In this document: in pieces, positions 1 to 64,000 of the stretch | Layout: the number at the start of each line of letters is the position of its first letter | How positions within the stretch are numbered: position 1 is the first letter of the stretch | Origin: Gracilibacillus salitolerans | Lineage (GTDB): Bacteria > Bacillota > Bacilli > Bacillales > Amphibacillaceae | Reading direction: 5' to 3' | DNA length: 64,000 nucleotides | NCBI RefSeq assembly: GCF_009650095.1 | Contig: NZ_CP045915.1 | Span: 1,612,001 to 1,676,000 of the forward strand | The notes under the pieces: model-generated | Told to the model about the DNA's origin: nothing | Databases searched by the model: none | Seen by the model: only the letters and a program-made list of their open reading frames with translations | Made by a program: the position numbers and the translations under genes

Positions 1-63
1 ATCCAATATTACTTTGCAAGATATGATAATATTTATGTATAAATCATCAGAGGAGGATCCAGC

Positions 64-954
64 TTGGATATCAAGCACCTACAATATTTTTTAGAAGTAA
101 TTAAAACAGAAAATTTCACCCAAGCAGCAGAAAACCTATACATTACTCAGCCGGCACTTAGTCGAATTGTTAAAACATTGGAAAGTGACCTAGGTGTTGC
201 TTTATTTCACCGTTCAAGAAAGAAAATTACACTTACAGATGCAGGGAAAGTACTACATAAGCATGCAACAAAAATTGCAGATCAAATAACAGAAATGGAG
301 CAGGAAATCGACCAAATACGAACATTAAAAACTGGTCATGTACGGATTGGCTTACCAACTGTCGTTAATTCCTTCTTTTTTTCTCAGTTAATTACTGATT
401 TTCATCAACGTTATCCAGGTGTTACTTTTCATTTGGAGGAAAATGGATCAAAAATAATTGAAGATAAGGTGTTGGATGGGAAACTGAATTGTGGTGTAGT
501 CGTACTGAATGATCATTTGACAGCAGACTACTATACCTTTGTAGAAGATAATTTAAATCTGGTGGTATCTAATCAGCATGCATTAGCGAATCAAAAACAA
601 ATACAAGTACAAGATTTAAAAGATGAATCATTTATTATGTTTAATCAGGATTTTGAATCAAGGAATATTATAATCCAGGCATGTAAGAAAGCTGGCTTTG
701 AACCGAAGATTGTTTCCGAAACATCACAAATCGACTTTTTAGAGGAAATGGTAGCAACGAATTTAGGTGTTACGCTTTTACCAGATAGTACAAGTCAAAC
801 ATTCTCGAAGAATATTATTAGAATCCCCATTGTAAACCCGACTATCCCTTGGAATCTTGCGTTTATTTGGAAAAAAGACCCCCATCTATCACAAATTAAT
901 AAACAATTTATTGCTTTTACGAAAGAGAAACTAATGCAGCAAAAAGAGAATTGA
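64..954 (+). CDS. LysR-family transcriptional regulator
   Basis: Full-length LysR-type regulator of 296 residues. The N-terminal winged helix-turn-helix (about residues 1-60) contains the typical stretch FTQAAENLYITQPALSR, followed by a linker helix and a LysR substrate-binding domain (about 90-290). The start is a TTG at 64, chosen because AGGAGG lies at 51-56 with normal spacing and no ATG fits better. LysR proteins bind a small effector and usually control a neighbouring, often divergent, target; the divergent side is outside the window, so the target is unknown. It resembles the CidR/YwbI group of Bacillus, but that is a guess from overall sequence feel only. Confidence 0.9.
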   Translation: MDIKHLQYFLEVIKTENFTQAAENLYITQPALSRIVKTLESDLGVALFHRSRKKITLTDAGKVLHKHATKIADQITEMEQEIDQIRTLKTGHVRIGLPTVVNSFFFSQLITDFHQRYPGVTFHLEENGSKIIEDKVLDGKLNCGVVVLNDHLTADYYTFVEDNLNLVVSNQHALANQKQIQVQDLKDESFIMFNQDFESRNIIIQACKKAGFEPKIVSETSQIDFLEEMVATNLGVTLLPDSTSQTFSKNIIRIPIVNPTIPWNLAFIWKKDPHLSQINKQFIAFTKEKLMQQKEN

Positions 955-956
955 AT

Positions 957-985
957 CTGTCCATGTTGGGCAGGTTATTTTTTAT
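957..985 (+). terminator. weak intrinsic terminator after the LysR gene
   Basis: A 6-bp stem (CTGTCC at 957-962, GGGCAG at 968-973, one G-U pair) directly after the LysR stop codon is followed by a T-rich run. Short and only moderately convincing. Confidence 0.4.
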
Positions 986-1150
986 ACTATCAGCTAGTAT
1001 AAATTTAATTATGATGAATTTAATTTCTAACCGTTTACATACATTTTTGTTATCTTGAGCATAATAGATTGGAATTGTACTTTACCCGCTCTCGGGAATT
1101 ATAATTTAGTAGTACGGGAGGAAATAAGAGAAAAGTACAGGGGTGACAAT

Positions 1151-1666
1151 ATGGAAACAAAGAAAATGAGAGAAACACGCGTTGTCCAAACTGACCAAGT
1201 TTTGATCAACGATTTAAATAATTATCATTCACTTTTTGGTGGCGTGTTAATGAAAAAAATGGACGGATGTGCGACACTATCGGCAAGAAGACATTCACGA
1301 ATTAAAGAGTGCGTAACGGCTTCAACAGATTCTGTTCATTTTATTGCTCCTATTCGTCAGTCAGATTCTGTTTGTATCGAGTCTTTCGTGACATATACAG
1401 GTACAAGTTCAATGGAAATTTTCTGTAAGGTAATTGCCGAGGATTTAGATACAGGAGAGAGACGTTTTGCGGCTACTGCATTCTTTACATTTGTTGCTAT
1501 CGGACAAGACAGAAAGCCAGTACGAGTTCCAAAAGTAAAACCGGAAACAGATGAAGAGAAGTATCTATATGAAACAAGCAGTGAACGTGTGAAGATTAGA
1601 GATTTAAAGAGACAACAAAATAAAGAGTTAATTTCTAATATATCATTAGAAAAACCATGGGATTAA
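1151..1666 (+). CDS. Hotdog-fold acyl-CoA thioesterase (YkhA-like)
   Basis: Protein of 171 residues with the hotdog thioesterase pattern of the cytoplasmic acyl-CoA hydrolase family: NDLNNYHSLFGGVLMKKMD (helix-loop with the conserved N..G.LFGG-type segment) followed by the beta sheet with a VHFIAPIRQSD core. It should hydrolyse acyl-CoA to free acid and CoA. An upstream in-frame TTG at 1055 would add 32 unconserved residues; the ATG at 1151 is preferred because AGGGGTGA precedes it closely. The charged C-terminal tail (about 150-171) is typical of this group. It may be co-transcribed with the small gene that follows, whose start lies 11 bp after this stop. Confidence 0.85.
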   Translation: METKKMRETRVVQTDQVLINDLNNYHSLFGGVLMKKMDGCATLSARRHSRIKECVTASTDSVHFIAPIRQSDSVCIESFVTYTGTSSMEIFCKVIAEDLDTGERRFAATAFFTFVAIGQDRKPVRVPKVKPETDEEKYLYETSSERVKIRDLKRQQNKELISNISLEKPWD

Positions 1667-1677
1667 GGAGAGGAATT

Positions 1678-2049
1678 ATGCTTATTTCAGCAAGTAAACA
1701 GAATTTACAAGATGTTCAAATTGCGATTGAAAAGTTAAAAGAAGAACATCCGGATCAATTTGAACAATTCAAGAACATTATAAAACTGACACGTCAGTTA
1801 CAATACAGTTTTCAATATTTGGGATGTGTAGTCATGGATGAAGATCCAAGTGATTTTTTACCGGAAGTACAAGATATTTATGTATTGTCTATTTATAAAC
1901 GAGAATTAGCAAAATTAAAACAAGGACATGGTTTAGACAAAGTACAGCAACTGTTAGCAAGTTATAAAGAAGTTAGCTACGATCATATTTGTAAATTAAT
2001 ATTAGGTAAAGAAATTGAGATGTTAATAGGGCCAATGGTTGTGAGATAG
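1678..2049 (+). CDS. Hypothetical protein, small alpha-helical
   Basis: Not recognised. Protein of 123 residues, predicted to be largely helical and soluble, with no signal peptide or membrane segment. An in-frame ATG at 1657 overlaps the thioesterase stop, but the ATG at 1678 has AAGGAGAGG just upstream (1665-1673) and is the better start. The short spacing after the thioesterase and the terminator right behind it suggest a two-gene operon. No catalytic or metal-binding motif could be seen. Confidence 0.7.
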   Translation: MLISASKQNLQDVQIAIEKLKEEHPDQFEQFKNIIKLTRQLQYSFQYLGCVVMDEDPSDFLPEVQDIYVLSIYKRELAKLKQGHGLDKVQQLLASYKEVSYDHICKLILGKEIEMLIGPMVVR

Positions 2050-2052
2050 AAA

Positions 2053-2088
2053 AAACAGTCAAATCTTTCGGTTTGTCTGTTTTTTTTT
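2053..2088 (+). terminator. Intrinsic terminator
   Basis: An imperfect stem (AAAACAG-T-CAAA pairing with TTTG-T-CTGTTTT, one mismatch) is followed by a run of T just after the stop of the small hypothetical gene. Confidence 0.7.
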
Positions 2089-2099
2089 GCATGATAAGT

Positions 2100-2394
2100 C
2101 TATTCGTTAGAAAAGTATATCTCTTCACGAGATATACTTATTTGTCTCGCAAGGAAAGGGATTATCTCGTGAACAATGTCAGTTGATTTGCAAATTTAAT
2201 TTAAAATGTCAAATTAGCAATAAAAATAGTAAATATTTTTTTAAAAAGGAGAAAGCTAGTGTGAAATAATGTAAGCGTATCCATTAATGGAGGAGGTGTC
2301 AATATATACAGCTTGATAGTACAAAGTTAAAGGTATAGTGGATTGTTTGTACAAATCTGTCATTATTATTACGTTTGGAGGAATGATTGAAAAC
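2100..2394. other. Regulatory intergenic region before the GH59 gene
   Basis: No gene seen. It holds a perfect 9-bp inverted repeat GTATATCTC/GAGATATAC at 2115-2137 (5-nt loop), a cre-like site at 2270-2283, and a 12-bp palindrome TCCATTAATGGA at 2280-2291 that overlaps the end of the cre-like site. The last two could form an overlapping operator pair for the big secreted hydrolase gene. Confidence 0.45.
2270..2283 (+). promoter_or_regulatory. cre-like CcpA operator upstream of the GH59 gene
   Basis: TGTAAGCGTATCCA matches the consensus TGWAARCGYTWNCW at 13 of 14 positions. Carbon catabolite repression of a secreted glycosidase is expected, but the site is seen only by sequence. Confidence 0.55.
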
Positions 2395-5300
2395 ATGCTA
2401 ATTAGTAAAAGCCATTTTAAACAACTTATCGGACTTTTAGCTATAACATTGATTTTGTTAGGACTTGGGGCAATTATTGGAATCAATCAGTCGCAAGCAG
2501 AAGAAATAACAAAGCCAATTACGATCGATGGCACTGATGTCGATGAACATCATCGCTTTAAAGGCTTTGGTACAGTATCAGGTAATAATACATCTCGGTT
2601 ATTACTCGATTACAAAGAAGAGCATCCAAAAAAATACTGGGAAATTATGAATCAATTATTTAATAAAGAGACTGGAGCAGGATTAACGCATGTTAAAGTG
2701 GAATTAGGTGGAGATATTAATTCATCGTCCGGAACGGAACCGGCGACAATGCGTTATGAAGATGAACCCGCCAATATATTAAGAGGAGCAGGTTTTCAGT
2801 TTGCAGCAGACGCGAAATCTATTAATGAAGATATCACAACAGAAATTCTACGTTGGGGTGAACCCCGTTGGACTTGGAATGGCGCTGCTGACAAAGAATA
2901 TGAGAATCGCTACCAGTGGTATAAAAAAACCATCGATGCCGTATATGAAGAGTATGGATTTCAATTAGATTATATCGGAATATCTCAAAACGAGAGAGCA
3001 CAGCATGGTAATGGTAGAAATGAAGTAGAGTGGTTAGAGTATTTTACTGAAAAAATAAAAGAAGAACCAAATTATGAAGAAGATTATCAAGATACTAAAC
3101 TAGTGGCTGCTGATGGATATCGAGATACAGCGACGATCAGTCAAACTTTACTAGATCATCCTGATTTAATGGACGAAATCGATGTCATTAGCTCTCATTA
3201 TGGGCTGACAGCTTCTGATGAGTTTGCTGCATTACAAGAAAAATTAATCGAAGAAGGTAAACAGCCAAAAGAGGTTTGGGTTTCAGAAGGGATAGCACCA
3301 ATGATTAATGCAAGATATCGTGAGAACATGGAACCTCATTATAATGGACTAGGTGGACGTGCTGGGATTATTGATGTTACTTCCCGGATAATTTCTGTCT
3401 ATTCGTGGGAAGGAGCAGGAAATCTGCCATTAAATGCAGTGTCATTTGATTTCCAACCATCTGTCGCTGCATTCTATCAAGGAGCACAATACAATCCGAA
3501 ACATTTAATTAGTGCGTTTGATCCTTGGTCAGGTTTTTATGAAGTGGATGGCGGTCTTCAAGGTGTCAGACATGTGATGAATTTTGTTGGGTATGATGAT
3601 CACATGACATCAAAAAATGAACGTTGGCAATATATAAAAGATGCAACCTATAGTGATGGAAACTTCTTTGATGGAGGAGTAGATGTTGATACAAGCACAC
3701 ATAACTATATGACTTTAAAAGATCCGGAAACTGACGATTACTCAACGATTTTTGCCAACAATACCAAAGAAACAAGAAATTATACGGTTAACGCCCAAAA
3801 TTTAAGTGGAAAAGAAAATGCAGAAGTTTTCGTTTGGGAAACTCGTGGACCTGATGAGGGACAAGATTATGATGAAAATTGGTTTCAACATATAGACACG
3901 ATTCAACCGGAAGATGGTACGTATGAGGTCGAAGTTAAACCTTATTCGATCGTGACCATTTCTACATTAGATAAAGAAGCGGAGATTGATGATTTTGCAT
4001 ATCAATCAGATCCGATAGATTTATCAGAAGACAAGATCATGCCTTTACCATACACAGATGATTTTGAATATAATCATTATGGCAAGGATGATGAAGGAAG
4101 AGACTATGTAGAACGTCGAGGAGGGACACCAAGATATACTACAGATCAAATCGGTGCTTTTGAGGTAGTGAAAGAGGCAACAAAGCCAGCTGCGATCGGA
4201 AGCTTTGAAAGAGTAGAGCGAGACATCCCAGACGCAAAAAAACATGGCAATATGCTCCAACAAAAAATTACACCAGATATTATCGGAGCAGATTGGGCAG
4301 TTTGGGGTGGAACAGACGGTGCTGAAGCGAATGTTAATCCTAATACAAATATCGGGGATTTCCGCTGGGTGAATTATAAAGTATCGTATGACTTTTTATT
4401 AGATTCGCATACTCCTGAAGTAGAAGGCAGAGATAATTATGCATTAATTGGTGTTCGTCAAGTAAAAGCTGATTGGTCTGATTCACAGGCACCATATAAT
4501 GCCCGGATCTACACAGATGGAAAGTACGAAATCCTTAAGCTGGGTGATGTAGTAGAAGAAGGAACAATAGAAGCGTTTGATCATACCGTTTGGCACAACT
4601 TAGCATTTGAAGCAAAAGGAAATATCTTTACCCTCTATCTTGATGGTGAAGAAATTGCTTCTTACACGGATGAGGATTCAACTGTAATGGCTGGAAGGGT
4701 GACATTAGGTTCAGGTTATTACGAGACGCTTATCGATAATTTGAAAATTGAACCAATTGAGGGTTATGCATACGAATCATTGAAACTCGATAATGCCCAA
4801 GGTAAGATTTATGGGACAGAAGAAGAAGCATTTAACAATGATGATCAATGGAACCCGATTGGATATGTAGGAGACTGGGAATTCATTCAGGCAGGTTATG
4901 GACATTTTAACCGTACACAAATGAGGGCTTCAAGTGATTATCCAGTATGGAATGGTGTAACCGTAGGACACACGGATACAACAAGTGAGCAAGGCACATT
5001 ACACAAAGCATATTATTCTGGAGATTGGGGTTCCAATAGTAGGAATGCTTGGGGAAATGATGGTGATTCCTTTGAGATTACTTTTAAAGGAAATGCTATC
5101 AGATTGTATGGCGAGGCAAATCCGTCAAATGGAACGGCAGATATTTATCTAGATGGTGAACTTGTCGGAGAAGCTAATTATTTGAATAATAGTTCCATTG
5201 TAAAAAAGGTTTGGGAAGCAACAGATCTGGAAGAAACAGAACACACGCTTAAAGTTGTTGCAAAAGAAGCTTATACAAGTTTTGTCCGAGCTGAAATAGA

Positions 5301-7284
5301 GACAGATGATCCTGTTGATTTAGATGCTGTGACAACATTAGCTCCCAATGACTTAACTGCAATCGGTGATGATTCAGAAATAGGAAGCGAGGAAAATACG
5401 GTGTATGCTTACCGTGAGAATGGCAACTCTTGGGGAGCAAATAGTACAAATGCATGGGCTGACTTTAATGATAATCCTTATATCTTTATCAATTTTACAG
5501 GTACGGGAATTGATTATCTTGCAGGTATTGAAAATGAAACAAGTTATCATGTGGAGTTGGATGGCGAAAGTGTCGGCGATTTTGATGGAGACACTGACGG
5601 TATCAGATATTCTGTTAGAGGATTAGAAGATAAAGCCCATACGTTAAAGGTTTCATTAGGCGACAATGAAGTAAAAGAACAATATATGGATTATCGAGGT
5701 GTAAATATTTATAGTACACCCGAAGAAAGTGAACATATGATGCTCTTTGATTTTAAAGGAAGTGGGTTCAATTTATTTGGTGCCACATCGGATGCGTTAA
5801 TAGATGTGTATATTGATGATCAGCTGGTTGAAGAGGACTACCGAATATATGCAAAAGGAGACAGGCAAACTTCTTATAATATTCGAGGCCTGAAAAAGCA
5901 GAAGCACTCAGCAAAAATAGTAGTGAAAGCTGGAAGCTATGTGCTGGATGGTATCGATATTATAACAGGTGCTAGTCCAGCTGAAAAAAATAAAGATACA
6001 GAAAAAAATAAAGAGAAGGATAAAAGTAAAAAAGACAAGAACAAAGATAAAGATTTAGTGAAAGAAGCGGTTGACGTGTTACAAGTTTATAATATTGATG
6101 ATGTCCGTGGTAATTTGACATTACCAACGGAAGGTGAGCATGAAACAACTATCTCTTGGGCGTCAGAAGATCCATCGGTTATCACGACAACAGGTGAAGT
6201 GACACGCCCTGAACATGGAGAAGGTGGCGTAGAAGTGACATTAACAGGGACAGTTGAACTCAATGGAAAAAAATTAACTAAAGAATTTGTGGCGAATGTA
6301 AAAGAAATGCCGGAACCGATGGATTATCAAGGATATTTATTTAGTTATTTCACAGGTGAAGGATCTGAAAATGGCGAGCAAATTTATTTTGCCTTGAGTG
6401 AAGGAAATGATCCTCTTCACTGGCAACAGCTTAATGAAGGAGAGCCTGCCATTACGTCAGATTTAGGTGAAAAAGGACTAAGAGATCCATTTATTATTCG
6501 TTCTCCAGAGGGCGATAAATTTTACATGATTGCGACTGATTTAAAGATCCATGGTAATTGGGATTGGAATAGAGCGCAAACAGAAGGAAGTAGGTCAATT
6601 ATGGTTTGGGAGTCTACTGATCTGGTGAATTGGTCGGAACAACGATTAGTTGAGGTAGCTCCTGAAGAAGCAGGAAACACGTGGGCTCCAGAAATCTTTT
6701 ATGATGAAACTATTGGTAAATATGTTGTATTTTGGGCCTCCAAACTATATGACAGTGAAGAAGACAGAAACTCTGGTGACAGCTTTCAACGTATGATGTA
6801 TACGACAACCAGAGACTTCCATACTTTTAGTGAACCAGAAGTTTACTTGGATTATGGTTACTCAATAATTGATACAACAATGGTCGAGCATGATGATAAG
6901 ATTTATCGATTCACAAAGGATGAGCGGGGATACAACGAAGATACTTCCCCAAACGGTAAATTTATCTTTCAAGAGGTAGGAGATTCTGTACTTGATCAGG
7001 ATTTTGAAATGATTATTGAGGGAATCGGAAAAGGCACGATTAGCCAAGGGGAAGGACCAGCAATATTTAAGTCCAATACTGAAGAAAAATGGTACTTATT
7101 TATTGACGAGTTTGGCGGTCAAGGCTATGTACCTTTTGAAACAACAGATTTAGATTCTGGGGAATGGACATTAGCTGAAGACTATGATTTACCTAGTCAC
7201 CCACGACACGGTACAGTTTTACCAATCACACAGGAAGAATATGATGCATTAATCGAAAATGTACCTAGTGAATTAGAGGAATAG
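2395..7284 (+). CDS. Secreted GH59 galactosidase fused to a GH43-like domain
   Basis: Very large secreted protein, 1629 residues from the ATG at 2395; an ATG at 2383 is possible but sits only one base after GGAGG. Signal peptide about 1-35, cleavage after SQA. Residues ~45-530 resemble GH59 (galactocerebrosidase-type beta-galactosidases): FKGFGTVSGNNTSRLL near the start, the acid/base candidate E200 in SQNERA and the nucleophile candidate E298 in VSEG. A LamG-like sandwich follows (~545-785), as in animal GALC, then carbohydrate-binding-like beta domains (~790-1190), a lysine-rich linker (~1198-1220), an atrophied bacterial Ig-like domain (~1221-1305) and a GH43-like five-bladed propeller (~1310-1625) with the motif GLRDPFIIR. 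It probably removes galactose and arabinose from a plant or exopolysaccharide galactan; specificity is inferred. No membrane anchor is left at the C-terminus, but Ig-like coding remnants follow the stop. Confidence 0.8.
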   Translation: MLISKSHFKQLIGLLAITLILLGLGAIIGINQSQAEEITKPITIDGTDVDEHHRFKGFGTVSGNNTSRLLLDYKEEHPKKYWEIMNQLFNKETGAGLTHVKVELGGDINSSSGTEPATMRYEDEPANILRGAGFQFAADAKSINEDITTEILRWGEPRWTWNGAADKEYENRYQWYKKTIDAVYEEYGFQLDYIGISQNERAQHGNGRNEVEWLEYFTEKIKEEPNYEEDYQDTKLVAADGYRDTATISQTLLDHPDLMDEIDVISSHYGLTASDEFAALQEKLIEEGKQPKEVWVSEGIAPMINARYRENMEPHYNGLGGRAGIIDVTSRIISVYSWEGAGNLPLNAVSFDFQPSVAAFYQGAQYNPKHLISAFDPWSGFYEVDGGLQGVRHVMNFVGYDDHMTSKNERWQYIKDATYSDGNFFDGGVDVDTSTHNYMTLKDPETDDYSTIFANNTKETRNYTVNAQNLSGKENAEVFVWETRGPDEGQDYDENWFQHIDTIQPEDGTYEVEVKPYSIVTISTLDKEAEIDDFAYQSDPIDLSEDKIMPLPYTDDFEYNHYGKDDEGRDYVERRGGTPRYTTDQIGAFEVVKEATKPAAIGSFERVERDIPDAKKHGNMLQQKITPDIIGADWAVWGGTDGAEANVNPNTNIGDFRWVNYKVSYDFLLDSHTPEVEGRDNYALIGVRQVKADWSDSQAPYNARIYTDGKYEILKLGDVVEEGTIEAFDHTVWHNLAFEAKGNIFTLYLDGEEIASYTDEDSTVMAGRVTLGSGYYETLIDNLKIEPIEGYAYESLKLDNAQGKIYGTEEEAFNNDDQWNPIGYVGDWEFIQAGYGHFNRTQMRASSDYPVWNGVTVGHTDTTSEQGTLHKAYYSGDWGSNSRNAWGNDGDSFEITFKGNAIRLYGEANPSNGTADIYLDGELVGEANYLNNSSIVKKVWEATDLEETEHTLKVVAKEAYTSFVRAEIETDDPVDLDAVTTLAPNDLTAIGDDSEIGSEENTVYAYRENGNSWGANSTNAWADFNDNPYIFINFTGTGIDYLAGIENETSYHVELDGESVGDFDGDTDGIRYSVRGLEDKAHTLKVSLGDNEVKEQYMDYRGVNIYSTPEESEHMMLFDFKGSGFNLFGATSDALIDVYIDDQLVEEDYRIYAKGDRQTSYNIRGLKKQKHSAKIVVKAGSYVLDGIDIITGASPAEKNKDTEKNKEKDKSKKDKNKDKDLVKEAVDVLQVYNIDDVRGNLTLPTEGEHETTISWASEDPSVITTTGEVTRPEHGEGGVEVTLTGTVELNGKKLTKEFVANVKEMPEPMDYQGYLFSYFTGEGSENGEQIYFALSEGNDPLHWQQLNEGEPAITSDLGEKGLRDPFIIRSPEGDKFYMIATDLKIHGNWDWNRAQTEGSRSIMVWESTDLVNWSEQRLVEVAPEEAGNTWAPEIFYDETIGKYVVFWASKLYDSEEDRNSGDSFQRMMYTTTRDFHTFSEPEVYLDYGYSIIDTTMVEHDDKIYRFTKDERGYNEDTSPNGKFIFQEVGDSVLDQDFEMIIEGIGKGTISQGEGPAIFKSNTEEKWYLFIDEFGGQGYVPFETTDLDSGEWTLAEDYDLPSHPRHGTVLPITQEEYDALIENVPSELEE

Positions 7285-7285
7285 T

Positions 7286-7381
7286 TCTGATGTTGTGGCA
7301 GAGGTTACTGTCGATCAACATGAAGTAGCGTTAAAGGTATAACATTTTGAATCTGCTGATGCTAAGAATCAGGAAGTATAG
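7286..7381 (+). pseudogene. Remnant of a bacterial Ig-like (BIG_2) domain
   Basis: Reading from 7286 gives VTVDQHEVALKV, stop, then SADAKNQEV, stop, then FSSKAP in the same frame. These pieces fit, in order, the usual BIG_2 pattern (VT.. ..V.LKVG ... PADATNQEVTWSS.). They lie one frame off the GH59-GH43 gene, immediately after its stop codon, and before the terminator. The simplest reading is that the secreted enzyme, or a neighbour deleted since, once had a C-terminal Ig-like region that has decayed. The call rests on short peptide matches. Confidence 0.4.
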
Positions 7382-7390
7382 TTTAGCAGT

Positions 7391-7421
7391 AAAGCTCCTA
7401 AGGATTTTCCTTAGGAGCTTT
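7391..7421 (+). terminator. Strong intrinsic terminator after the GH59 gene
   Basis: Perfect 13-bp stem AAAGCTCCTAAGG / CCTTAGGAGCTTT with a 5-nt loop. The A and T flanks could make it work on both strands. Confidence 0.85.
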
Positions 7422-7557
7422 ATTAAGAATTATATTTAAATGAAAGAAATACAAAAAAATCGCAATAAATAAAAAAAATATTATATTCCATTTTACTATT
7501 TTGCTGCCCATAATGATAAATATAATGGCTGTAAAGGAGGGATCTTTCATTAGTAAG

Positions 7558-7571
7558 TGTAAGCGTTTTCT
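7558..7571 (+). promoter_or_regulatory. cre site upstream of the double-GH43 gene
   Basis: TGTAAGCGTTTTCT matches TGWAARCGYTWNCW at all 14 positions and lies 66 bp before the start codon, which suggests CcpA repression of the downstream secreted enzyme. Confidence 0.7.
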
Positions 7572-7636
7572 TTGAAAGTGGTGTTACAGCACTATCTTTA
7601 GAAACAATCCTAATATATAAACAATAGGAGGTAAAA

Positions 7637-10600
7637 ATGATTAGAAAAAGAAGTTTAGTTGTAATGATGAGTTTCCTTATGCTGTATAACTTTATTGTGT
7701 CAGAAGAAGTTAGTGGTAAAGAAGAGCTAACAGATAAGGAAATAGTAGAAAAAATAAAAGACAGTCTCGACATACCAAATGCAGATAATATTAGAGGAAA
7801 TATTACCCTACCAACAAGTAGTGATGAAGGCGCGTCAATCACTTGGGAATCAGATAATCCAGAAGTTATCAATGTGAATGAAATAGTAAATAAAAATTAT
7901 TACAATACTCCACCAGGTATAGTAACAAGACAGAAAAAAGATACTTCAGTTATGTTGATTGCAACGATTCAATACGGGGAAGTAACAGATAAGAAGGAAG
8001 TCCAAGTCACTGTCAAAGCAAAACCAAAGAATAAAAAATATAAAGCTTACCTCATGACACACTTTACTGGTGAACATGATATAGGGGAACAAATATATTT
8101 TGCTAGTAGTGAGGATGGATTGAACTGGGAAGATTTAAACGATGGTGCCCCAGCACTCACTTCAGAAGTAGGAGAAAAAGGTGTTAGAGATCCGTATATT
8201 ATTCGCTCTCCAGAAGGTGATAAATTTTATCTAATTGCTACCGATTTACGAATTGCAAATGGTAAAGGATGGGGTGAAGCTCAAACAAATGGTAGTAAAT
8301 CTCTAATTATTTGGGAATCAACGGATTTAGTCAATTGGTCGGAGGAGCGTATGGTAGAAGTTGCACCGTCTAATGCCGGTAATGCATGGGCACCTGAAAC
8401 TGTTTATGATGAAGAAACAGGAGAGTACGTTGTATTTTGGGCTTCTACTACAGAGGACGAGAATGGTACCTTTAGTCCTCCAGACATTTACTATGCAAAA
8501 ACAAGGGATTTCTATACCTTTACAGAACCTGAAATTTACATTGATCGCCCTGGTGATCAGCATATTATTGATACGACTATTATAAAAGATGAAGATACCT
8601 TTTATCGCTATTCCGCAGATGGTCAAATTACTATTGAAAAAAGTAAACAAGTATTAGGAGAATGGTCAAAAGTTGGAAACCTTGAACCATTGGGTTTAAC
8701 AAATGATGATGTAGAAGGTCCGTTAATTTTTAAATTTAATGACCGTGAAGAGTGGAACTTGATGGTTGACCAATATGCAACAGGTCAAGGATATCTTCCG
8801 TTGTTAACAAATGACTTATCCAGGGGTGAGTTCACGCAAATAGGGTCAGATGAGTATTCTTTAGGTTCCAGCCGGAAACGTCATGGTTCCGTATTACCAA
8901 TCACAAAAGAAGAATACCGAGCAATTAAAGATAAATGGACAAATGAAGTGGAAAGACCAGATGAAAAAGAACAAAATGCCCCGATTCTGGAGTACACATT
9001 TGAGGAAACAACAACAGAAAAAGTAATTCAAGATCAGTCCGGAAATGATTATCATGGAGCACTACGTGGAAATGCAACTTATCAAGAAGATGAGGTCAAA
9101 GAATCTCAAGTATTATATTTGGATGGTACAGATGATACGTTTGCAGCATTTCCAACCGGATTCTTCGAAGGAAGAGATACTGTTACGATTTCGATGGATA
9201 TAAAAGCGGAAACTGTATCTGGCAACTTCTTCACATTTACGATAGGAAAAGATAATCAACGATACATGTTTTTAAGAACGAGGGAAAATGAGCTTCGAAA
9301 TGCGATTACAGTAGACAGTTGGTCGAATGAACAAGAGGTTAAAGCAAGTACAGCTTCTATTGAAAATACCTGGATGACCGTTGATTTAGTGATTACACCA
9401 ACAAGTATGAAAATGTATAAAGATGGAATTTTGTTAGCAGAAAACAATGACATATCCATTTCTATGTCAGATTTAGGTACTGATCTTTTAGCGTATATAG
9501 GAAAGTCATTTTATTCTGGAGACCAGTACTTTAAAGGGGCTTTTGACAATGTGCAAGTATATAATCGTGCATTATCGGAGGAAGAAATTCAAGATAAGTC
9601 CCTGTTATCCACTGGTATAGCATCATTTGAATTACCAGGTCAGTTTGGTTTAACGAAGATTGATTCTGTTAATCAATCGATACAAGTGTCATTTAAAGAC
9701 AAAGATGTTAATTTAACAAACATAACTCCTAGTATATCTTTACACACAGATGCAGAAATAAGTCCATCTGCTAATGAACCGCAAGATTTTACAGAAGCTG
9801 TAACATATACGGTCACAGATAAAGATGGAAATACAAGTGAGTGGACGGTTGAGGTAGAAGTATACCCAACTGCAACATTACCAGGGCTTTATGCAGATCC
9901 GCAAATCTTTGTCTATGACGATACATTCTATTTATATCCAACAACAGATGGATTTGAAGGTTGGTCAGGAACGCAATTTAAAGCCTTCTCATCCAAAGAT
10001 TTAATTAATTGGGAAGATCATGGTGTCATAATTGATCTTGCAACAGACGATGTAGAGTGGGCAACAGGGAATGCATGGGCACCAGGTTTTGCAGAAAAGG
10101 ACGGAACTTTCTATCATTATTTCTCGGCAAATCAACAAATTGGTGTCGCGAAATCATCTTCTCCTACAGAAGGATTTGAAGATGCCTTGGGTGAGCCGCT
10201 TGTTGCTAGAGATGAGTATTCCGGCCAAGCTATAGATCCATATGTTTTTACAGATGATGATGGACAGTCTTATTTCTATTGGGGAAATGGATCACTATGG
10301 GGAGCAAAATTAAATGACGATATGGTTTCATTTGCTGAAGAACCACGAGAGATGACACCTTCAAACTTTAGAGAAGGGGTTGTAGTATTCAAACGTAATG
10401 GAACATACTACCTCATGTGGTCAGAAAATGATACAAGAGAAGAAGATTACCAGGTGGCATATGCGACAGGTGATTCGCCTATGGGGCCATGGACAAAGCA
10501 TGATGTTATTCTGAGCAAGGATTTATCCCAAGGAATTAAAGCAACAGGACATCACTCGATTTTAAACATACCAGATACGGATGATTATTATATCGTTTAT

Positions 10601-10762
10601 CACCGATTTGCCATTCCAAATGGAAATGGATTTAACCGTGAAGTAATGATAGATAAAATGGAATTCAATGACGATGGTACAATTAAAGAAATACAACCAA
10701 CATTAGAAGGAATTACGGAACCAGTCTATTTAGATACTAACGATTCCAATCTCATCAGGTGA
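7637..10762 (+). CDS. Secreted protein with two GH43-type catalytic domains
   Basis: Secreted protein of 1041 residues; AGGAGG is well placed before the ATG. Signal peptide about 1-26. Domains in order: atrophied bacterial Ig-like (~35-131); GH43-like propeller A (~135-441), closely similar to the C-terminal domain of the preceding GH59 protein (GVRDPYIIRSPEGDKFYLI); LamG-like sandwich (~450-661); a DUF5018-like beta domain (~662-745); GH43 propeller B (~748-1035). Propeller B shows the classic triad: base D754 in YADPQ, pKa-modulating D867 in AIDPYVF, acid E913 in REGVVVF. GH43 enzymes mainly act on arabinofuranose, xylose or beta-1,3-galactan; the exact activity cannot be read here. The gene has its own terminator and cre site, so it is probably a separate transcription unit. 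Confidence 0.82.
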   Translation: MIRKRSLVVMMSFLMLYNFIVSEEVSGKEELTDKEIVEKIKDSLDIPNADNIRGNITLPTSSDEGASITWESDNPEVINVNEIVNKNYYNTPPGIVTRQKKDTSVMLIATIQYGEVTDKKEVQVTVKAKPKNKKYKAYLMTHFTGEHDIGEQIYFASSEDGLNWEDLNDGAPALTSEVGEKGVRDPYIIRSPEGDKFYLIATDLRIANGKGWGEAQTNGSKSLIIWESTDLVNWSEERMVEVAPSNAGNAWAPETVYDEETGEYVVFWASTTEDENGTFSPPDIYYAKTRDFYTFTEPEIYIDRPGDQHIIDTTIIKDEDTFYRYSADGQITIEKSKQVLGEWSKVGNLEPLGLTNDDVEGPLIFKFNDREEWNLMVDQYATGQGYLPLLTNDLSRGEFTQIGSDEYSLGSSRKRHGSVLPITKEEYRAIKDKWTNEVERPDEKEQNAPILEYTFEETTTEKVIQDQSGNDYHGALRGNATYQEDEVKESQVLYLDGTDDTFAAFPTGFFEGRDTVTISMDIKAETVSGNFFTFTIGKDNQRYMFLRTRENELRNAITVDSWSNEQEVKASTASIENTWMTVDLVITPTSMKMYKDGILLAENNDISISMSDLGTDLLAYIGKSFYSGDQYFKGAFDNVQVYNRALSEEEIQDKSLLSTGIASFELPGQFGLTKIDSVNQSIQVSFKDKDVNLTNITPSISLHTDAEISPSANEPQDFTEAVTYTVTDKDGNTSEWTVEVEVYPTATLPGLYADPQIFVYDDTFYLYPTTDGFEGWSGTQFKAFSSKDLINWEDHGVIIDLATDDVEWATGNAWAPGFAEKDGTFYHYFSANQQIGVAKSSSPTEGFEDALGEPLVARDEYSGQAIDPYVFTDDDGQSYFYWGNGSLWGAKLNDDMVSFAEEPREMTPSNFREGVVVFKRNGTYYLMWSENDTREEDYQVAYATGDSPMGPWTKHDVILSKDLSQGIKATGHHSILNIPDTDDYYIVYHRFAIPNGNGFNREVMIDKMEFNDDGTIKEIQPTLEGITEPVYLDTNDSNLIR

Positions 10763-10800
10763 TGAGGATAAAATATAATCAAAATAATATATTAACGGCT

Positions 10801-10836
10801 AAAAAGCTAGCTAAACAAACGTTTGGCTAGCTTTTT
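10801..10836 (+). terminator. Intrinsic terminator after the double-GH43 gene
   Basis: Perfect 11-bp stem AAAAAGCTAGC / GCTAGCTTTTT with a 14-nt loop, ending in a T run. Confidence 0.85.
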
Positions 10837-11021
10837 AAAATAGTAGTATATTTCGTTTTTGTAAGTGCCCACGATGGGAGAAATGTAGTGAAGTTGTAAG
10901 TATTATAAGTCACTGTGTGATTCCATTATCAACTAAGCTCTGCTCTATTCTTACTAAAAGAAACATTGTATGATAAAATCGGTTTCATAGGCAACGTTAC
11001 TTTTAGATAAGGTGAGATAAA

Positions 11022-12053
11022 ATGAAAAAAAATGTTACCATATACGATATTGCAAATGAGGCTGGCGTGTCGCCTTCCACTGTCTCAAGAGTACTCACTG
11101 GCAAGGAACGAGTAAAACCAGATACGAAGAGCAAAGTATTATCAGTGATTGAAAAATACAACTTTCGACCTAACAGCTTAGCTAGAAGTTTGTTATATAA
11201 GCAATCGAAAATGATCGGAATTGTATTACCCGATATTAATCATCCGTTCTTTTCTACTTTAGTGTTAAAAAGTGAGGCACATGCATTATCATTAGGATAT
11301 ACATCATTTCTGTGTAATTCAATGGACGACCATCAGATCGAATCCAAATACTTACAGAACTTAGTTGATAAACAAGTAGATGGTATTATTTTTCTAGGTG
11401 GTCGTATTAATCAAGTTGAGACTAGCAAAGAACTAGCAGAAGAAATGAATAAAATAAGGGAACGTGTACCGGTTGTGTTTGTCAATGGAGAAATGGAGGG
11501 CGTGGATGCCCACATCGTACAGACAGATGAACACGATGGAATAACAAAAGTAATCGACTTGCTTAAAAATTTTAATCATCAAAAAATTGCATTTCTCGGT
11601 GGGGAAATGGGTATTAGTTCACGAGAAGTGAAATTAAGAGCATATACAGAGGCAATGGAAAAAAATCACCTATCAATCAATCCAAATTGGGTTATGGATG
11701 AAGGATTTGATATTGAATCAGGTGAAGAACTGGCTAACAGACTACTTTATCAAAGTGAGCGTCCGACAGCGATTGTTTGTGTCAATGACTTTGTTGCCAT
11801 CGGAGTGATCAAAACGTTAGATAAATTTGGGCTAAGGGTTCCTGAAGATATATCTGTTGTTGGTTTTGATGATATTTATTTAGCAAAGGATTATCCTCCG
11901 GGAATAACATCTGTCAGTCAAAATTATGAAGTATTAGGGCGAACAGCTGTCGATGTTCTTGTAAAATTAATTAATGGAGAAGAGGCTGAAAAACAAGTAA
12001 TCGTTCCAACAAAATTAATGTTAAGAAACTCATGTCAATTGTTGAAAAAATAA
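11022..12053 (+). CDS. LacI/GalR-family transcriptional repressor
   Basis: Full-length LacI-family regulator (343 residues). The N-terminal helix-turn-helix reads TIYDIANEAGVSPSTVSRVL, followed by the hinge and a periplasmic-binding-protein-like sugar-sensing domain with the usual FDDIYLAKDYPPGITSV segment near residues 285-300. Start at the ATG after AAGGTGAG. It sits between the two secreted hydrolases and the GH35 gene; two near-identical palindromes in the gap before GH35 are the best candidates for its operators. The likely role is sugar-responsive control of the galactosidase, and perhaps of the whole locus; the effector is unknown. Confidence 0.92.
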   Translation: MKKNVTIYDIANEAGVSPSTVSRVLTGKERVKPDTKSKVLSVIEKYNFRPNSLARSLLYKQSKMIGIVLPDINHPFFSTLVLKSEAHALSLGYTSFLCNSMDDHQIESKYLQNLVDKQVDGIIFLGGRINQVETSKELAEEMNKIRERVPVVFVNGEMEGVDAHIVQTDEHDGITKVIDLLKNFNHQKIAFLGGEMGISSREVKLRAYTEAMEKNHLSINPNWVMDEGFDIESGEELANRLLYQSERPTAIVCVNDFVAIGVIKTLDKFGLRVPEDISVVGFDDIYLAKDYPPGITSVSQNYEVLGRTAVDVLVKLINGEEAEKQVIVPTKLMLRNSCQLLKK

Positions 12054-12092
12054 TGAAGTTGACAAAAGGGAAAACATATCTTACCATTGTTT

Positions 12093-12108
12093 TTGAAAAG
12101 GTTTTCAA
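12093..12108. promoter_or_regulatory. Palindromic operator-like site before the GH35 gene
   Basis: TTGAAAAGGTTTTCAA is a 16-bp inverted repeat with 7-bp perfect arms, between the LacI gene and the GH35 gene. Its form suits a LacI-family operator. Confidence 0.45.
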
Positions 12109-12122
12109 GTATTTTAATCATT

Positions 12123-12140
12123 TATGAAACCCATTTCGTA
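12123..12140. promoter_or_regulatory. Putative LacI-family operator, copy 1
   Basis: TATGAAACCCATTTCGTA, 17 of 18 bases identical to the copy at 12215-12232. Each is an inverted repeat TATGAAA-N4-TTTCATA (one mismatch in this copy). Confidence 0.6.
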
Positions 12141-12214
12141 TTTACCTTTCCTATTATCAATATTACTATAATAGGAAGCTTGTTTTACTAGTACTTACGA
12201 TAAGTGAAGATGAT

Positions 12215-12232
12215 TATGAAACCCATTTCATA
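12215..12232. promoter_or_regulatory. Putative LacI-family operator, copy 2
   Basis: TATGAAACCCATTTCATA, perfect 7-bp arms, 42 bp before the GH35 start codon. The 92-bp distance to copy 1 (about nine helical turns) would suit DNA looping by a tetrameric repressor. Confidence 0.6.
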
Positions 12233-12273
12233 AATTTATTTCTTGAAAAAATATATAATTAGGGGGATATAAA

Positions 12274-13995
12274 ATGTTAACTACAAAAGAGGGACAGTTT
12301 TATCTGGATAATAAAGCCTTTCAAATATTATCAGGGGGCATTCATTATTTTCGAGTAGTACCAGAGTATTGGGAAGACCGATTACAAAAGTTAAAAGCTT
12401 TAGGTTTAAATACAGTCGAAACATATATACCATGGAATCTGCATGAACCGAAAAAGGGTACCTTTGATTTTTCTGGCTTGGCAGACATAGAAAAATTTAT
12501 TGAACTAGCTGATCAATTGAATTTATACGTTATTTTAAGACCAGCGCCATATATTTGTGCCGAATGGGAAATGGGAGGCTTACCTTCGTGGTTATTAAAG
12601 GATAAAGATACCGTGTTAAGAAGCAGTCATCCTGTTTATTTACAACATGTTGAAGAGTATTATAATGTATTGCTGCCAAAATTCAAAAAGTATTTATACC
12701 AGAACGGCGGACCTGTAATTGCGATGCAAATCGAAAATGAATATGGTGCATATGGAAATGATCTGAACTATTTAGAGTTTATTAAGAAACAATACGAAAA
12801 ACATGATCTGGATACGTTTTTATTTACCTCTGATGGACCGGAATTCATTGAACAGGGTTCCTTACCGGATGTTACCACAACACTTAATTTCGGTTCTAAG
12901 GTGGAAAGTGCTTTTGCGAAACTAGATAACTATAAACCAAACTCACCAAAAATGGTTGCAGAGTTTTGGATCGGTTGGTTTGACTATTGGTCAGGAGAAC
13001 ACCACACAAGAGATGCACAGGACGCAGCAGATGTCTTTCGAGAATTAATGGAAAGAAATAGTTCTGTTAACTTCTATATGTTTCATGGAGGAACTAATTT
13101 TGGGTTTATGAATGGTGCCAACCATTATGACATCTATTATCCTACGATTACCAGCTATGATTACGATAGTCTATTAACAGAGAATGGAGAGATCACGGAG
13201 AAGTATACCAAGGTAAAAGAAGTTCTAACTGATTACATCGATGTTCCTGATGATTATGTAAGTAAAATAGAAACCAAGAATTATGGAGAAGTAAAATTAC
13301 AAGAATCAGTAAGTGTATTTGACACGCTTTCTTCGATTGGTCGTAAAGTGGAACATGTTGCACCTTTGAAAATGGAAGAAATCGATCAAACATATGGTTA
13401 TATTTTATATAAAACAACGATAAACAGACAAGGTGAATTAGCGTTCAATGTGGATGCGATTCAAGACCGGGCATTTATCTATATAAATGGTGTTTATGTA
13501 GATACAGTGTATAAAAATGATAAGCAAATGGAAAAAACACTGCATTTTCCGCATAAAGAAAATGTATTGGAAATATTCGTTGAAAACATGGGACGGGCTA
13601 ATTATGGTGAACATTTAAGTGATACAAAAGGTCTCATTAAGAACTTGTGGCTGGGTAATCAATATTGGTTTGATTGGGAAATGTATGCCATCGAACTAGA
13701 TTCACTGCCTACTGATTATACAGGAAACGATACTAGATTTCCGCAATTCTTCCGAGGGAATCTAAAGGTAGAAGAGCAGGCAGATACGTTTGTCGATCTG
13801 GAGGGATTTACGAAAGGGAATGTTTTTGTTAATGGATTTAACCTAGGTAGATATTGGAATGCTGTTGGGCCTCAACGAACATTGTATTTACCAGGGCCAT
13901 TATTAAATAAAGGTGATAACGAAATAATTATTTTGGAACTGGAACATACTGTATCCAATTCAATTCAGTTATCGAGTGAACCTAAGTTATCTTAG
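12274..13995 (+). CDS. GH35 beta-galactosidase, cytoplasmic
   Basis: Protein of 573 residues, the normal length for short bacterial GH35 enzymes, with no signal peptide. The TIM-barrel N-terminal domain opens with GGIHYFRVVPEYWEDRL and PWNLHEP; the acid/base candidate is E156 in QIENEYGAYG and the nucleophile candidate is E230 in VAEFWIGWFDYW. Two jelly-roll domains fill the C-terminal half. It should remove terminal beta-linked galactose from oligosaccharides brought in by the ABC importer encoded downstream. The start ATG has AGGGGG before it. Expression is probably controlled through the palindromes at 12123-12232. Confidence 0.93.
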   Translation: MLTTKEGQFYLDNKAFQILSGGIHYFRVVPEYWEDRLQKLKALGLNTVETYIPWNLHEPKKGTFDFSGLADIEKFIELADQLNLYVILRPAPYICAEWEMGGLPSWLLKDKDTVLRSSHPVYLQHVEEYYNVLLPKFKKYLYQNGGPVIAMQIENEYGAYGNDLNYLEFIKKQYEKHDLDTFLFTSDGPEFIEQGSLPDVTTTLNFGSKVESAFAKLDNYKPNSPKMVAEFWIGWFDYWSGEHHTRDAQDAADVFRELMERNSSVNFYMFHGGTNFGFMNGANHYDIYYPTITSYDYDSLLTENGEITEKYTKVKEVLTDYIDVPDDYVSKIETKNYGEVKLQESVSVFDTLSSIGRKVEHVAPLKMEEIDQTYGYILYKTTINRQGELAFNVDAIQDRAFIYINGVYVDTVYKNDKQMEKTLHFPHKENVLEIFVENMGRANYGEHLSDTKGLIKNLWLGNQYWFDWEMYAIELDSLPTDYTGNDTRFPQFFRGNLKVEEQADTFVDLEGFTKGNVFVNGFNLGRYWNAVGPQRTLYLPGPLLNKGDNEIIILELEHTVSNSIQLSSEPKLS

Positions 13996-14267
13996 GAACT
14001 AATATCTACAAAAAATAAAGGAGCTCTTACCTTAACCTTAGAATCTCCACATTCCTCAAGCTTTGCTGTATTAGCAAATGTTTCTGATGAAATGGATTCT
14101 GGAACGGATGGGAATGAAAGTCAGGAGCAACAAAGGGAAGAAAAAGAGCAAGATAACACAGCAAATGATTTACTGGATACAGCAACCAACCTATTCAACA
14201 TTCTATTGGCAGGTGTTTCCTACTAGTTGTTGGAATCAGTGTATGGATCAGAAAAACAGTATCATAA
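13996..14267 (+). pseudogene. 3' remnant of a sortase-anchored surface protein
   Basis: Directly after the GH35 stop, and in the same frame, the DNA reads as a surface-protein tail: a beta-sandwich end (GALTLTLESPHSSSFAVLA), a charged Glu/Gln/Asp-rich spacer, LLDTAT, then a hydrophobic stretch (NLFNILLAGVSY) up to a stop at 14224-14226. Shifting frame at 14223 continues with LVVGISVWIRKTVS and a stop at 14265-14267. This is the layout of a cell-wall sorting signal (LPDTAT-type motif, hydrophobic helix, positive tail), with Pro changed to Leu and one frameshift. A terminator follows at once. The body of the gene is gone; it is clearly not part of GH35, which is cytoplasmic. Confidence 0.6.
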
Positions 14268-14274
14268 TTGGTTT

Positions 14275-14311
14275 AGAGCTAGCTAACATGTTGTTAGCTG
14301 GCTCTATTTTC
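14275..14311 (+). terminator. Intrinsic terminator after the surface-protein remnant
   Basis: A 13-bp stem AGAGCTAGCTAAC / GTTAGCTGGCTCT (one G-U pair) with a 5-nt loop, then ATTTT. It now serves the GH35 gene. Confidence 0.75.
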
Positions 14312-14406
14312 TGTGCGTCTGGCATGGGCTATAACTGGGTATTGTTCACTTTTGGAAAGTCAATTTTCTATTGATAAAAGTAAAAATAATGCTATTTTTA
14401 ACGAAA

Positions 14407-14420
14407 TGAAAGCGTTTATA
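14407..14420 (+). promoter_or_regulatory. cre-like site before the yesL-ABC operon
   Basis: TGAAAGCGTTTATA matches the cre consensus at 13 of 14 positions, 27 bp before the start of the YesL-like gene. Confidence 0.6.
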
Positions 14421-14446
14421 ATTTTGGTATGGAAAGGGGGCACCAT

Positions 14447-15115
14447 ATGCAGTTTGATACATCAAGTGGTTTGTTCAGGATTTGTGAATGGCTATATCGT
14501 CTTGCACTGCTAAATATGCTAGCTATTGGATTTACCTTACTAGGAGGGATAGTACTTGGTTTTTTTCCAGCAATCACCGCCATGTTTGCATTAAATAATA
14601 AATGGATAAAATCCGAGGAATTCTCTGTTCTAAAAGAATTTTGGAAAGTATATAAAAAACAATTTATTAGAAGCAATGTACTTGGAGGACTCATATTAGT
14701 CACTGCTATAGCATTGTATATTGATTTCGCATTAGTTCAGAACTTTAACGGTATTCTATATTATTTAATTCTTAGCAGTAGTGCAACTGTATTAGTATTA
14801 AGCTTTATAGTTTTATTATATGTGTTTAGTTTAATGGCTGAATTTCCTGATATTGGTCTGATAAACCAAATCAAAAGGGCTATTCAGTTAAGTACACTAT
14901 TTCCCTTACAGACGATCTGGATGGGATTATCATTAGTTAGTTTTCTTTTTATTTGTTGGGTGATACCAGGATTTGCTTTTTTATTTTTAGGAAGTGGCTT
15001 AACTTTTATTGCCATGTATTTTAGCAATTTCGCTCTGAAAAGATTGGACAAATACGAAAATTTACCATCTGATGGAAGAATTATAAAGGAAAGAGGTGTT
15101 CTTCATGGCGAGTAA
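14447..15115 (+). CDS. YesL-like DUF624 membrane protein
   Basis: Membrane protein of 222 residues with about five hydrophobic segments and the opening typical of DUF624/YesL proteins (a short polar start, then helices with PAITAMFALNNKW after helix 1). The ATG at 14447 is preferred over one at 14429 because AAAGGGGG lies just upstream of it. YesL-type proteins are nearly always encoded next to carbohydrate ABC importers and YesMN two-component systems, as here; their biochemical role is not established. Its 3' end overlaps the permease gene by 11 bp, which indicates translational coupling. Confidence 0.8.
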   Translation: MQFDTSSGLFRICEWLYRLALLNMLAIGFTLLGGIVLGFFPAITAMFALNNKWIKSEEFSVLKEFWKVYKKQFIRSNVLGGLILVTAIALYIDFALVQNFNGILYYLILSSSATVLVLSFIVLLYVFSLMAEFPDIGLINQIKRAIQLSTLFPLQTIWMGLSLVSFLFICWVIPGFAFLFLGSGLTFIAMYFSNFALKRLDKYENLPSDGRIIKERGVLHGE

Positions 15116-16049
15116 ATCATTTGCGACAGCAGAAGAACTACAAGAATCAACAAAAACAAAGAGAAAATCAAAAATCGAAAAAAGTGAAAATTTCGTCGGA
15201 TTTTTATTCGTTTCACCTATGTTACTAGGTATATCCGTTATTGTGCTATTTCCCATTGTAGCAACATTCATCCTCGCATTTGCCGATTGGAAATTTGTTA
15301 CCGGTATTGATCAGTTACAATGGGTAGGATTGGATAACTTTATCGCCCTAACCAGTGATGAGAAATTTATTAAATCGGTAATCAATAATGCGATCTTTAT
15401 TTTTACCGTTCCGATAACCATGTTATGTGCCCTCTTTTTAGCGGTAATTATTGATAAAAATGTCTATTTAAAAAGTTATTTTAAAGTTGCGTTTTTCATG
15501 CCATATATATCAAGTGTTGTAGCAATTGCAGTTGTATGGCAGGTGCTATTCCATCCATCTCAAGGACCGATTAATCAGGTATTAATGACATTCGGAATTG
15601 AGAATCCGCCAACATGGATTTCAGATCCGAATTTTGCCTTGATTTCGTTAATGATTATTCATATTTGGATTTCAATAGGCTTTAGCTTAATTGTCTATAT
15701 TGCAGGGTTACAGTCTATTCCTAAAGAACTCTATGAAGCTGCGGATATTGATGGTGCTAATAGTTGGTATAAATTTAGAAATATCACGTTTCCATTAATA
15801 TCACCGACCTCATTCTTTTTGTTAATAACAGGGATTATTGCTTCATTTAAAGTATTTGACTTAATCGCAGTATTAACAGAAGGTGGACCATTAAATTCAA
15901 CGACGATGCTTGTGTGGCATTTATATGAAAGGGCATTCCTTGATTTGGATGTTGGTTATGCTTCTGCAATAGCTGTTGTATTATTTTTATTCGTATTTTC
16001 GATCACCATTATTCAGTGGATCGGACAGAAAAAATGGGTGAATTATTAA
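15105..16049 (+). CDS. Sugar ABC transporter permease, MalF/YesP type
   Basis: Integral membrane permease of 314 residues with six predicted helices, of the carbohydrate-uptake CUT1 family. The EAA-type cytoplasmic loop that contacts the ATPase is visible as ELYEAADIDGANSWYKFRNI (about residues 205-225). Start taken as the ATG at 15105, after AAAGAGGTG; a GTG at 15096 is less likely. It pairs with the MalG-type permease that follows 18 bp later and the lipoprotein at 17014. No ATPase gene is present in the cluster. Confidence 0.92.
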   Translation: MASKSFATAEELQESTKTKRKSKIEKSENFVGFLFVSPMLLGISVIVLFPIVATFILAFADWKFVTGIDQLQWVGLDNFIALTSDEKFIKSVINNAIFIFTVPITMLCALFLAVIIDKNVYLKSYFKVAFFMPYISSVVAIAVVWQVLFHPSQGPINQVLMTFGIENPPTWISDPNFALISLMIIHIWISIGFSLIVYIAGLQSIPKELYEAADIDGANSWYKFRNITFPLISPTSFFLLITGIIASFKVFDLIAVLTEGGPLNSTTMLVWHLYERAFLDLDVGYASAIAVVLFLFVFSITIIQWIGQKKWVNY

Positions 16050-16067
16050 GAGAAAGGATGTGTTTAG

Positions 16068-16907
16068 ATGCAAAAGCAAAGAAAATGGGATGTTAAAAAA
16101 ATGATAAGTACGATTATTTTATTCTTTTGCAGTTTGGCATTTTTGCTGCCCTTTATTTGGATGATTTCGACTTCATTAAAAATTGAAGCGGATGTTTTTA
16201 AATATCCAATAGAATGGATTCCGACCAGGTGGAATGCACTTGCAAACTATCAGGAAGTCTGGTTTGGTGATCATCCTTTTTATTTGTATTATTGGAATTC
16301 GATTAAAGTTGCTGTATTTACTACCGCCATTTCTGTAGTAGTATCTTCACTCGCTGCCTATGGATTCTCTAAGGTGCGATTTCCTGCAGGTGCATGGTTA
16401 TTTATCATTGTATTAGCTACTTATATGGTACCGCCACAGGCAAGCTTGGTACCACAGTTTATCTTATACCGTTATTTAGGCTTATTTGACACACATATTG
16501 GTTTGATTTTATTAGGTAGTTTTAGTGTATTGGGAACATTTATGCTTCGTCAATTCTTCATAGGTATTCATAATGACTTTATTGATGCAGCAAAAATAGA
16601 TGGGGCAGGACATTGGCGCATTTTTTGGCAAATCGCACTGCCGATTGTACGTCCTGCAGTGGCAACGTATGCGATCCTTCGTTTTATCTGGACATGGAAT
16701 GATTATCAAAATCCATTAATTTTCTTACGCACAGATGCATTGTATACGATTCAATTAGCCATGCAAAAATTCACAACCATTAATGGTAGCTTTTATACTT
16801 TAATTATGGCTGCAGCCGTATCAGCGATATTACCACTATTAATTGTCTTTATCTTAGGTCAAAAACATGTTATTGATGGTATTGCTTTAGGGGGTGTAAA
16901 AGGATAA
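16068..16907 (+). CDS. Sugar ABC transporter permease, MalG/YesQ type
   Basis: Second permease of the CUT1 importer, 279 residues, with six helices and the EAA loop as DFIDAAKIDGAGHWRIFWQI (about 172-191). Ribosome site AAAGGATG precedes the ATG. It forms the membrane heterodimer with the product of the preceding gene. As in many Bacillaceae CUT1 systems, the ATPase is presumably supplied in trans by a shared MsmX-like protein (family knowledge, not visible here). Confidence 0.92.
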   Translation: MQKQRKWDVKKMISTIILFFCSLAFLLPFIWMISTSLKIEADVFKYPIEWIPTRWNALANYQEVWFGDHPFYLYYWNSIKVAVFTTAISVVVSSLAAYGFSKVRFPAGAWLFIIVLATYMVPPQASLVPQFILYRYLGLFDTHIGLILLGSFSVLGTFMLRQFFIGIHNDFIDAAKIDGAGHWRIFWQIALPIVRPAVATYAILRFIWTWNDYQNPLIFLRTDALYTIQLAMQKFTTINGSFYTLIMAAAVSAILPLLIVFILGQKHVIDGIALGGVKG

Positions 16908-16978
16908 AGTAAAAAAAGTGTCGTCAAAAGTAAAAATAGTGACATGTATTGATGAAATGAATTTGGTAGCATCAAAAG

Positions 16979-16992
16979 TGTAAGGGTTTTCA
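16979..16992 (+). promoter_or_regulatory. Degenerate cre-like site before the binding-protein gene
   Basis: TGTAAGGGTTTTCA would be a perfect cre but for G in place of C in the central CG, a position normally invariant. It may be inactive or bound by another LacI-family protein. Confidence 0.3.
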
Positions 16993-17013
16993 AAAATATT
17001 TGGGGGTATGAAA

Positions 17014-18414
17014 ATGAAAAGTAAGTTGTTGCTCTTATTATTAAGTATGACATTATTCCTTAGCATTATGGTAGCTTGTAGTAGTGATGACGAACCTACT
17101 GCAGGTTCTGATTCTGAAGAAGATAATACTGATCAACAGGAAAGTGAAAATGAAGAGGAAGAAGCAAGTTCTGATGAACCTGTTAAGATTATGTTCCATA
17201 CCCATGGAAATGAAGCTTCTTATAACTGGACTGAAACCATTCCAGCATTTGAAGAAGCGCATCCGGATATCGAGGTGGAAGTAGTCATATTAAGTGAAAA
17301 AGGTGATACAAACGAAGCGTTACAAAAATTAGACCTAGCTGCATCATCTGGTGAGCAATTAGATGTATTGATGTTTAGTGACCCTGCATCATATGCACAA
17401 CGTGTAGACTTAGGAATGGTTGAACCAATTGATGAATTTATTAATGAAGAAGGATATGAAGTGACAGAAGAGTACAAAGTCAATACACAGTTGGGAGATC
17501 AGTATTATGCACTTCCTGGTAAATTTAATCCATGGTACGTACTGGTCAATAAAGACCATTTAGATGAAGCTGGATTAGAAATGCCTACAGATTGGACGTG
17601 GGATGAATATGCTGACTATGCTAACCAGCTAACAACAGATGATCACTATGGAACTTTCTTCCATGGACCACAAAATGGTGGTTGGATGGAGTATTTAAAA
17701 TTATCCTTAGCAAGTAAAGCAGAAGAAACCGAATTATTAAAAGCGGATGGAAGCTCTAACTTTGAAGATCCACTATTTAAGAAAACATTAGAACTTCGTT
17801 GGCAAATGGAGAAAGAAGATCAATCTGCCACACCTTACACAGATATTATGTCACAACAATTACATTATCGAGATACGTTCTTTAATCAAGATGCCAGTCT
17901 CGTTATGATTGGAAGCTGGATGAACACAGAACTTGGTGGTACCGATCAATTCCCGTTAGATTTTAATGTAGGGGTTGCACCGTATCCGAAAAATAATTCG
18001 GATGATGAAGGTGGTTATACGCCGGTTACAACGGACTATATGGCAGTAGCTTCTAATTCTGAACATAAAGAAGCAGCTTATGAGTTCATTCGTTGGTATA
18101 CTACGGAAGGTCAGATTGTTCAAGGTAAAAACATTCCATCATGGAATGGAGTAGGTGATGACGAACTAGAGAATATTGTAGATATTATTTTAGAGGATAC
18201 CAATAATCCAGAAAAAGTAGATAAGGATGCTTTAATTTCAGTATTACAAAATTCGAAAGCATCTAAATTAATTCCACCAGCTCCATACCAGGCAGAAATT
18301 TATCAAATGGCAAATGATGAATATGAAAAACTAATTTATGAAGAACAAAATATCGATGAAACGATTGAATCAATGCATGAACAAGCAGGGGAAATCATTG
18401 AAAATAATCAATAA
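17014..18414 (+). CDS. Sugar-binding lipoprotein of the ABC importer (YesO-like)
   Basis: Extracellular solute-binding protein family 1, 466 residues. Lipoprotein signal peptide with lipobox MVAC, so the mature protein is anchored by an acylated cysteine, followed by a long acidic Asp/Glu/Ser-rich tether (about residues 25-55) and the two-lobed binding fold. The ATG at 17014 is preferred over 17008 because GGGGG sits seven bases upstream. It captures the oligosaccharide for the permease pair encoded just before. The separate small gap and cre-like site suggest that extra transcription of this component may start here. Confidence 0.92.
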   Translation: MKSKLLLLLLSMTLFLSIMVACSSDDEPTAGSDSEEDNTDQQESENEEEEASSDEPVKIMFHTHGNEASYNWTETIPAFEEAHPDIEVEVVILSEKGDTNEALQKLDLAASSGEQLDVLMFSDPASYAQRVDLGMVEPIDEFINEEGYEVTEEYKVNTQLGDQYYALPGKFNPWYVLVNKDHLDEAGLEMPTDWTWDEYADYANQLTTDDHYGTFFHGPQNGGWMEYLKLSLASKAEETELLKADGSSNFEDPLFKKTLELRWQMEKEDQSATPYTDIMSQQLHYRDTFFNQDASLVMIGSWMNTELGGTDQFPLDFNVGVAPYPKNNSDDEGGYTPVTTDYMAVASNSEHKEAAYEFIRWYTTEGQIVQGKNIPSWNGVGDDELENIVDIILEDTNNPEKVDKDALISVLQNSKASKLIPPAPYQAEIYQMANDEYEKLIYEEQNIDETIESMHEQAGEIIENNQ

Positions 18415-18431
18415 ATCTTGAATTGATTCAG

Positions 18432-18445
18432 TTGAAGCGTTTACA
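18432..18445 (+). promoter_or_regulatory. cre-like site before the two-component genes
   Basis: TTGAAGCGTTTACA keeps the core AAGCGTTTACA of cre but mismatches at positions 2 and 3. A weak hairpin (GGGAC/GTCCC, about 18456-18477) follows before the kinase gene. Confidence 0.35.
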
Positions 18446-18504
18446 ATTAAAATAAGGGACGTTAATTCCGTTGTCCCCTGACATTCTTTTAAAGGAGGAT
18501 GATT

Positions 18505-20325
18505 ATGTGGACTAAATACCGGAGATTAACGTCTCCTTCTTTTCGTTCAAAGGTTTTCCTTGCATCTTTTATATGTATTGGAATTCCAGTATTACTGACT
18601 TTATCTATATATAGCTATTTAACCAGGGATGCGGTAGAAGAACAAGCGATGCAAAATGCCAAAAAAGAACTTGACTTAACCGAAGAAAACGTTGCTAGAG
18701 TAATAGATGATGTGATTAATGCGTCTAATTTTGTTCAGATTGACTCGGAACTAAATACAATACTGAAAAATAAATCTAACCTGGAACTAAATGAAATCGA
18801 TAATCAGAGTTATACGGAATATTTAGAAGATCGTCAAGTCAGGAAGACGATCGAAAATATTACGCTATTAGGTGAAAAATCGTATGTAACGATATTGTTA
18901 AAAAATGGCCAGTATTATACGAATTATTCTACGGGTCAATATGATCCTAATTCGTTCTACCAAGAGAAGTGGTTTAAGGAATTGAATGCGTTAAATGGAT
19001 TTGAATCTTACTGGTCTAGCGTGGAACCGACGATGCTGACGTATGAACGAATCCAAAGTCCATATCAACTCTCTGTTGGAAGAACATTACGTGACAGCAA
19101 TAGCGGAATTTACGGATATGTTATTGTCACATTATTAGAAACAAAGATTCGAAATATCTTAAACAATCGAAATCCATCAGAAGAAATCATGTTAGTCGAT
19201 GATCAAAATCAGGTACTATCCCATAAAGATCCTGAACTGATTGGGGAAAAGGCGCCTATTTTGACTGACATTCATTTAACTAATAGTTCCCAAATAGCGG
19301 AATCGAATGGGCAAAAATATGTCATTACCAATAAATCACTAAACTTTAATGATTGGACACTTGTGTCAGTTATTCCATATAAAGAGGCTACTTCTAATAT
19401 TAATTCGATCTTTTCCGAAGTGTTTTTGTTATTAGCTGGTTCTTTTGCCATATTTTTTGTTATCTTAGCCTATTTAATGAACAGAATCACAAAGCCGTTA
19501 AGACATTTGGATAAAGTAGTGAAGAAGGTACAAACAGGAGATTTAAGTGTTCGGTCAAAAGTAAATAGTACTGATGAGATTGGTCAATTCTCTCATTCAT
19601 TAAATCATATGCTCGATCGAGTAAATACCATGATTGATGAAGTAAATCAAACACATAAGAGAAAAAGAAAAGCAGAATTAGCGATGCTTCAAGCTCAAAT
19701 AAATCCGCACTTTTTATTCAATGTGTTGAATTCGATAAGAATGAAAGTTTTTAAGTTTGGTGATAAGGAGAGTGCTAGCATGATTCAGTCACTTTCAAAG
19801 CTGTTACGTTGGACCATCGATTTTAAAGAAGATCAAATTACGTTATTTGATGAAGTAAGCCTGATGAAAGATTACGTTAACTTGATGAATATGAGACAAA
19901 AAAATAAAGTGGTTTTAGAGGTAGATGTTACAGCAGAAGCTTACCAGCAATTAGTTCCGAGATTTTTATTACAACCCTTGATTGAGAATTCGATAATTCA
20001 TGGTCTAAACCAGGGGTCTGGTAATATTTTTATAAAAGCGGATATACATGATGAAGCATTTCAGCTTAGCATACGTGATAATGGAGAAGGTATCAGCAGG
20101 CAACAATTAGATACGTTGAATGAAGCATTATGTTCATCCAAAACTACTAAACGTTCGAATAAGGGTTTTTCCAGTATTGGTATGACCAATGTATATGAAC
20201 GATTGCAACTTTCTTATCGTGTTAATCCGGAAATGATAATTGAAAGCAAGCCGAATATAGGTACAATCATAATAATTAAGATTCCTTTAGGTGGTGAAGG
20301 TCATGTACAAAGTCATGTTAGTTGA
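18505..20325 (+). CDS. YesM-family sensor histidine kinase
   Basis: Membrane sensor kinase of 606 residues: a first transmembrane helix (about 18-38), a large extracellular Cache-like sensor domain, a second helix (about 295-317), HAMP, then the His_kinase domain with phospho-acceptor histidine in AQINPHFLFNVLNSIRMK and the ATPase domain with LIENSIIHGL and DNGEGI. The ATG at 18505 gives proper spacing to AAAGGAGG, while the ATG at 18499 touches it. Together with the response regulator it probably senses a glycan-derived ligand outside the cell and controls the importer genes. The regulator start lies inside this gene, so the two are translationally coupled. Confidence 0.93.
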   Translation: MWTKYRRLTSPSFRSKVFLASFICIGIPVLLTLSIYSYLTRDAVEEQAMQNAKKELDLTEENVARVIDDVINASNFVQIDSELNTILKNKSNLELNEIDNQSYTEYLEDRQVRKTIENITLLGEKSYVTILLKNGQYYTNYSTGQYDPNSFYQEKWFKELNALNGFESYWSSVEPTMLTYERIQSPYQLSVGRTLRDSNSGIYGYVIVTLLETKIRNILNNRNPSEEIMLVDDQNQVLSHKDPELIGEKAPILTDIHLTNSSQIAESNGQKYVITNKSLNFNDWTLVSVIPYKEATSNINSIFSEVFLLLAGSFAIFFVILAYLMNRITKPLRHLDKVVKKVQTGDLSVRSKVNSTDEIGQFSHSLNHMLDRVNTMIDEVNQTHKRKRKAELAMLQAQINPHFLFNVLNSIRMKVFKFGDKESASMIQSLSKLLRWTIDFKEDQITLFDEVSLMKDYVNLMNMRQKNKVVLEVDVTAEAYQQLVPRFLLQPLIENSIIHGLNQGSGNIFIKADIHDEAFQLSIRDNGEGISRQQLDTLNEALCSSKTTKRSNKGFSSIGMTNVYERLQLSYRVNPEMIIESKPNIGTIIIIKIPLGGEGHVQSHVS

Positions 20326-21910
20326 TGATGATTATCCAACGATCGAGTTTTTATCTGAAATGATAAACTGGGATGAAATTGGTTTAGAATTAGTAAGTAC
20401 ACATGAGAATGGATTACAAGCCTTTCATTATGCGAAAGAAGAGATGCCAGACATTTTAATCACGGATATAGGTATGCCAAAAATGGACGGGATCGAGCTT
20501 ACTAAAGAAATGAAAAAAAGGAAGCCCAATATACAAGTAGCGATAATCTCTTGTCATAACGAATTCTCGTATGCCCAGCAAGCAATCAAGTTAGATGTAA
20601 AGGACTATATATTAAAAGAATCGCTTAACCCGGAAGATATAGAAAATATTCTCATTTCCTGTAAAAGACGATTAGATAACGACACCTCCAAAGTGGTAGA
20701 AGTAAAACAACTACGACATAAAGTGAAAATGAATTATGATATAGAAAACCAAAAGCATTTGCGTCAGTTAATTCAAGGCTCATCCAATAAATTATTGGAT
20801 ATTTTGGATCAAAGTATGCCTTATATTCCTGTTTATTTTTATATAAATGACTATTATAAAGTGAAGAAAAACTTTATTTCTGATGATACATTACAATTTG
20901 CAATCTATAATATTATGAGAGAAATAATCGATAAAAAAGAAATTGACAAGGTTTTATGCATTCATTATGAACAAAATAAAGGTTTTCTTTTTTATCCAGA
21001 TCATTTAACCATCAAATATGATATTTTTGGTGAATTACGAGAATTATTAAAAGAATTGCAACAATCACTGAATCATTATTTAAATATACAAGTAAGCTTC
21101 TTGGTCGGAAATAAAAGTGAAGTGTCCTTATTAAAATCGGAAAGTATGTCTTTAATAAATAGTGAAAAACAGATTTTTTTCACTGATAATAATTCAATCG
21201 CTGATCTGGAAATAACAACTTCAACTTATCATGGACAAGAGATTTTTACTTATTATCAGGATGTAACAAACGAACTAAAAAAAGCGTTGTTTCAACGCGA
21301 CCTTTTGTCATTTAAGGTAAACCTGTCCAAATGGATAGATTTTTGTGTTTCGAAGCAATATGAGCCAAGGATTGTCAAAGAATGGTTCCTGCGAATGATA
21401 TTAGATTTAAATATGCGCTTGCGAACAATCCCGTATTTTCAATCTAATTACCATGTGGAATCCATACAAAAAGAGGTTTTTCTGTTAGATACCATATATG
21501 AATTGCACGACTGGCTTAATAATTATGCCGAAAAATGTTTAAAAGAAACAACACAACAATTGAAAAACAATTATCATAAAGATGTTGTTAATGCCTGTTA
21601 CTATGTTGCAGATAATATACAGAAAAAACTATCTTTAGATGAAGTGGCGGAATATTTATATTTAAATGCTAGTTATTTTAGCAGGCTATTCAAAAAAGAA
21701 ATGCAAATTACTTTTGTTGAATATGTCAAGCAAAGAAAGGTAGAAAGAGCAAAGGAGTTACTAGAATTAACCAATGACTCTGTTGGGAAAATATGTGAAC
21801 AACTCGGATATGATAACCAAAGTTATTTTATTAAAATATTTAAAAAGCTGGCAGGATGCACACCACTTGAATATAGAGGACATAAATGGAATGGGGCAAA
21901 TGCTAAATGA
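20303..21910 (+). CDS. YesN-family response regulator with AraC-type DNA-binding domain
   Basis: Response regulator of 535 residues. The receiver domain (about 1-120) has acidic pocket D8-D10 and the phosphorylation site D55 in LITDIGMPKMDG. A long middle region of unknown fold is followed by a C-terminal AraC-type double helix-turn-helix (about 430-530) containing SLDEVAEYLYLNASYFSRLF. The ATG at 20303 is preferred over the GTG at 20291 because GAAGGT precedes it. It is the partner of the adjacent kinase, and its stop overlaps the next gene by 4 bp (ATGA). Confidence 0.93.
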   Translation: MYKVMLVDDDYPTIEFLSEMINWDEIGLELVSTHENGLQAFHYAKEEMPDILITDIGMPKMDGIELTKEMKKRKPNIQVAIISCHNEFSYAQQAIKLDVKDYILKESLNPEDIENILISCKRRLDNDTSKVVEVKQLRHKVKMNYDIENQKHLRQLIQGSSNKLLDILDQSMPYIPVYFYINDYYKVKKNFISDDTLQFAIYNIMREIIDKKEIDKVLCIHYEQNKGFLFYPDHLTIKYDIFGELRELLKELQQSLNHYLNIQVSFLVGNKSEVSLLKSESMSLINSEKQIFFTDNNSIADLEITTSTYHGQEIFTYYQDVTNELKKALFQRDLLSFKVNLSKWIDFCVSKQYEPRIVKEWFLRMILDLNMRLRTIPYFQSNYHVESIQKEVFLLDTIYELHDWLNNYAEKCLKETTQQLKNNYHKDVVNACYYVADNIQKKLSLDEVAEYLYLNASYFSRLFKKEMQITFVEYVKQRKVERAKELLELTNDSVGKICEQLGYDNQSYFIKIFKKLAGCTPLEYRGHKWNGANAK

Positions 21911-23622
21911 AGACTAAGTGGAGAAGTAATGTCATAGCACAACTAGAGAAAGATGCAGAGCAGTTCTTGAACACATCTGCGGTTAGCATCAGCTTCGATA
22001 CTTACCGGCAATTTATGCGTAACGGTGATCGGCAAGTATATGAGGAACACTATTTTTTGCGGAGAAAAAGATTAACGACATTTGGTTTACTTAGATATCT
22101 TTACCCAGAGAGGGAAGAGTATACAGCTGCATTGGAAAATGAAATATGGCAGGTGTGTAATGAATTTACATGGTGTCTACCTGCACACTTAGACATGCAA
22201 TTCGAGGAGCAAGACTATAAAACTTATAAGCAAACGTATCAATTACAATACACTGTGGACCTTTTTGCAGCAGAGACAGCTTTTACTTTGGCAGAACTTG
22301 TAGATTTGTTTGGTGAACAATTGGATGGTTTCCTTGTTGAAAAAGTAAAAATTGAGATTGATCGGCGTGTGTTTGCTCCTTTTATGGAACGTACTTTTCA
22401 TTGGGAAAAAGCAACACATAATTGGGCATCTGTGTGTGGAGGATCAATCGGTGCAGCTGCTTTATACTTGCTAAACGGAGAGAGTAAACAAACCCAAATC
22501 ATCGATCGAGTGATACATACAATAAATCATTATTTACAAGGCTTTGAAGAAGACGGTGCTTGTACGGAAGGCTATGGTTACTGGCAATATGGATTTGGCT
22601 ATTTTGTCTATTTTGCTGATCTTTTAGATCGCTATCTGAATATCGATTTATTCGAACGACCGAAAGTAAAAGCAGTTGCGATGTTCCAGCAAAAAGTCTT
22701 TTTGGCAGACAATAAAGTGGTCAATTTCTCAGATGCAGAACCAACTGCCGCTCCGATGCTCGGATTGACACATTATTTGCATGAAAAATTCCCCGAAGTA
22801 CATATACCACCGGAGACAGTGGCGTCAACACGATTTGTCGATCACTGTGGAAGGTGGGCGCCAGCTATACGTGAATTAAGCTGGCATGATTCAAAAATAA
22901 AAGGAATGGATTGGCCACAAGAGAGCTACGTTATGGAGCATTCGTCTATCTTTTTATCGCGTACGGATCAACATGCATTTGCTGTGAAAGCAGGACATAA
23001 TGATGAACCACACAATCATAATGATATCGGTCAATTTATTCTTTACGGCCGTGGAAATGTTTTTTTGCGAGACTTAGGATCTGGTCAATATCATAAAGAT
23101 TATTTTAGTGATAAACGCTATCAATTTATTTGCAATAGTGCAGAAGGTCATTCCGTACCTGTAATTAATGGAGACTATCAACAAGAAGGTGCACGATTTT
23201 CTGGTAAAATCGCACAAGTCAAGCAAAGCAGTGATAATGAGGAGATTGAATTAGATTTAAGCTGTGCATACCCGGAACAACTACAATTTATTCGCAAGTT
23301 TGATTGGGATAAATCAGATAGACCCAAGTTAGTGGTTAGCGACGATTTTGTATTTGAGACAACTCCATCTTCCTTGGTTGAATCTTTTATTGCTGAGGAT
23401 ATCCCATTTGATATAGTAGATAATAAGATTTATTTAAAAGGCAAAGAGGAAATACTAGAAATACTGTTTGAAAAAGACAAAGTACTTCCTAGTATAAAAA
23501 GAAAGAGATTTCGAAACCATCAGGGTGAAATAGAATATTATGTACATATTTTATGTGAAGTGCTAAGCGTAACTAAAAATGTTTCGGTAAAATTTGAATT
23601 CAAATTTTCAGGAGGCAGATGA
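21907..23622 (+). CDS. Heparinase II/III-family protein, putative polysaccharide lyase
   Basis: Protein of 571 residues without a signal peptide, so probably cytoplasmic. The N-terminal half looks like an alpha/alpha toroid (NWASVCGGSIGAAALYLL, GYGYWQYGFGYFVYF), and the C-terminal half carries the heparinase II/III beta-sandwich signature with KAGHNDEPHNHNDIGQF, whose His/Asn residues form the family's metal or substrate site. The family contains uronate-cleaving lyases and relatives of unknown function; intracellular members probably act on short imported oligosaccharides. It overlaps the regulator by 4 bp and the following DUF2264 gene by 4 bp, so it belongs to the two-component operon. The substrate is not readable from sequence. 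Confidence 0.8.
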   Translation: MKTKWRSNVIAQLEKDAEQFLNTSAVSISFDTYRQFMRNGDRQVYEEHYFLRRKRLTTFGLLRYLYPEREEYTAALENEIWQVCNEFTWCLPAHLDMQFEEQDYKTYKQTYQLQYTVDLFAAETAFTLAELVDLFGEQLDGFLVEKVKIEIDRRVFAPFMERTFHWEKATHNWASVCGGSIGAAALYLLNGESKQTQIIDRVIHTINHYLQGFEEDGACTEGYGYWQYGFGYFVYFADLLDRYLNIDLFERPKVKAVAMFQQKVFLADNKVVNFSDAEPTAAPMLGLTHYLHEKFPEVHIPPETVASTRFVDHCGRWAPAIRELSWHDSKIKGMDWPQESYVMEHSSIFLSRTDQHAFAVKAGHNDEPHNHNDIGQFILYGRGNVFLRDLGSGQYHKDYFSDKRYQFICNSAEGHSVPVINGDYQQEGARFSGKIAQVKQSSDNEEIELDLSCAYPEQLQFIRKFDWDKSDRPKLVVSDDFVFETTPSSLVESFIAEDIPFDIVDNKIYLKGKEEILEILFEKDKVLPSIKRKRFRNHQGEIEYYVHILCEVLSVTKNVSVKFEFKFSGGR

Positions 23623-24589
23623 TGGGACAGAACTCTTTAGATAGGAAACAAGATATCGAGAGATTATTAATAGAAATGTGGAAACCGCTCGCACCATATT
23701 ATGATGAAACAAATTCACGGATCCGAGTGGGACAGACAGCAGCAGCTTATTCAGAGGATGTAGCTGGTTTAGAATGTTTTTCAAGAGTCTTATGGGGAGC
23801 AGCACCTTTACTTGCTTCAAATGGCAGTACAGATTTATGGTCTAAACATTTACAAGGAATTGTTAATGGTACAGATCCGCAAAGTGAAGGGTACTGGGGT
23901 GAAATCCAAGACTATGATCAACGAATTGTAGAGATGGCAGCTTTTGGGTACACGTTGTGTTTAGCACCAGAACATGTTTGGGAACCACTCACCGCAGAAC
24001 AAAAAGAAAATCTGGCAAACTGGTTATCTCAAATCAATAAGCACCCTGCACATGATTGTAACTGGTTATTTTTTGCCGTAATTGTCAATATCGGTCTGAA
24101 AAAAGTAGGAGCACGATACGATCAAGAGACAATCGATCAAAACTTAAAAAGAATCGATGATTTTTATTTGGGTGACGGCTGGTACAAGGATGGCGAAGTG
24201 GCTCATGTAGATTATTACACACCTTTTGCCCTGCATTATTATGGGTAGCTGATGGAGGCTTTGCACTTGGATTATCAGAATGGGAATCAAGAAATGATAT
24301 AGGAGAAAATTTAGTGGCAACAGAGCATGCAAAAGTATCAGCACTAGCTCTTACCGGAGATGCTGAATTCAAGCATATTTTTCCAAATGCCAATACGAAT
24401 TTGCTACACAAACGAACTGTAATTCCAACACTTATGAAATCATTAAATAAAGGAACCCATTTATTTGTACACGCCTTTTACGGATCACCGACACAAGTGG
24501 AAGCGGAATTGCCAAGATTAGAGGATGGGGTTATTTATCTAGAAGACAAGGAGTGGAAATTGGCTGATTTAATGGAGAAGAGGGGTTAA
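23619..24589 (+). pseudogene. DUF2264 gene broken by an internal deletion and frameshift
   Basis: The 5' part (23619-24248, 209 residues) is a clear DUF2264 N-terminal half: SRVLWGAAPLLASNG, DPQSEGYWGEIQDYDQR, NWLFFAVIVNIG, FYLGDGWYKDG, ending at PFALHYYG and a stop. From about 24240 another frame continues with ADGGFALGLSEWES, NANTNLLHKRTVIPTL and a stop at 24589, which fits the extreme C-terminus of DUF2264 proteins (recalled pattern PNTNL..RTVLP). Whole proteins are roughly 600 residues or more, so some 300 residues are missing at the junction. It was the last gene of the operon and probably acted with the heparinase-like protein. It should be inactive unless the N-terminal fragment has a role. 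Confidence 0.75.
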
Positions 24590-24598
24590 CCCCGCTTC

Positions 24599-24680
24599 CA
24601 GTCGATAGTAAATATGCTGAAGTTGCCAGTAAAACTCCGTAAGTAGCCAGTAAAATCGAAAAGTTGCCAGTAATGCCGCA
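24599..24680 (+). repeat. Short tandem repeat, about 20-21 bp units
   Basis: Four imperfect units built on AGTTGCCAGTAAAA followed by a variable part ending in CCG, starting right after the stop of the broken DUF2264 gene. A second array with the same plan (AAGTTGATAGNAAA...) occurs at 55059-55160, again directly after a stop codon. Confidence 0.6.
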
Positions 24681-24749
24681 ATAATCGCCGTTGCCGTTAT
24701 ATTAAAAACAGTGATGTATACTGGACAAAAAATTGAATCAAAAGAAAAG

Positions 24750-24777
24750 TGTCATTCATCGGATAGGACGAATGACA
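24750..24777 (-). terminator. Terminator for the leftward nitroreductase gene
   Basis: 8-bp stem TGTCATTC / GAATGACA with a 12-nt loop, followed on the minus strand by CTTTTCTTTT. Confidence 0.6.
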
Positions 24778-24790
24778 AACATCTAGTAAA

Positions 24791-25318
24791 CTATGATTGA
24801 AAGCGGTCGTAATGAACGATTTCTTCCTTAGGAATATGTTTTTTTGGTGGTTTCGTTTCATCTGGGTACCCTAGGCCAATGATGGCAACAACTTTTCGGT
24901 CATTTGGAATCCCCAATACATTACGAGCATGACTTTCTCGTCTCTCTGATTCTTCTGGATCCTCTGCATGATAGATTGCACCAAAAGCTCCAACTAATCC
25001 TTTCTCGACTGCTTCCAGCCAGCAATATCCAGCTGCAATGGAACTATCCTGTAACCAATATTTACTTATATCAGGTCGACCGGTGATAGCGATAGCTGCT
25101 TTAGAATGGGCAATCCATGGCATAAATGGAGTGGTGTCTTTTAAAGCAACCAGTTTTTCTGGATCTGTTACAACGATAATATCTTTAGATGGTAAATTAT
25201 TTCCTGTAGGTGCAAAATAAGTAGCATCAACCACAGCTTCCAATACTTCTTTTTCAATCTCACGATCTTGGTAGCTTGTAATTTCTCGTCTGTTTTTAAT
25301 AGCTTCTAATACATCCAT
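24791..25318 (-). CDS. Nitroreductase-family protein
   Basis: Short nitroreductase-like flavoprotein of 175 residues. The FMN-binding opening AIKNRREITSYQDREI and the APTGNN segment (about 36-41) are typical, as is the C-terminal VAIIGLGYPDE. Members reduce nitro groups, quinones or related electrophiles with NAD(P)H; the substrate cannot be assigned. A good GGAGGAGT precedes the ATG. It lies 84 bp downstream of the ABC-transporter lipoprotein gene on the same strand and might be read from the same message. Confidence 0.85.
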   Translation of the reverse strand: MDVLEAIKNRREITSYQDREIEKEVLEAVVDATYFAPTGNNLPSKDIIVVTDPEKLVALKDTTPFMPWIAHSKAAIAITGRPDISKYWLQDSSIAAGYCWLEAVEKGLVGAFGAIYHAEDPEESERRESHARNVLGIPNDRKVVAIIGLGYPDETKPPKKHIPKEEIVHYDRFQS

Positions 25319-25403
25319 GTAACTCCTCCTATTTCCATTTATTACATTTTAACAGGAGTGTATTGCAATATCTATTGATCAGGTCGCAATAGGAAGGAGG
25401 TTA

Positions 25404-26474
25404 TTATTCTTCATATGTTCCAATTAAATCTAATGCTTCTTCAACAAGCGACATATCTATAATTTTCTCAAAATCTAAGTCTCCTTGAATCGCACCATTT
25501 TCTTGATAGAATTGATATTGTTTTTCTACATCTTCTTCAAAAATATAGCCATTAGGATTTAGTCCAGTTACTCCAACTTCTTCCCAGAGTTCTTCATCTT
25601 TAAGAGCCGTATGATTGGCCATGATGGAGATAACTTCACCTTCGTCATCGATGTCTTTCATAAAGACATCATGGTAATCACGTACTCCTCTTAAATATGC
25701 TGCCATAAAACGAACTGCTACATCTCGACGTTCTGTTAAAAACTTGGGTGATCCTAAAACCATTGCTATCTGTGCTTCTGGAGCATAATCTGTTGCATCC
25801 AAGAAACGTTGATGTATAGCCTGATTTTCACCTTGTGTAATAAGTGGTTCAATCTGTAAAGCAAGATCAATTTGATTATTTCCCATTGCAGACATCATAT
25901 TACCAAAGTCACTCATCAAGACAAATTCCACTTCATCTGTAGAAACCCCGGCATGTTTCAGCATTTCATTGTAAATATAATGATCAACACCGTTTTCAGT
26001 GGATACGGCAATTTTTTTATCCTTCACATCAGGATAATCTGTAATTTCGTCCTTTAAATCATCTCTTACGACAAAGGTAAAATAAGAACTGCCTTCATTG
26101 TTATGGCCTTTATCGGCAATAAAGCGGACATCAATACCTTGTGCGATCGAATTGAAGAAAGAGGCGGAGGAAATTCCACCAGCAACATCGACTTCACCTG
26201 CCGCAACTGCAGGTAGCATTTCATCACTGTTGCCAAAAGTCGCAAATTCCACTTCGATGTTATATTCTTCAAAGTAACCTTTGTCCTTTGCGATATAAAA
26301 ACCTGCTCCAGAAGCAGACCCATCTTCTGCGATGACGACTTTGGCAGTTTCTTCAAGAGGGGATAATGAATCGGTATTTTCACCGTCATCTCGTTGACCG
26401 GAATCAGACGATTGACAACCACTTACAACCAAAAACGCAACAAGTGTCATTATTGAAAATAGAAATGTTTTCAT
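25404..26474 (-). CDS. ABC transporter substrate-binding lipoprotein, NMT1/SsuA-like
   Basis: Binding protein of 356 residues with signal peptide and lipobox VSGC. After the tether the fold is that of NMT1/THI5-SsuA-TauA proteins (VVIAEDGSASGAGFYIAKD near the start, then GEVDVAGG). The ATG at 26474 has TGGAGG upstream; a start at 26543 would hide the signal peptide. It is the last of three genes ordered permease, ATPase, binding protein, with gaps of 20-23 bp. Candidate substrates are sulfonates, taurine, nitrate-like anions or a pyrimidine thiamine precursor; no riboswitch upstream helps to decide. Confidence 0.88.
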   Translation of the reverse strand: MKTFLFSIMTLVAFLVVSGCQSSDSGQRDDGENTDSLSPLEETAKVVIAEDGSASGAGFYIAKDKGYFEEYNIEVEFATFGNSDEMLPAVAAGEVDVAGGISSASFFNSIAQGIDVRFIADKGHNNEGSSYFTFVVRDDLKDEITDYPDVKDKKIAVSTENGVDHYIYNEMLKHAGVSTDEVEFVLMSDFGNMMSAMGNNQIDLALQIEPLITQGENQAIHQRFLDATDYAPEAQIAMVLGSPKFLTERRDVAVRFMAAYLRGVRDYHDVFMKDIDDEGEVISIMANHTALKDEELWEEVGVTGLNPNGYIFEEDVEKQYQFYQENGAIQGDLDFEKIIDMSLVEEALDLIGTYEE

Positions 26475-26497
26475 TGATATTCCTCCATTAAAATTAC

Positions 26498-27271
26498 TCA
26501 CTTTAACCTTGCTTGCTTTACTTCGCTTTGTAGATGCTCCCATACATCTAAGAAAATGTTAGTCATGGTTGAATCAGATCGTACTTTTTCAATTGACCGT
26601 GGTCGTTCCATCTCAATCGTAATGTCTTTGATAATTCTTCCGGGTTGCGAACTCATCAGTAAAATTCGATCACTTAGCAACAAAGCTTCATCAATACTAT
26701 GGGTAATAAAAAGAACAGTTTTCTTTGTTTCCTGCCAAATCGAAAGTAATTCTTCTTGTAGAATGAATTTGTTCTGTTCATCTAAAGCCGCAAATGGTTC
26801 ATCCATTAATAGAATTTCCGGGTCATTCGCAAAAGCACGCGCAATACTTACACGTTGCTTCATTCCTCCTGAAAGTTCTTTAGGGTACAATCGTTTGAAA
26901 TTGGTTAAACCAACTTTGTATAAATAATACTCTGTACGTTCTTTAACATAAGAGCTTGGTAAATGTCTCATTTTTAGTCCGAATGCAACATTTTCTTCTA
27001 CAGTCAGCCAAGGGATGATACCATTTTCTTGGAAAACCATGGATTGTAACGGCTTTTGCTCATCTGTTTGGTGAATGAATACTTCACCAGTACTCGGCTT
27101 TTCTAAATTAGCTAAAATTCTAAGTAAGGTTGTTTTCCCACAGCCACTCGGACCTAGTAAACAAACAAATTCTCCTGGTTGAATCGATAAGGTGATATCC
27201 TGTAAAGCTTCAATAAACTTATCTCGTTTGATGAATTTTTTTGATAATTGATTAATCTCAATTTTTGACAA
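26498..27271 (-). CDS. ABC transporter ATPase, SsuB/TauB/ThiZ type
   Basis: ATP-binding subunit of 257 residues. Walker [12 protein letters not shown] (about 40-50), Q-loop at [12 protein letters not shown], signature [16 protein letters not shown], Walker [13 protein letters not shown] and the switch histidine in [10 protein letters not shown] are all intact. The start is TTG at 27271, supported by AGAGGGAT just upstream. It powers the importer formed with the adjacent permease and lipoprotein. Confidence 0.93.
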
Positions 27272-27291
27272 CTTTATCCCTCTTTTCTACG

Positions 27292-28047
27292 TTATTTCCA
27301 GGGCAATAATTTTCGTTCCATTCCTCTTAGTAATAAGGAGAAAAAGTAACCAAAAAACGAAATAAGCAATAATCCGACATACATTTGTGGCAGTAAAAAG
27401 GCTTTGTAGTTCATCCAAATGAGATAGCCTATCCCAGAGTTAGCACCAATCATTTCGGCAGCTACTATTGTCAACAAAGCAATCGCCTGGCCCATTTGAA
27501 TACCCTCCAGCATAACTGGTAAAGAACCTGGAAGTGCAATTTTGAAGAAGAAGTCTTTTGCATTGGCTTGATAATTCTTTGCAACATCTAAGTAGATTTT
27601 ATCGATATTGGCAACACCTGCTGCAGTATTGATAGCTACTGGAAAAAAAACACTAATAGCAATTGTAATCATTTTTGAGAATTCTCCGATACCAAATAAA
27701 ATTAGGATAATAGGAAGCATCGCTAATGTTGGAATCGGCATGAAAATCATGATGATTGGTGAGAAAAAATGCCTGAAATACCGATACATACCCATTAACA
27801 GCCCAATACAGATCGCAGGAATAACACCGAGTAAGAAACCAAATACAATCCGAGTTAAACTGACTGTGATGTGTGAAAAAAGCTCCCCAGACTCTCCCAT
27901 CTGCAAAAGTGTTTGCATGATTAAAGTGGGTGCTGGAAAGAAACGTGGATCTAATATCTCAAATTGAGAACAAAACTCCCATAATAGAAGTAAGCAGATT
28001 GGGGAGGAGATGGTAATCAATTGTGGTATAGATATTTTTTTTCGCAT
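27292..28047 (-). CDS. ABC transporter permease, SsuC/TauC type
   Basis: Integral membrane permease of 251 residues with about six helices and the coupling loop DVAKNYQANAKDFFFKIALP (about 160-180) characteristic of the nitrate/sulfonate/taurine family. The ATG at 28047 with GGAAGAGAT upstream is preferred over a start at 28104. First gene of the leftward importer operon; its promoter should lie between 28048 and about 28300, where an AT-rich stretch is seen but no clear -35/-10 pair was assigned. Confidence 0.9.
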   Translation of the reverse strand: MRKKISIPQLITISSPICLLLLWEFCSQFEILDPRFFPAPTLIMQTLLQMGESGELFSHITVSLTRIVFGFLLGVIPAICIGLLMGMYRYFRHFFSPIIMIFMPIPTLAMLPIILILFGIGEFSKMITIAISVFFPVAINTAAGVANIDKIYLDVAKNYQANAKDFFFKIALPGSLPVMLEGIQMGQAIALLTIVAAEMIGANSGIGYLIWMNYKAFLLPQMYVGLLLISFFGYFFSLLLRGMERKLLPWK

Positions 28048-28308
28048 GACATCTCTTCCTCTCTTTATATGGCTATCATATGTATTCGCCCAGAAGGTGT
28101 GCAAAAAATACTGTGTAACAATTAACTTCTCTTATTCCAGTAAATAAATAGTGTAATGAAGAATTTCCCACAAACTGGGGGTTGTTTAACAATTAGTTTT
28201 TATTATTTGTTGATTGTTAATTAAACGGTTTGTTTTATATGTAAAATAAATACACTTAATGAACTATTCTCAGTCTACGTAGAACATGGGTAAGTACTAA
28301 AATTAACC

Positions 28309-28572
28309 TTGTCTGAAACCATCCGTTCTGCCTTAAGGGAAGAATCAACAAATATTGTAAAGTTTAATGAAGCTCTGTCAGATATCATAGATGAATCAAT
28401 GCAAAATGGATTGTTTCAAAGTCGCTTTAATCCCCAACATATTGCTTCTGTTCTAGTCGGAATCTACTTCAACGCACTTATTACATGGTCGTCCGCAGAA
28501 ACAAAAGAAGATTTAAAAGAGATTTTTCATCCACAATTTGAAATCGTATGGGAAGGAATTGCGGCACAATAG
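28309..28572 (+). pseudogene. 3' fragment of a TetR-family regulator
   Basis: An open stretch of 87 codons resembling only the C-terminal ligand-binding half of a TetR-type repressor (FQSRFNPQHIASVLVGIYFNALITW). No helix-turn-helix is encoded upstream, and an in-frame stop at 28291 closes the frame. Apparently a truncated regulator. It is followed by a broken DUF3995 gene, likely its former target. Confidence 0.55.
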
Positions 28573-28606
28573 TTAATCCTATCGAAAAGAGGAGGGAGAG
28601 GTCAAA

Positions 28607-29022
28607 ATGTCATTTTTAGTTTATTCATCTGCAGGAGTGTTAACGTTAATTAGTTTGATTCATTTTTATTGGATATTTGGAGGAAGATGGGCAAAACCGC
28701 TTCTGTACCCGAAAAAGTAGGCGGTGGTGCATCGTTTACTCCTAGGATCATCGAGACACTCATTGTTGCGTTAGGGTTATTACTTGTCGGATTTATGCTA
28801 TTAGCTCAATTCAATGCAATCCCTTTCTATTACCCTAATATCCTGACGAAAATGTTTTGTATAGTATTTACCTTTGTTTTCTTTTTGAGAGCAATTGGTG
28901 ATTTTAAATATCTTGGATTCACAAAAAGAATTAAAGATTCTACTTTCGCTAAGTATGATACGAGATACTATAGTCCTCTTTGTTTTTATTTAGGGATTTC
29001 ATTTTTATTGGTGTGGTTGTAG
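28607..29022 (+). pseudogene. DUF3995 membrane-protein gene with a frameshift
   Basis: Starts at the ATG at 28607 after GGAGGGAGAGG. The first frame reads MSFLVYSSAGVLTLIS...HFYWIFGGRWAK and stops at 28720; the family continuation (TASVPEKVGGGASFTPR, then three hydrophobic helices) is in the next frame to 29022. Adding one A in the AAAA run at about 28693-28696 would restore a single protein of about 138 residues. Either a recent single-base loss or a sequencing error in a homopolymer. DUF3995 proteins are small membrane proteins of unknown function. Confidence 0.7.
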
Positions 29023-29091
29023 GGCTTTTATAACGGTGCCAATCGTCCGTAAAACCCAAACATCTAGGTTCAAGTAAATCAAAGAAGTAAA

Positions 29092-29160
29092 AGTGGGGGA
29101 TAACCGGCACTAACACCCTGATAAGTTTCGCTAACCCCCACTGAGGGAAGTCTCACTTTA
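29092..29160. repeat. Hairpin-forming intergenic repeat
   Basis: AGTGGGGG (29092-29099) and CCCCCACT (29135-29142) form a perfect 8-bp stem, with adjacent ATAAC/GCTAA also partly complementary. It is followed by GGAAGTCTCACTTTA (29146-29160), which recurs exactly at 52892-52906. No protein is encoded. It looks like a dispersed Bacillaceae repeat or a structured RNA; which one is unknown. Confidence 0.4.
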
Positions 29161-29177
29161 TGGAATGAGGAGTAATC

Positions 29178-29425
29178 ATGAAAAATAAAGTAGTTATTAT
29201 TGGTGCAGGGATTAGTGGTTTAACAAGTGCCCTTATGCTTCGAAAATTGGATATACACCAGTTATCTATGTAAAGTCAGATTGTTTTCGAAATGACGATG
29301 GTGGTCTAATGGAACTGATGCCATTCATTTAATGGATCTATTGGTCATAAATTTTAATTGTGGAAAGTATATGGATTTCAATTAATATTGATGGAAGGCC
29401 TTTAACTTAAACCGACAAAATTTTT
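29178..29425 (+). pseudogene. Degraded FAD-dependent oxidoreductase, 5' end only
   Basis: The ATG at 29178 begins MKNKVVIIGAGISGLTSALM, a classic Rossmann FAD-binding start with GxGxxG. The frame stops after about 31 codons; a shifted frame continues with GYTPVIYVKSDCFRNDDGG, and a third with SNGTDAIHLMDL, all consistent with a salicylate-hydroxylase-type FAD monooxygenase. Nothing recognisable follows before 29487. The gene is clearly dead, with several frameshifts and a large 3' loss. Confidence 0.65.
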
Positions 29426-29486
29426 GATTTACATTTGAATTCGAAGAGGAGTACTTTGCGATACAATGAAAATCAGAAAAATAGTA

Positions 29487-29519
29487 CAGGCAACTGGTTT
29501 CCTATATTCCAGTTGCCTG
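29487..29519 (-). terminator. Terminator for the leftward PRPP synthetase gene
   Basis: Perfect 11-bp stem CAGGCAACTGG / CCAGTTGCCTG with an 11-nt loop, 30 bp beyond the stop codon; the minus strand then reads TACTATTTTTC. Confidence 0.8.
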
Positions 29520-29548
29520 ATAAGTGACTATAAATTATTTTTTATACT

Positions 29549-30499
29549 TTAGAGATACAATGAACTGACAGATTGTTGTTCATATAAGCGGATAATCGCC
29601 TCTGAAACAACAGGACCTACAGTCAATTGAGTAATTTTATCTATTTGTTTTTCTTCTGGTAACGGAATAGTATTGGTAACAATTAATTCTTTTATATTAG
29701 ATTCAGCTATTTTTTTGACGGCAATACCTGAAAGAACAGGATGAGTAGTGCATGCATAAACCTGATTAGTTCCATGATTTTTTAACGCCTTTGCACTTGA
29801 TGTAATACGCCGCCCCGTATCAATAATATCATCAATAATAATTGCTGTTTTGTTTTCAACTTCACCAACAATATTAATTGTGGAGGCATTATCTCTTGGT
29901 CCACGGCGATCTACTATAGCTATCGGTGCTTTTAACTGATCGGCCAAATGTCTGGCGCGTGATACACTGCTATGATCAGGGGCTACTACGACGATATCTT
30001 CTAATTGTTTTGCATCCAAATAGCTTCCGATGATGGGAACAGCTGAAATAGGATCAACGGGGATATTGAAAAAACCCTGAGCCTGAGGTGCATGCAAATC
30101 GATGGAAATAATCCGGTTGGCACCAGCTTTTTGTATTAAATCGGCAATTAGTTTCGCGGTAATTGGTTCCCGTGCTCGAGATTTCCGATCCTGACGTGCA
30201 TAACCATAATAAGGAATCACAACATTAATTGATGCTGCAGAAGCTCTTTTCAAGGCATCTATCATAATTAATAACTCCATAATATGATCTTCTACAGGAT
30301 CATAGGTTGATTGAACGACAAATACATCACAACCTCTAATGCTTTCTTCAATGTTAATTTGTATTTCTCCGTCACTGAATGTTTTAACGGAAGACTTTCC
30401 TAAATCAATACCAATATGATGTACAATCTCTTCAGCGAGTGAAAGGTTGGAGTTTAAGGAAAAAACTTTCAATTTGGTATCATTATATGTATCTTTCAA
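29549..30499 (-). CDS. Divergent ribose-phosphate pyrophosphokinase paralogue
   Basis: Protein of 316 residues, normal length for PRPP synthetase, which makes PRPP from ribose 5-phosphate and ATP. The fold motifs are present: [38 protein letters not shown] and [13 protein letters not shown]. The start is TTG at 30499 with AGGAGG eight bases upstream. Oddities: the PRPP/ribose-phosphate loop, normally DDIIDTAGTI, reads [10 protein letters not shown] (G229-R231), and the usual PDHGG reads PDHSS. This is therefore probably not the housekeeping Prs, which in Bacillus lies next to glmU; it may have altered regulation or substrate. It follows glycerate kinase by 64 bp on the same strand. Confidence 0.85.
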
Positions 30500-30563
30500 G
30501 CAAAATACCTCCTAATAGATGGATGTTTCTTTTATTATCGCAAAAAGCGACAAGTGAAACAAG

Positions 30564-31694
30564 TTATCTATCTTCCTTCATTGCTTGAATCAATGTCATA
30601 ATTTGCATCGTTTGTTCCTTTAAAAGTGTGGAAGTATTATCCATGCACTCTTCCAGACTTAATGGCTGGTTAACAATCGAAAAACAGCCTGCAAAGTGTT
30701 TTCTTAATTTTGCAGTATTTCCACCTAAACTACCCGATAATAAAATAGTTGGTTTGTTAAATTTTTTTGCTAATTCTGCCACAAAGCCGGGTGCTTTTCC
30801 ATATAAGGTTTGTTCATCACTTTGCCCCTCGCCAGTAAGAATAAGATCTGCTACTTCTATACTTTGCTCGAGACTAATGGCTTCAGCAATTAAAGAGGCC
30901 CCAGACTCCAATTTTGCACCCAGTGATAGGAAAGCAAACCCCAGACCACCTGCAGCCCCGGCGCCGGGAGTATGTTGCCAGTTGTTATCTAGTTGTGTTT
31001 CCAACAGGTTAGCAAAATGGTGTAAAGCTTTATCATATAAATGAATTTGCGCTGGAGTTGCTCCTTTCTGTGGACCGTATACGGCACTTGCTCCCAGTTC
31101 CCCACATAATGGGTTATCGACATCACAGGCAATTCGGAATTTTACATCTTGTAAGCGAGGGTCCAAATCGTCGAGCTGAACAGCGTCGATATGTAATAGG
31201 TCATTACCGAATTTATCTAACGGATTACCATTTTTATCAAATACGTGTAGGCCAAGTGCTTGCAATAATCCTAAACCACCATCGTTCGTAGCGCTACCAC
31301 CAAGACCAATAATAATTTGCTGACAACCTCTATCCAAGGCATCGAGAATAGCTTGTCCCATTCCATAAGTTGTGGTCAAATCCGGATTTCGCTTGTCATC
31401 TGGGACTTGATACAAGCCAGCATGCATGGCTGTTTCAATGACTGCAGTAGTCTGATTAATAATGGCATAACTTGTTTCTATCGATTCACCTAATGGACCG
31501 AGTGTAGAAATTTGAACTTGTTTCCCCGAAGTAGCAGATAATATCGCTTCGATCGTACCTTCACCACCATCTGCCATTGGTTTTGTGATAACTTCATGAT
31601 CACCGCTTTCTTGGATTGCTGTCTTTATCGTATGTGCCACTTCCGTAGCGGACAGACTTCCTTTATAAGAATCAGGTGCAACAACAATTTTCAT
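30564..31694 (-). CDS. glxK: Glycerate kinase
   Basis: Protein of 376 residues of the GlxK/GarK glycerate-2-kinase family, which phosphorylates D-glycerate with ATP. Family marks include the start KIVVAPDSYKGSLSATEVA, PMADGGEGT (about 40-48), LIIGLGGSATNDGG-like (here IIIGLGGSATNDGG, about 125-138) and LTGEGQSDEQTLYGKAP near 287-303. A GGAGG precedes the ATG. It could feed glycerate, for example from aldonate or uronate breakdown, into glycolysis. It is probably co-transcribed with the PRPP synthetase paralogue downstream. Confidence 0.93.
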   Translation of the reverse strand: MKIVVAPDSYKGSLSATEVAHTIKTAIQESGDHEVITKPMADGGEGTIEAILSATSGKQVQISTLGPLGESIETSYAIINQTTAVIETAMHAGLYQVPDDKRNPDLTTTYGMGQAILDALDRGCQQIIIGLGGSATNDGGLGLLQALGLHVFDKNGNPLDKFGNDLLHIDAVQLDDLDPRLQDVKFRIACDVDNPLCGELGASAVYGPQKGATPAQIHLYDKALHHFANLLETQLDNNWQHTPGAGAAGGLGFAFLSLGAKLESGASLIAEAISLEQSIEVADLILTGEGQSDEQTLYGKAPGFVAELAKKFNKPTILLSGSLGGNTAKLRKHFAGCFSIVNQPLSLEECMDNTSTLLKEQTMQIMTLIQAMKEDR

Positions 31695-31846
31695 GACATT
31701 TCCTCCAATGAATTATAAGCTTTTTTGTAAAGTATAATGTAGATATCGCTTACATTCAATCAATAAACCGAACAATGCCCACCCAACCTGCCCTCTTATT
31801 TAATTAGAAGTAGATACAAACTGCGAACCAATGAAAATTCTCGTTA

Positions 31847-32050
31847 GTTTGGCTTTCTTCCATTCTTCTGAAGTGGAGTGTTGGAAACGCTCCGGCAGAA
31901 TACTACGCTTTCCATGGGCACGGCCTCAGTCTCCTCAGAAAGCAAAATGCACTTTCCTGCGGGGTCTTCGGACGCGTGCTGTTCCCATAGGAGTCTCCGT
32001 ATTCTGCCGCAGCGACGGTTAATCACTCCTCAAAATGCAGTATGGAAGAA
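31847..32050. repeat. Dispersed MITE-like intergenic repeat, copy 1
   Basis: The 431-bp gap 31695-32125 has no gene. Its core is a GC-richer element with inverted ends GGCAGAATAC (31894-31903) and GTATTCTGCC (31999-32008), and flanks resembling CTTCCATTCTTCTGAAGTG. Two more copies lie at 62490-62660 and, inverted, at 62750-62925. Short open frames on both strands within it are by-products of the repeat. Confidence 0.65.
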
Positions 32051-32125
32051 AATGTTTTTTGCGCATAATTTTATGATTACTTTTGGCAAAAAAAGAGATG
32101 ATGTAATAGTGACATCATCTCTTGA

Positions 32126-32407
32126 TTAGTTATTCTGTTCTACCATTGGTTGACGTACTTTGATAGACTTTCGCATTTCCAGTAACACAATTGTAAAGGC
32201 AATATGTCCGTATACCAGATTTGCAATAAATAGACCCCATAAATAGGTTTCTCCAGGTCCAATTCCAACTGTTACATATTTTACAAAGGTAAACCAGGCG
32301 CCGATAACAAAAGGTATTTGCCCGATAGCAGTTTTTTTCCATTTATCTCCCCATAGTAAAAAAGGAGTGAAACTAAAAATTAGCAAGAAAATTAATAATA
32401 TATCCAT
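32126..32407 (-). CDS. Small hypothetical membrane protein
   Basis: Not recognised. 93 residues with three predicted membrane helices (about 3-20, 28-46, 55-76) and a basic, polar C-terminus. GAGGTGACTC lies just before the ATG. A cre-like site stands about 30 bp upstream of the start, so its expression may respond to carbon source. Neighbours (PEP carboxylase upstream, repeat downstream) give no strong hint. Confidence 0.6.
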   Translation of the reverse strand: MDILLIFLLIFSFTPFLLWGDKWKKTAIGQIPFVIGAWFTFVKYVTVGIGPGETYLWGLFIANLVYGHIAFTIVLLEMRKSIKVRQPMVEQNN

Positions 32408-32437
32408 ACTGAGTCACCTCAAATGTATAATTTATTC

Positions 32438-32451
32438 TGTAAGTGTTTTCA
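32438..32451 (-). promoter_or_regulatory. cre-like site upstream of the small membrane protein
   Basis: TGTAAGTGTTTTCA (read on the plus strand) differs from the cre consensus at one core position, C to T. Confidence 0.35.
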
Positions 32452-32583
32452 AATTTAGTATAACATAAAAGTTCATATTTTTGTAACAATTAGTTCATAT
32501 TTTAGACACAAATTTACGACGTCAAGGTGTGACTCAGCTTAGAATATAATAGGTGGGTTATATACATTCATTAAAAAGCATAA

Positions 32584-32615
32584 AAAAGCCTTTAAGCACA
32601 TGCTTAAAGGCTTTT
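32584..32615 (-). terminator. Terminator of the PEP carboxylase gene
   Basis: Perfect 15-bp stem AAAAGCCTTTAAGCA / TGCTTAAAGGCTTTT with a 2-nt loop, 11 bp past the stop codon. The symmetrical A/T flanks mean it may act on both strands. Confidence 0.9.
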
Positions 32616-32626
32616 CGATTATTACA

Positions 32627-35380
32627 TTAACCTGTATTACGAAGACCAGCTGCCACACCATTAATTGTAAGTAGAGCTTCCATTAACAGCTCATCATATT
32701 GATCACTTTCTTCTCCTTGGCTTCGTAACTGTGAAACGAGTTGAACTTGTAGTAAATTCAACGGGTCTACTAAAGGATTACGAAGTCTCACCGAGTCTTT
32801 AATGTTTTGACGGTTATCAAGTAATTCTTCTTGTCCGGTTATTTTTATGATGATTTCTTTTGTTTGTGCATATTCCTCTTTGATTGAGTTAAAGATGCGA
32901 GAGCTAATTTCATTATCTTGCATCATATTGGCATATTCTTGTGCAGTTTGAATATCTGCTTTTGTTAAGGCCATTTGTAAGTTATTGATTGTTGCGTTAA
33001 AGAACGGCCATTTTTCATACATTTTTTTCAATAATTCCAAGTTACCTGTATCATCAAGATATTTCTTAAAGCCAGTACCAGCTGCATACCAAGCTGGGAG
33101 TAATTGACGACTTTGAGTCCAGGCGAATACCCATGGGATCGCACGTAAGTCCTCAAAGCGATCACTACCTTTACGTTTCATCGGACGGGAACCAATGTTC
33201 AAGTCACCCAGTTCATGTAAAGGAGTTGCCTGGTTGAAGTATTTGATAAATCCTGGATCTTCAAAGACTAATGATTGATATTTCTTTAATGCGTATTCAG
33301 AAATAACACTCATCGCATCCACTTCTTCTTGTGAAGGTTTCATGTTAGTATTGTCATCATTTAATCCCATGATACCTGTCAGCAGTGTAGAAGTAGCTTG
33401 TTCTAAACTACGATACGCAATATCTTCCAGTAGATAACGGGACGATAATACTTCGCCTTGCTCCGTGATTTTAACTCCGTCACCAAGTGTTACAGCTGGT
33501 TGTGATAATAGACTGGAATATAATGGGCCGCCACCACGTCCCAGTGATCCACCACGTCCGTGGAAGTATTTTAATTTCACACCATAGCTAGATGCAATGT
33601 CATGAATTTCTTGTTGTGCTTGATATAACTCCCAGTTTGCTGTGATGTTACCGCCATCTTTACTACTATCAGAGTATCCAAGCATTACTTCCTGTAAGTT
33701 ACCACGAGCACCAAGATGTTTACGATATAAAGGAATATCGAATAATTTTTTAATCATTTCAGGCCCGTTCTTTAAGTCATCAATTGTTTCCAGAAGTGGT
33801 GCCACATGAATGCGACTGACTACTTTTCCATCTGGATATACACGATACAGTCCAGCTTCTTTTGCTAGTACTAAAACTTCTAAAAGGTCACTTACGTTGT
33901 CCGTCATACTAATTAAATAAACTTCAATTGCACGTAGACCGAATGTGTCTTGTGCCTGCTTGATCATGCGGAAAGTATTAATTACTTCTAATGTTTCAGG
34001 ACTGTATTCATCATAAATAGAAATAAGTGGACGAGGATTTTCCAGAACAGAAATAAGTGTTTCTACTTTGTCTTCCTCATCTAATGATGAATATTCATCC
34101 GCTATACCCACTTCATGGAAAACTTCTGTAAGTGCTGATTCGTGCTCACCACTATGGTTTCGAATGTCTAATGATGCAAGGTGGAATCCGAATAAATCAA
34201 CTTGGCGAATCACCTTACGTAAAAGCTTTACAGGATTATGATTTGGATGATGGATCTTCATACTTTCACGGATAAGATATAAGTCCTCTAGTAAATTTTC
34301 CGCTTTCGCATATCCGCGTTCATCATCTTGCTCTGTATATTCAAGTTTTTTCAGCATAAGTGAAAGTTTAACTCGATATACTTCATCTTCTTTATGCCAA
34401 CCATTAATGGACAGTTCTTTACGATCTTTTTCAATAGATGATTTTAATTCTTCACTAACTTCTATTTTAGAATCTGAATGACTTAGACGATCTTTTAATG
34501 TACTAAGTGCATCTTTATACTTTCTCAATACCAATTCACGATGGCGTTTTAAAGTTTCGAATGTTGTCGTAGCTTTTACATTCGGGTTACCGTCACGGTC
34601 ACCACCGATCCAGGAACCAAAGCGTAAGAAGGAAGGAATTTGCCAACGTTGATTATATTTTTCAAATAATAAATCTTCAAGATCGTCATGGATTTTAGGT
34701 AGAACATCAAATAATACTCGATCAAAATAATATAAACCGTTAGAAACCTCTTTCATAACAGAAGGTTTTTTCTGTCTGATTTCTTGTGTTTGCCATAAGA
34801 AAGTTATTTCATTTGCAATACGCTCTTTAATCATTTTTTTCTCATATCTTGTATAGGAATAATCCCATTGTGTTAATAAACGAGCAATTCTTTTATGAAT
34901 TTGCAAGATAGTTCTTCTGGTTGCCTCTGTTGGGTGTGCGGTCATAATTAGTTCTAATGATAGTTTCTCAAGTAAGTCTGTAATCTGTTCTGGACTTACA
35001 TTGTTATCAATTAAAGTTTTTACTCCAGCTTCTAGTGAACCAGGTTGAATAATATTCGCATCCTGTGCTTGATACTCCCGACGTCTTCTTGAACGGTAGT
35101 TTTGCTCGGCAATGTTTAATATATGCAAGTGAATAGAGAAAGCACGAATAACATTTTTTCTCAAACCTGGTTCCAGCTCGTTAATTTTTTGTTTGATTTT
35201 ATCTTGAGTGGATGCTTCTTGTGTCTCTCTAAATTCTGTGGAAAGAACACGAATCTCTTTAACCGTTTTTAACAGTGTATCTCCACCTTCATGAAGCAAT
35301 ACATCGTCTAAAATCTTTGTTAAGTATTCGACATCTTTTAGCAATGATACATTGATTTTTTCCTCTGATGTTGTTGCCAT
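32627..35380 (-). CDS. ppc: Phosphoenolpyruvate carboxylase
   Basis: Complete PEPC of 917 residues; it carboxylates phosphoenolpyruvate with bicarbonate to oxaloacetate to refill the citric acid cycle. Active-site marks: MTAHPTEATRR with catalytic H149, the glycine-rich FHGRGGSLGRGGGP loop, EQGEVLSSRYL, AIPWVFAWTQSR, and the invariant C-terminal end LRNTG. The ATG at 35380 with AAAGGAAG upstream is preferred over a TTG at 35413. Single gene with its own terminator. Confidence 0.97.
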   Translation of the reverse strand: MATTSEEKINVSLLKDVEYLTKILDDVLLHEGGDTLLKTVKEIRVLSTEFRETQEASTQDKIKQKINELEPGLRKNVIRAFSIHLHILNIAEQNYRSRRRREYQAQDANIIQPGSLEAGVKTLIDNNVSPEQITDLLEKLSLELIMTAHPTEATRRTILQIHKRIARLLTQWDYSYTRYEKKMIKERIANEITFLWQTQEIRQKKPSVMKEVSNGLYYFDRVLFDVLPKIHDDLEDLLFEKYNQRWQIPSFLRFGSWIGGDRDGNPNVKATTTFETLKRHRELVLRKYKDALSTLKDRLSHSDSKIEVSEELKSSIEKDRKELSINGWHKEDEVYRVKLSLMLKKLEYTEQDDERGYAKAENLLEDLYLIRESMKIHHPNHNPVKLLRKVIRQVDLFGFHLASLDIRNHSGEHESALTEVFHEVGIADEYSSLDEEDKVETLISVLENPRPLISIYDEYSPETLEVINTFRMIKQAQDTFGLRAIEVYLISMTDNVSDLLEVLVLAKEAGLYRVYPDGKVVSRIHVAPLLETIDDLKNGPEMIKKLFDIPLYRKHLGARGNLQEVMLGYSDSSKDGGNITANWELYQAQQEIHDIASSYGVKLKYFHGRGGSLGRGGGPLYSSLLSQPAVTLGDGVKITEQGEVLSSRYLLEDIAYRSLEQATSTLLTGIMGLNDDNTNMKPSQEEVDAMSVISEYALKKYQSLVFEDPGFIKYFNQATPLHELGDLNIGSRPMKRKGSDRFEDLRAIPWVFAWTQSRQLLPAWYAAGTGFKKYLDDTGNLELLKKMYEKWPFFNATINNLQMALTKADIQTAQEYANMMQDNEISSRIFNSIKEEYAQTKEIIIKITGQEELLDNRQNIKDSVRLRNPLVDPLNLLQVQLVSQLRSQGEESDQYDELLMEALLTINGVAAGLRNTG

Positions 35381-35743
35381 ATCGTTCCACTTCCTTTCAA
35401 AGTTTTCATTCAATTAAGATATTTTTGAATTTTAAGTATGCATTTAATAGTGTCGTGCTTTGAATAGCTTGCAATAGTTGGCTGGAATTGGTTAGAGGAC
35501 TTAAACTGGACAAACGATTCCGCACTGCCTTAGAATCGTCATAAACTAAAATGAAAATAGTACAAAAAATAGACACATCTATTATCATAACATGAATTTG
35601 ACAAAAAGAGTAATGATTTCGCTTTATTGTCGTAATTGTCTGAAAATCTGATAATTCTATGTATAATAGTTGAGTCTATTTCTATATTAAGTTTATGATA
35701 AATGAAAGAGAAGCGCAAATCATTCAGAAAAAGAGGGGAAAAC
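35381..35743. other. Divergent promoter region between ppc and glpP
   Basis: No gene seen in 363 bp. A good -10 hexamer TATAAT lies at 35662-35667 facing glpP, without a well-spaced -35. No leader structure was recognised. Confidence 0.35.
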
Positions 35744-36280
35744 ATGAAACTAGAAGGCGTTCTGCCAGCAGTTCGTAAAATGAAAGATTTTGATTTCATA
35801 TTAAAAAGTGATCATGAATTATTTATTATATTAGAAACAAGAATTGCCCAATTACAGCAAATCGCCCAATATGCTAGAAAGTTTAACAAAAAGATTCTAG
35901 TCCATGCAGATTTAATAAATGGCTTAAAGGTCGATCAATATGGAATGGAATTTTTAGTGCGTCATGTAAAAGTGGATGGTATTATATCTACTAGAGCAAA
36001 TGTGATTTCGCTGGCAAAGAAAAGCGATATCGTTGCCATTCAACGGCTGTTTGCGATTGATAGCTCAGCAATAGAAAAGAATATTGAACTCATAGAAAAA
36101 ACAAAACCCGATTATATAGAAGTACTACCGGGAATTATTCCATCTGTAATAAGTGATATTGTACAAAGGACCGGCATCCCTGTGATAGCAGGTGGCCTCA
36201 TAAAAAAAGATGAGGATATCCAGAATGCTTTACAAAATGGTGCGGTTGCGATCACAACATCAAATAAAGAACTTTTTTAA
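35744..36280 (+). CDS. glpP: Glycerol-3-phosphate-responsive antiterminator GlpP
   Basis: Protein of 178 residues of the GlpP family, a TIM-barrel RNA-binding antiterminator that acts with glycerol 3-phosphate on leader terminators of glp genes. Strong family segments: HADLINGLKVDQYGMEF (about 55-71), DGIISTRANVI, IEVLPGIIPSVI and PVIAGGLIKKDED. The ATG at 35744 follows AGAGGGG; an ATG at 35702 is less likely. Its probable target, the glpF leader, lies 6 kb downstream, separated by the TRAP-GH31 genes, an unusual split. Confidence 0.92.
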   Translation: MKLEGVLPAVRKMKDFDFILKSDHELFIILETRIAQLQQIAQYARKFNKKILVHADLINGLKVDQYGMEFLVRHVKVDGIISTRANVISLAKKSDIVAIQRLFAIDSSAIEKNIELIEKTKPDYIEVLPGIIPSVISDIVQRTGIPVIAGGLIKKDEDIQNALQNGAVAITTSNKELF

Positions 36281-36389
36281 ATTTAAATAAGATAAAGTCT
36301 GCTTTGGCCAAAAATGAGTTTTATTGATAGAAATCCGGTTAGCCCAATATTTATTTGGAAGTTTCTAAAGATTGACAGGTGAAATATCG

Positions 36390-36416
36390 TTGACAGCGTT
36401 TTTGTAATAGTATAAT
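36390..36416 (+). promoter_or_regulatory. Promoter for the TRAP transporter genes
   Basis: TTGACA at 36390-36395 and TATAAT at 36411-36416, both perfect hexamers but with a 15-bp spacer, shorter than the usual 17, which may imply activator dependence. Confidence 0.5.
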
Positions 36417-36455
36417 ATGTAGCCATAAGTTAATAATATTATTGTGGAGAAATGG

Positions 36456-36530
36456 AGATCCAAACTATATTCGGTATGCGTTAATGATTTTTGAAAACGT
36501 CTACCTAATTTTAGTGATGGATCTTTTTTT
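36456..36530 (+). terminator. Leader terminator/attenuator before the TRAP genes
   Basis: AGATCC (36456-36461) pairs with GGATCT (36519-36524), with a further ACT/AGT pairing inside, followed by seven T. It lies between the promoter at 36390 and the first TRAP gene, so it should be transcribed as a leader. A cre-like sequence (TGAAAACGTCTACC, 36492-36505, two mismatches) sits within the loop. Confidence 0.45.
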
Positions 36531-36633
36531 ATTGTTTTGGAGGTGAACGTAGGTCCTTTACCATAATTAGTTTATTAAGTCATTTAATTAAGTTTTGTTT
36601 TTAAACAACAAGAAAAATCTAGGAGGTTTCATG

Positions 36634-37650
36634 ATGAAAAAGTTTAAAATTGGGATTTTGTTTTTAATATTAGGGATACTAGTAGCATGTGGTAGCGATG
36701 AAAATGAATCAGGTGATAACGATTCTGCATCAAACACAGAACCAAAAGAATTAAGATTAGCACACAACTTAAGTGAGGATCATCCAATCCACCAGGCACT
36801 AACAACTTTTGTTGCCAGCGTTGAAGAAAAAACAGACGGTAATATTACTTTTGAAATATTCCCAAATGGTGTTTTGGGAAGTGAATCAGATGTATTAGAG
36901 CAAGTACAGAACGGTAGTGTTGATATGACGAAAGTAAGTGCAGGAGCATTAGAGTCTTTCTCAAATGAATACGCTGTGTTTTCATTACCTTATATTTTCA
37001 CAAGTGATACACACTATAGAAATGTAATGGAGTCTGATATTGTAGAAGAGATTTATCAATCGACTGAAGATAAAGGTTTTGTGGGTGTTTCTTATTTTGA
37101 TTCAGGTGCCCGTAGTTTCTATACGGTAGATACACCGATTGAAACTCCAGAAGATCTGAAAGGATTAAATATTCGAGTAATGGATAGCCAAACAGCAATT
37201 GATATGGTTGATCTTTTAGGTGGTACGCCGACACCATTAGGATACAATGAAATTTATACTTCCTTACAACAAGGAGTTATTGATGGTGCAGAGAGTAATC
37301 CGACAGCTTTAACAACAGGTCAGCATGGTGAAGTAGCTAAAAACTTCTCTTATTCAGAACATACGAATATTCCTGATATTTTAGTTGTTAGTACTGATTT
37401 ATGGAATAGTCTCTCAGATGAAGAACAAGAAATTTTTAAAGAGGCTGCAAATGAAACAAGAGAAGAGCACACAGAGCTATGGAATCAAGCTATTGAAGAA
37501 GCTGTAGCAGAAGCAGAAGAAATGGGTGTAGAATTCAATGAAGTGGATAAAGAGCCATTTATCGATTTAGTACAACCATTACATGAAGAATATAAAGAGG
37601 ATGAAAGATTAGCTGAGATTATTAATGCAATCAACGAACTTGATGAATAA
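36634..37650 (+). CDS. TRAP transporter substrate-binding lipoprotein, DctP type
   Basis: Extracytoplasmic binding protein of 338 residues with a lipoprotein signal (lipobox LVAC). DctP-family marks: RLAHNLSEDHPIHQAL at the mature start, GGTPTPLGYNEIYTSLQQGVIDGAE, and the carboxylate-binding arginine candidate in LNIRVMDS. AGGAGG precedes two adjacent ATGs (36631, 36634); the second has better spacing. It binds an organic acid, often a uronate, aldonate or dicarboxylate, for the DctQ/DctM proteins encoded further on. The 327-bp gap to dctQ holds two repeats. Confidence 0.93.
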   Translation: MKKFKIGILFLILGILVACGSDENESGDNDSASNTEPKELRLAHNLSEDHPIHQALTTFVASVEEKTDGNITFEIFPNGVLGSESDVLEQVQNGSVDMTKVSAGALESFSNEYAVFSLPYIFTSDTHYRNVMESDIVEEIYQSTEDKGFVGVSYFDSGARSFYTVDTPIETPEDLKGLNIRVMDSQTAIDMVDLLGGTPTPLGYNEIYTSLQQGVIDGAESNPTALTTGQHGEVAKNFSYSEHTNIPDILVVSTDLWNSLSDEEQEIFKEAANETREEHTELWNQAIEEAVAEAEEMGVEFNEVDKEPFIDLVQPLHEEYKEDERLAEIINAINELDE

Positions 37651-37661
37651 GTTTTTATAAC

Positions 37662-37763
37662 AGGCTGTCTCATAAGAATATAGACTACTCACGCAACGAG
37701 GATTAACTTCCATTTCTCGAAAGTTCAGTGAAGACGTATAAATTCTTCTTATGAGACAAGCCT
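37662..37763. repeat. MITE-like element with 17-bp inverted ends
   Basis: AGGCTGTCTCATAAGAA at 37662-37678 and its inverted partner at 37746-37763 (one-base bulge) flank about 67 bp without coding sense. As RNA it would fold into a long hairpin just after the dctP stop. Confidence 0.6.
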
Positions 37764-37788
37764 TTCTCAAAAAAAAGTATAAACGGAG

Positions 37789-37935
37789 ATGTCTAGCTCC
37801 GAGCGCCCAGTAACTAGCAAACTTCCCTCACCTCCGTATGATAAGTCAACATTGATTCGCTTACAGCTCATCGTGTTTCCTTTATCTCCTACGGTTCAGT
37901 CCAGTTTGTACGTTGCTGAACGGGCGCTCTGTGCT
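37789..37935. repeat. Second dispersed repeat in the dctP-dctQ gap
   Basis: Starts near GTCTAGCTCCGAGCGCCC and ends near GGGCGCTCTGTGC; the arms AGCGCCC (37802-37808) and GGGCGCT (37922-37928) are inverted. It is richer in GC than its surroundings and has the look of a repeat common in Bacillaceae intergenic DNA (recalled, not searched). Confidence 0.5.
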
Positions 37936-37977
37936 TTTCTTATTTATAAATCATGATAAAGAAGGAGAAGTTACTCC

Positions 37978-38466
37978 ATGATCGTAGATAAAATAAAAAA
38001 GATGTTGGATCGCGGCATTTTATTTGTAGCTTCCTCATTACTGATCATATTAGTACTAGGAGCCCTGTGGCAGGTTTTTACACGCTATGTATTAAACAAT
38101 CCAAGTACATTCACCAATGAATTATTAGGATTTTTATTAGTGTGGACTTCCTTATTAGGGGCAAGCTATGCTTTTGGTGCGAATAAGCATTTAGCATTAA
38201 CATTTGTCACAAATAAATTAACGGGAACGAGAGGAATGATCATTACGGTTATTAACGACATTTTTGTCATTTTTTTCGCAGTCGTTATCTTATTAAAAGG
38301 TGGTATGGAAGCTGTTAATATGACAATGTCACAGACTACACCGATCTTAGGTGTGCAAAAAGGGATTGTATATTCCATTTTGCCAATTAGTGGTGTGCTT
38401 ATTATCTTATATAAATTACTAGGAATTAAAGAGTATAAAAAAATCAGTCAGGAAGAAGGTGGATAA
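37978..38466 (+). CDS. TRAP transporter small membrane subunit, DctQ type
   Basis: 162 residues with four membrane helices and the DctQ pattern WQVFTRYVLNNPSTFTNEL (about 31-49) followed by WTSLLGASYAFGANKHLAL. It is the small integral subunit that docks with DctM. A GAAGGAG precedes the ATG. Its stop codon lies within or beside the start region of dctM, indicating coupling. Confidence 0.92.
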   Translation: MIVDKIKKMLDRGILFVASSLLIILVLGALWQVFTRYVLNNPSTFTNELLGFLLVWTSLLGASYAFGANKHLALTFVTNKLTGTRGMIITVINDIFVIFFAVVILLKGGMEAVNMTMSQTTPILGVQKGIVYSILPISGVLIILYKLLGIKEYKKISQEEGG

Positions 38467-38467
38467 G

Positions 38468-39772
38468 GTGGATGCAAGTTTATTGGCAACAATCGTTTTA
38501 TTTGGTTCCTTTTTTGTGTTATTAGTCATAGGCGTACCGATATCAATAGGAATTGGAATATCATCTGTATTAGCTGCATTAACCTTAGTTCCTTTGGATA
38601 TGATTTCTTTTACGGCAGCTCAAAAACTTTTTCAAGGTATTGATAGTTTCACATTATTAGCCATCATCTTTTTTATGTTATCTGGCAGTATCATGAATAA
38701 TGGTGGAATTGCTATCCGTTTGATTAATTTAGCAAAGCTATTTGTCGGGCGAATGCCTGGGGCTTTAGCACATACTAATGTTGTAGGTAACATGTTATTT
38801 GGTTCTATTTCTGGATCAGCCGTTGCATCCGCAGCAGCTATAGGTAGTGTAATGAGTCCATTGCAAAAAAAGGAAAAATATGATCCTTCTTTCTCTGCAG
38901 CAGTAAACATAGCCTCGGCTCCTACAGGTTTATTAATACCTCCAACCACAGCATTTATTGTTTATTCCTTAGTGAGTGGAGGTACATCGATATCGGCCCT
39001 GTTTATGGCTGGTTACCTACCAGGGATTTTAATGGGTTTGTCCATTATGGTTGTGGCATATTTTATTGCGAAAAAGGAGAAATATCCTGTATCTGAAAAG
39101 GTTACCTTTAAGCAGGGAGTACGTGTCGTACTAGATGCTATTCCAAGTCTTTCTTTAATAGTAGTTGTAATTGGTGGGATTGTAGCGGGGATTTTTACTG
39201 CTACAGAAGGTGCTGCCGTTGCGGTATTATATTCTGCTATTCTGGCAGCTATCTATCGAGAAATAAAGATCCCGGAGATTCCGGCAATTTTAAAAGAGGC
39301 TATTGTGATGACAGGGATTGTTTTGTTTTTAGTTGGAGCTTCTTCCATTATGTCGTGGGTAATGGCTTATGCAGGCATTCCACAACAAATTACCAATATC
39401 TTATTATCCATATCTGAAAATCCAATTATCATCCTTTTGTTAATGAATATTATCCTGCTAGCAGTAGGAATTTTTATGGATATTACACCAGCAATTTTAA
39501 TCTTTACTCCAATATTTCTTCCTATTGTTACGAACATAGGTATAGATCCGGTTCACTTTGGAGTAATATTAATTTTTAACCTTTGTATCGGTATTACAAC
39601 TCCACCGGTGGGAAGTGCATTATTTGTTGGAAGTAGTGTTGCCAACGTATCCATTGAATCGGTTGTAAGACCATTGTTTAAACTGTATATACCACTAGTC
39701 ATAGCCTTATTATTAGTCACTTATTTTGAATGGATAAGTTTATTTATACCTAGGTTGTTTGGCTTGATGTAA
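38468..39772 (+). CDS. TRAP transporter large membrane subunit, DctM type
   Basis: 434 residues, about 12 hydrophobic segments, the sodium-coupled transport channel of the TRAP system. Typical stretches: GSISGSAVASAAAIGSVMSP, APTGLLIPPTTAFIVYS and PPVGSALFVG. The start is uncertain: GTG at 38468 has AGGTGG five bases upstream, while GTG at 38459 overlaps the end of dctQ. It works with the DctP lipoprotein and DctQ to import an organic acid. Confidence 0.93.
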   Translation: MDASLLATIVLFGSFFVLLVIGVPISIGIGISSVLAALTLVPLDMISFTAAQKLFQGIDSFTLLAIIFFMLSGSIMNNGGIAIRLINLAKLFVGRMPGALAHTNVVGNMLFGSISGSAVASAAAIGSVMSPLQKKEKYDPSFSAAVNIASAPTGLLIPPTTAFIVYSLVSGGTSISALFMAGYLPGILMGLSIMVVAYFIAKKEKYPVSEKVTFKQGVRVVLDAIPSLSLIVVVIGGIVAGIFTATEGAAVAVLYSAILAAIYREIKIPEIPAILKEAIVMTGIVLFLVGASSIMSWVMAYAGIPQQITNILLSISENPIIILLLMNIILLAVGIFMDITPAILIFTPIFLPIVTNIGIDPVHFGVILIFNLCIGITTPPVGSALFVGSSVANVSIESVVRPLFKLYIPLVIALLLVTYFEWISLFIPRLFGLM

Positions 39773-39794
39773 ATATAAAAAGCGAGGTTTAGTT

Positions 39795-42179
39795 ATGATA
39801 AAAAATATTAATTTCAAATTGGATGCAGTTGAAAATAATACCGTTATTTTGCGTGGAGAAGATACGGTTGCCCATGTGTATATTTTAGAAGAAGATGTTT
39901 TTAGAGTATTTATCCCAGAGGAACAACATCCCCTACTAAATAGAACATGGACAATTGCACCAGAAGCGGAGGATGTAGCTAAAGAAGGTAGAGATAAATC
40001 AGACTTATCGCCGTTTAGTTTACCTGATTTTCAGCTTCATGAATCTCAAAGTGAAATAGAAATTTTCACAAACAAATTAAGAGTTGTGATTGAATTAACC
40101 GGCTTGAAATCTCATTGGTTTGCAAAAGCAAATGATCAATGGATCAATATTGCCAACGACAGACAGACACAAAATTATAATTTTAATAAAAGCTTAGGGA
40201 CAGGTGTTTATCATTATCTGGAGAGAAGCCCTAATGATTATTACTACGGCCTTGGTGAGAAGGGCGGTTCCTTGAATAAAGTTGGAAAACGTTATCGAAT
40301 GAAGACGATAGATGCGATGGGATATGATGCTGAGCATACAGACCCATTGTACAAACATATCCCTTACTATATAACCTACAATGACGATACAGAAATTGCT
40401 TACGGTTTATATTACGATAATTACAGTGATGCTATATTTGATTTAGGTAATGAACTGGATAATTATCATGGGTTATATCGATATTATCATGCGAGTAAAG
40501 GTAATTTAGATTATTACTTTATGTTAGGTCCTCGAATAAAAGATGTCGTGGAGACCTTCTCAAGATTAACCGGAAAAACGATCATGCCACCAAAATGGAG
40601 TTTAGGCTACTCAGGTTCCACAATGACTTATACCGATGCACCGGACGCACAAGAACAGTTAAAAAAGTTTGTTGAGTCCTGCAAAGAATATGATATTCCT
40701 TGTGATTCATTTCAGTTGTCATCTGGTTATACAAGCATCGGAGATAAGCGTTATGTTTTTAATTGGGATTATTCCAAAATTCCTTCACCTGAAGAAATGG
40801 TAAAAAACTTCCAGGAAAATGGTATTAAGCTATGCGCAAATATTAAACCGGCATTGTTAAAAGATCACCCACTATATAACGAATTAGCAGAGAATCATTA
40901 TTTTATTATGTCTCAAGATAGTGATCAACCAGAAATTTCTCAATTCTGGGATGATGTTGGATCTTACTTGGATTTCACTAATTACGAAACCTTTAATTGG
41001 TGGAAAGATAAAATAAAAGAACAGCTGCTATCCTATGGAATCGATTCTACATGGAATGACAACAATGAATATGAAATATGGGATGAGAATGCCAAGGCTA
41101 ATGGGTTTGGAGACCATATTCCGGTAAGTTATATTAAACCGATCCAAACCATGTTAATGATGAAAGCTTCTTATGAAGCACAACGTGAATTTTATCCTGA
41201 TGTTCGTCCCTATTTAATTTCCCGATCCGGAGCAGCTGGTATGCAGAAATATGTGCAAACTTGGTCTGGGGACAATTTTACAGAATGGAAGACTATCCGC
41301 TTCAATATTAAAATGGGTCTAAGTCTCAGCATGAGTGGTGTATATAACTTTGGGCATGATGTGGGAGGTTTTTCAGGTAAAGCTCCTGATCCTGAATTAT
41401 TAATTCGTTGGATACAAAATGGCATTTTCCATCCGCGCTTTACTATTCATTCTTGGAATGAAGATAAAACTGTAAATGTTCCTTGGATGTATCCGGAGTA
41501 CTTAGATCAAATCAGAGGGTTAATGAAAGAGCGTGTCAAATGGATTCCATTCCTTTACCAGGCGTTGCATAAGGCACATAAAGTCTACAAGCCAATTTTA
41601 ACTCCAACATTCTATCAGTTTGATCATGATAAAAAAACATTCGAAGAAAATGATGATTTTATCGTAGGAGATCAATTGTTGATTTGTAATGTGGTAGAGG
41701 AGGGGGCACGTCATCGGGCAGTCTATTTACCAGATAACAAACATGGCTGGTACGATCTTAATTCAGACAACTTCTACCAAGGTGGAACAAACTTAACGAC
41801 TGATGCACCATTGGATACCATTCCTATGTATGCTCAAGCGGGGTCCATTCTTCCCATTAGAGATGGGGAAATAAGCTTTGATAACAATAAAGAAGAGAGA
41901 GGCGTGCTCCTTTTCCCCTATAAAGATAATGGGTTAACAGAAGAATATATCTATGAAGATGATGGGCAAACAGTCCATTATAAAGATGGAGAGTATACGT
42001 ATATCCAAATCCGGATGGAATGTAATGATGAAATGATTGATATTAACACGGAAGTAGATGGAAAATATCAACTACCATATGATAAAGTAACCTTTTACTT
42101 GCCAAAAGTAGAAGAAAGAAAAGTGAAGGTAAATGGTCAAATCATCACAAACAATCGTTCTTTTGTATTGAATGTTTAA
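39795..42179 (+). CDS. GH31-family alpha-glycosidase, cytoplasmic
   Basis: 794 residues, typical GH31 length, without a signal peptide. An N-terminal beta-sandwich is followed by the TIM barrel with the nucleophile candidate D422 in STWNDNNEYEIW and the acid/base candidate D493 in WSGDNFTEW, then C-terminal beta domains. GH31 includes alpha-glucosidases, alpha-xylosidases, alpha-galactosidases and sulfoquinovosidases; the subtype cannot be fixed by eye. It starts 22 bp after dctM, so it is probably in the TRAP operon. Import of an acid by TRAP next to a glycosidase hints at an acidic or sulfonated glycoside substrate (inference). Confidence 0.92.
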   Translation: MIKNINFKLDAVENNTVILRGEDTVAHVYILEEDVFRVFIPEEQHPLLNRTWTIAPEAEDVAKEGRDKSDLSPFSLPDFQLHESQSEIEIFTNKLRVVIELTGLKSHWFAKANDQWINIANDRQTQNYNFNKSLGTGVYHYLERSPNDYYYGLGEKGGSLNKVGKRYRMKTIDAMGYDAEHTDPLYKHIPYYITYNDDTEIAYGLYYDNYSDAIFDLGNELDNYHGLYRYYHASKGNLDYYFMLGPRIKDVVETFSRLTGKTIMPPKWSLGYSGSTMTYTDAPDAQEQLKKFVESCKEYDIPCDSFQLSSGYTSIGDKRYVFNWDYSKIPSPEEMVKNFQENGIKLCANIKPALLKDHPLYNELAENHYFIMSQDSDQPEISQFWDDVGSYLDFTNYETFNWWKDKIKEQLLSYGIDSTWNDNNEYEIWDENAKANGFGDHIPVSYIKPIQTMLMMKASYEAQREFYPDVRPYLISRSGAAGMQKYVQTWSGDNFTEWKTIRFNIKMGLSLSMSGVYNFGHDVGGFSGKAPDPELLIRWIQNGIFHPRFTIHSWNEDKTVNVPWMYPEYLDQIRGLMKERVKWIPFLYQALHKAHKVYKPILTPTFYQFDHDKKTFEENDDFIVGDQLLICNVVEEGARHRAVYLPDNKHGWYDLNSDNFYQGGTNLTTDAPLDTIPMYAQAGSILPIRDGEISFDNNKEERGVLLFPYKDNGLTEEYIYEDDGQTVHYKDGEYTYIQIRMECNDEMIDINTEVDGKYQLPYDKVTFYLPKVEERKVKVNGQIITNNRSFVLNV

Positions 42180-42276
42180 TAGCATTTGAAATCCTTCGAT
42201 ATGGACATGACTGTGATTCACATTCCGATATGATTGAAAATTTAACACATGTGAGAAGATTTGGAAAAGAAAATCA

Positions 42277-42305
42277 TTGACGCTGTTTTATATTGGGTGT
42301 ATCGT
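42277..42305 (+). promoter_or_regulatory. Promoter for the glpFKD operon
   Basis: TTGACG at 42277-42282 and TATCGT at 42300-42305 with a 17-bp spacer, upstream of a leader terminator and glpF. Confidence 0.45.
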
Positions 42306-42344
42306 TATAGATAACAAGTTAAAAAATGTGTCGGAGATCAGGAG

Positions 42345-42408
42345 TCCACACAGCGAGTTGCACACCTTCCTAGGTAATGGTGTGTGATGGCTGTGTGGAT
42401 TTTTTTTT
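42345..42408 (+). terminator. glpF leader terminator, probable GlpP target
   Basis: A strong hairpin: outer stem TCCACACAGC (42345-42354) / GCTGTGTGGA (42390-42399), inner stem CACACC / GGTGTG, then nine T. It lies between the promoter and glpF. In Bacillus, GlpP with glycerol 3-phosphate prevents termination at such leader hairpins; glpP is present at 35744. The just-upstream GGAGATCAGGAG may be part of the recognition region. Confidence 0.75.
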
Positions 42409-42469
42409 CTAACACTGCACGTGCATCTCTTGTTGAGGAAACTTACTTTTGGATAAGAGGTGGATCGAA

Positions 42470-44834
<2,365 letters not shown>

Positions 44835-44857
44835 AAAAAGTTATGGGGGACTAATCG

Positions 44858-46510
44858 ATGACATTCTCAAGCAAAAAACGTACAGAGACATATCAACAAA
44901 TGAAAACAGATCCAGTAGATATGATTATTATCGGTGGCGGTATTACAGGTGCAGGCATTGCTCTTGACGCTGTCTTAAGAGGACTAAAAGTTGCCGTTAT
45001 TGAAATGCAGGATTTTGCAGCAGGTACGTCAAGTAGATCTACTAAGCTTGTTCATGGTGGTTTGCGTTACTTAAAACAATTTGAAGTAAAAATGGTCGCC
45101 GAGGTAGGGAAGGAAAGAGAAATTGTTTATGAAAATGGTCCTCATGTGACAACACCTGAATGGATGATGCTTCCATTTTATCAAGAGGGCACTTTCGGTC
45201 CTTTTTCAACTAATATCGGATTACGCGTGTATGATTTCCTTGCTGGGGTTAAAAAATCGGAGCGTCGCAAAATGCTTGATCGCAAAGAGGCTTTAAGACG
45301 TGAACCATTACTGAAAGATGAAGGTTTAAAAGGCGCAGGATATTATGTAGAATACCGTACGGATGATGCGCGGCTGACGATGGAAGTGATGAAAAAAGCA
45401 GTTGAAGAAGGAGCACTTGCTTTAAACTATGCAAAAGTTTCGGATTTGCTTTATGATAACGGTCATGTCAATGGTGTAGAAGTAGTCGACCAGTTAACAA
45501 ATGAAGTCCATGAAATCAAGGCAAAATATATTGTTAACGCTGCTGGCCCATGGGTAGATACAATCCGTGAGAAAGATAAATCAAAAAAAGGAAAAACATT
45601 ACAACTTACAAAAGGAATTCATCTTGTCTTCGATCAAACTCGTTTTCCTTTAAAACAAGCGATCTATTTTGATACACCGGATGGCAGAATGGTATTTGCG
45701 ATTCCTCGAGAGGGTAAGACATATGTAGGAACAACAGATACTGTCTATCAAGGAGATGTCGCACACCCAACCATGACGGAATCAGATAGGGATTATGTGT
45801 TAGATGCGATTGATTTTATGTTTCCGGGTCAGAAGATTACAGTGGACGATGTTGAGTCCAGTTGGGCCGGTTTACGACCATTAATTCATGAAGAAGGAAA
45901 GGACCCTTCTGAAATTTCACGTAAGGACGAAATTTTCGAATCGGATTCTGGTCTAATTTCGATTGCTGGTGGTAAATTAACAGGATATCGTAAAATGGCG
46001 GAACATGTGGTCAATGTTATTCGTGATAAAATGGTTCAGGCAGAGAAAAAAGTCTTTTATCCGAGTGATACGAAACATTTACCGATTTCAGGTGGTGATG
46101 TTGGTGGATCGAAAGGGTTTAAAGAATATAAGAATGAGCAAATTACGAAAGGGATAGAATTAGGGTTATCGGAAGAAGAGGCGGAAATCCTTGTCCAGCG
46201 TTATGGCTCTAATATACCGGTTGTCTATGATTACTACCAAAAAGCATTAGATAATGAAAATTCCCTTTCCCCCGTAACATATGCTATGCTTCATTATGGA
46301 ATTGAACATGAAGCAACATGTAAGCCTGTTGACTTCTTCATTCGAAGAACTGGTGCACTATTCTTTGATATTCATTGGGTTAGAAAAGAAAAGGAAGCGG
46401 TCATCCACGAAATGCAACAAATATTTAATTGGTCAGATCAAACAAAAGATACGTATACACAGGAGCTAGATCAATTACTTTATGAAGCAGTACATCCAAC
46501 TAAAAAATAG
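44858..46510 (+). CDS. glpD: Aerobic glycerol-3-phosphate dehydrogenase
   Basis: 550 residues, FAD-dependent, membrane-associated enzyme that oxidises glycerol 3-phosphate to dihydroxyacetone phosphate and passes electrons to quinone. FAD-binding start MIIIGGGITGAGIALDAVLRG preserved in substance, followed by GTSSRSTKLVHGGLRYL and the later SWAGLRPLIHEEG segment. GGGGGA precedes the ATG. Last gene of the glpFKD operon. Confidence 0.96.
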   Translation: MTFSSKKRTETYQQMKTDPVDMIIIGGGITGAGIALDAVLRGLKVAVIEMQDFAAGTSSRSTKLVHGGLRYLKQFEVKMVAEVGKEREIVYENGPHVTTPEWMMLPFYQEGTFGPFSTNIGLRVYDFLAGVKKSERRKMLDRKEALRREPLLKDEGLKGAGYYVEYRTDDARLTMEVMKKAVEEGALALNYAKVSDLLYDNGHVNGVEVVDQLTNEVHEIKAKYIVNAAGPWVDTIREKDKSKKGKTLQLTKGIHLVFDQTRFPLKQAIYFDTPDGRMVFAIPREGKTYVGTTDTVYQGDVAHPTMTESDRDYVLDAIDFMFPGQKITVDDVESSWAGLRPLIHEEGKDPSEISRKDEIFESDSGLISIAGGKLTGYRKMAEHVVNVIRDKMVQAEKKVFYPSDTKHLPISGGDVGGSKGFKEYKNEQITKGIELGLSEEEAEILVQRYGSNIPVVYDYYQKALDNENSLSPVTYAMLHYGIEHEATCKPVDFFIRRTGALFFDIHWVRKEKEAVIHEMQQIFNWSDQTKDTYTQELDQLLYEAVHPTKK

Positions 46511-46525
46511 GGTTGTAATCAAACA

Positions 46526-46554
46526 GTGGGCTCAGTCTAACAGGCTGAGCCCAC
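46526..46554 (+). terminator. Hairpin after glpD
   Basis: Perfect 10-bp stem GTGGGCTCAG / CTGAGCCCAC, 9-nt loop, but without a T run, so possibly a transcript-end stabiliser rather than a strong terminator. Confidence 0.5.
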
Positions 46555-46675
46555 CATCATCAAGAGGGCATCTAAAAAATTGAATTCACCTTTTAGGTTT
46601 AAATGTATCTAAAAAGTGGAAAAATTAAATAGATTTCGATAGTATGAAAGTAAATGAAGCAGAGGTGATAGGTAG

Positions 46676-47668
46676 ATGAAAAAAGTGATAAACAATGCCA
46701 ATCATGTGGTTCATGAAATGTTAGACGGATTAGTTGCTGCATATCCAGATTCTTTGAAAAGGCTTCCAGGAACAACTGTCATTACCAGAAGTGATGCTCC
46801 AGTACAGGGAAAAGTAGGTATTGTAAGTGGTGGTGGGAGTGGTCATGAGCCAGCTCATGCAGGATACGTTGGCAGAGGTATGTTAGATGCAGCTGTAGCA
46901 GGGGAAGTATTTACTTCGCCAACTCCTGACCAGATTATAGAAGCGATTAAAGCGGTGGACAGTGGAAACGGTGTTCTTTTAATCATCAAAAATTATACCG
47001 GTGATGTCATGAATTTTGAAATGGCACAAGAGATGGCAGAAATGGAAGGAATAAACGTAGACAGAGTGATTGTTAATGATGATGTAGCAGTAGAAGATAG
47101 TACCTTTACTGTAGGTAGAAGAGGCATAGCTGGCACTATTTTTGTACATAAAATAGCTGGAGCTATGGCAGACACAGGGGCATCGCTTCTAGAAGTGAAA
47201 GCTGCCGCAGAGAAAACAATCGTCAATGTTCGATCCATGGGTGTGGCATTATCATCTTGTACTCTACCTGCTGCTGGAAAGCCAAGCTTTACATTAGCCG
47301 ATGACGAAATGGAAATAGGTATTGGTATCCATGGTGAGCCAGGAATTGAACGTGTACCATTGGAGGAAGCGGATAGACTTACTACTATTTTAGTCAATAA
47401 GATTTTGCAAGATATAGATTATGAACAAGAAGAAGTCGCAGTAATGGTAAACGGCTTAGGGGCAACACCCGAAATGGAATTACATATCGTAAATAGAAAG
47501 CTTTCTCAGCTTTTAAAGGAAAAAGATATTGCGGTGTACAAAAACTGGGTAGGAGAATATATGACATCTCTTGATATGGAGGGATTCTCCGTAACATTAT
47601 TAAAATTGGATAGTGAATTAAAAAGTCTTTTAGTTAAAGATGTTAAAACAATCGCATTTCAAGTGTAA
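46676..47668 (+). CDS. dhaK: Dihydroxyacetone kinase, substrate-binding subunit
   Basis: 330 residues, the DhaK subunit of the PTS-dependent dihydroxyacetone kinase. GGGSGHEPAHAGYVG (about 54-68) is the substrate loop and H219 in GIGIHGEPG corresponds to the histidine that binds dihydroxyacetone covalently. It works with DhaL, which carries ADP as cofactor, and DhaM, which relays phosphate from HPr; the product is dihydroxyacetone phosphate. AGAGGTGA precedes the ATG. First of three tightly packed genes. Confidence 0.96.
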   Translation: MKKVINNANHVVHEMLDGLVAAYPDSLKRLPGTTVITRSDAPVQGKVGIVSGGGSGHEPAHAGYVGRGMLDAAVAGEVFTSPTPDQIIEAIKAVDSGNGVLLIIKNYTGDVMNFEMAQEMAEMEGINVDRVIVNDDVAVEDSTFTVGRRGIAGTIFVHKIAGAMADTGASLLEVKAAAEKTIVNVRSMGVALSSCTLPAAGKPSFTLADDEMEIGIGIHGEPGIERVPLEEADRLTTILVNKILQDIDYEQEEVAVMVNGLGATPEMELHIVNRKLSQLLKEKDIAVYKNWVGEYMTSLDMEGFSVTLLKLDSELKSLLVKDVKTIAFQV

Positions 47669-47680
47669 AAGGAGAATTGG

Positions 47681-48301
47681 ATGATAATATTAACGGTTGA
47701 TAAAACAAAGGATTGGATGAAAGAAATCCAACAAAGAATGGCTGATAATAAAGATCAATTAACTGCGCTGGATCAAGCGATCGGAGATGGTGATCATGGC
47801 ATTAATATGGCGCGTGGATTCCATGAAGTTGTTGCCAAAATCAATCATGCAACCTATGATTCAGTTGCAGATGTCCTCAAAAGTGCGGCAATGACATTAA
47901 TGGCAAAAGTAGGTGGGGCATCAGGGCCATTGTATGGAACTGCTTTTCTGAAAATGTCATTAGCTATGCAAGGTAAAGAAGTAGATCAAGATGTTTTTAA
48001 ACAGTCTATAAATGATGCAGCGGAAGGTCTTCAGGATCGTGGTAAAGCAGATTTTGGTGAGAAAACAATGTATGATGTATGGAAACAAGTGTCGAATTTT
48101 TTAGAAGAAGAAGACGTTGAAGATTGGCATGGCATACTTGAGGTGTGTCAGGCAACTATTGAAGACACACGAGAAATGACCGCCACGAAAGGCCGCGCTT
48201 CCTATCTCAAAGAACGTTCTAGGGGACATGTTGATCCAGGTTCCATGTCGTCATTTTATATTTTTGAAGCATTAGACGAAGTACTTGATTTGGAGGCCTA
48301 A
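47681..48301 (+). CDS. dhaL: Dihydroxyacetone kinase, ADP-binding subunit
   Basis: 206 residues, helical-barrel DhaL subunit. The Mg-ADP site is visible as LDQAIGDGDHGINMARG with D31, D36 and D38 as the metal ligands, and GGASGPLYGTAFLKM further on. The ATG follows AAAGGAG. 12 bp after dhaK and 3 bp before dhaM. Confidence 0.95.
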   Translation: MIILTVDKTKDWMKEIQQRMADNKDQLTALDQAIGDGDHGINMARGFHEVVAKINHATYDSVADVLKSAAMTLMAKVGGASGPLYGTAFLKMSLAMQGKEVDQDVFKQSINDAAEGLQDRGKADFGEKTMYDVWKQVSNFLEEEDVEDWHGILEVCQATIEDTREMTATKGRASYLKERSRGHVDPGSMSSFYIFEALDEVLDLEA

Positions 48302-48304
48302 AAA

Positions 48305-48691
48305 ATGACACAAAAGGTAGGAATCATTATCGTTTCTCACAGTTTTCAAATAGGCGAAGGAGTCAAAGTGTTGATTGATCAAGTTATCGAAGATGTGCCA
48401 ATTTCGCTAGCTTGTGGCACGGAGGACAATGATATTGGAACGAGTATTGAAAAAATTCAAGGAGCCATCGAGCAAGTAGCAAGTGATAGTGGCGCTATTA
48501 TCTTTTATGATTTAGGCAGTGCAAAAATGAATGCAGAAATGGCGATAGAGTTACTGGAGTCTTCAAGTATTCGTATCGCTGAGGAAATTCCGGTCGTAGA
48601 GGGATCTTACATTGCTGCTGTGGAATCTAATTTAGGTAAGTCTTTAGAGGAAATTATGTCTAGCTTAGAGAAAATTAAGATAAATATGTAA
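48305..48691 (+). CDS. dhaM: Dihydroxyacetone kinase phosphotransfer subunit
   Basis: 128 residues, the single EIIA-mannose-like domain form of DhaM usual in Firmicutes. Active-site histidine H12 in IIIVSHSFQIGEG receives phosphate from HPr and passes it to ADP bound on DhaL. The presence of this subunit shows that the kinase is PTS-dependent rather than ATP-dependent. Last gene of dhaKLM. Confidence 0.95.
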   Translation: MTQKVGIIIVSHSFQIGEGVKVLIDQVIEDVPISLACGTEDNDIGTSIEKIQGAIEQVASDSGAIIFYDLGSAKMNAEMAIELLESSSIRIAEEIPVVEGSYIAAVESNLGKSLEEIMSSLEKIKINM

Positions 48692-48701
48692 TATAAGTGC
48701 G

Positions 48702-48907
48702 TGTTCAAAAAGTGGCCGAATTAGAAGCAAGAAGGTCGAGGCGGCGAAGGTTTGAGTAGCGGAGCGTATGTATTTAAATACGTGAGCACAAAGGAAAGCT
48801 CCATAGAATCTACATCGCACGCCGGAAAAGTGCTCTTCTCTTCCAAGGAACGGAGAAACAAGCCAACGAAGAAATTCGCCGCTTATTATTTGGTGACTTT
48901 TTGAACA
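48702..48907. mobile_element. 206-bp MITE-like element with perfect terminal inverted repeats
   Basis: TGTTCAAAAAGT at 48702-48713 and its exact inverted copy ACTTTTTGAACA at 48896-48907 bound a non-coding, GC-richer segment between dhaM and the GH30 gene. The next bases inward are also partly complementary (GGCCGAATTAGAAGC with GCTTATTATTTGGTGAC). No transposase is present, so if mobile it depends on one elsewhere. A structured RNA is an alternative. It fills most of the 284-bp gap. Confidence 0.6.
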
Positions 48908-48920
48908 TCCCCCATAAGAA

Positions 48921-48950
48921 TCCCCTGTCATGAATGGAGTTGACAGGGGA
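48921..48950 (-). terminator. Terminator of the leftward GH30 gene
   Basis: Perfect 10-bp stem TCCCCTGTCA / TGACAGGGGA with a 10-nt loop, 25 bp beyond the GH30 stop codon. Confidence 0.75.
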
Positions 48951-48975
48951 TTTGATTTCATATTAGATAAAGAGA

Positions 48976-51345
48976 TTAGTTTATTGGCTCGATTATAACA
49001 TTATCGATATAAAATGAATCTTCAGGCTTGGAAGTTTCTACATACAATTTTATGGAAGAAATATCCTGACTGATCATATAGTTTCCTGTTAATGGGAACC
49101 ATTCACTGTTATTGGTTTCTACCTCTTCAAGTGGTAAATAAGTTGTGCCTCCTAAATCGGTTATTTCAAGCATGAATTTCACCGTACTCGGAGTTTTAAG
49201 TGCATCAACGAAACGGAAATAGGCAGAGAATTCGTATTCTTCTCCTTTCACAACCATATCTGTAATATCAATAGAAGGTCCGTGCCAGGAGGAAGTCCGA
49301 TTAGTTGTTTTTAAACTAAATTCACCAGATTGCTTCTCTTTTTGTGTAGCTTCTAATATTTCTGATCCTCCTCTACCTTTCCAGCCATTCGTTGTGCCAT
49401 CTTCATAATCAAACAAATGCTTTTCCAGTTCGATAGGCTCGTCAATTCCATCATTGAAAGTAAACTTATCTACAGCAAAAAGCTTTTTCCTGCTATCTCC
49501 TTTAAATACAAGGTACATGTCATGGAAACCAAACGCACCATCAGACGGATTTGTATCAATCATGGTCGAAAAGGTTTCCCATTCATTAGAGTTATCATTT
49601 GAAACAGATATTTCTCCTACGACCGGCCCGGCTACTGGATCATCAAGTCGAATTTCAATCGATCCCCCGTCTATTGACTTCACAGTAGCATCCATTGATA
49701 AAATGTGTTCCATTCCAGGTTGTCCATTAGCTGTACCATCTGCAAAATTAACATTTTCATACTTGATATAGTCGCCGTTCCTCACATGTTTAATGTATGT
49801 TTTTTCCTTGCTTTTAGGAATACCTTTCGATTGCCCGTCATTTTCTTCTGCCTCATAACTTGAAAATACATCCTTCATATCCTCAAATGCTGGTAATTCA
49901 TGTTCCTTTGGAATAAATGTTGTTACACTATTACTTTTTAAATTTATCGTAACAGCTTTTCCGTTATTCGTAACCTTCACATCGTCTAATTTTTTTAAAT
50001 TTTCGTTACCAGATGTTCGATATGGAACAAGTTCTTTTATTTTTTCGGGGAATTGATCCAGTTTTAAAGTGATTTCTTGTTTTGTATCCTTATTATTAGT
50101 AGCAACGATACTAAAATTATTTGTTTCCGGATCTTTATACGCGGTAATCTGTACACCTTCAACAGGAGATTTGTCTGATCCGATCATCATATACCCAGGA
50201 CGAATAAAGCGGCTGTAGTTACCAAGTGCATAATACCTCTTAAAAACTCTAAACATTCCATTTACTTCCTCGTCTTCATCTGTGGTCAAACGTATTAAAT
50301 CAGAACCATCTGCACCGTTAACAGCAGCAGGCCACCACCAGAAGTATGCACTAATCCCAGTTACATCAAACATATCTCCAATCAAATTAGCATGACGAAG
50401 TCCATCTCTTATCGTATTGAATTCATAAGATTGTTTGGCTTCCCCTTGGTTCATATATTCAGTCTGCCAAATCGTTTTACCTTTTTCTGTGGATACCGGA
50501 AATTCTGGTACATCTGTTCCAATACCATACGCGTGTGAAGCAACGACATCAATATAATCCGCCGTAACAGGATCATTTAATGCTGGAAGTGCATACTCTT
50601 CAGTAAAATGCATATGTTCAGGCATTACAATTTTAGCTGGAACATTCCTTTCTTCGAAGGTTGGGCCAAGATAATCTCGAATAAATATATTCATTTCCTC
50701 TGGCGTCCAAACGGCTCCAGAATAACTTGGACCATAATGTGGTTCGTTTGCAATCGAAATATAAGATATATCAAGGTCAAAATGTTCTTTATAGCCTAGT
50801 ACATACTCAGCTAGATAATCGGCGAAATCTTGATAATTTTCTCGTTTTAATTTGCCTTCTCCCGTACCGTTTACACTATCGTTTGTCTTCATCCAGGCAG
50901 GAGGACTCCAAACAGAACTAAAAAATGTAGTAACTCCTCGTTTTTCTGCCTCTCTCATAAACCAAATTTGATCTTTGTCAAAATCATCTTTGGCTGATTC
51001 CCAATCCGGCTCATCCCATACAAATTTCCCAGGCTCAGGTTGGATTGTTGAAGCAGCTTCACCATCTCCAACTAAGTTACGTACCATGGATAACCCAATG
51101 CCTTTCTCTTGAGAAAAAATCATGTCTAAAATTTTCGTTCTTTGGGGTTCTGGAAGTTCCATAATATATGATGGTTTCTGAAAAGCTCCTGATCCGCCAA
51201 ATCCGTCTATATGCTGTCGATTTTCATCCCATTCAATAACACTAGTTGGTGAATTAGCTTTTATTTTCGGTACCCAAAGATTAGTTGAGATTAAGCTAAT
51301 TGTTAATACTAAAATGATAAACAGATAAAGCCTTTTTCTACTCAT
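48976..51345 (-). CDS. Secreted GH30 xylanase-like enzyme with two binding modules
   Basis: 789 residues with a signal peptide (about 1-30). The GH30 barrel plus side beta domain (~35-470) opens with HIDGFGGSGAF; acid/base candidate E201 in SIANEPHYG and nucleophile candidate E296 in IWQTEYMNQ. Then a CBM6-like module (~480-640, from SYEAEENDGQSKG) and a CBM22/CBM4_9-like module (~650-789, from FDYEDGTTNGW). This layout suits a glucuronoxylan- or xylan-attacking endo-enzyme, though GH30 also includes galactanases and fucosidases. The ATG at 51345 (AAGGATG upstream) is preferred over 51387, which would run through a perfect cre site. A divergent AraC gene is its likely regulator. Confidence 0.88.
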   Translation of the reverse strand: MSRKRLYLFIILVLTISLISTNLWVPKIKANSPTSVIEWDENRQHIDGFGGSGAFQKPSYIMELPEPQRTKILDMIFSQEKGIGLSMVRNLVGDGEAASTIQPEPGKFVWDEPDWESAKDDFDKDQIWFMREAEKRGVTTFFSSVWSPPAWMKTNDSVNGTGEGKLKRENYQDFADYLAEYVLGYKEHFDLDISYISIANEPHYGPSYSGAVWTPEEMNIFIRDYLGPTFEERNVPAKIVMPEHMHFTEEYALPALNDPVTADYIDVVASHAYGIGTDVPEFPVSTEKGKTIWQTEYMNQGEAKQSYEFNTIRDGLRHANLIGDMFDVTGISAYFWWWPAAVNGADGSDLIRLTTDEDEEVNGMFRVFKRYYALGNYSRFIRPGYMMIGSDKSPVEGVQITAYKDPETNNFSIVATNNKDTKQEITLKLDQFPEKIKELVPYRTSGNENLKKLDDVKVTNNGKAVTINLKSNSVTTFIPKEHELPAFEDMKDVFSSYEAEENDGQSKGIPKSKEKTYIKHVRNGDYIKYENVNFADGTANGQPGMEHILSMDATVKSIDGGSIEIRLDDPVAGPVVGEISVSNDNSNEWETFSTMIDTNPSDGAFGFHDMYLVFKGDSRKKLFAVDKFTFNDGIDEPIELEKHLFDYEDGTTNGWKGRGGSEILEATQKEKQSGEFSLKTTNRTSSWHGPSIDITDMVVKGEEYEFSAYFRFVDALKTPSTVKFMLEITDLGGTTYLPLEEVETNNSEWFPLTGNYMISQDISSIKLYVETSKPEDSFYIDNVIIEPIN

Positions 51346-51372
51346 AATAGACACATCCTTATTATTATTTTT

Positions 51373-51386
51373 AGATAGCGCTTTCA
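51373..51386 (-). promoter_or_regulatory. cre site upstream of the GH30 gene
   Basis: On the minus strand TGAAAGCGCTATCT matches TGWAARCGYTWNCW at all 14 positions, 28 bp before the GH30 start, so catabolite repression is expected. Confidence 0.7.
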
Positions 51387-51620
51387 AAATATGTGCTTAA
51401 AATACCTCCTTTCAGGTTAACTCCCATAATGATATCCTAGTTATTCTAGTATGGTAATGTACGTATATATTATTATCATCAAAATAATTAAAAATCAAGC
51501 CTTAGTGAAAAGAAAACACGCACAGCAAATTTTGAAATGAAATTTGCCACTACTAGTTATTTTCCTCCGGTTTATAATACAATAAAATAAAACTAACAAA
51601 GATTAGGAGTGAGAATAATA

Positions 51621-52499
51621 GTGGATAAATTGTTCTCCGTAAAGTACCGATTAAGTGGAAATCCGGATCATCAAAAACTACATTCCCATGAAGATTTTGA
51701 AATTTTTATGTTCCACAAAGGTGTTTGTCGTTACCTTATTAACAATCAAATCTATGATTTACTACCTGGTGATATTTTGTTAATGGATGGACTTCCCCTT
51801 CATAAACCCAATATCCCCGAAGAGGATGAATACATTAGAAGTCATATCCATTTTATTCCAGAAGTTATGGAACCAGTCTTACATTCTATGAAGGCAATAG
51901 AATTACTAAATGTCTTTCATCATTCTCATCATTACCTGATTCGAACAAATAACATGCAAAGTATTCAACAGATAGAAGAGATTTTTAAAAAGATGGATCA
52001 GGTTAATCAATCTATTAATATGTTGGATTCCGAGAAAGAATGGGAATTGAAATTTCTGCTAGGTCAATTGCTGGTGCAGATAAATTACCTATTTAGAGAT
52101 ACCTGTTCGCAAGTAAATAAGGAATCTAGCAGTAAAACGGAACATGCTGAAAAAATCGCTTCTTATATTCAGCAACATTTCCAACATAAAATAACTATTT
52201 CAGAAATAGCGTACAACCTTTGCTTAAATAAATCATATGTATCGCACGTTTTTAAAGAAATGACAGGATATACAATCATGGAATATGTAATGGCATGTCG
52301 GTTGAAACAAGTTAAATATTTGCTGGAAGCAGAAGAAAAGAAACCAGTGCAGGAAATCGCGTATGAGAGTGGTTTTGAAAACATTTCACACTTTAGTCGA
52401 TATTTTAAAGAAAAGATCGGCATCCCCCCTAGAGAATATCGAAAAAAACGTCTTGCAATTTATCATAATGCGAGTGAATATAAATCTCTTAACCTATAA
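51621..52499 (+). CDS. AraC-family regulator, divergent from GH30
   Basis: 292 residues: an N-terminal cupin-like sensing domain (HSHEDFEIFMFHKG, about 20-33) and a C-terminal AraC double helix-turn-helix with ISEIAYNLCLNKSYVSHVF and PVQEIAYESGFENISHFSR. The start is taken as GTG at 51621 because AGGAG lies at 51605-51609; the GTG at 51609 overlaps that site. Transcribed away from the GH30 gene with a shared 275-bp promoter region, so it probably activates that gene in response to a sugar. Confidence 0.88.
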   Translation: MDKLFSVKYRLSGNPDHQKLHSHEDFEIFMFHKGVCRYLINNQIYDLLPGDILLMDGLPLHKPNIPEEDEYIRSHIHFIPEVMEPVLHSMKAIELLNVFHHSHHYLIRTNNMQSIQQIEEIFKKMDQVNQSINMLDSEKEWELKFLLGQLLVQINYLFRDTCSQVNKESSSKTEHAEKIASYIQQHFQHKITISEIAYNLCLNKSYVSHVFKEMTGYTIMEYVMACRLKQVKYLLEAEEKKPVQEIAYESGFENISHFSRYFKEKIGIPPREYRKKRLAIYHNASEYKSLNL

Positions 52500-52576
52500 A
52501 TGTGAATGAAAGACTTTGTTCACCGAGGATCCAATAGATCTTTTTTGTAAATCTTGTGGAAAGGAGTTTTGGCGAA

Positions 52577-52825
52577 ATGGAACTGTTGAGGTTGGGTATT
52601 GTTGGCTGGAATCAGGAAGTTAATGACTATATCTCTTTAATTAACGATGGTCTTATTGAAAACATAGATGTAGTTGCAATCTTTGATAAAGATATCTCAA
52701 TGAAAAGAATAGTCAATTACCATTATCCAGATATTCCATTTTACTGTAACTACAAAGAAATGATGGATTGTGAAAACGTAGAAGCGGTATTAAGCTTTCA
52801 TCCTTCGCTTCTCCATTCCAGATAA
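52577..52825 (+). pseudogene. 5' fragment of a Gfo/Idh/MocA oxidoreductase
   Basis: 82 residues that resemble only the N-terminal Rossmann part of a Gfo/Idh/MocA dehydrogenase (LRLGIVGWNQEVNDYISLI, then a VVAIFDKD strand and a VEAVLSFHPSLLHS strand) and then stop, directly before a terminator. The catalytic EKP motif and the C-terminal domain are missing. The ATG follows AAGGAG. Probably a deletion remnant of a third dehydrogenase gene in this region. Confidence 0.6.
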
Positions 52826-52828
52826 GAT

Positions 52829-52857
52829 AAAAGCCATGGTGAATTACCATGGCTTTT
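52829..52857. terminator. Bidirectional terminator
   Basis: Perfect 12-bp stem AAAAGCCATGGT / ACCATGGCTTTT with a 5-nt loop. It separates the rightward dehydrogenase fragment from the leftward dehydrogenase gene and can serve both. Confidence 0.85.
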
Positions 52858-52903
52858 AATTCTGCAAAAGAAAGGCATAATATTTGCTGTTGGAAGTCTC
52901 ACT

Positions 52904-54085
52904 TTAAAACTTTACTATCTTTCCCGGTTTGCTCCATTCGACACCTAAATCATTTGGCAGGCAAAACTGTTGATAGCATTGTTTTAATGTTTCATCTAAT
53001 CCTTGAACAGTAGTTAGTTTTCTTTCTTCATCATAAGCAATCCAATGTTTCGGGAATTTTGGAATGTCCTTCACAGACTGGTGGATTCCGAAAATTGCAT
53101 TCACGTGTGCACTTGCAGCTTCAGGCCCGCATAAAATGCTTTGCTTTTCATTACGTACTGCTTCGATCATTACATCCAATTTTACACTATGAATATTTTC
53201 GGGATCTTCGTAGACTTTTTCGCGACCATCATGCCATTTCGCTACGATATCACCGCGCTCGCCTTCAGGATGATAAGTAATCGTCGCATCTTCGAACTCT
53301 AATGTATATTTAGGTCGATGTTCATCTGCAATCGCATGTGAAGCGAGATAAACGATTTCAACATCATTCTTTGTGTGGAGATGAATGGCACACGTATCAA
53401 ATGTCTCTATTGGATTTGCACGGTATAATTCAGCTGAAATTTGATCAATTTCTGCACTTGTTTCAATCGAATCACCGGATAAATAGAGAAGATGATGCAG
53501 GAAGTGAGCAGTTGCGTTATTGGCTACACTATCAAAAATCATTTCTCCATCTGGACTATATTTTTTTCCAGCCCATCCAGTCCGGTTGAAGTAATCAGCG
53601 TTTCTCGGCCACAGAACAAGACTTTTCATTCTGAAGGGACGACCGAATTCTCCAGCTAAAATATCTTGTTTTAATGACTGAATAGAATCAGTGAATGACC
53701 AGTTAAAGCCAATTGCTAATTTTTTCTTCGTACGATCTCTTGTTTCAATCATTTGCTGCAGATGCTCTCGATTAGCTGTTGCCGGTTTTTCACACAGTAC
53801 ATGACTGCCTTTTTCCATTGCAAGACATGCTTGTTCTTTATGTAAATGAATAGGTGTGGAAATTATGGCAAGATCAGCTTGATTCTCTTGGTAGAATTGG
53901 TCCATTGAATCATAGATTGGTATATTTTTATCTTTGAATTCCTGATAAAACTTAGACCTTTCAGGTGCAATATCGACCACACCTTTAACGAATACGCTTT
54001 CATGGTTTCCGTGGAAAAGGTTTTTTGTATATACGTTACCATAACCACCAATACCAACTAATAAAACGGAAATCTGGTTAACCAT
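52904..54085 (-). CDS. Gfo/Idh/MocA-family sugar dehydrogenase
   Basis: 393 residues. Rossmann nucleotide-binding start VLLVGIGGYGNVYTKN and the catalytic-lysine motif HVLCEKPATANREH (about 91-104) mark a Gfo/Idh/MocA NAD(P)-dependent oxidoreductase; the C-terminal alpha/beta domain is complete. Such enzymes oxidise or reduce sugars, inositols or glycosides, often at C3. GAGGAG lies before the ATG. It is divergent from the AraC gene at 54228 and may be regulated by it. Confidence 0.88.
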   Translation of the reverse strand: MVNQISVLLVGIGGYGNVYTKNLFHGNHESVFVKGVVDIAPERSKFYQEFKDKNIPIYDSMDQFYQENQADLAIISTPIHLHKEQACLAMEKGSHVLCEKPATANREHLQQMIETRDRTKKKLAIGFNWSFTDSIQSLKQDILAGEFGRPFRMKSLVLWPRNADYFNRTGWAGKKYSPDGEMIFDSVANNATAHFLHHLLYLSGDSIETSAEIDQISAELYRANPIETFDTCAIHLHTKNDVEIVYLASHAIADEHRPKYTLEFEDATITYHPEGERGDIVAKWHDGREKVYEDPENIHSVKLDVMIEAVRNEKQSILCGPEAASAHVNAIFGIHQSVKDIPKFPKHWIAYDEERKLTTVQGLDETLKQCYQQFCLPNDLGVEWSKPGKIVKF

Positions 54086-54227
54086 AGAAAAATCTCCTCG
54101 CTTTTTTGCTATTTTTTAAATGGATACTATATAATAGCAATATATCATAACTTCCTGATTTTCGCAGTAGAAGAATATGGATTGCTGGAAAATTAAACAA
54201 AAAAATCTGAAAAATGGAGGAAGTTCC

Positions 54228-55058
54228 ATGCTAAAAGATATTCGAATCGAACCATTCGGTATACAACTATATGAAAGTAAGCATCACGCAGGTGACCGTA
54301 TCGAAGAGCATCATCATCAAGTCTATCAACTACTTTATGCACTTGAAGGGACAGGTAAAATCATCTTAGATGGTAAAGAATATCTTCTTGAACAGGATCA
54401 TCTAACATTTATTACACCTTTGACACCACATGCGATTATCTCAGATCATAAGCTAACTGTCTTAGTGCTTGCCTTTGACAGACGAATTAAAGATGGAACG
54501 AACACAGATTTATTTGAGAAAACATTATATGAATCTAAATTTATCAGCTTAAACCCTTTTAATAGCAGTGAAATCCGTCAATTGTTGCGTACAATGCTTT
54601 ATGAACAAGCTCATTCCAGCCTTCATCAGGAAACGGCATTACGAACCTATTTATCACAGCTCCTCCTTTTAATTGCACGTGGCGAGAAAAACAATGACAA
54701 AGTCGATGCGAATACGTTGAGAGCAGAACGGTTAAAAGAGTATATTGATTCTCACTATTTTGACTGGATCCATGCAGAAGACTTGGCCACAAGATTGGGA
54801 ATTAGCACGAGACATATGAATACTATCTTCAAAGAAACCTACTCTATGACACCGATTCAATATTTAACAGAAGTGCGAGTAGGTCTGGCGAAGAAAATAT
54901 TAGCAGAAACCGATAAAGATATTGCTTCGATCTGTTTTGAAGTTGGATTTGAGTCAATCTCCACTTTTTACCGAGCCTTTAAAAATAGTACGGAGATTTC
55001 TCCTAATAAATATCGGACTAAACAACAGCATATTGATCAATTGCCGGAAAAAGAGTGA
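54228..55058 (+). CDS. AraC-family regulator of the dehydrogenase-DUF993 locus
   Basis: 276 residues: an N-terminal cupin-like domain with EEHHHQVYQLLYALEGTG (about 23-40) and a C-terminal AraC double helix-turn-helix (IHAEDLATRLGISTRHMNTI and IASICFEVGFESISTFYR). The ATG at 54228 follows TGGAGG; a start at 54177 is less likely. It sits between a leftward and a rightward sugar dehydrogenase gene and is the natural candidate for controlling both. A tandem repeat follows its stop codon. Confidence 0.88.
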   Translation: MLKDIRIEPFGIQLYESKHHAGDRIEEHHHQVYQLLYALEGTGKIILDGKEYLLEQDHLTFITPLTPHAIISDHKLTVLVLAFDRRIKDGTNTDLFEKTLYESKFISLNPFNSSEIRQLLRTMLYEQAHSSLHQETALRTYLSQLLLLIARGEKNNDKVDANTLRAERLKEYIDSHYFDWIHAEDLATRLGISTRHMNTIFKETYSMTPIQYLTEVRVGLAKKILAETDKDIASICFEVGFESISTFYRAFKNSTEISPNKYRTKQQHIDQLPEKE

Positions 55059-55160
55059 CATTGATAGAGGACTTGCCGAAGTTGATTGTAAATCGCAAAA
55101 GTTGATAGAAAAGTCACCGAAGTTGATAGTAAACCACCAAAAGTTGATAGAAAACAGATA
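55059..55160 (+). repeat. 21-bp tandem repeat after the AraC gene
   Basis: Four to five imperfect 21-bp units of the form AAGTTGATAGAAAANNNCCG, beginning directly after the stop codon. The plan is the same as at 24599-24680. In one frame the units read KLIENSP-like peptides, but no start or ribosome site supports translation. Confidence 0.6.
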
Positions 55161-55283
55161 CCCCGAACCAGGTCATTCCAAATTCATTTCCGATTTTAAG
55201 AAATTCGTTCTTAGATTAATAAGACGAATTTTTTTTATTACGCTAAACTAAAGGGAATTAAGCAAATGAAAGGGGAAAAGATA

Positions 55284-56435
55284 ATGGCAGAACATAAAAT
55301 AGGTATTATTATGAATGGGGTAACAGGAAGAATGGGAACGAACCAACACTTAATTCGTTCTATTAAAGCAATCAGAGAACAAGGTGGCGTTTTGTTAAAG
55401 AATGATGATAAATTAATGCCAGATCCTATTTTAATAGGTCGTAACGAAAAGAAACTGAAAGCGTTAGCAGATGCGCATGGCATTGAGCGTTATTCAACAG
55501 ACTTAGAGGAGGCGCTTGCTGACGATTATAATGAAATCTATTTTGACTCACAAACAACAGTAAGGCGTGCTGACAGCATTAAACAAGCGATAGCTGCTGG
55601 TAAACATATCTATTGCGAAAAGCCAACTGCTACTAATCTGGAAGGATCTGTTGAACTAGCAAAACTGGCAAGAGAAGCAGGGGTAAAAAATGGCGTAGTG
55701 CAGGACAAATTATTCTTGCCAGGTCTACTAAAGTTGAAGCGACTTATCGATTCCGGTTTCTTCGGACAAATGCTATCAGTAAGAATGGAATTTGGATATT
55801 GGGTATTTGAAGGGGACTGGCAAGAAGGGCAGCGTCCATCCTGGAACTATCGTAAAGAAGACGGTGGGGGGATTATAGTTGATATGTTTGCTCACTGGCG
55901 TTATGTAATTGACAACCTTTTTGGCAATGTGAAATCAGTGTCATGCCTTGGTGCTACTCATATTCCAGAGCGTGTCGATGAAAATGGTGAAACATACAAA
56001 GCAACTGCAGATGATGCAGCATATGGAACGTTTGAGCTAGATAATGGAGTCATTGTGCAGGCGAATTCTTCCTGGGCAGTGCGTGTGAACCGTGATGATT
56101 TATTAACGATTCAAGTCGATGGTACTGAAGGTAGTGCAGTTGCCGGTCTTCGTGATTGTAAAGTACAGCATCGTGTGAATACACCAAAGCCAACGTGGAA
56201 TCCGGATATAGAAAACCCATTTGATTTCCAAGCACAATGGCAGGAAGTACCGACAAATGATGTGTTTGACAATGGTTTCAAAGTGCAATGGGAGTTATTC
56301 TTAAAGCATGTGTTTGCGGATGAAGAGTTTCCTTGGGATTTACTTGAAGGAGCGAAAGGAACGCAGCTTTCTGACCTTGGTTTACAATCATGGGAAGAGA
56401 GACGCTGGGTAGAGGTACCAGACATCAAATTGTAA
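55284..56435 (+). CDS. Gfo/Idh/MocA-family dehydrogenase, first gene of the DUF993 operon
   Basis: 383 residues. The start GIIMNGVTGRMGTNQHLIRS is an unusual, phosphate-loop-like variant of the Rossmann motif; the catalytic lysine lies in IYCEKPTATNLEGS and a later conserved stretch is GGGIIVDMFAHWRYV, which carries the family's Asp/His pair. The ATG at 55284 follows AAAGGGG. It should carry out an NAD(P)-linked redox step on a sugar or sugar acid. 12 bp separate it from the DUF993 gene, so they are co-transcribed. Confidence 0.85.
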   Translation: MAEHKIGIIMNGVTGRMGTNQHLIRSIKAIREQGGVLLKNDDKLMPDPILIGRNEKKLKALADAHGIERYSTDLEEALADDYNEIYFDSQTTVRRADSIKQAIAAGKHIYCEKPTATNLEGSVELAKLAREAGVKNGVVQDKLFLPGLLKLKRLIDSGFFGQMLSVRMEFGYWVFEGDWQEGQRPSWNYRKEDGGGIIVDMFAHWRYVIDNLFGNVKSVSCLGATHIPERVDENGETYKATADDAAYGTFELDNGVIVQANSSWAVRVNRDDLLTIQVDGTEGSAVAGLRDCKVQHRVNTPKPTWNPDIENPFDFQAQWQEVPTNDVFDNGFKVQWELFLKHVFADEEFPWDLLEGAKGTQLSDLGLQSWEERRWVEVPDIKL

Positions 56436-56447
56436 GGAGGTACAAAA

Positions 56448-57626
56448 ATGACTAAGCTAATTTTACCGAATAAGGATCGAAAACTATATACTTATCAAGC
56501 TAGTAATTATACACCTTTTGACATTCCAAAGGATAAACCTTTTGAACAAAGGACTGCATTCTCGGCTGCCCATGTGGTAGCCGATCCATTAGCGGACGCT
56601 GATCCAACGCTTAATTCTCAAATAGATTGGGATAAAACAATGGAATATCGCCATTATTTATGGTCACTTGGATTATCAGTAGCGGAAGCAATGGATACTG
56701 CACAACGTGGAATGGGGTTAAGTTGGGAAGGTGCGAAGGAATTAATTTCGCGCTCCACTAAGGAAGCCAAATCTGTTGGAGGAAATATTGCAAGCGGGGT
56801 TGGAACAGATCATCTGGATCCATCTCCTTCTGTTACATTGGAAGAAGTGGAGAGAGCATATGAAGAGCAAGTTTCTTTTGTCGAAGCAGAGGGTGGGAAA
56901 ATTATATTAATGGCAAGTCGAGCGCTTGCTGCTTGTGCAAAAGGACCTGAAGATTACCAACGTGTCTATAATAAAATTTTACAAAATGTTTCCCAGCCGG
57001 TTATATTGCACTGGTTAGGCGATATGTTCGATCCGGCACTAAAAGGATATTGGGGACACGAAGATTTAGATGAAGCGATGGACGTTTGCCTGCAAATCAT
57101 TCGTGACAATGAATCAAAAGTAGATGGAATTAAAATCTCCCTTTTAGATGACCAAAAAGAAATCGGGATGCGCCGTCTCTTACCAGACAGTGTAAGAATG
57201 TATACTGGCGATGATTTTAACTATCCAGCGTTAATCAAGGGAGATGAGCAAGGATACAGTCATGCCTTGTTAGGAATCTTTGATGCGATTGCTCCAGCGG
57301 CAGCAGCTGCTATGCATGCTTTAGATGCAGGAGATTTGGCAACATATGATCAATTATTAGAAAAAACAGTACCATTGTCTCGTCATATTTTCCAGACACC
57401 AACTTTTTCTTATAAAACAGGTGTTGTCTTTATGGCATACCTTAATGGACACCAGGACCATTTTCGCATGATCGGTGGCAAAGAAAGTGCGCGTTCGATT
57501 GTTCATTTGTCTGATTTATTCGTGATGGCAGATGAGGCAGGCTTGTTACGAAATCCAGAAATAGCTACAGAAAGAATGCGTCTAGCATTAGAATTAGCTG
57601 GCGTTAAGCAGGAGGGTACATCATGA
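56448..57626 (+). CDS. DUF993 protein, aldolase-like (DHDPS superfamily)
   Basis: 392 residues of the DUF993 family, related to dihydrodipicolinate synthase-type class I aldolases. K229 in VDGIKISLLD is placed like the Schiff-base lysine of that superfamily, and SRALAACAKGPEDY and GNIASGVGTDHLDP are conserved-looking loops. The reaction is not established; retro-aldol cleavage of a keto sugar acid is a reasonable inference. AAGGAGG precedes the ATG. Its last four bases overlap the start of the next gene (ATGA), so the two products are made together. Confidence 0.8.
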   Translation: MTKLILPNKDRKLYTYQASNYTPFDIPKDKPFEQRTAFSAAHVVADPLADADPTLNSQIDWDKTMEYRHYLWSLGLSVAEAMDTAQRGMGLSWEGAKELISRSTKEAKSVGGNIASGVGTDHLDPSPSVTLEEVERAYEEQVSFVEAEGGKIILMASRALAACAKGPEDYQRVYNKILQNVSQPVILHWLGDMFDPALKGYWGHEDLDEAMDVCLQIIRDNESKVDGIKISLLDDQKEIGMRRLLPDSVRMYTGDDFNYPALIKGDEQGYSHALLGIFDAIAPAAAAAMHALDAGDLATYDQLLEKTVPLSRHIFQTPTFSYKTGVVFMAYLNGHQDHFRMIGGKESARSIVHLSDLFVMADEAGLLRNPEIATERMRLALELAGVKQEGTS

Positions 57627-58444
57627 CAGGTGAGAAATTAATGGGCCGTCTCAGTTTGAATCAAATCACAACGGAACAATGGAATCTTCAGGAAGCGGTA
57701 GAAGGTTGTGTACGTCATGATGTACCTTGGATCTCGGTTTGGCGTCATAAAATCGAGGAAATCGGTTTGAAAAAATCGAAGCAACTGATCAAAGATGCTG
57801 GTTTACAAGTGTCCAGTGTCTGTCGTGGTGGTATGTTTCCGGCTGCTACTGCAAAAGAAAGAGCAGAAAGAATTGATGACAATAAACGAGCAGTAGAAGA
57901 AGCAGCAGAATTAGGTACGGATACATTAGTATTAGTTTGTGGACCAAGTGCCGATAAAGATATTGATACGGCAAGAGAACAAGTTGCAGAGGGGATTGAC
58001 ACATTAGTCCCTTTTGCCAAAGATTATGGCGTGAAACTTGCTATTGAACCATTGCATCCAATGTTTGCCGCAGATAGATCCGTTATTAACACGATGAACC
58101 AAGCAACTACTATCGCTGAAAAATATCATCCAAGTGAAGTAGGTGTCATTGTTGATGTCTATCATGTTTGGTGGGATCCAAATCTTTATGTGGAGATCGA
58201 GAGGGCAAAAGACAGAATTTTAGGATTTCATGTGTCTGATTGGAAAGTGCCTATGGATGATATGTTTAAAGGCCGTTTTATGATGGGAGACGGTGTAATC
58301 GAAATCAACAGAATGAGAAAAGCAGTAGAAAAAGCAGGTTATCACGGTCCAATAGAGGTAGAAATCATTAATCAATCATTATGGGATCGTGACGGGAATG
58401 ACGTATTGCAAGAGGTCAAACAAAGCTTTGCAAAACATGTATAA
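57623..58444 (+). CDS. Sugar phosphate isomerase/epimerase-family TIM barrel
   Basis: 273 residues of the AP endonuclease 2-like TIM-barrel family. The four metal ligands can be followed: E in LAIEPLHP, D in VIVDVYHVWWDP, H in GFHVSDWKVP and E in IEVEIINQS. Members are isomerases, epimerases, dehydratases or, in several recently described pathways, lyases or hydratases of 3-keto-glycosides. AGGAGGGT precedes the ATG, which overlaps the DUF993 stop. A hairpin follows before the GH43-like gene. Confidence 0.87.
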   Translation: MTGEKLMGRLSLNQITTEQWNLQEAVEGCVRHDVPWISVWRHKIEEIGLKKSKQLIKDAGLQVSSVCRGGMFPAATAKERAERIDDNKRAVEEAAELGTDTLVLVCGPSADKDIDTAREQVAEGIDTLVPFAKDYGVKLAIEPLHPMFAADRSVINTMNQATTIAEKYHPSEVGVIVDVYHVWWDPNLYVEIERAKDRILGFHVSDWKVPMDDMFKGRFMMGDGVIEINRMRKAVEKAGYHGPIEVEIINQSLWDRDGNDVLQEVKQSFAKHV

Positions 58445-58463
58445 AAGCGGATAAGGATGGGGC

Positions 58464-58496
58464 GAAGGAGTGTATCTTTTAGAGGTACACTCCTTC
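58464..58496 (+). terminator. Hairpin between the isomerase and GH43-like genes
   Basis: Perfect 11-bp stem GAAGGAGTGTA / TACACTCCTTC with an 11-nt loop, but only a weak T tail; it may only partly reduce read-through. Confidence 0.55.
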
Positions 58497-58525
58497 ATTG
58501 TAAAATGAAACGGAGGGTGCAGTAG

Positions 58526-59452
58526 ATGAATTCGAAAAAAGTTACAGCACCATTATTTAGAGACCCGATTTATGATGGTGCTGCCGACCCGACTGTGATT
58601 TGGAATCATGTGGAAAAAGAATGGTGGATGGTCTATATGAACCGAAGAGCAACAAGCCGGCGAATGGATGTATCCTGGGTTCATGGGACAGATTTAGGCA
58701 TCGCAACTTCAAAGGAGGGCAATCAATGGCTATATTGCGGAATTATCGAAGATTTAGACATCGAAAAAGGGCGCAATACATTTTGGGCACCTGAAATTAT
58801 TTATCATGAGGGCATTTATCATATGTATGTTAGCTATATTAAAGGTGTACCAGATAGTTGGTCTGGTCATAAACGACATATATTACACTATACAAGTGAT
58901 AATTTGTGGAATTGGATCTACCAAAGCACATTGTCATTAAGTTCTGGGTATGTGATTGATGCAGCTGTACACAAGTTGCCGAATGGAAAATGGCGAATGT
59001 GGTATAAAGATGAGCAGAATCATAGCCACACATATGCCGCTGATAGTGATGATTTATATCATTGGGAATCAGTAGGTCCGGTGATTATCGGATTCCCGCA
59101 CGAAGGAGCTAATGTGTTTTTTTGGCAGGAACAATATTGGTTAATTATTGATGAATGGAGTGGACAAGGCGTATATCAATCAAAAGATTGCGTGAATTGG
59201 CAGAGGAACAGTAAAATTTTAGATAAAGATGGGATTCGAAAAGATGATCAAGGAGTTGGTCTCCACGCGGATGTATTAGTCGTTAATGATAAAGCATATA
59301 TTTTTTATTTTACGCATCCTGACCGTGCGAAAGGTTACGGAAAGGATTCTTATTTATCGAAACGTTCCTCGATCCAGGTAGCTGAATTAGAGATCGAAAA
59401 TGGCATACTTACCTGTCACCGGGATAAAAACCTAATATTACATTTGTCCTAA
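58526..59452 (+). CDS. GH43-like five-bladed propeller glycosidase, cytoplasmic
   Basis: 308 residues without a signal peptide. The layout fits a GH43-type (clan F/GH32-like) propeller: the base candidate Asp in GAADPTVIW (about 20-28), a middle Asp in YVIDAAVHKLPNG, and an acid candidate Glu in FPHEGANVF. Several WAPEIIYHEGIYHMY-type blade motifs repeat. Because it is intracellular and follows the dehydrogenase-DUF993-isomerase genes, it may free the sugar that they process. GGAGGG precedes the ATG. Confidence 0.78.
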   Translation: MNSKKVTAPLFRDPIYDGAADPTVIWNHVEKEWWMVYMNRRATSRRMDVSWVHGTDLGIATSKEGNQWLYCGIIEDLDIEKGRNTFWAPEIIYHEGIYHMYVSYIKGVPDSWSGHKRHILHYTSDNLWNWIYQSTLSLSSGYVIDAAVHKLPNGKWRMWYKDEQNHSHTYAADSDDLYHWESVGPVIIGFPHEGANVFFWQEQYWLIIDEWSGQGVYQSKDCVNWQRNSKILDKDGIRKDDQGVGLHADVLVVNDKAYIFYFTHPDRAKGYGKDSYLSKRSSIQVAELEIENGILTCHRDKNLILHLS

Positions 59453-59547
59453 AATCAAATTGTAATGATTAATTCTCATGGATATGATTAGATTTATTTA
59501 CATTTTTATCATTCAATGGTAATTTAGTAATATGAATGACGTAATGT

Positions 59548-60000
59548 TTGGAGGGGAGAGACCTGAGAAACAATCAAGATTCGATGGCCGTATACATTAC
59601 AATTGCACTAGGGATTACTTTATTAATTGGTGTAGGTTGGTTTATTAAAAGTTATTTTGATGGTAAAACAGTCTTTAACAACAATTCTATTCAGCAATAT
59701 GCTTATGATCTTCATCAGCCGAAAGCCTTAAGCTCGATGAATATATATTTACCTAAGAGGTTAGAAATATTAGCTCAAGATGATGATGACCAGGATGAAG
59801 ACGAAGAAGATGAAGAATTAGAAGATGAGGAAGAAATGGATGTAACAGTTGAACTAGAAAATGAAGAGGACCTATATGAAGGAACCGAACAAGTAGATTC
59901 CAGCAATAATAATAGTTACTATTATCAAAATAATAATGAAGGTTCCAGCAACAATAACAGTAGTAATGGTACAGTTCGTGACGATGTATATGGTGGATAA
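59548..60000 (+). CDS. Membrane-anchored acidic protein of unknown function
   Basis: Not recognised. Up to 150 residues: one N-terminal transmembrane helix (AVYITIALGITLLIGVGWFI), then a linker, a strongly acidic stretch of Asp/Glu (about 77-112) and an Asn/Ser-rich tail. The start is unclear: TTG at 59548 has no ribosome site; GGAGGGGAG at 59550-59558 points to CTG at 59563 or ATG at 59584, the latter giving 138 residues. The composition is of low complexity and suits an exported tail in a salt-tolerant species. A strong terminator follows. Confidence 0.55.
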   Translation: MEGRDLRNNQDSMAVYITIALGITLLIGVGWFIKSYFDGKTVFNNNSIQQYAYDLHQPKALSSMNIYLPKRLEILAQDDDDQDEDEEDEELEDEEEMDVTVELENEEDLYEGTEQVDSSNNNSYYYQNNNEGSSNNNSSNGTVRDDVYGG

Positions 60001-60007
60001 CTACATA

Positions 60008-60046
60008 AAAAAACAACAGCTTTCAAAACTGAAGCTGTTGTTTTTT
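60008..60046. terminator. Bidirectional terminator
   Basis: AAAAAACAACAGCTT pairs perfectly with AAGCTGTTGTTTTTT around a short loop; A and T runs flank it on both strands. Confidence 0.85.
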
Positions 60047-60138
60047 CGTATGCGACAAATAAGCATGAACTATTCGATACTCAAAAAGATTATTTATCAA
60101 AGTTCGCTAGAAAACTCATTACTTTAGTGATGAGAGGT

Positions 60139-61059
60139 TCATGTTGCCTGTGGATGGTTCTCGGAAACAATATCTATATCAGCTGCTCTCGCATTTGAAA
60201 TGACTTGTTCTCGGTTTTTACAGCCTGGTATAACCGTAGTCACTGCATCATGCTTTAAGCACCATGCAAGTGCCCAACTTGCCATATCTATCTCTTCAGG
60301 TACTTCATGGCGGGCAATTTCTTCAACGATTCTTAATAAGCGGTCTGTATTATCACGATCGTGTCTAGAGCGTACATCATTTTCCTCAAATGTAGAGCCT
60401 GGTTTATATTTACCACTTAAGTAGCCACTTGCTAAAGGAACTCTAGCAAGAACACCGAGATCTTGCTTGATGGCAGAAGGATATATTTTTTCCTCTGGAG
60501 CACGATCAAGACGGTTATATACTACTTGAATCGCTTCAGCCCCAACCTCTTTAGCTTTGTCAGTTTGATAGCTATCCTGATTTCCTGCTAATGAAATCGC
60601 TAAGTGTCTGATCTTACCGGCCTGTTTCTGTTTATCCAGCATAGTCCATAAATCATCATTGTTAAATTCTTCATCAGTACAGGAATGGGCCTGATAAACA
60701 TCAATGTACTCCGTTTTTAATGATCTTAAGGAGTCATCCAATTGTTTTAACACTTCATCAGCGGACCAATGACGGGTCCGTTCAAAATTACGATGGAAAT
60801 GGTGGCCGAATTTGGTTGCTACAAGCCAATCATCACGATTATTCCTACTTAAATAATCTCCGATAAATTGCTCAGAGAGATGATCACCATAACATTCAGC
60901 AGTATCGATCAGGTTGATTCCTTCATGTTTTGCCTGATCGAGAATCTGATCGACTTCTGCTTGAGTAAAGTCTTTTCCCCATTCACCACCGAATTGCCAT
61001 GTGCCTATCCCTACAACCGAAACATCTAAATCTGTTTTTCCGAGTCTGCGATATTTCAT
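60139..61059 (-). CDS. Aldo/keto reductase
   Basis: 306 residues of the aldo/keto reductase superfamily (NADPH-dependent carbonyl reductase TIM barrel). Catalytic tetrad members are visible: Asp and Tyr in DTAECYGDHLSE (about 49-60) and Lys in VATKFGHHFH; the NADP-binding end VIPGCKNREQVISNARA is typical. The ATG at 61059 follows GAGGTG. Single leftward gene; the substrate is unknown. Confidence 0.93.
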   Translation of the reverse strand: MKYRRLGKTDLDVSVVGIGTWQFGGEWGKDFTQAEVDQILDQAKHEGINLIDTAECYGDHLSEQFIGDYLSRNNRDDWLVATKFGHHFHRNFERTRHWSADEVLKQLDDSLRSLKTEYIDVYQAHSCTDEEFNNDDLWTMLDKQKQAGKIRHLAISLAGNQDSYQTDKAKEVGAEAIQVVYNRLDRAPEEKIYPSAIKQDLGVLARVPLASGYLSGKYKPGSTFEENDVRSRHDRDNTDRLLRIVEEIARHEVPEEIDMASWALAWCLKHDAVTTVIPGCKNREQVISNARAADIDIVSENHPQAT

Positions 61060-61305
61060 TCTCAGCACCTCATCTCTTTTTTGTTATAAATTTTAAGTTT
61101 ATTCCTTCGTATAGGAAGTCTGTATCATTAGCATAACCGAAAAAGGAGGCAATGTCACAAATTAGACACAAACAATTGACTGAATTGTGAAATAGTGAAC
61201 AATAGTATTGAATTAGTTTTTATACATGATATGATATAAGTGTAATAAAGATAACAAACACATTATCTAATGTGAAACGATGAACATTAAAAGGAGTGAA
61301 TAAAA

Positions 61306-61821
61306 ATGTTTTTAGAATTATTAAGGACTAATCGTTATGTCGCAGGTTTTCTAGCAATTATTCGAATTTATTTAGGGTACCATTGGATCACATCTGGTTG
61401 GGGTAAAATAACAGGAGGTTTTGATGCTTCTGGTTATCTACAAGGAGCAGTTGCTAAAGCGGGTGGTGACCATCCAGCGGTACAAGGTTGGTGGGCAGCA
61501 TTTCTCGAAAATGTGGCAATACCGGGAGCAAATGTCTTTAGTTTTCTAGTAATGTGGGGAGAGTTCTTAGTAGGGATAGCACTTATTCTAGGAATCTTCA
61601 CAAACTTTGCAGCATTGATGGGAATTGTAATGAACTTTGCTTTTGTATTCAGTGGAACAGTAAGCAGTAACCCGCAAATGATTTTATTAACAGCATTTTT
61701 GTTAGCAGCAGGTTTTAATGCAGGCAGATTTGGTTTAGATCGTTTTGTGATTCCGTTTATTCGTCGGGTGATAGAGAAAAGAAGAGGTCAAATGAAACAA
61801 GTGACAGCAGAAATACATTAA
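61306..61821 (+). CDS. DoxX-family membrane protein, copy 1
   Basis: 171 residues with four membrane helices and the DoxX pattern GYHWITSGWGKI (about 25-36) and GRFGLDRFVIPF near the C-terminus. DoxX-family proteins are linked to quinone or thiol redox in membranes, but the role in Bacillaceae is poorly defined. AAAAGGAGTG precedes the ATG. The next gene is a close paralogue 52 bp downstream, so a tandem duplication formed a two-gene operon. Confidence 0.85.
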   Translation: MFLELLRTNRYVAGFLAIIRIYLGYHWITSGWGKITGGFDASGYLQGAVAKAGGDHPAVQGWWAAFLENVAIPGANVFSFLVMWGEFLVGIALILGIFTNFAALMGIVMNFAFVFSGTVSSNPQMILLTAFLLAAGFNAGRFGLDRFVIPFIRRVIEKRRGQMKQVTAEIH

Positions 61822-61873
61822 CTTATAGTAAATTATGTGAAATACTGAACAAAAATAAAAGGAGCGGATGGAA

Positions 61874-62392
61874 ATGTTTGTATACTTATTAAGAAATAAT
61901 AAAGTAGTAGCAGGAATATTAGCTTTTATCAGAGTCTATTTAGGGTATCAATGGATGACAGCTGGTTGGGGTAAGATCACTGGTGGGGAATTTGATGCTG
62001 GTGGATTTTTACAAGGAGCTGTTGCAAATGCAAGTGGTGAGAATCCAACTGTTCAAGGCTGGTGGGCGGCATTTTTAGAAGCAGTTGCAATTCCTGGAGC
62101 CGATGTCTTTACATTCCTCGTAATGTGGGGAGAATTGCTAGTTGGTATCGCGCTTATCCTGGGTGTATTTACTAACTTTGCAGCATTAATGGGAATCATC
62201 ATGAACTTCGCATTCTTATTCAGTGGAACAATCAGCACAAATGGTCAAATGATTTTACTCACATTATTCTTACTTGTAGCAGGTTATAACGCAGGCAGAT
62301 TTGGATTAGACAGATATGTGATTCCATTCCTCAAAGAAAAAGTAACACACAAAAATGAAGAACGATTTGTAAAACAAGCAGAAGCACACTAA
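61874..62392 (+). CDS. DoxX-family membrane protein, copy 2
   Basis: 172 residues, by eye about three quarters identical to copy 1 over the whole length (GYQWMTAGWGKI, GRFGLDRYVIPF). The ATG at 61874 is chosen over 61868 because it gives the same nine-base spacing to AAGGAG as in copy 1. The ends differ most: the C-terminal tail here is KEKVTHKNEERFVKQAEAH. Followed by a terminator. Confidence 0.85.
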   Translation: MFVYLLRNNKVVAGILAFIRVYLGYQWMTAGWGKITGGEFDAGGFLQGAVANASGENPTVQGWWAAFLEAVAIPGADVFTFLVMWGELLVGIALILGVFTNFAALMGIIMNFAFLFSGTISTNGQMILLTLFLLVAGYNAGRFGLDRYVIPFLKEKVTHKNEERFVKQAEAH

Positions 62393-62394
62393 GT

Positions 62395-62429
62395 AAAAAC
62401 ACGCTCCTTAATGTGGAGTGTGTTTTTTT
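62395..62429 (+). terminator. Terminator of the DoxX pair
   Basis: AAAAACACGCTCC / GGAGTGTGTTTTTTT stem (one G-U) with a 7-nt loop directly after the stop codon. Confidence 0.85.
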
Positions 62430-62489
62430 GCTCTAAAAATATTAAAGAATAGCAAAAAATCTATAAACTGCGAAGTTATTCTTTATAGA

Positions 62490-62660
62490 TTTGCTTTCTT
62501 CCGTTCTAATTAGAGATGAGTGCAGTCATTCGCTCCGGCAGAATACTGCGCTTTCCGTGGGCTTGGCTTCAGCTAACTTTGTGAAGGAAAACACTTCACA
62601 AAGTGGATCTTCAGCTCTCGCTGTCCCACATGAGTCTCCGTATTCTGCCTCCGCTAATAG
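62490..62660. repeat. Dispersed MITE-like repeat, copy 2
   Basis: Same family as 31847-32050: CGCTCCGGCAGAATACTGCG (ends GGCAGAATAC at 62537-62546) and GTATTCTGCC at 62640-62649 as the inverted end, with CTTTCCGTGGGC inside. Small open frames across it are not genes. Confidence 0.6.
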
Positions 62661-62749
62661 TGACGTTCTGATTGCGGCAAGAAGCAATTCTTTGGAAATA
62701 TATTCAATGGATTTCCTCTTACTTAAGTAAAGAATTACACCAAGCTGCT

Positions 62750-62925
62750 GAAAAATGCGACAACCCTCGGGGACAAGCGCGAGCTGAAGATCCAAAGAGA
62801 CGAGCGTTCTTTGCTCGCGAGGAAGCTGAGACCGTGCCCTGGAAAGGGAGTATTTTTCCGCAGCGACGAATGAACACTCACCTTCAGAAGAATGGAATAA
62901 AGCCACAATAAACAGAACTTTCACT
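62750..62925. repeat. Dispersed MITE-like repeat, copy 3, inverted
   Basis: On the minus strand it reads GGCTTTATTCCATTCTTCTG, AATACTCCCTTTCC and GGGCACGGTCTCAG, close to copy 1. Together with copy 2 it forms a large inverted arrangement across 62490-62925. The rest of the 897-bp gap 62393-63289 holds the candidate small RNA. Confidence 0.55.
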
Positions 62926-63006
62926 AGTTCGCAGTTGTTATCTACTACAAATCAAAAAAACGAGTAGAATTGGCGATTTTGATAAAACAGTTAAGTCCTT
63001 GTAAAC

Positions 63007-63134
63007 AAAAAAAGGCACCCTATTTTCATAGGGTGCAAAGGGGGACAATCTATTTTGAATCAAAATACTGTACATGTATCCACACCTCAGAAAGATGTGA
63101 ACAGTATATGTACACAACAACTATTATTGTAACC
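63007..63134 (-). ncRNA. Candidate leftward small RNA, about 128 nt
   Basis: No protein gene fits, yet the minus strand carries a well-formed promoter (63141-63169), and about 100 bases later a clean terminator: GCACCCTAT / ATAGGGTGC (63015-63036, 4-nt loop) followed by CTTTTTTT. Between them an imperfect 20-bp hairpin can form (arms about 63068-63088 and 63094-63114; TGTACAT at one end, ATGTACA at the other). The predicted transcript runs from about 63134 to 63007. An open frame on this strand reads through the terminator and is not credible as a gene. Confidence 0.5.
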
Positions 63135-63168
63135 GATTTCATTATATAAAAATTAGTAAGCGATTACA
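63128..63168. promoter_or_regulatory. Two LacI/CcpA-like operators around the small-RNA promoter
   Basis: On the minus strand TGTAATCGCTTACT (63155-63168) overlaps the -35 box and TGAAATCGGTTACA (63128-63141) covers the start point. They match cre at 13 and 12 of 14 positions and resemble each other, centres 27 bp apart. Confidence 0.5.
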
Positions 63169-63169
63169 A
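63141..63169 (-). promoter_or_regulatory. Promoter of the candidate small RNA
   Basis: On the minus strand TTGTAA (63164-63169), a 17-bp spacer, and a perfect TATAAT (63141-63146). Confidence 0.6.
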
Positions 63170-63289
63170 TAGGTTTGTAGAACTATTTTATTTGTAAATA
63201 ATGTAAATAATAAAATTGATTATCGCGAATATGCTTAAATGAAGGCATTTTTAAAGGGTTATAATTTTAAGAAAAATTGGGTGATTCAA

Positions 63290-63775
63290 ATGAAAATTCG
63301 CCGTTATAATATTCGCAAAAACCGCCAAATAATAATTCTATTAGGATTGATCTTTTCATTAGCTTTAGTTGCGTTAGTTGTTTTTTCGATTATGCATTTC
63401 TTTTCTACAGAACGAGAAGTGGAAAAAGTAGCAGTACAGTTTTATGAATACGAACAGAATGGAGATTTCTCAAATTCCTGGGAGATGTTCCATTCGTCAA
63501 TGAAAAACAGGTTTGACAAAAGTGACTATATTCAAGATCGTGCCCATGTGTTTCTCGAACACTTTGGTGTTAAGACGTTTGACTTTACGTTAAGTGATCC
63601 GGTAAAAATAGAAAACTACAAATTAAACACAAACTTAGCGAACACTCAAACGGTTTACCGAATTGTGGTTACCTATATTTATCAGAGTAAATATGGTTAT
63701 TTAGAAATTGATCAACCTATTATTTTAACAGAAGAGGATCGAGAATGGAGAATTTTATGGGAATATGAAGAATGA
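63290..63775 (+). CDS. Membrane-anchored protein of unknown function, NTF2-like
   Basis: Not recognised with certainty. 161 residues from the ATG at 63290; an upstream ATG at 63239 would add 17 residues but lacks a ribosome site. A basic start is followed by one transmembrane helix (IIILLGLIFSLALVALVVF) and an extracellular domain of about 110 residues (VAVQFYEYEQNGDFSNSWEM, then strands ending EWRILWEYEE) that resembles NTF2-like/DUF4878-type sheets. Single gene. Confidence 0.65.
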   Translation: MKIRRYNIRKNRQIIILLGLIFSLALVALVVFSIMHFFSTEREVEKVAVQFYEYEQNGDFSNSWEMFHSSMKNRFDKSDYIQDRAHVFLEHFGVKTFDFTLSDPVKIENYKLNTNLANTQTVYRIVVTYIYQSKYGYLEIDQPIILTEEDREWRILWEYEE

Positions 63776-63788
63776 TCTATGTTGAATG

Positions 63789-63817
63789 TTGAAATTTTGT
63801 AATAATAAGCGTATAAT
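63789..63817 (+). promoter_or_regulatory. Promoter of the GntR gene
   Basis: TTGAAA (63789-63794), 17-bp spacer, TATAAT (63812-63817). A 10-bp palindrome ATACTAGTAT follows at 63828-63837 and may be an autoregulatory operator. Confidence 0.65.
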
Positions 63818-63852
63818 ATAAACTACCATACTAGTATAAAGAAGGTGTAGGA

Positions 63853-64000
63853 ATGGTCCCTCAAAGTCAAAGAACAAGAGGATCGTCACGAGATTATGTG
63901 TATAACACGATCAAAATGCAAATTATGAATGGGGAAATTGCCCCGGGAACAAAACTGTCTGAAAAGGAAATTTCAGATAAGCTAAATGTAAGCAGGACTC
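63853..64000 (+). CDS. GntR-family regulator, 5' end only
   Basis: The window ends after 49 codons. The visible part is the start of a GntR winged helix-turn-helix: YVYNTIKMQIMNGEIAPGTK followed by LSEKEISDKLNVSRT, which is typical of the FadR/VanR-like subfamily. The ATG follows GAAGGTG. The effector domain and target are outside the window. Confidence 0.85.
   Translation, partial: MVPQSQRTRGSSRDYVYNTIKMQIMNGEIAPGTKLSEKEISDKLNVSRT

Follow-up and report, generated by a model that had tools for sequence, protein, structure and literature searches.

A conserved three-gene cassette around a DUF993 protein in Gracilibacillus salitolerans and other bacteria, possibly a kinase-free catabolic module

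Which reaction might a DUF993 protein carry out that is encoded between a sugar-dehydrogenase-like protein and a TIM barrel? The question is raised by a compact gene group of Gracilibacillus salitolerans within the window, that is, the whole stretch of 64,000 nucleotides analysed here. The ORF listing of the window gives four open reading frames, all on the forward strand, at positions 55284-56435, 56448-57626, 57623-58444 and 58526-59452, with spacings of 12, -4 and 81 bp, just as an earlier note on this DNA had described them. By Pfam the first encodes a Gfo/Idh/MocA dehydrogenase (Gfo1) and the third an AP_endonuc_2, xylose-isomerase-like TIM barrel (AP); the second is the DUF993 protein. 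The start of Gfo1 at 55284 lies in frame inside a reading frame listed from 55266. Inspection by eye reveals the Shine-Dalgarno sequences AAGGGG ahead of the ATG at 55284 and AGGAGG ahead of the ATG at 57623. An alternative start of AP at 57641 was dropped, as the stronger Shine-Dalgarno sequence belongs to 57623. The AraC gene which the note had placed beside the unit is indeed there (54177-55058, forward strand, Pfam), and its product probably controls the unit. Further upstream we find a second Gfo/Idh gene, Gfo2 (52904-54085, reverse strand, Pfam), which is divergently oriented and had escaped the note. The operon of the window contains no transporter gene.

We compared this arrangement with 19 related loci, 15 from the same genus, two from the same family and one each from the same order and the same class. 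Gfo1, DUF993, AP and the AraC gene upstream of Gfo1 are present in all 19, which supports the notion of a dedicated, conserved unit without a kinase. Gfo2 is divergent from AraC in all 15 genus relatives and in L142, follows AP in L143 and, with only 24% identity, in L145, and is not found in L144. In one member of the genus (G001/L127) the matches to DUF993 and Gfo2 are broken into several pieces. When the spacers between AraC and Gfo1 are compared by eye, a block at 55187-55245 (forward strand) looks conserved within the genus; it is a candidate operator or promoter.

The fourth gene (58526-59452, forward strand) behaves differently. It had been called GH43-like and clears the Glyco_hydro_43 model of Pfam only narrowly (34.1 bits, cut-off 32.2). 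A much closer relative is the furanosidase Ch_Gaf159A (PDB 7zei; 364 bits, 6e-108, nearly full length). The catalytic triad D, D, E is kept as well: D19, D142 and E190 of Ch_Gaf159A, whose alanine variants are inactive according to the passages of PMC9278983 covered, correspond to D21, D145 and E193. The protein is thus a member of GH159, and the family label is to be corrected. Among the 15 genus relatives it is full length in two (L139, L140) and split into pieces in two (L133, L135); the other 11 gave no match. The 81-bp gap in front of it contains a terminator-like hairpin (58464-58496, forward strand; 15-bp stem, MFE -25.1 kcal/mol, z -4.3) with a T-poor tail (4 T in 8). Stems of 11-19 bp occur within 100 bases past AP in 14 of the 15 genus relatives, a count that comes without a chance expectation. 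From the sequence we conclude that the operon proper probably ends after AP. We reject a four-gene operon because GH159 is so rarely full length in the relatives and sits behind the hairpin. Of the proposed four-gene unit the core Gfo1-DUF993-AP stands, and GH159, which adjoins it in some Gracilibacillus only, is a lineage-restricted passenger.

How widespread is this core? The DUF993 proteins nearest to that of the window, among the matches listed, are from Gracilibacillus and up to 94% identical, and of 16 further genomes from this genus 15 have a match. In the sampled phyla matches are found in 4/398 Bacillota genomes (source genome counted, two of the four weak), in 36/398 Pseudomonadota and in 24/296 Actinomycetota genomes (centre genomes counted). 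From the latter two phyla 35 of the 36 and 21 of the 24 gave 56 sampled loci, two centre genomes, one contig-end fragment and one weak match being omitted. In 38 of the 56, DUF993 has both Gfo1 and AP on its own strand at a distance of no more than 1 kb, namely in 21/21 Actinomycetota and 17/35 Pseudomonadota; in 17 loci both partners are missing from this range, and one locus has AP only. The same arrangement is seen in 68 of 80 named loci, Chloroflexota, Acidobacteriota and Gemmatimonadota included, these being the best 80 of 580 and hence biased toward the kind of the window, and in 5 of 15 plasmid loci, which were hand-picked partly for being different. The three genes are thus neighbours in no fewer than six bacterial phyla. 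Their pairwise distances correlate with r 0.88-0.90 over 119 three-gene loci (at most 0.112 in 500 shuffles), a value to which shared species history contributes. In a tree of 114 DUF993 proteins, drawn from half of the named loci and other sets with rows containing stops or shorter than 340 residues dropped, cassette-bearing rows occur to either side of the midpoint root; this is a quick-method tree with 45 of its 111 inner branches open. Rows without Gfo1 form one large branch, whose labelled rows are Pseudomonadota except L060, and a few rows lack Gfo1 merely because the contig ends. The co-occurrence expected by the earlier note is therefore conserved in other genomes for Gfo1, DUF993 and AP, which form a conserved three-gene module.

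The chemistry of the module hinges on DUF993 (56448-57626). The protein matches PF06187 over the whole model (positions 2-382 of 382; 623 bits, cut-off 24; 2e-187) and has no NCBIfam match. Its structure model, searched with Foldseek, has the (beta/alpha)8 barrel of the DHDPS/N-acetylneuraminate lyase (NAL) superfamily, that is, a class I aldolase fold. The ranking of PDB folds covers the families among Foldseek's own matches, which it re-ranks. Compared with DapA, YagE and their kin DUF993 is about 100 residues longer. The profile alignments with DHDPS are colinear, their scores alone being weak (E 0.068 and 0.0094), and they align K229 (codon 57132-57134, forward strand) with the DHDPS lysine stretch. 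In the model K229 sits on strand beta-6 (E225-231), the position of the class I aldolase lysine, and it is invariant in 154/154 sequences. This strand position argues against burial of K229, and the suggestion of a Schiff-base-like lysine gains support. The protein does not appear to be a DHDPS proper. According to the same weakly scoring profile alignment, DTAQR replaces GTTGE, the carboxylate-binding loop of the pyruvate type, and His188 replaces the catalytic Tyr; D83, T84, Q86, R87 and H188 are all invariant (154/154). DUF993 is likely to be a Schiff-base lyase, and we infer a lyase rather than a dehydratase.

The DHDPS/NAL fold also includes dehydratases, for example 5-dehydro-4-deoxyglucarate dehydratase, and the enolase superfamily includes acid-sugar dehydratases. 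DUF993 might therefore be a Schiff-base dehydratase, and the module would oxidise, isomerise and dehydrate a sugar acid with its carbon-carbon bonds intact. This fits a divergent enolase-superfamily protein that precedes Gfo1 in many alphaproteobacterial loci (MR_MLE_C 30.7 bits in L054, cut-off 29.4; the proteins of L092 and L063 score below it, and that of L092 matches no solved structure), and also a DHDPS-family protein that neighbours DUF993 in L062. We nevertheless regard dehydration as unlikely, since the pyruvate-type loop is replaced in DUF993 and since a recurrent neighbour, glycerate kinase, better fits cleavage to a C3 compound.

Glycerate kinase PF02595 is encoded within 6 kb of DUF993 in 6/21 Actinomycetota loci (expected 0.08, given 32 such genes there) and MOFRL within 2.5 kb in 5/35 Pseudomonadota loci (expected 0.04, given 37 matches). 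Grouped by eye from the tree, these 11 cases represent about four lineages in the first phylum and two in the second. The kinase also adjoins the cassette in L144, a relative from the order of the window, and is present in 9 of the 15 plasmid loci. It is absent from 45/56 sampled, 77/80 named and 18/19 relative loci as fetched, and in the window the nearest one seen is 23.6 kb away. A 2-hydroxyacid dehydrogenase gene is near 5/80 named and 3/56 sampled loci. The recurrence of glycerate kinase beside DUF993 suggests a C3 acid or aldehyde as product. Dihydroxyacetone kinase was also considered as product enzyme, as each of the 15 Gracilibacillus relatives has dhaK or dhaL close to the unit. We rejected it and take it as part of neighbouring glycerol genes, because among the 170 loci scanned only L121 has a dhaK match outside the genus.

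What could be the substrate? Gfo1 carries GFO_IDH_MocA domains, is ortholog-like to PDB 3oqb (1e-168) and keeps K113, D200 and H204 invariant in 122/122 sequences. It reaches no NCBIfam equivalog cut-off. The top model, levoglucosan dehydrogenase, gives 61.9 bits, far from its cut-off of 650, so that membership in the levoglucosan pathway is rejected. That pathway (LgdA, LgdB1, LgdB2, LgdC) also combines Gfo/Idh dehydrogenases with PF01261 enzymes, has no initial kinase step and uses PF01261 lyases, as given in the passages of PMC10066097 covered. Together with the rank of the levoglucosan model and the adjoining GH159, this likeness could indicate that glycosides are cleaved oxidatively, by way of a 3-keto intermediate followed by beta-elimination, in the manner known for levoglucosan or C-glycosides. 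We consider such a cleavage very unlikely. Besides the missed LgdA cut-off, the cassette adds DUF993, which has no role in these pathways as described there. Gfo1 is weakly similar to DgpA (2e-8). The glycoside idea leans mainly on the passenger GH159; elsewhere the cassette is near transporters of the carboxylate type (TctABC, TRAP) and others (NMT1-type ABC, MFS, SBP_bac_1-type ABC).

AP matches PF01261 with 5e-39 and has relatives with solved structures (7vpf, 3qc0, 3ju2). E142, D178, E245 and E247 are invariant in 132/132 sequences and H203 is Gln in 20. Thus, AP is probably a metal-dependent isomerase or epimerase. It misses the equivalog cut-offs of IolO (the best, 52.5 bits, cut-off 300), L-ribulose-5-P 3-epimerase, hydroxypyruvate isomerase, 2-oxo-tetronate isomerase and QuiC. 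Outside its own group the best named match is IolI (2e-20), and the NCBIfam model that ranks second for Gfo1 is inositol dehydrogenase. These matches bring to mind the breakdown of a cyclitol or cyclohexane-type polyol, in which Gfo1 would oxidise, AP isomerise like IolI and DUF993 open the ring by a retro-aldol step. In L025 a shikimate-dehydrogenase-like protein occupies the Gfo1 slot directly ahead of DUF993. Derived types have SDR, acyl-CoA dehydrogenase, ETF, CoA-transferase and enoyl-CoA hydratase in place of Gfo1, and in several of them CoA-transferase, crotonase and acyl-CoA dehydrogenase genes adjoin. Yet with no equivalog cut-off reached the links are at the level of families, and the transporter types vary. 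A cyclitol route is distinctly unlikely.

Our leading reading, held with slightly more doubt than conviction, is a kinase-free catabolic module of oxidation, isomerisation and retro-aldol cleavage. We favour it because the cassette is conserved, DUF993 has the class I aldolase fold and lysine, catalytic residues are kept and glycerate kinase recurs. Gfo1 would use NAD(P) to convert a single hydroxyl group of some small polyhydroxylated molecule, be it a sugar, a sugar acid or a cyclitol, into a ketone. AP would then shift or invert a ketone or hydroxyl. DUF993 would form a Schiff base via K229 and break a carbon-carbon bond. The released C3 fragment, perhaps hydroxypyruvate, glyceraldehyde or similar, would pass through glycerate and glycerate kinase into central metabolism. 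The unit would probably be under the control of AraC, and Gfo2 may provide a second redox step. We infer the order of these steps and the C3 product. The earlier proposal of a non-phosphorylating route that includes carbon-carbon cleavage survives, with the cleavage as its putative part. Weak profile scores, the dehydratases of the fold, the partner-less loci and the mostly absent glycerate kinase speak against cleavage.

A biosynthetic or detoxifying unit is scarcely probable. It would agree with the lack of a transporter in the operon of the window. The patchy spread, the AraC, LacI and TetR regulators and the uptake systems that adjoin the cassette in other genomes are, however, typical of catabolism.

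S. meliloti SMc04130 and SMc04132 (PDB 3ju2 and 4dnh) are closely related to AP and DUF993, respectively, and have neighbouring locus tags. SMc04132 and SMc04133 appear in a table of PhaR-affected genes in the part of PMC12542648 covered, and SMc04133, listed as a putative oxidoreductase, is by this name presumably the Gfo1 counterpart. SMc04134 is named as a regulator only in the passages of PMC11387232 covered. These passages report no function for SMc04130, SMc04132 or SMc04133. The parts covered of PMC11778176 treat YagE of the DHDPS superfamily, and those of PMC9608346 are a gene list. The literature searched, which includes few journals behind a subscription and no bioRxiv preprints, mentions neither DUF993, PF06187 or IPR009334 nor 7VPF, 3OQB or 3QC0; 4DNH has a single mention there, in a lizard-gut paper, and 3JU2 occurs in unrelated papers only. 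7vpf, 3oqb and 4dnh may be discussed elsewhere. Within this literature the route of the cassette is undescribed.

It is possible, if on balance doubtful, that DUF993 founds a new class I lyase branch in the DHDPS fold, with an invariant DTxQR/His instead of the pyruvate-type GTTGE/Tyr, and forms with Gfo1 and AP a widespread, undescribed non-phosphorylating route in which a polyhydroxylated compound is cleaved and hydroxypyruvate or glycerate is formed. Solved structures exist for close relatives of each of the three core enzymes (3oqb; 4dnh; 7vpf, 3qc0 and 3ju2), for which we found no function in the literature searched. With a shared cassette, a likely type of reaction and an indication of the product, DUF993 becomes open to direct assays, and the frequent annotation as 'dihydrodipicolinate synthase family protein' could be put right.

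Two families of proteins accompany DUF993 in other genomes. The first is a divergent enolase-superfamily protein of about 475 amino acids, which had 25 members in the first clustering of 89 loci. In three of the fetched DUF993 loci (L054, positions 7378-8775; L063, 7283-8671; L092, 9004-10431) its Pfam score lies at or below the cut-off, and no match to solved structures was found for the L092 protein. The second family, with seven members in the clustering, is another DHDPS-family protein (PF00701, 33.3 bits, at L062:5651-6727) which is encoded directly ahead of the dehydrogenase gene Gfo1 in some alphaproteobacterial loci. In 12 other loci DUF993 is adjoined by homologues of the PF02595 glycerate kinase of the window (30564-31694, minus strand, 1e-138), whose own gene lies 23.6 kb from Gfo1. 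The contig of locus L060 is titled Frankia sp. RB7, and its DUF993 groups within Bradyrhizobium in our tree. The assembly is possibly mislabelled or mixed.

Tandem repeats with a unit of about 21 bp, built around AAGTTG(AT/CC)AG(T/A)AAA, are found at 55061-55165, in the spacer between the AraC-family regulator gene and Gfo1, and at 24620-24674. The pattern has 27 exact matches in its own genome versus one for the reversed control, and the spacer repeat varies between strains in copy number and sequence.

At 61306-62392 two similar proteins of 171 and 174 amino acids are encoded in tandem, the first being a DoxX match. Stretches 2338-13995 and 48976-51387 are rich in glycoside hydrolases: a GH59 enzyme that carries an aBig_2 domain, alongside GH43, GH35 and a CBM-bearing GH30/GH59-like enzyme. 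This gene set suggests the use of galactan or arabinogalactan, encoded close to the cassette.
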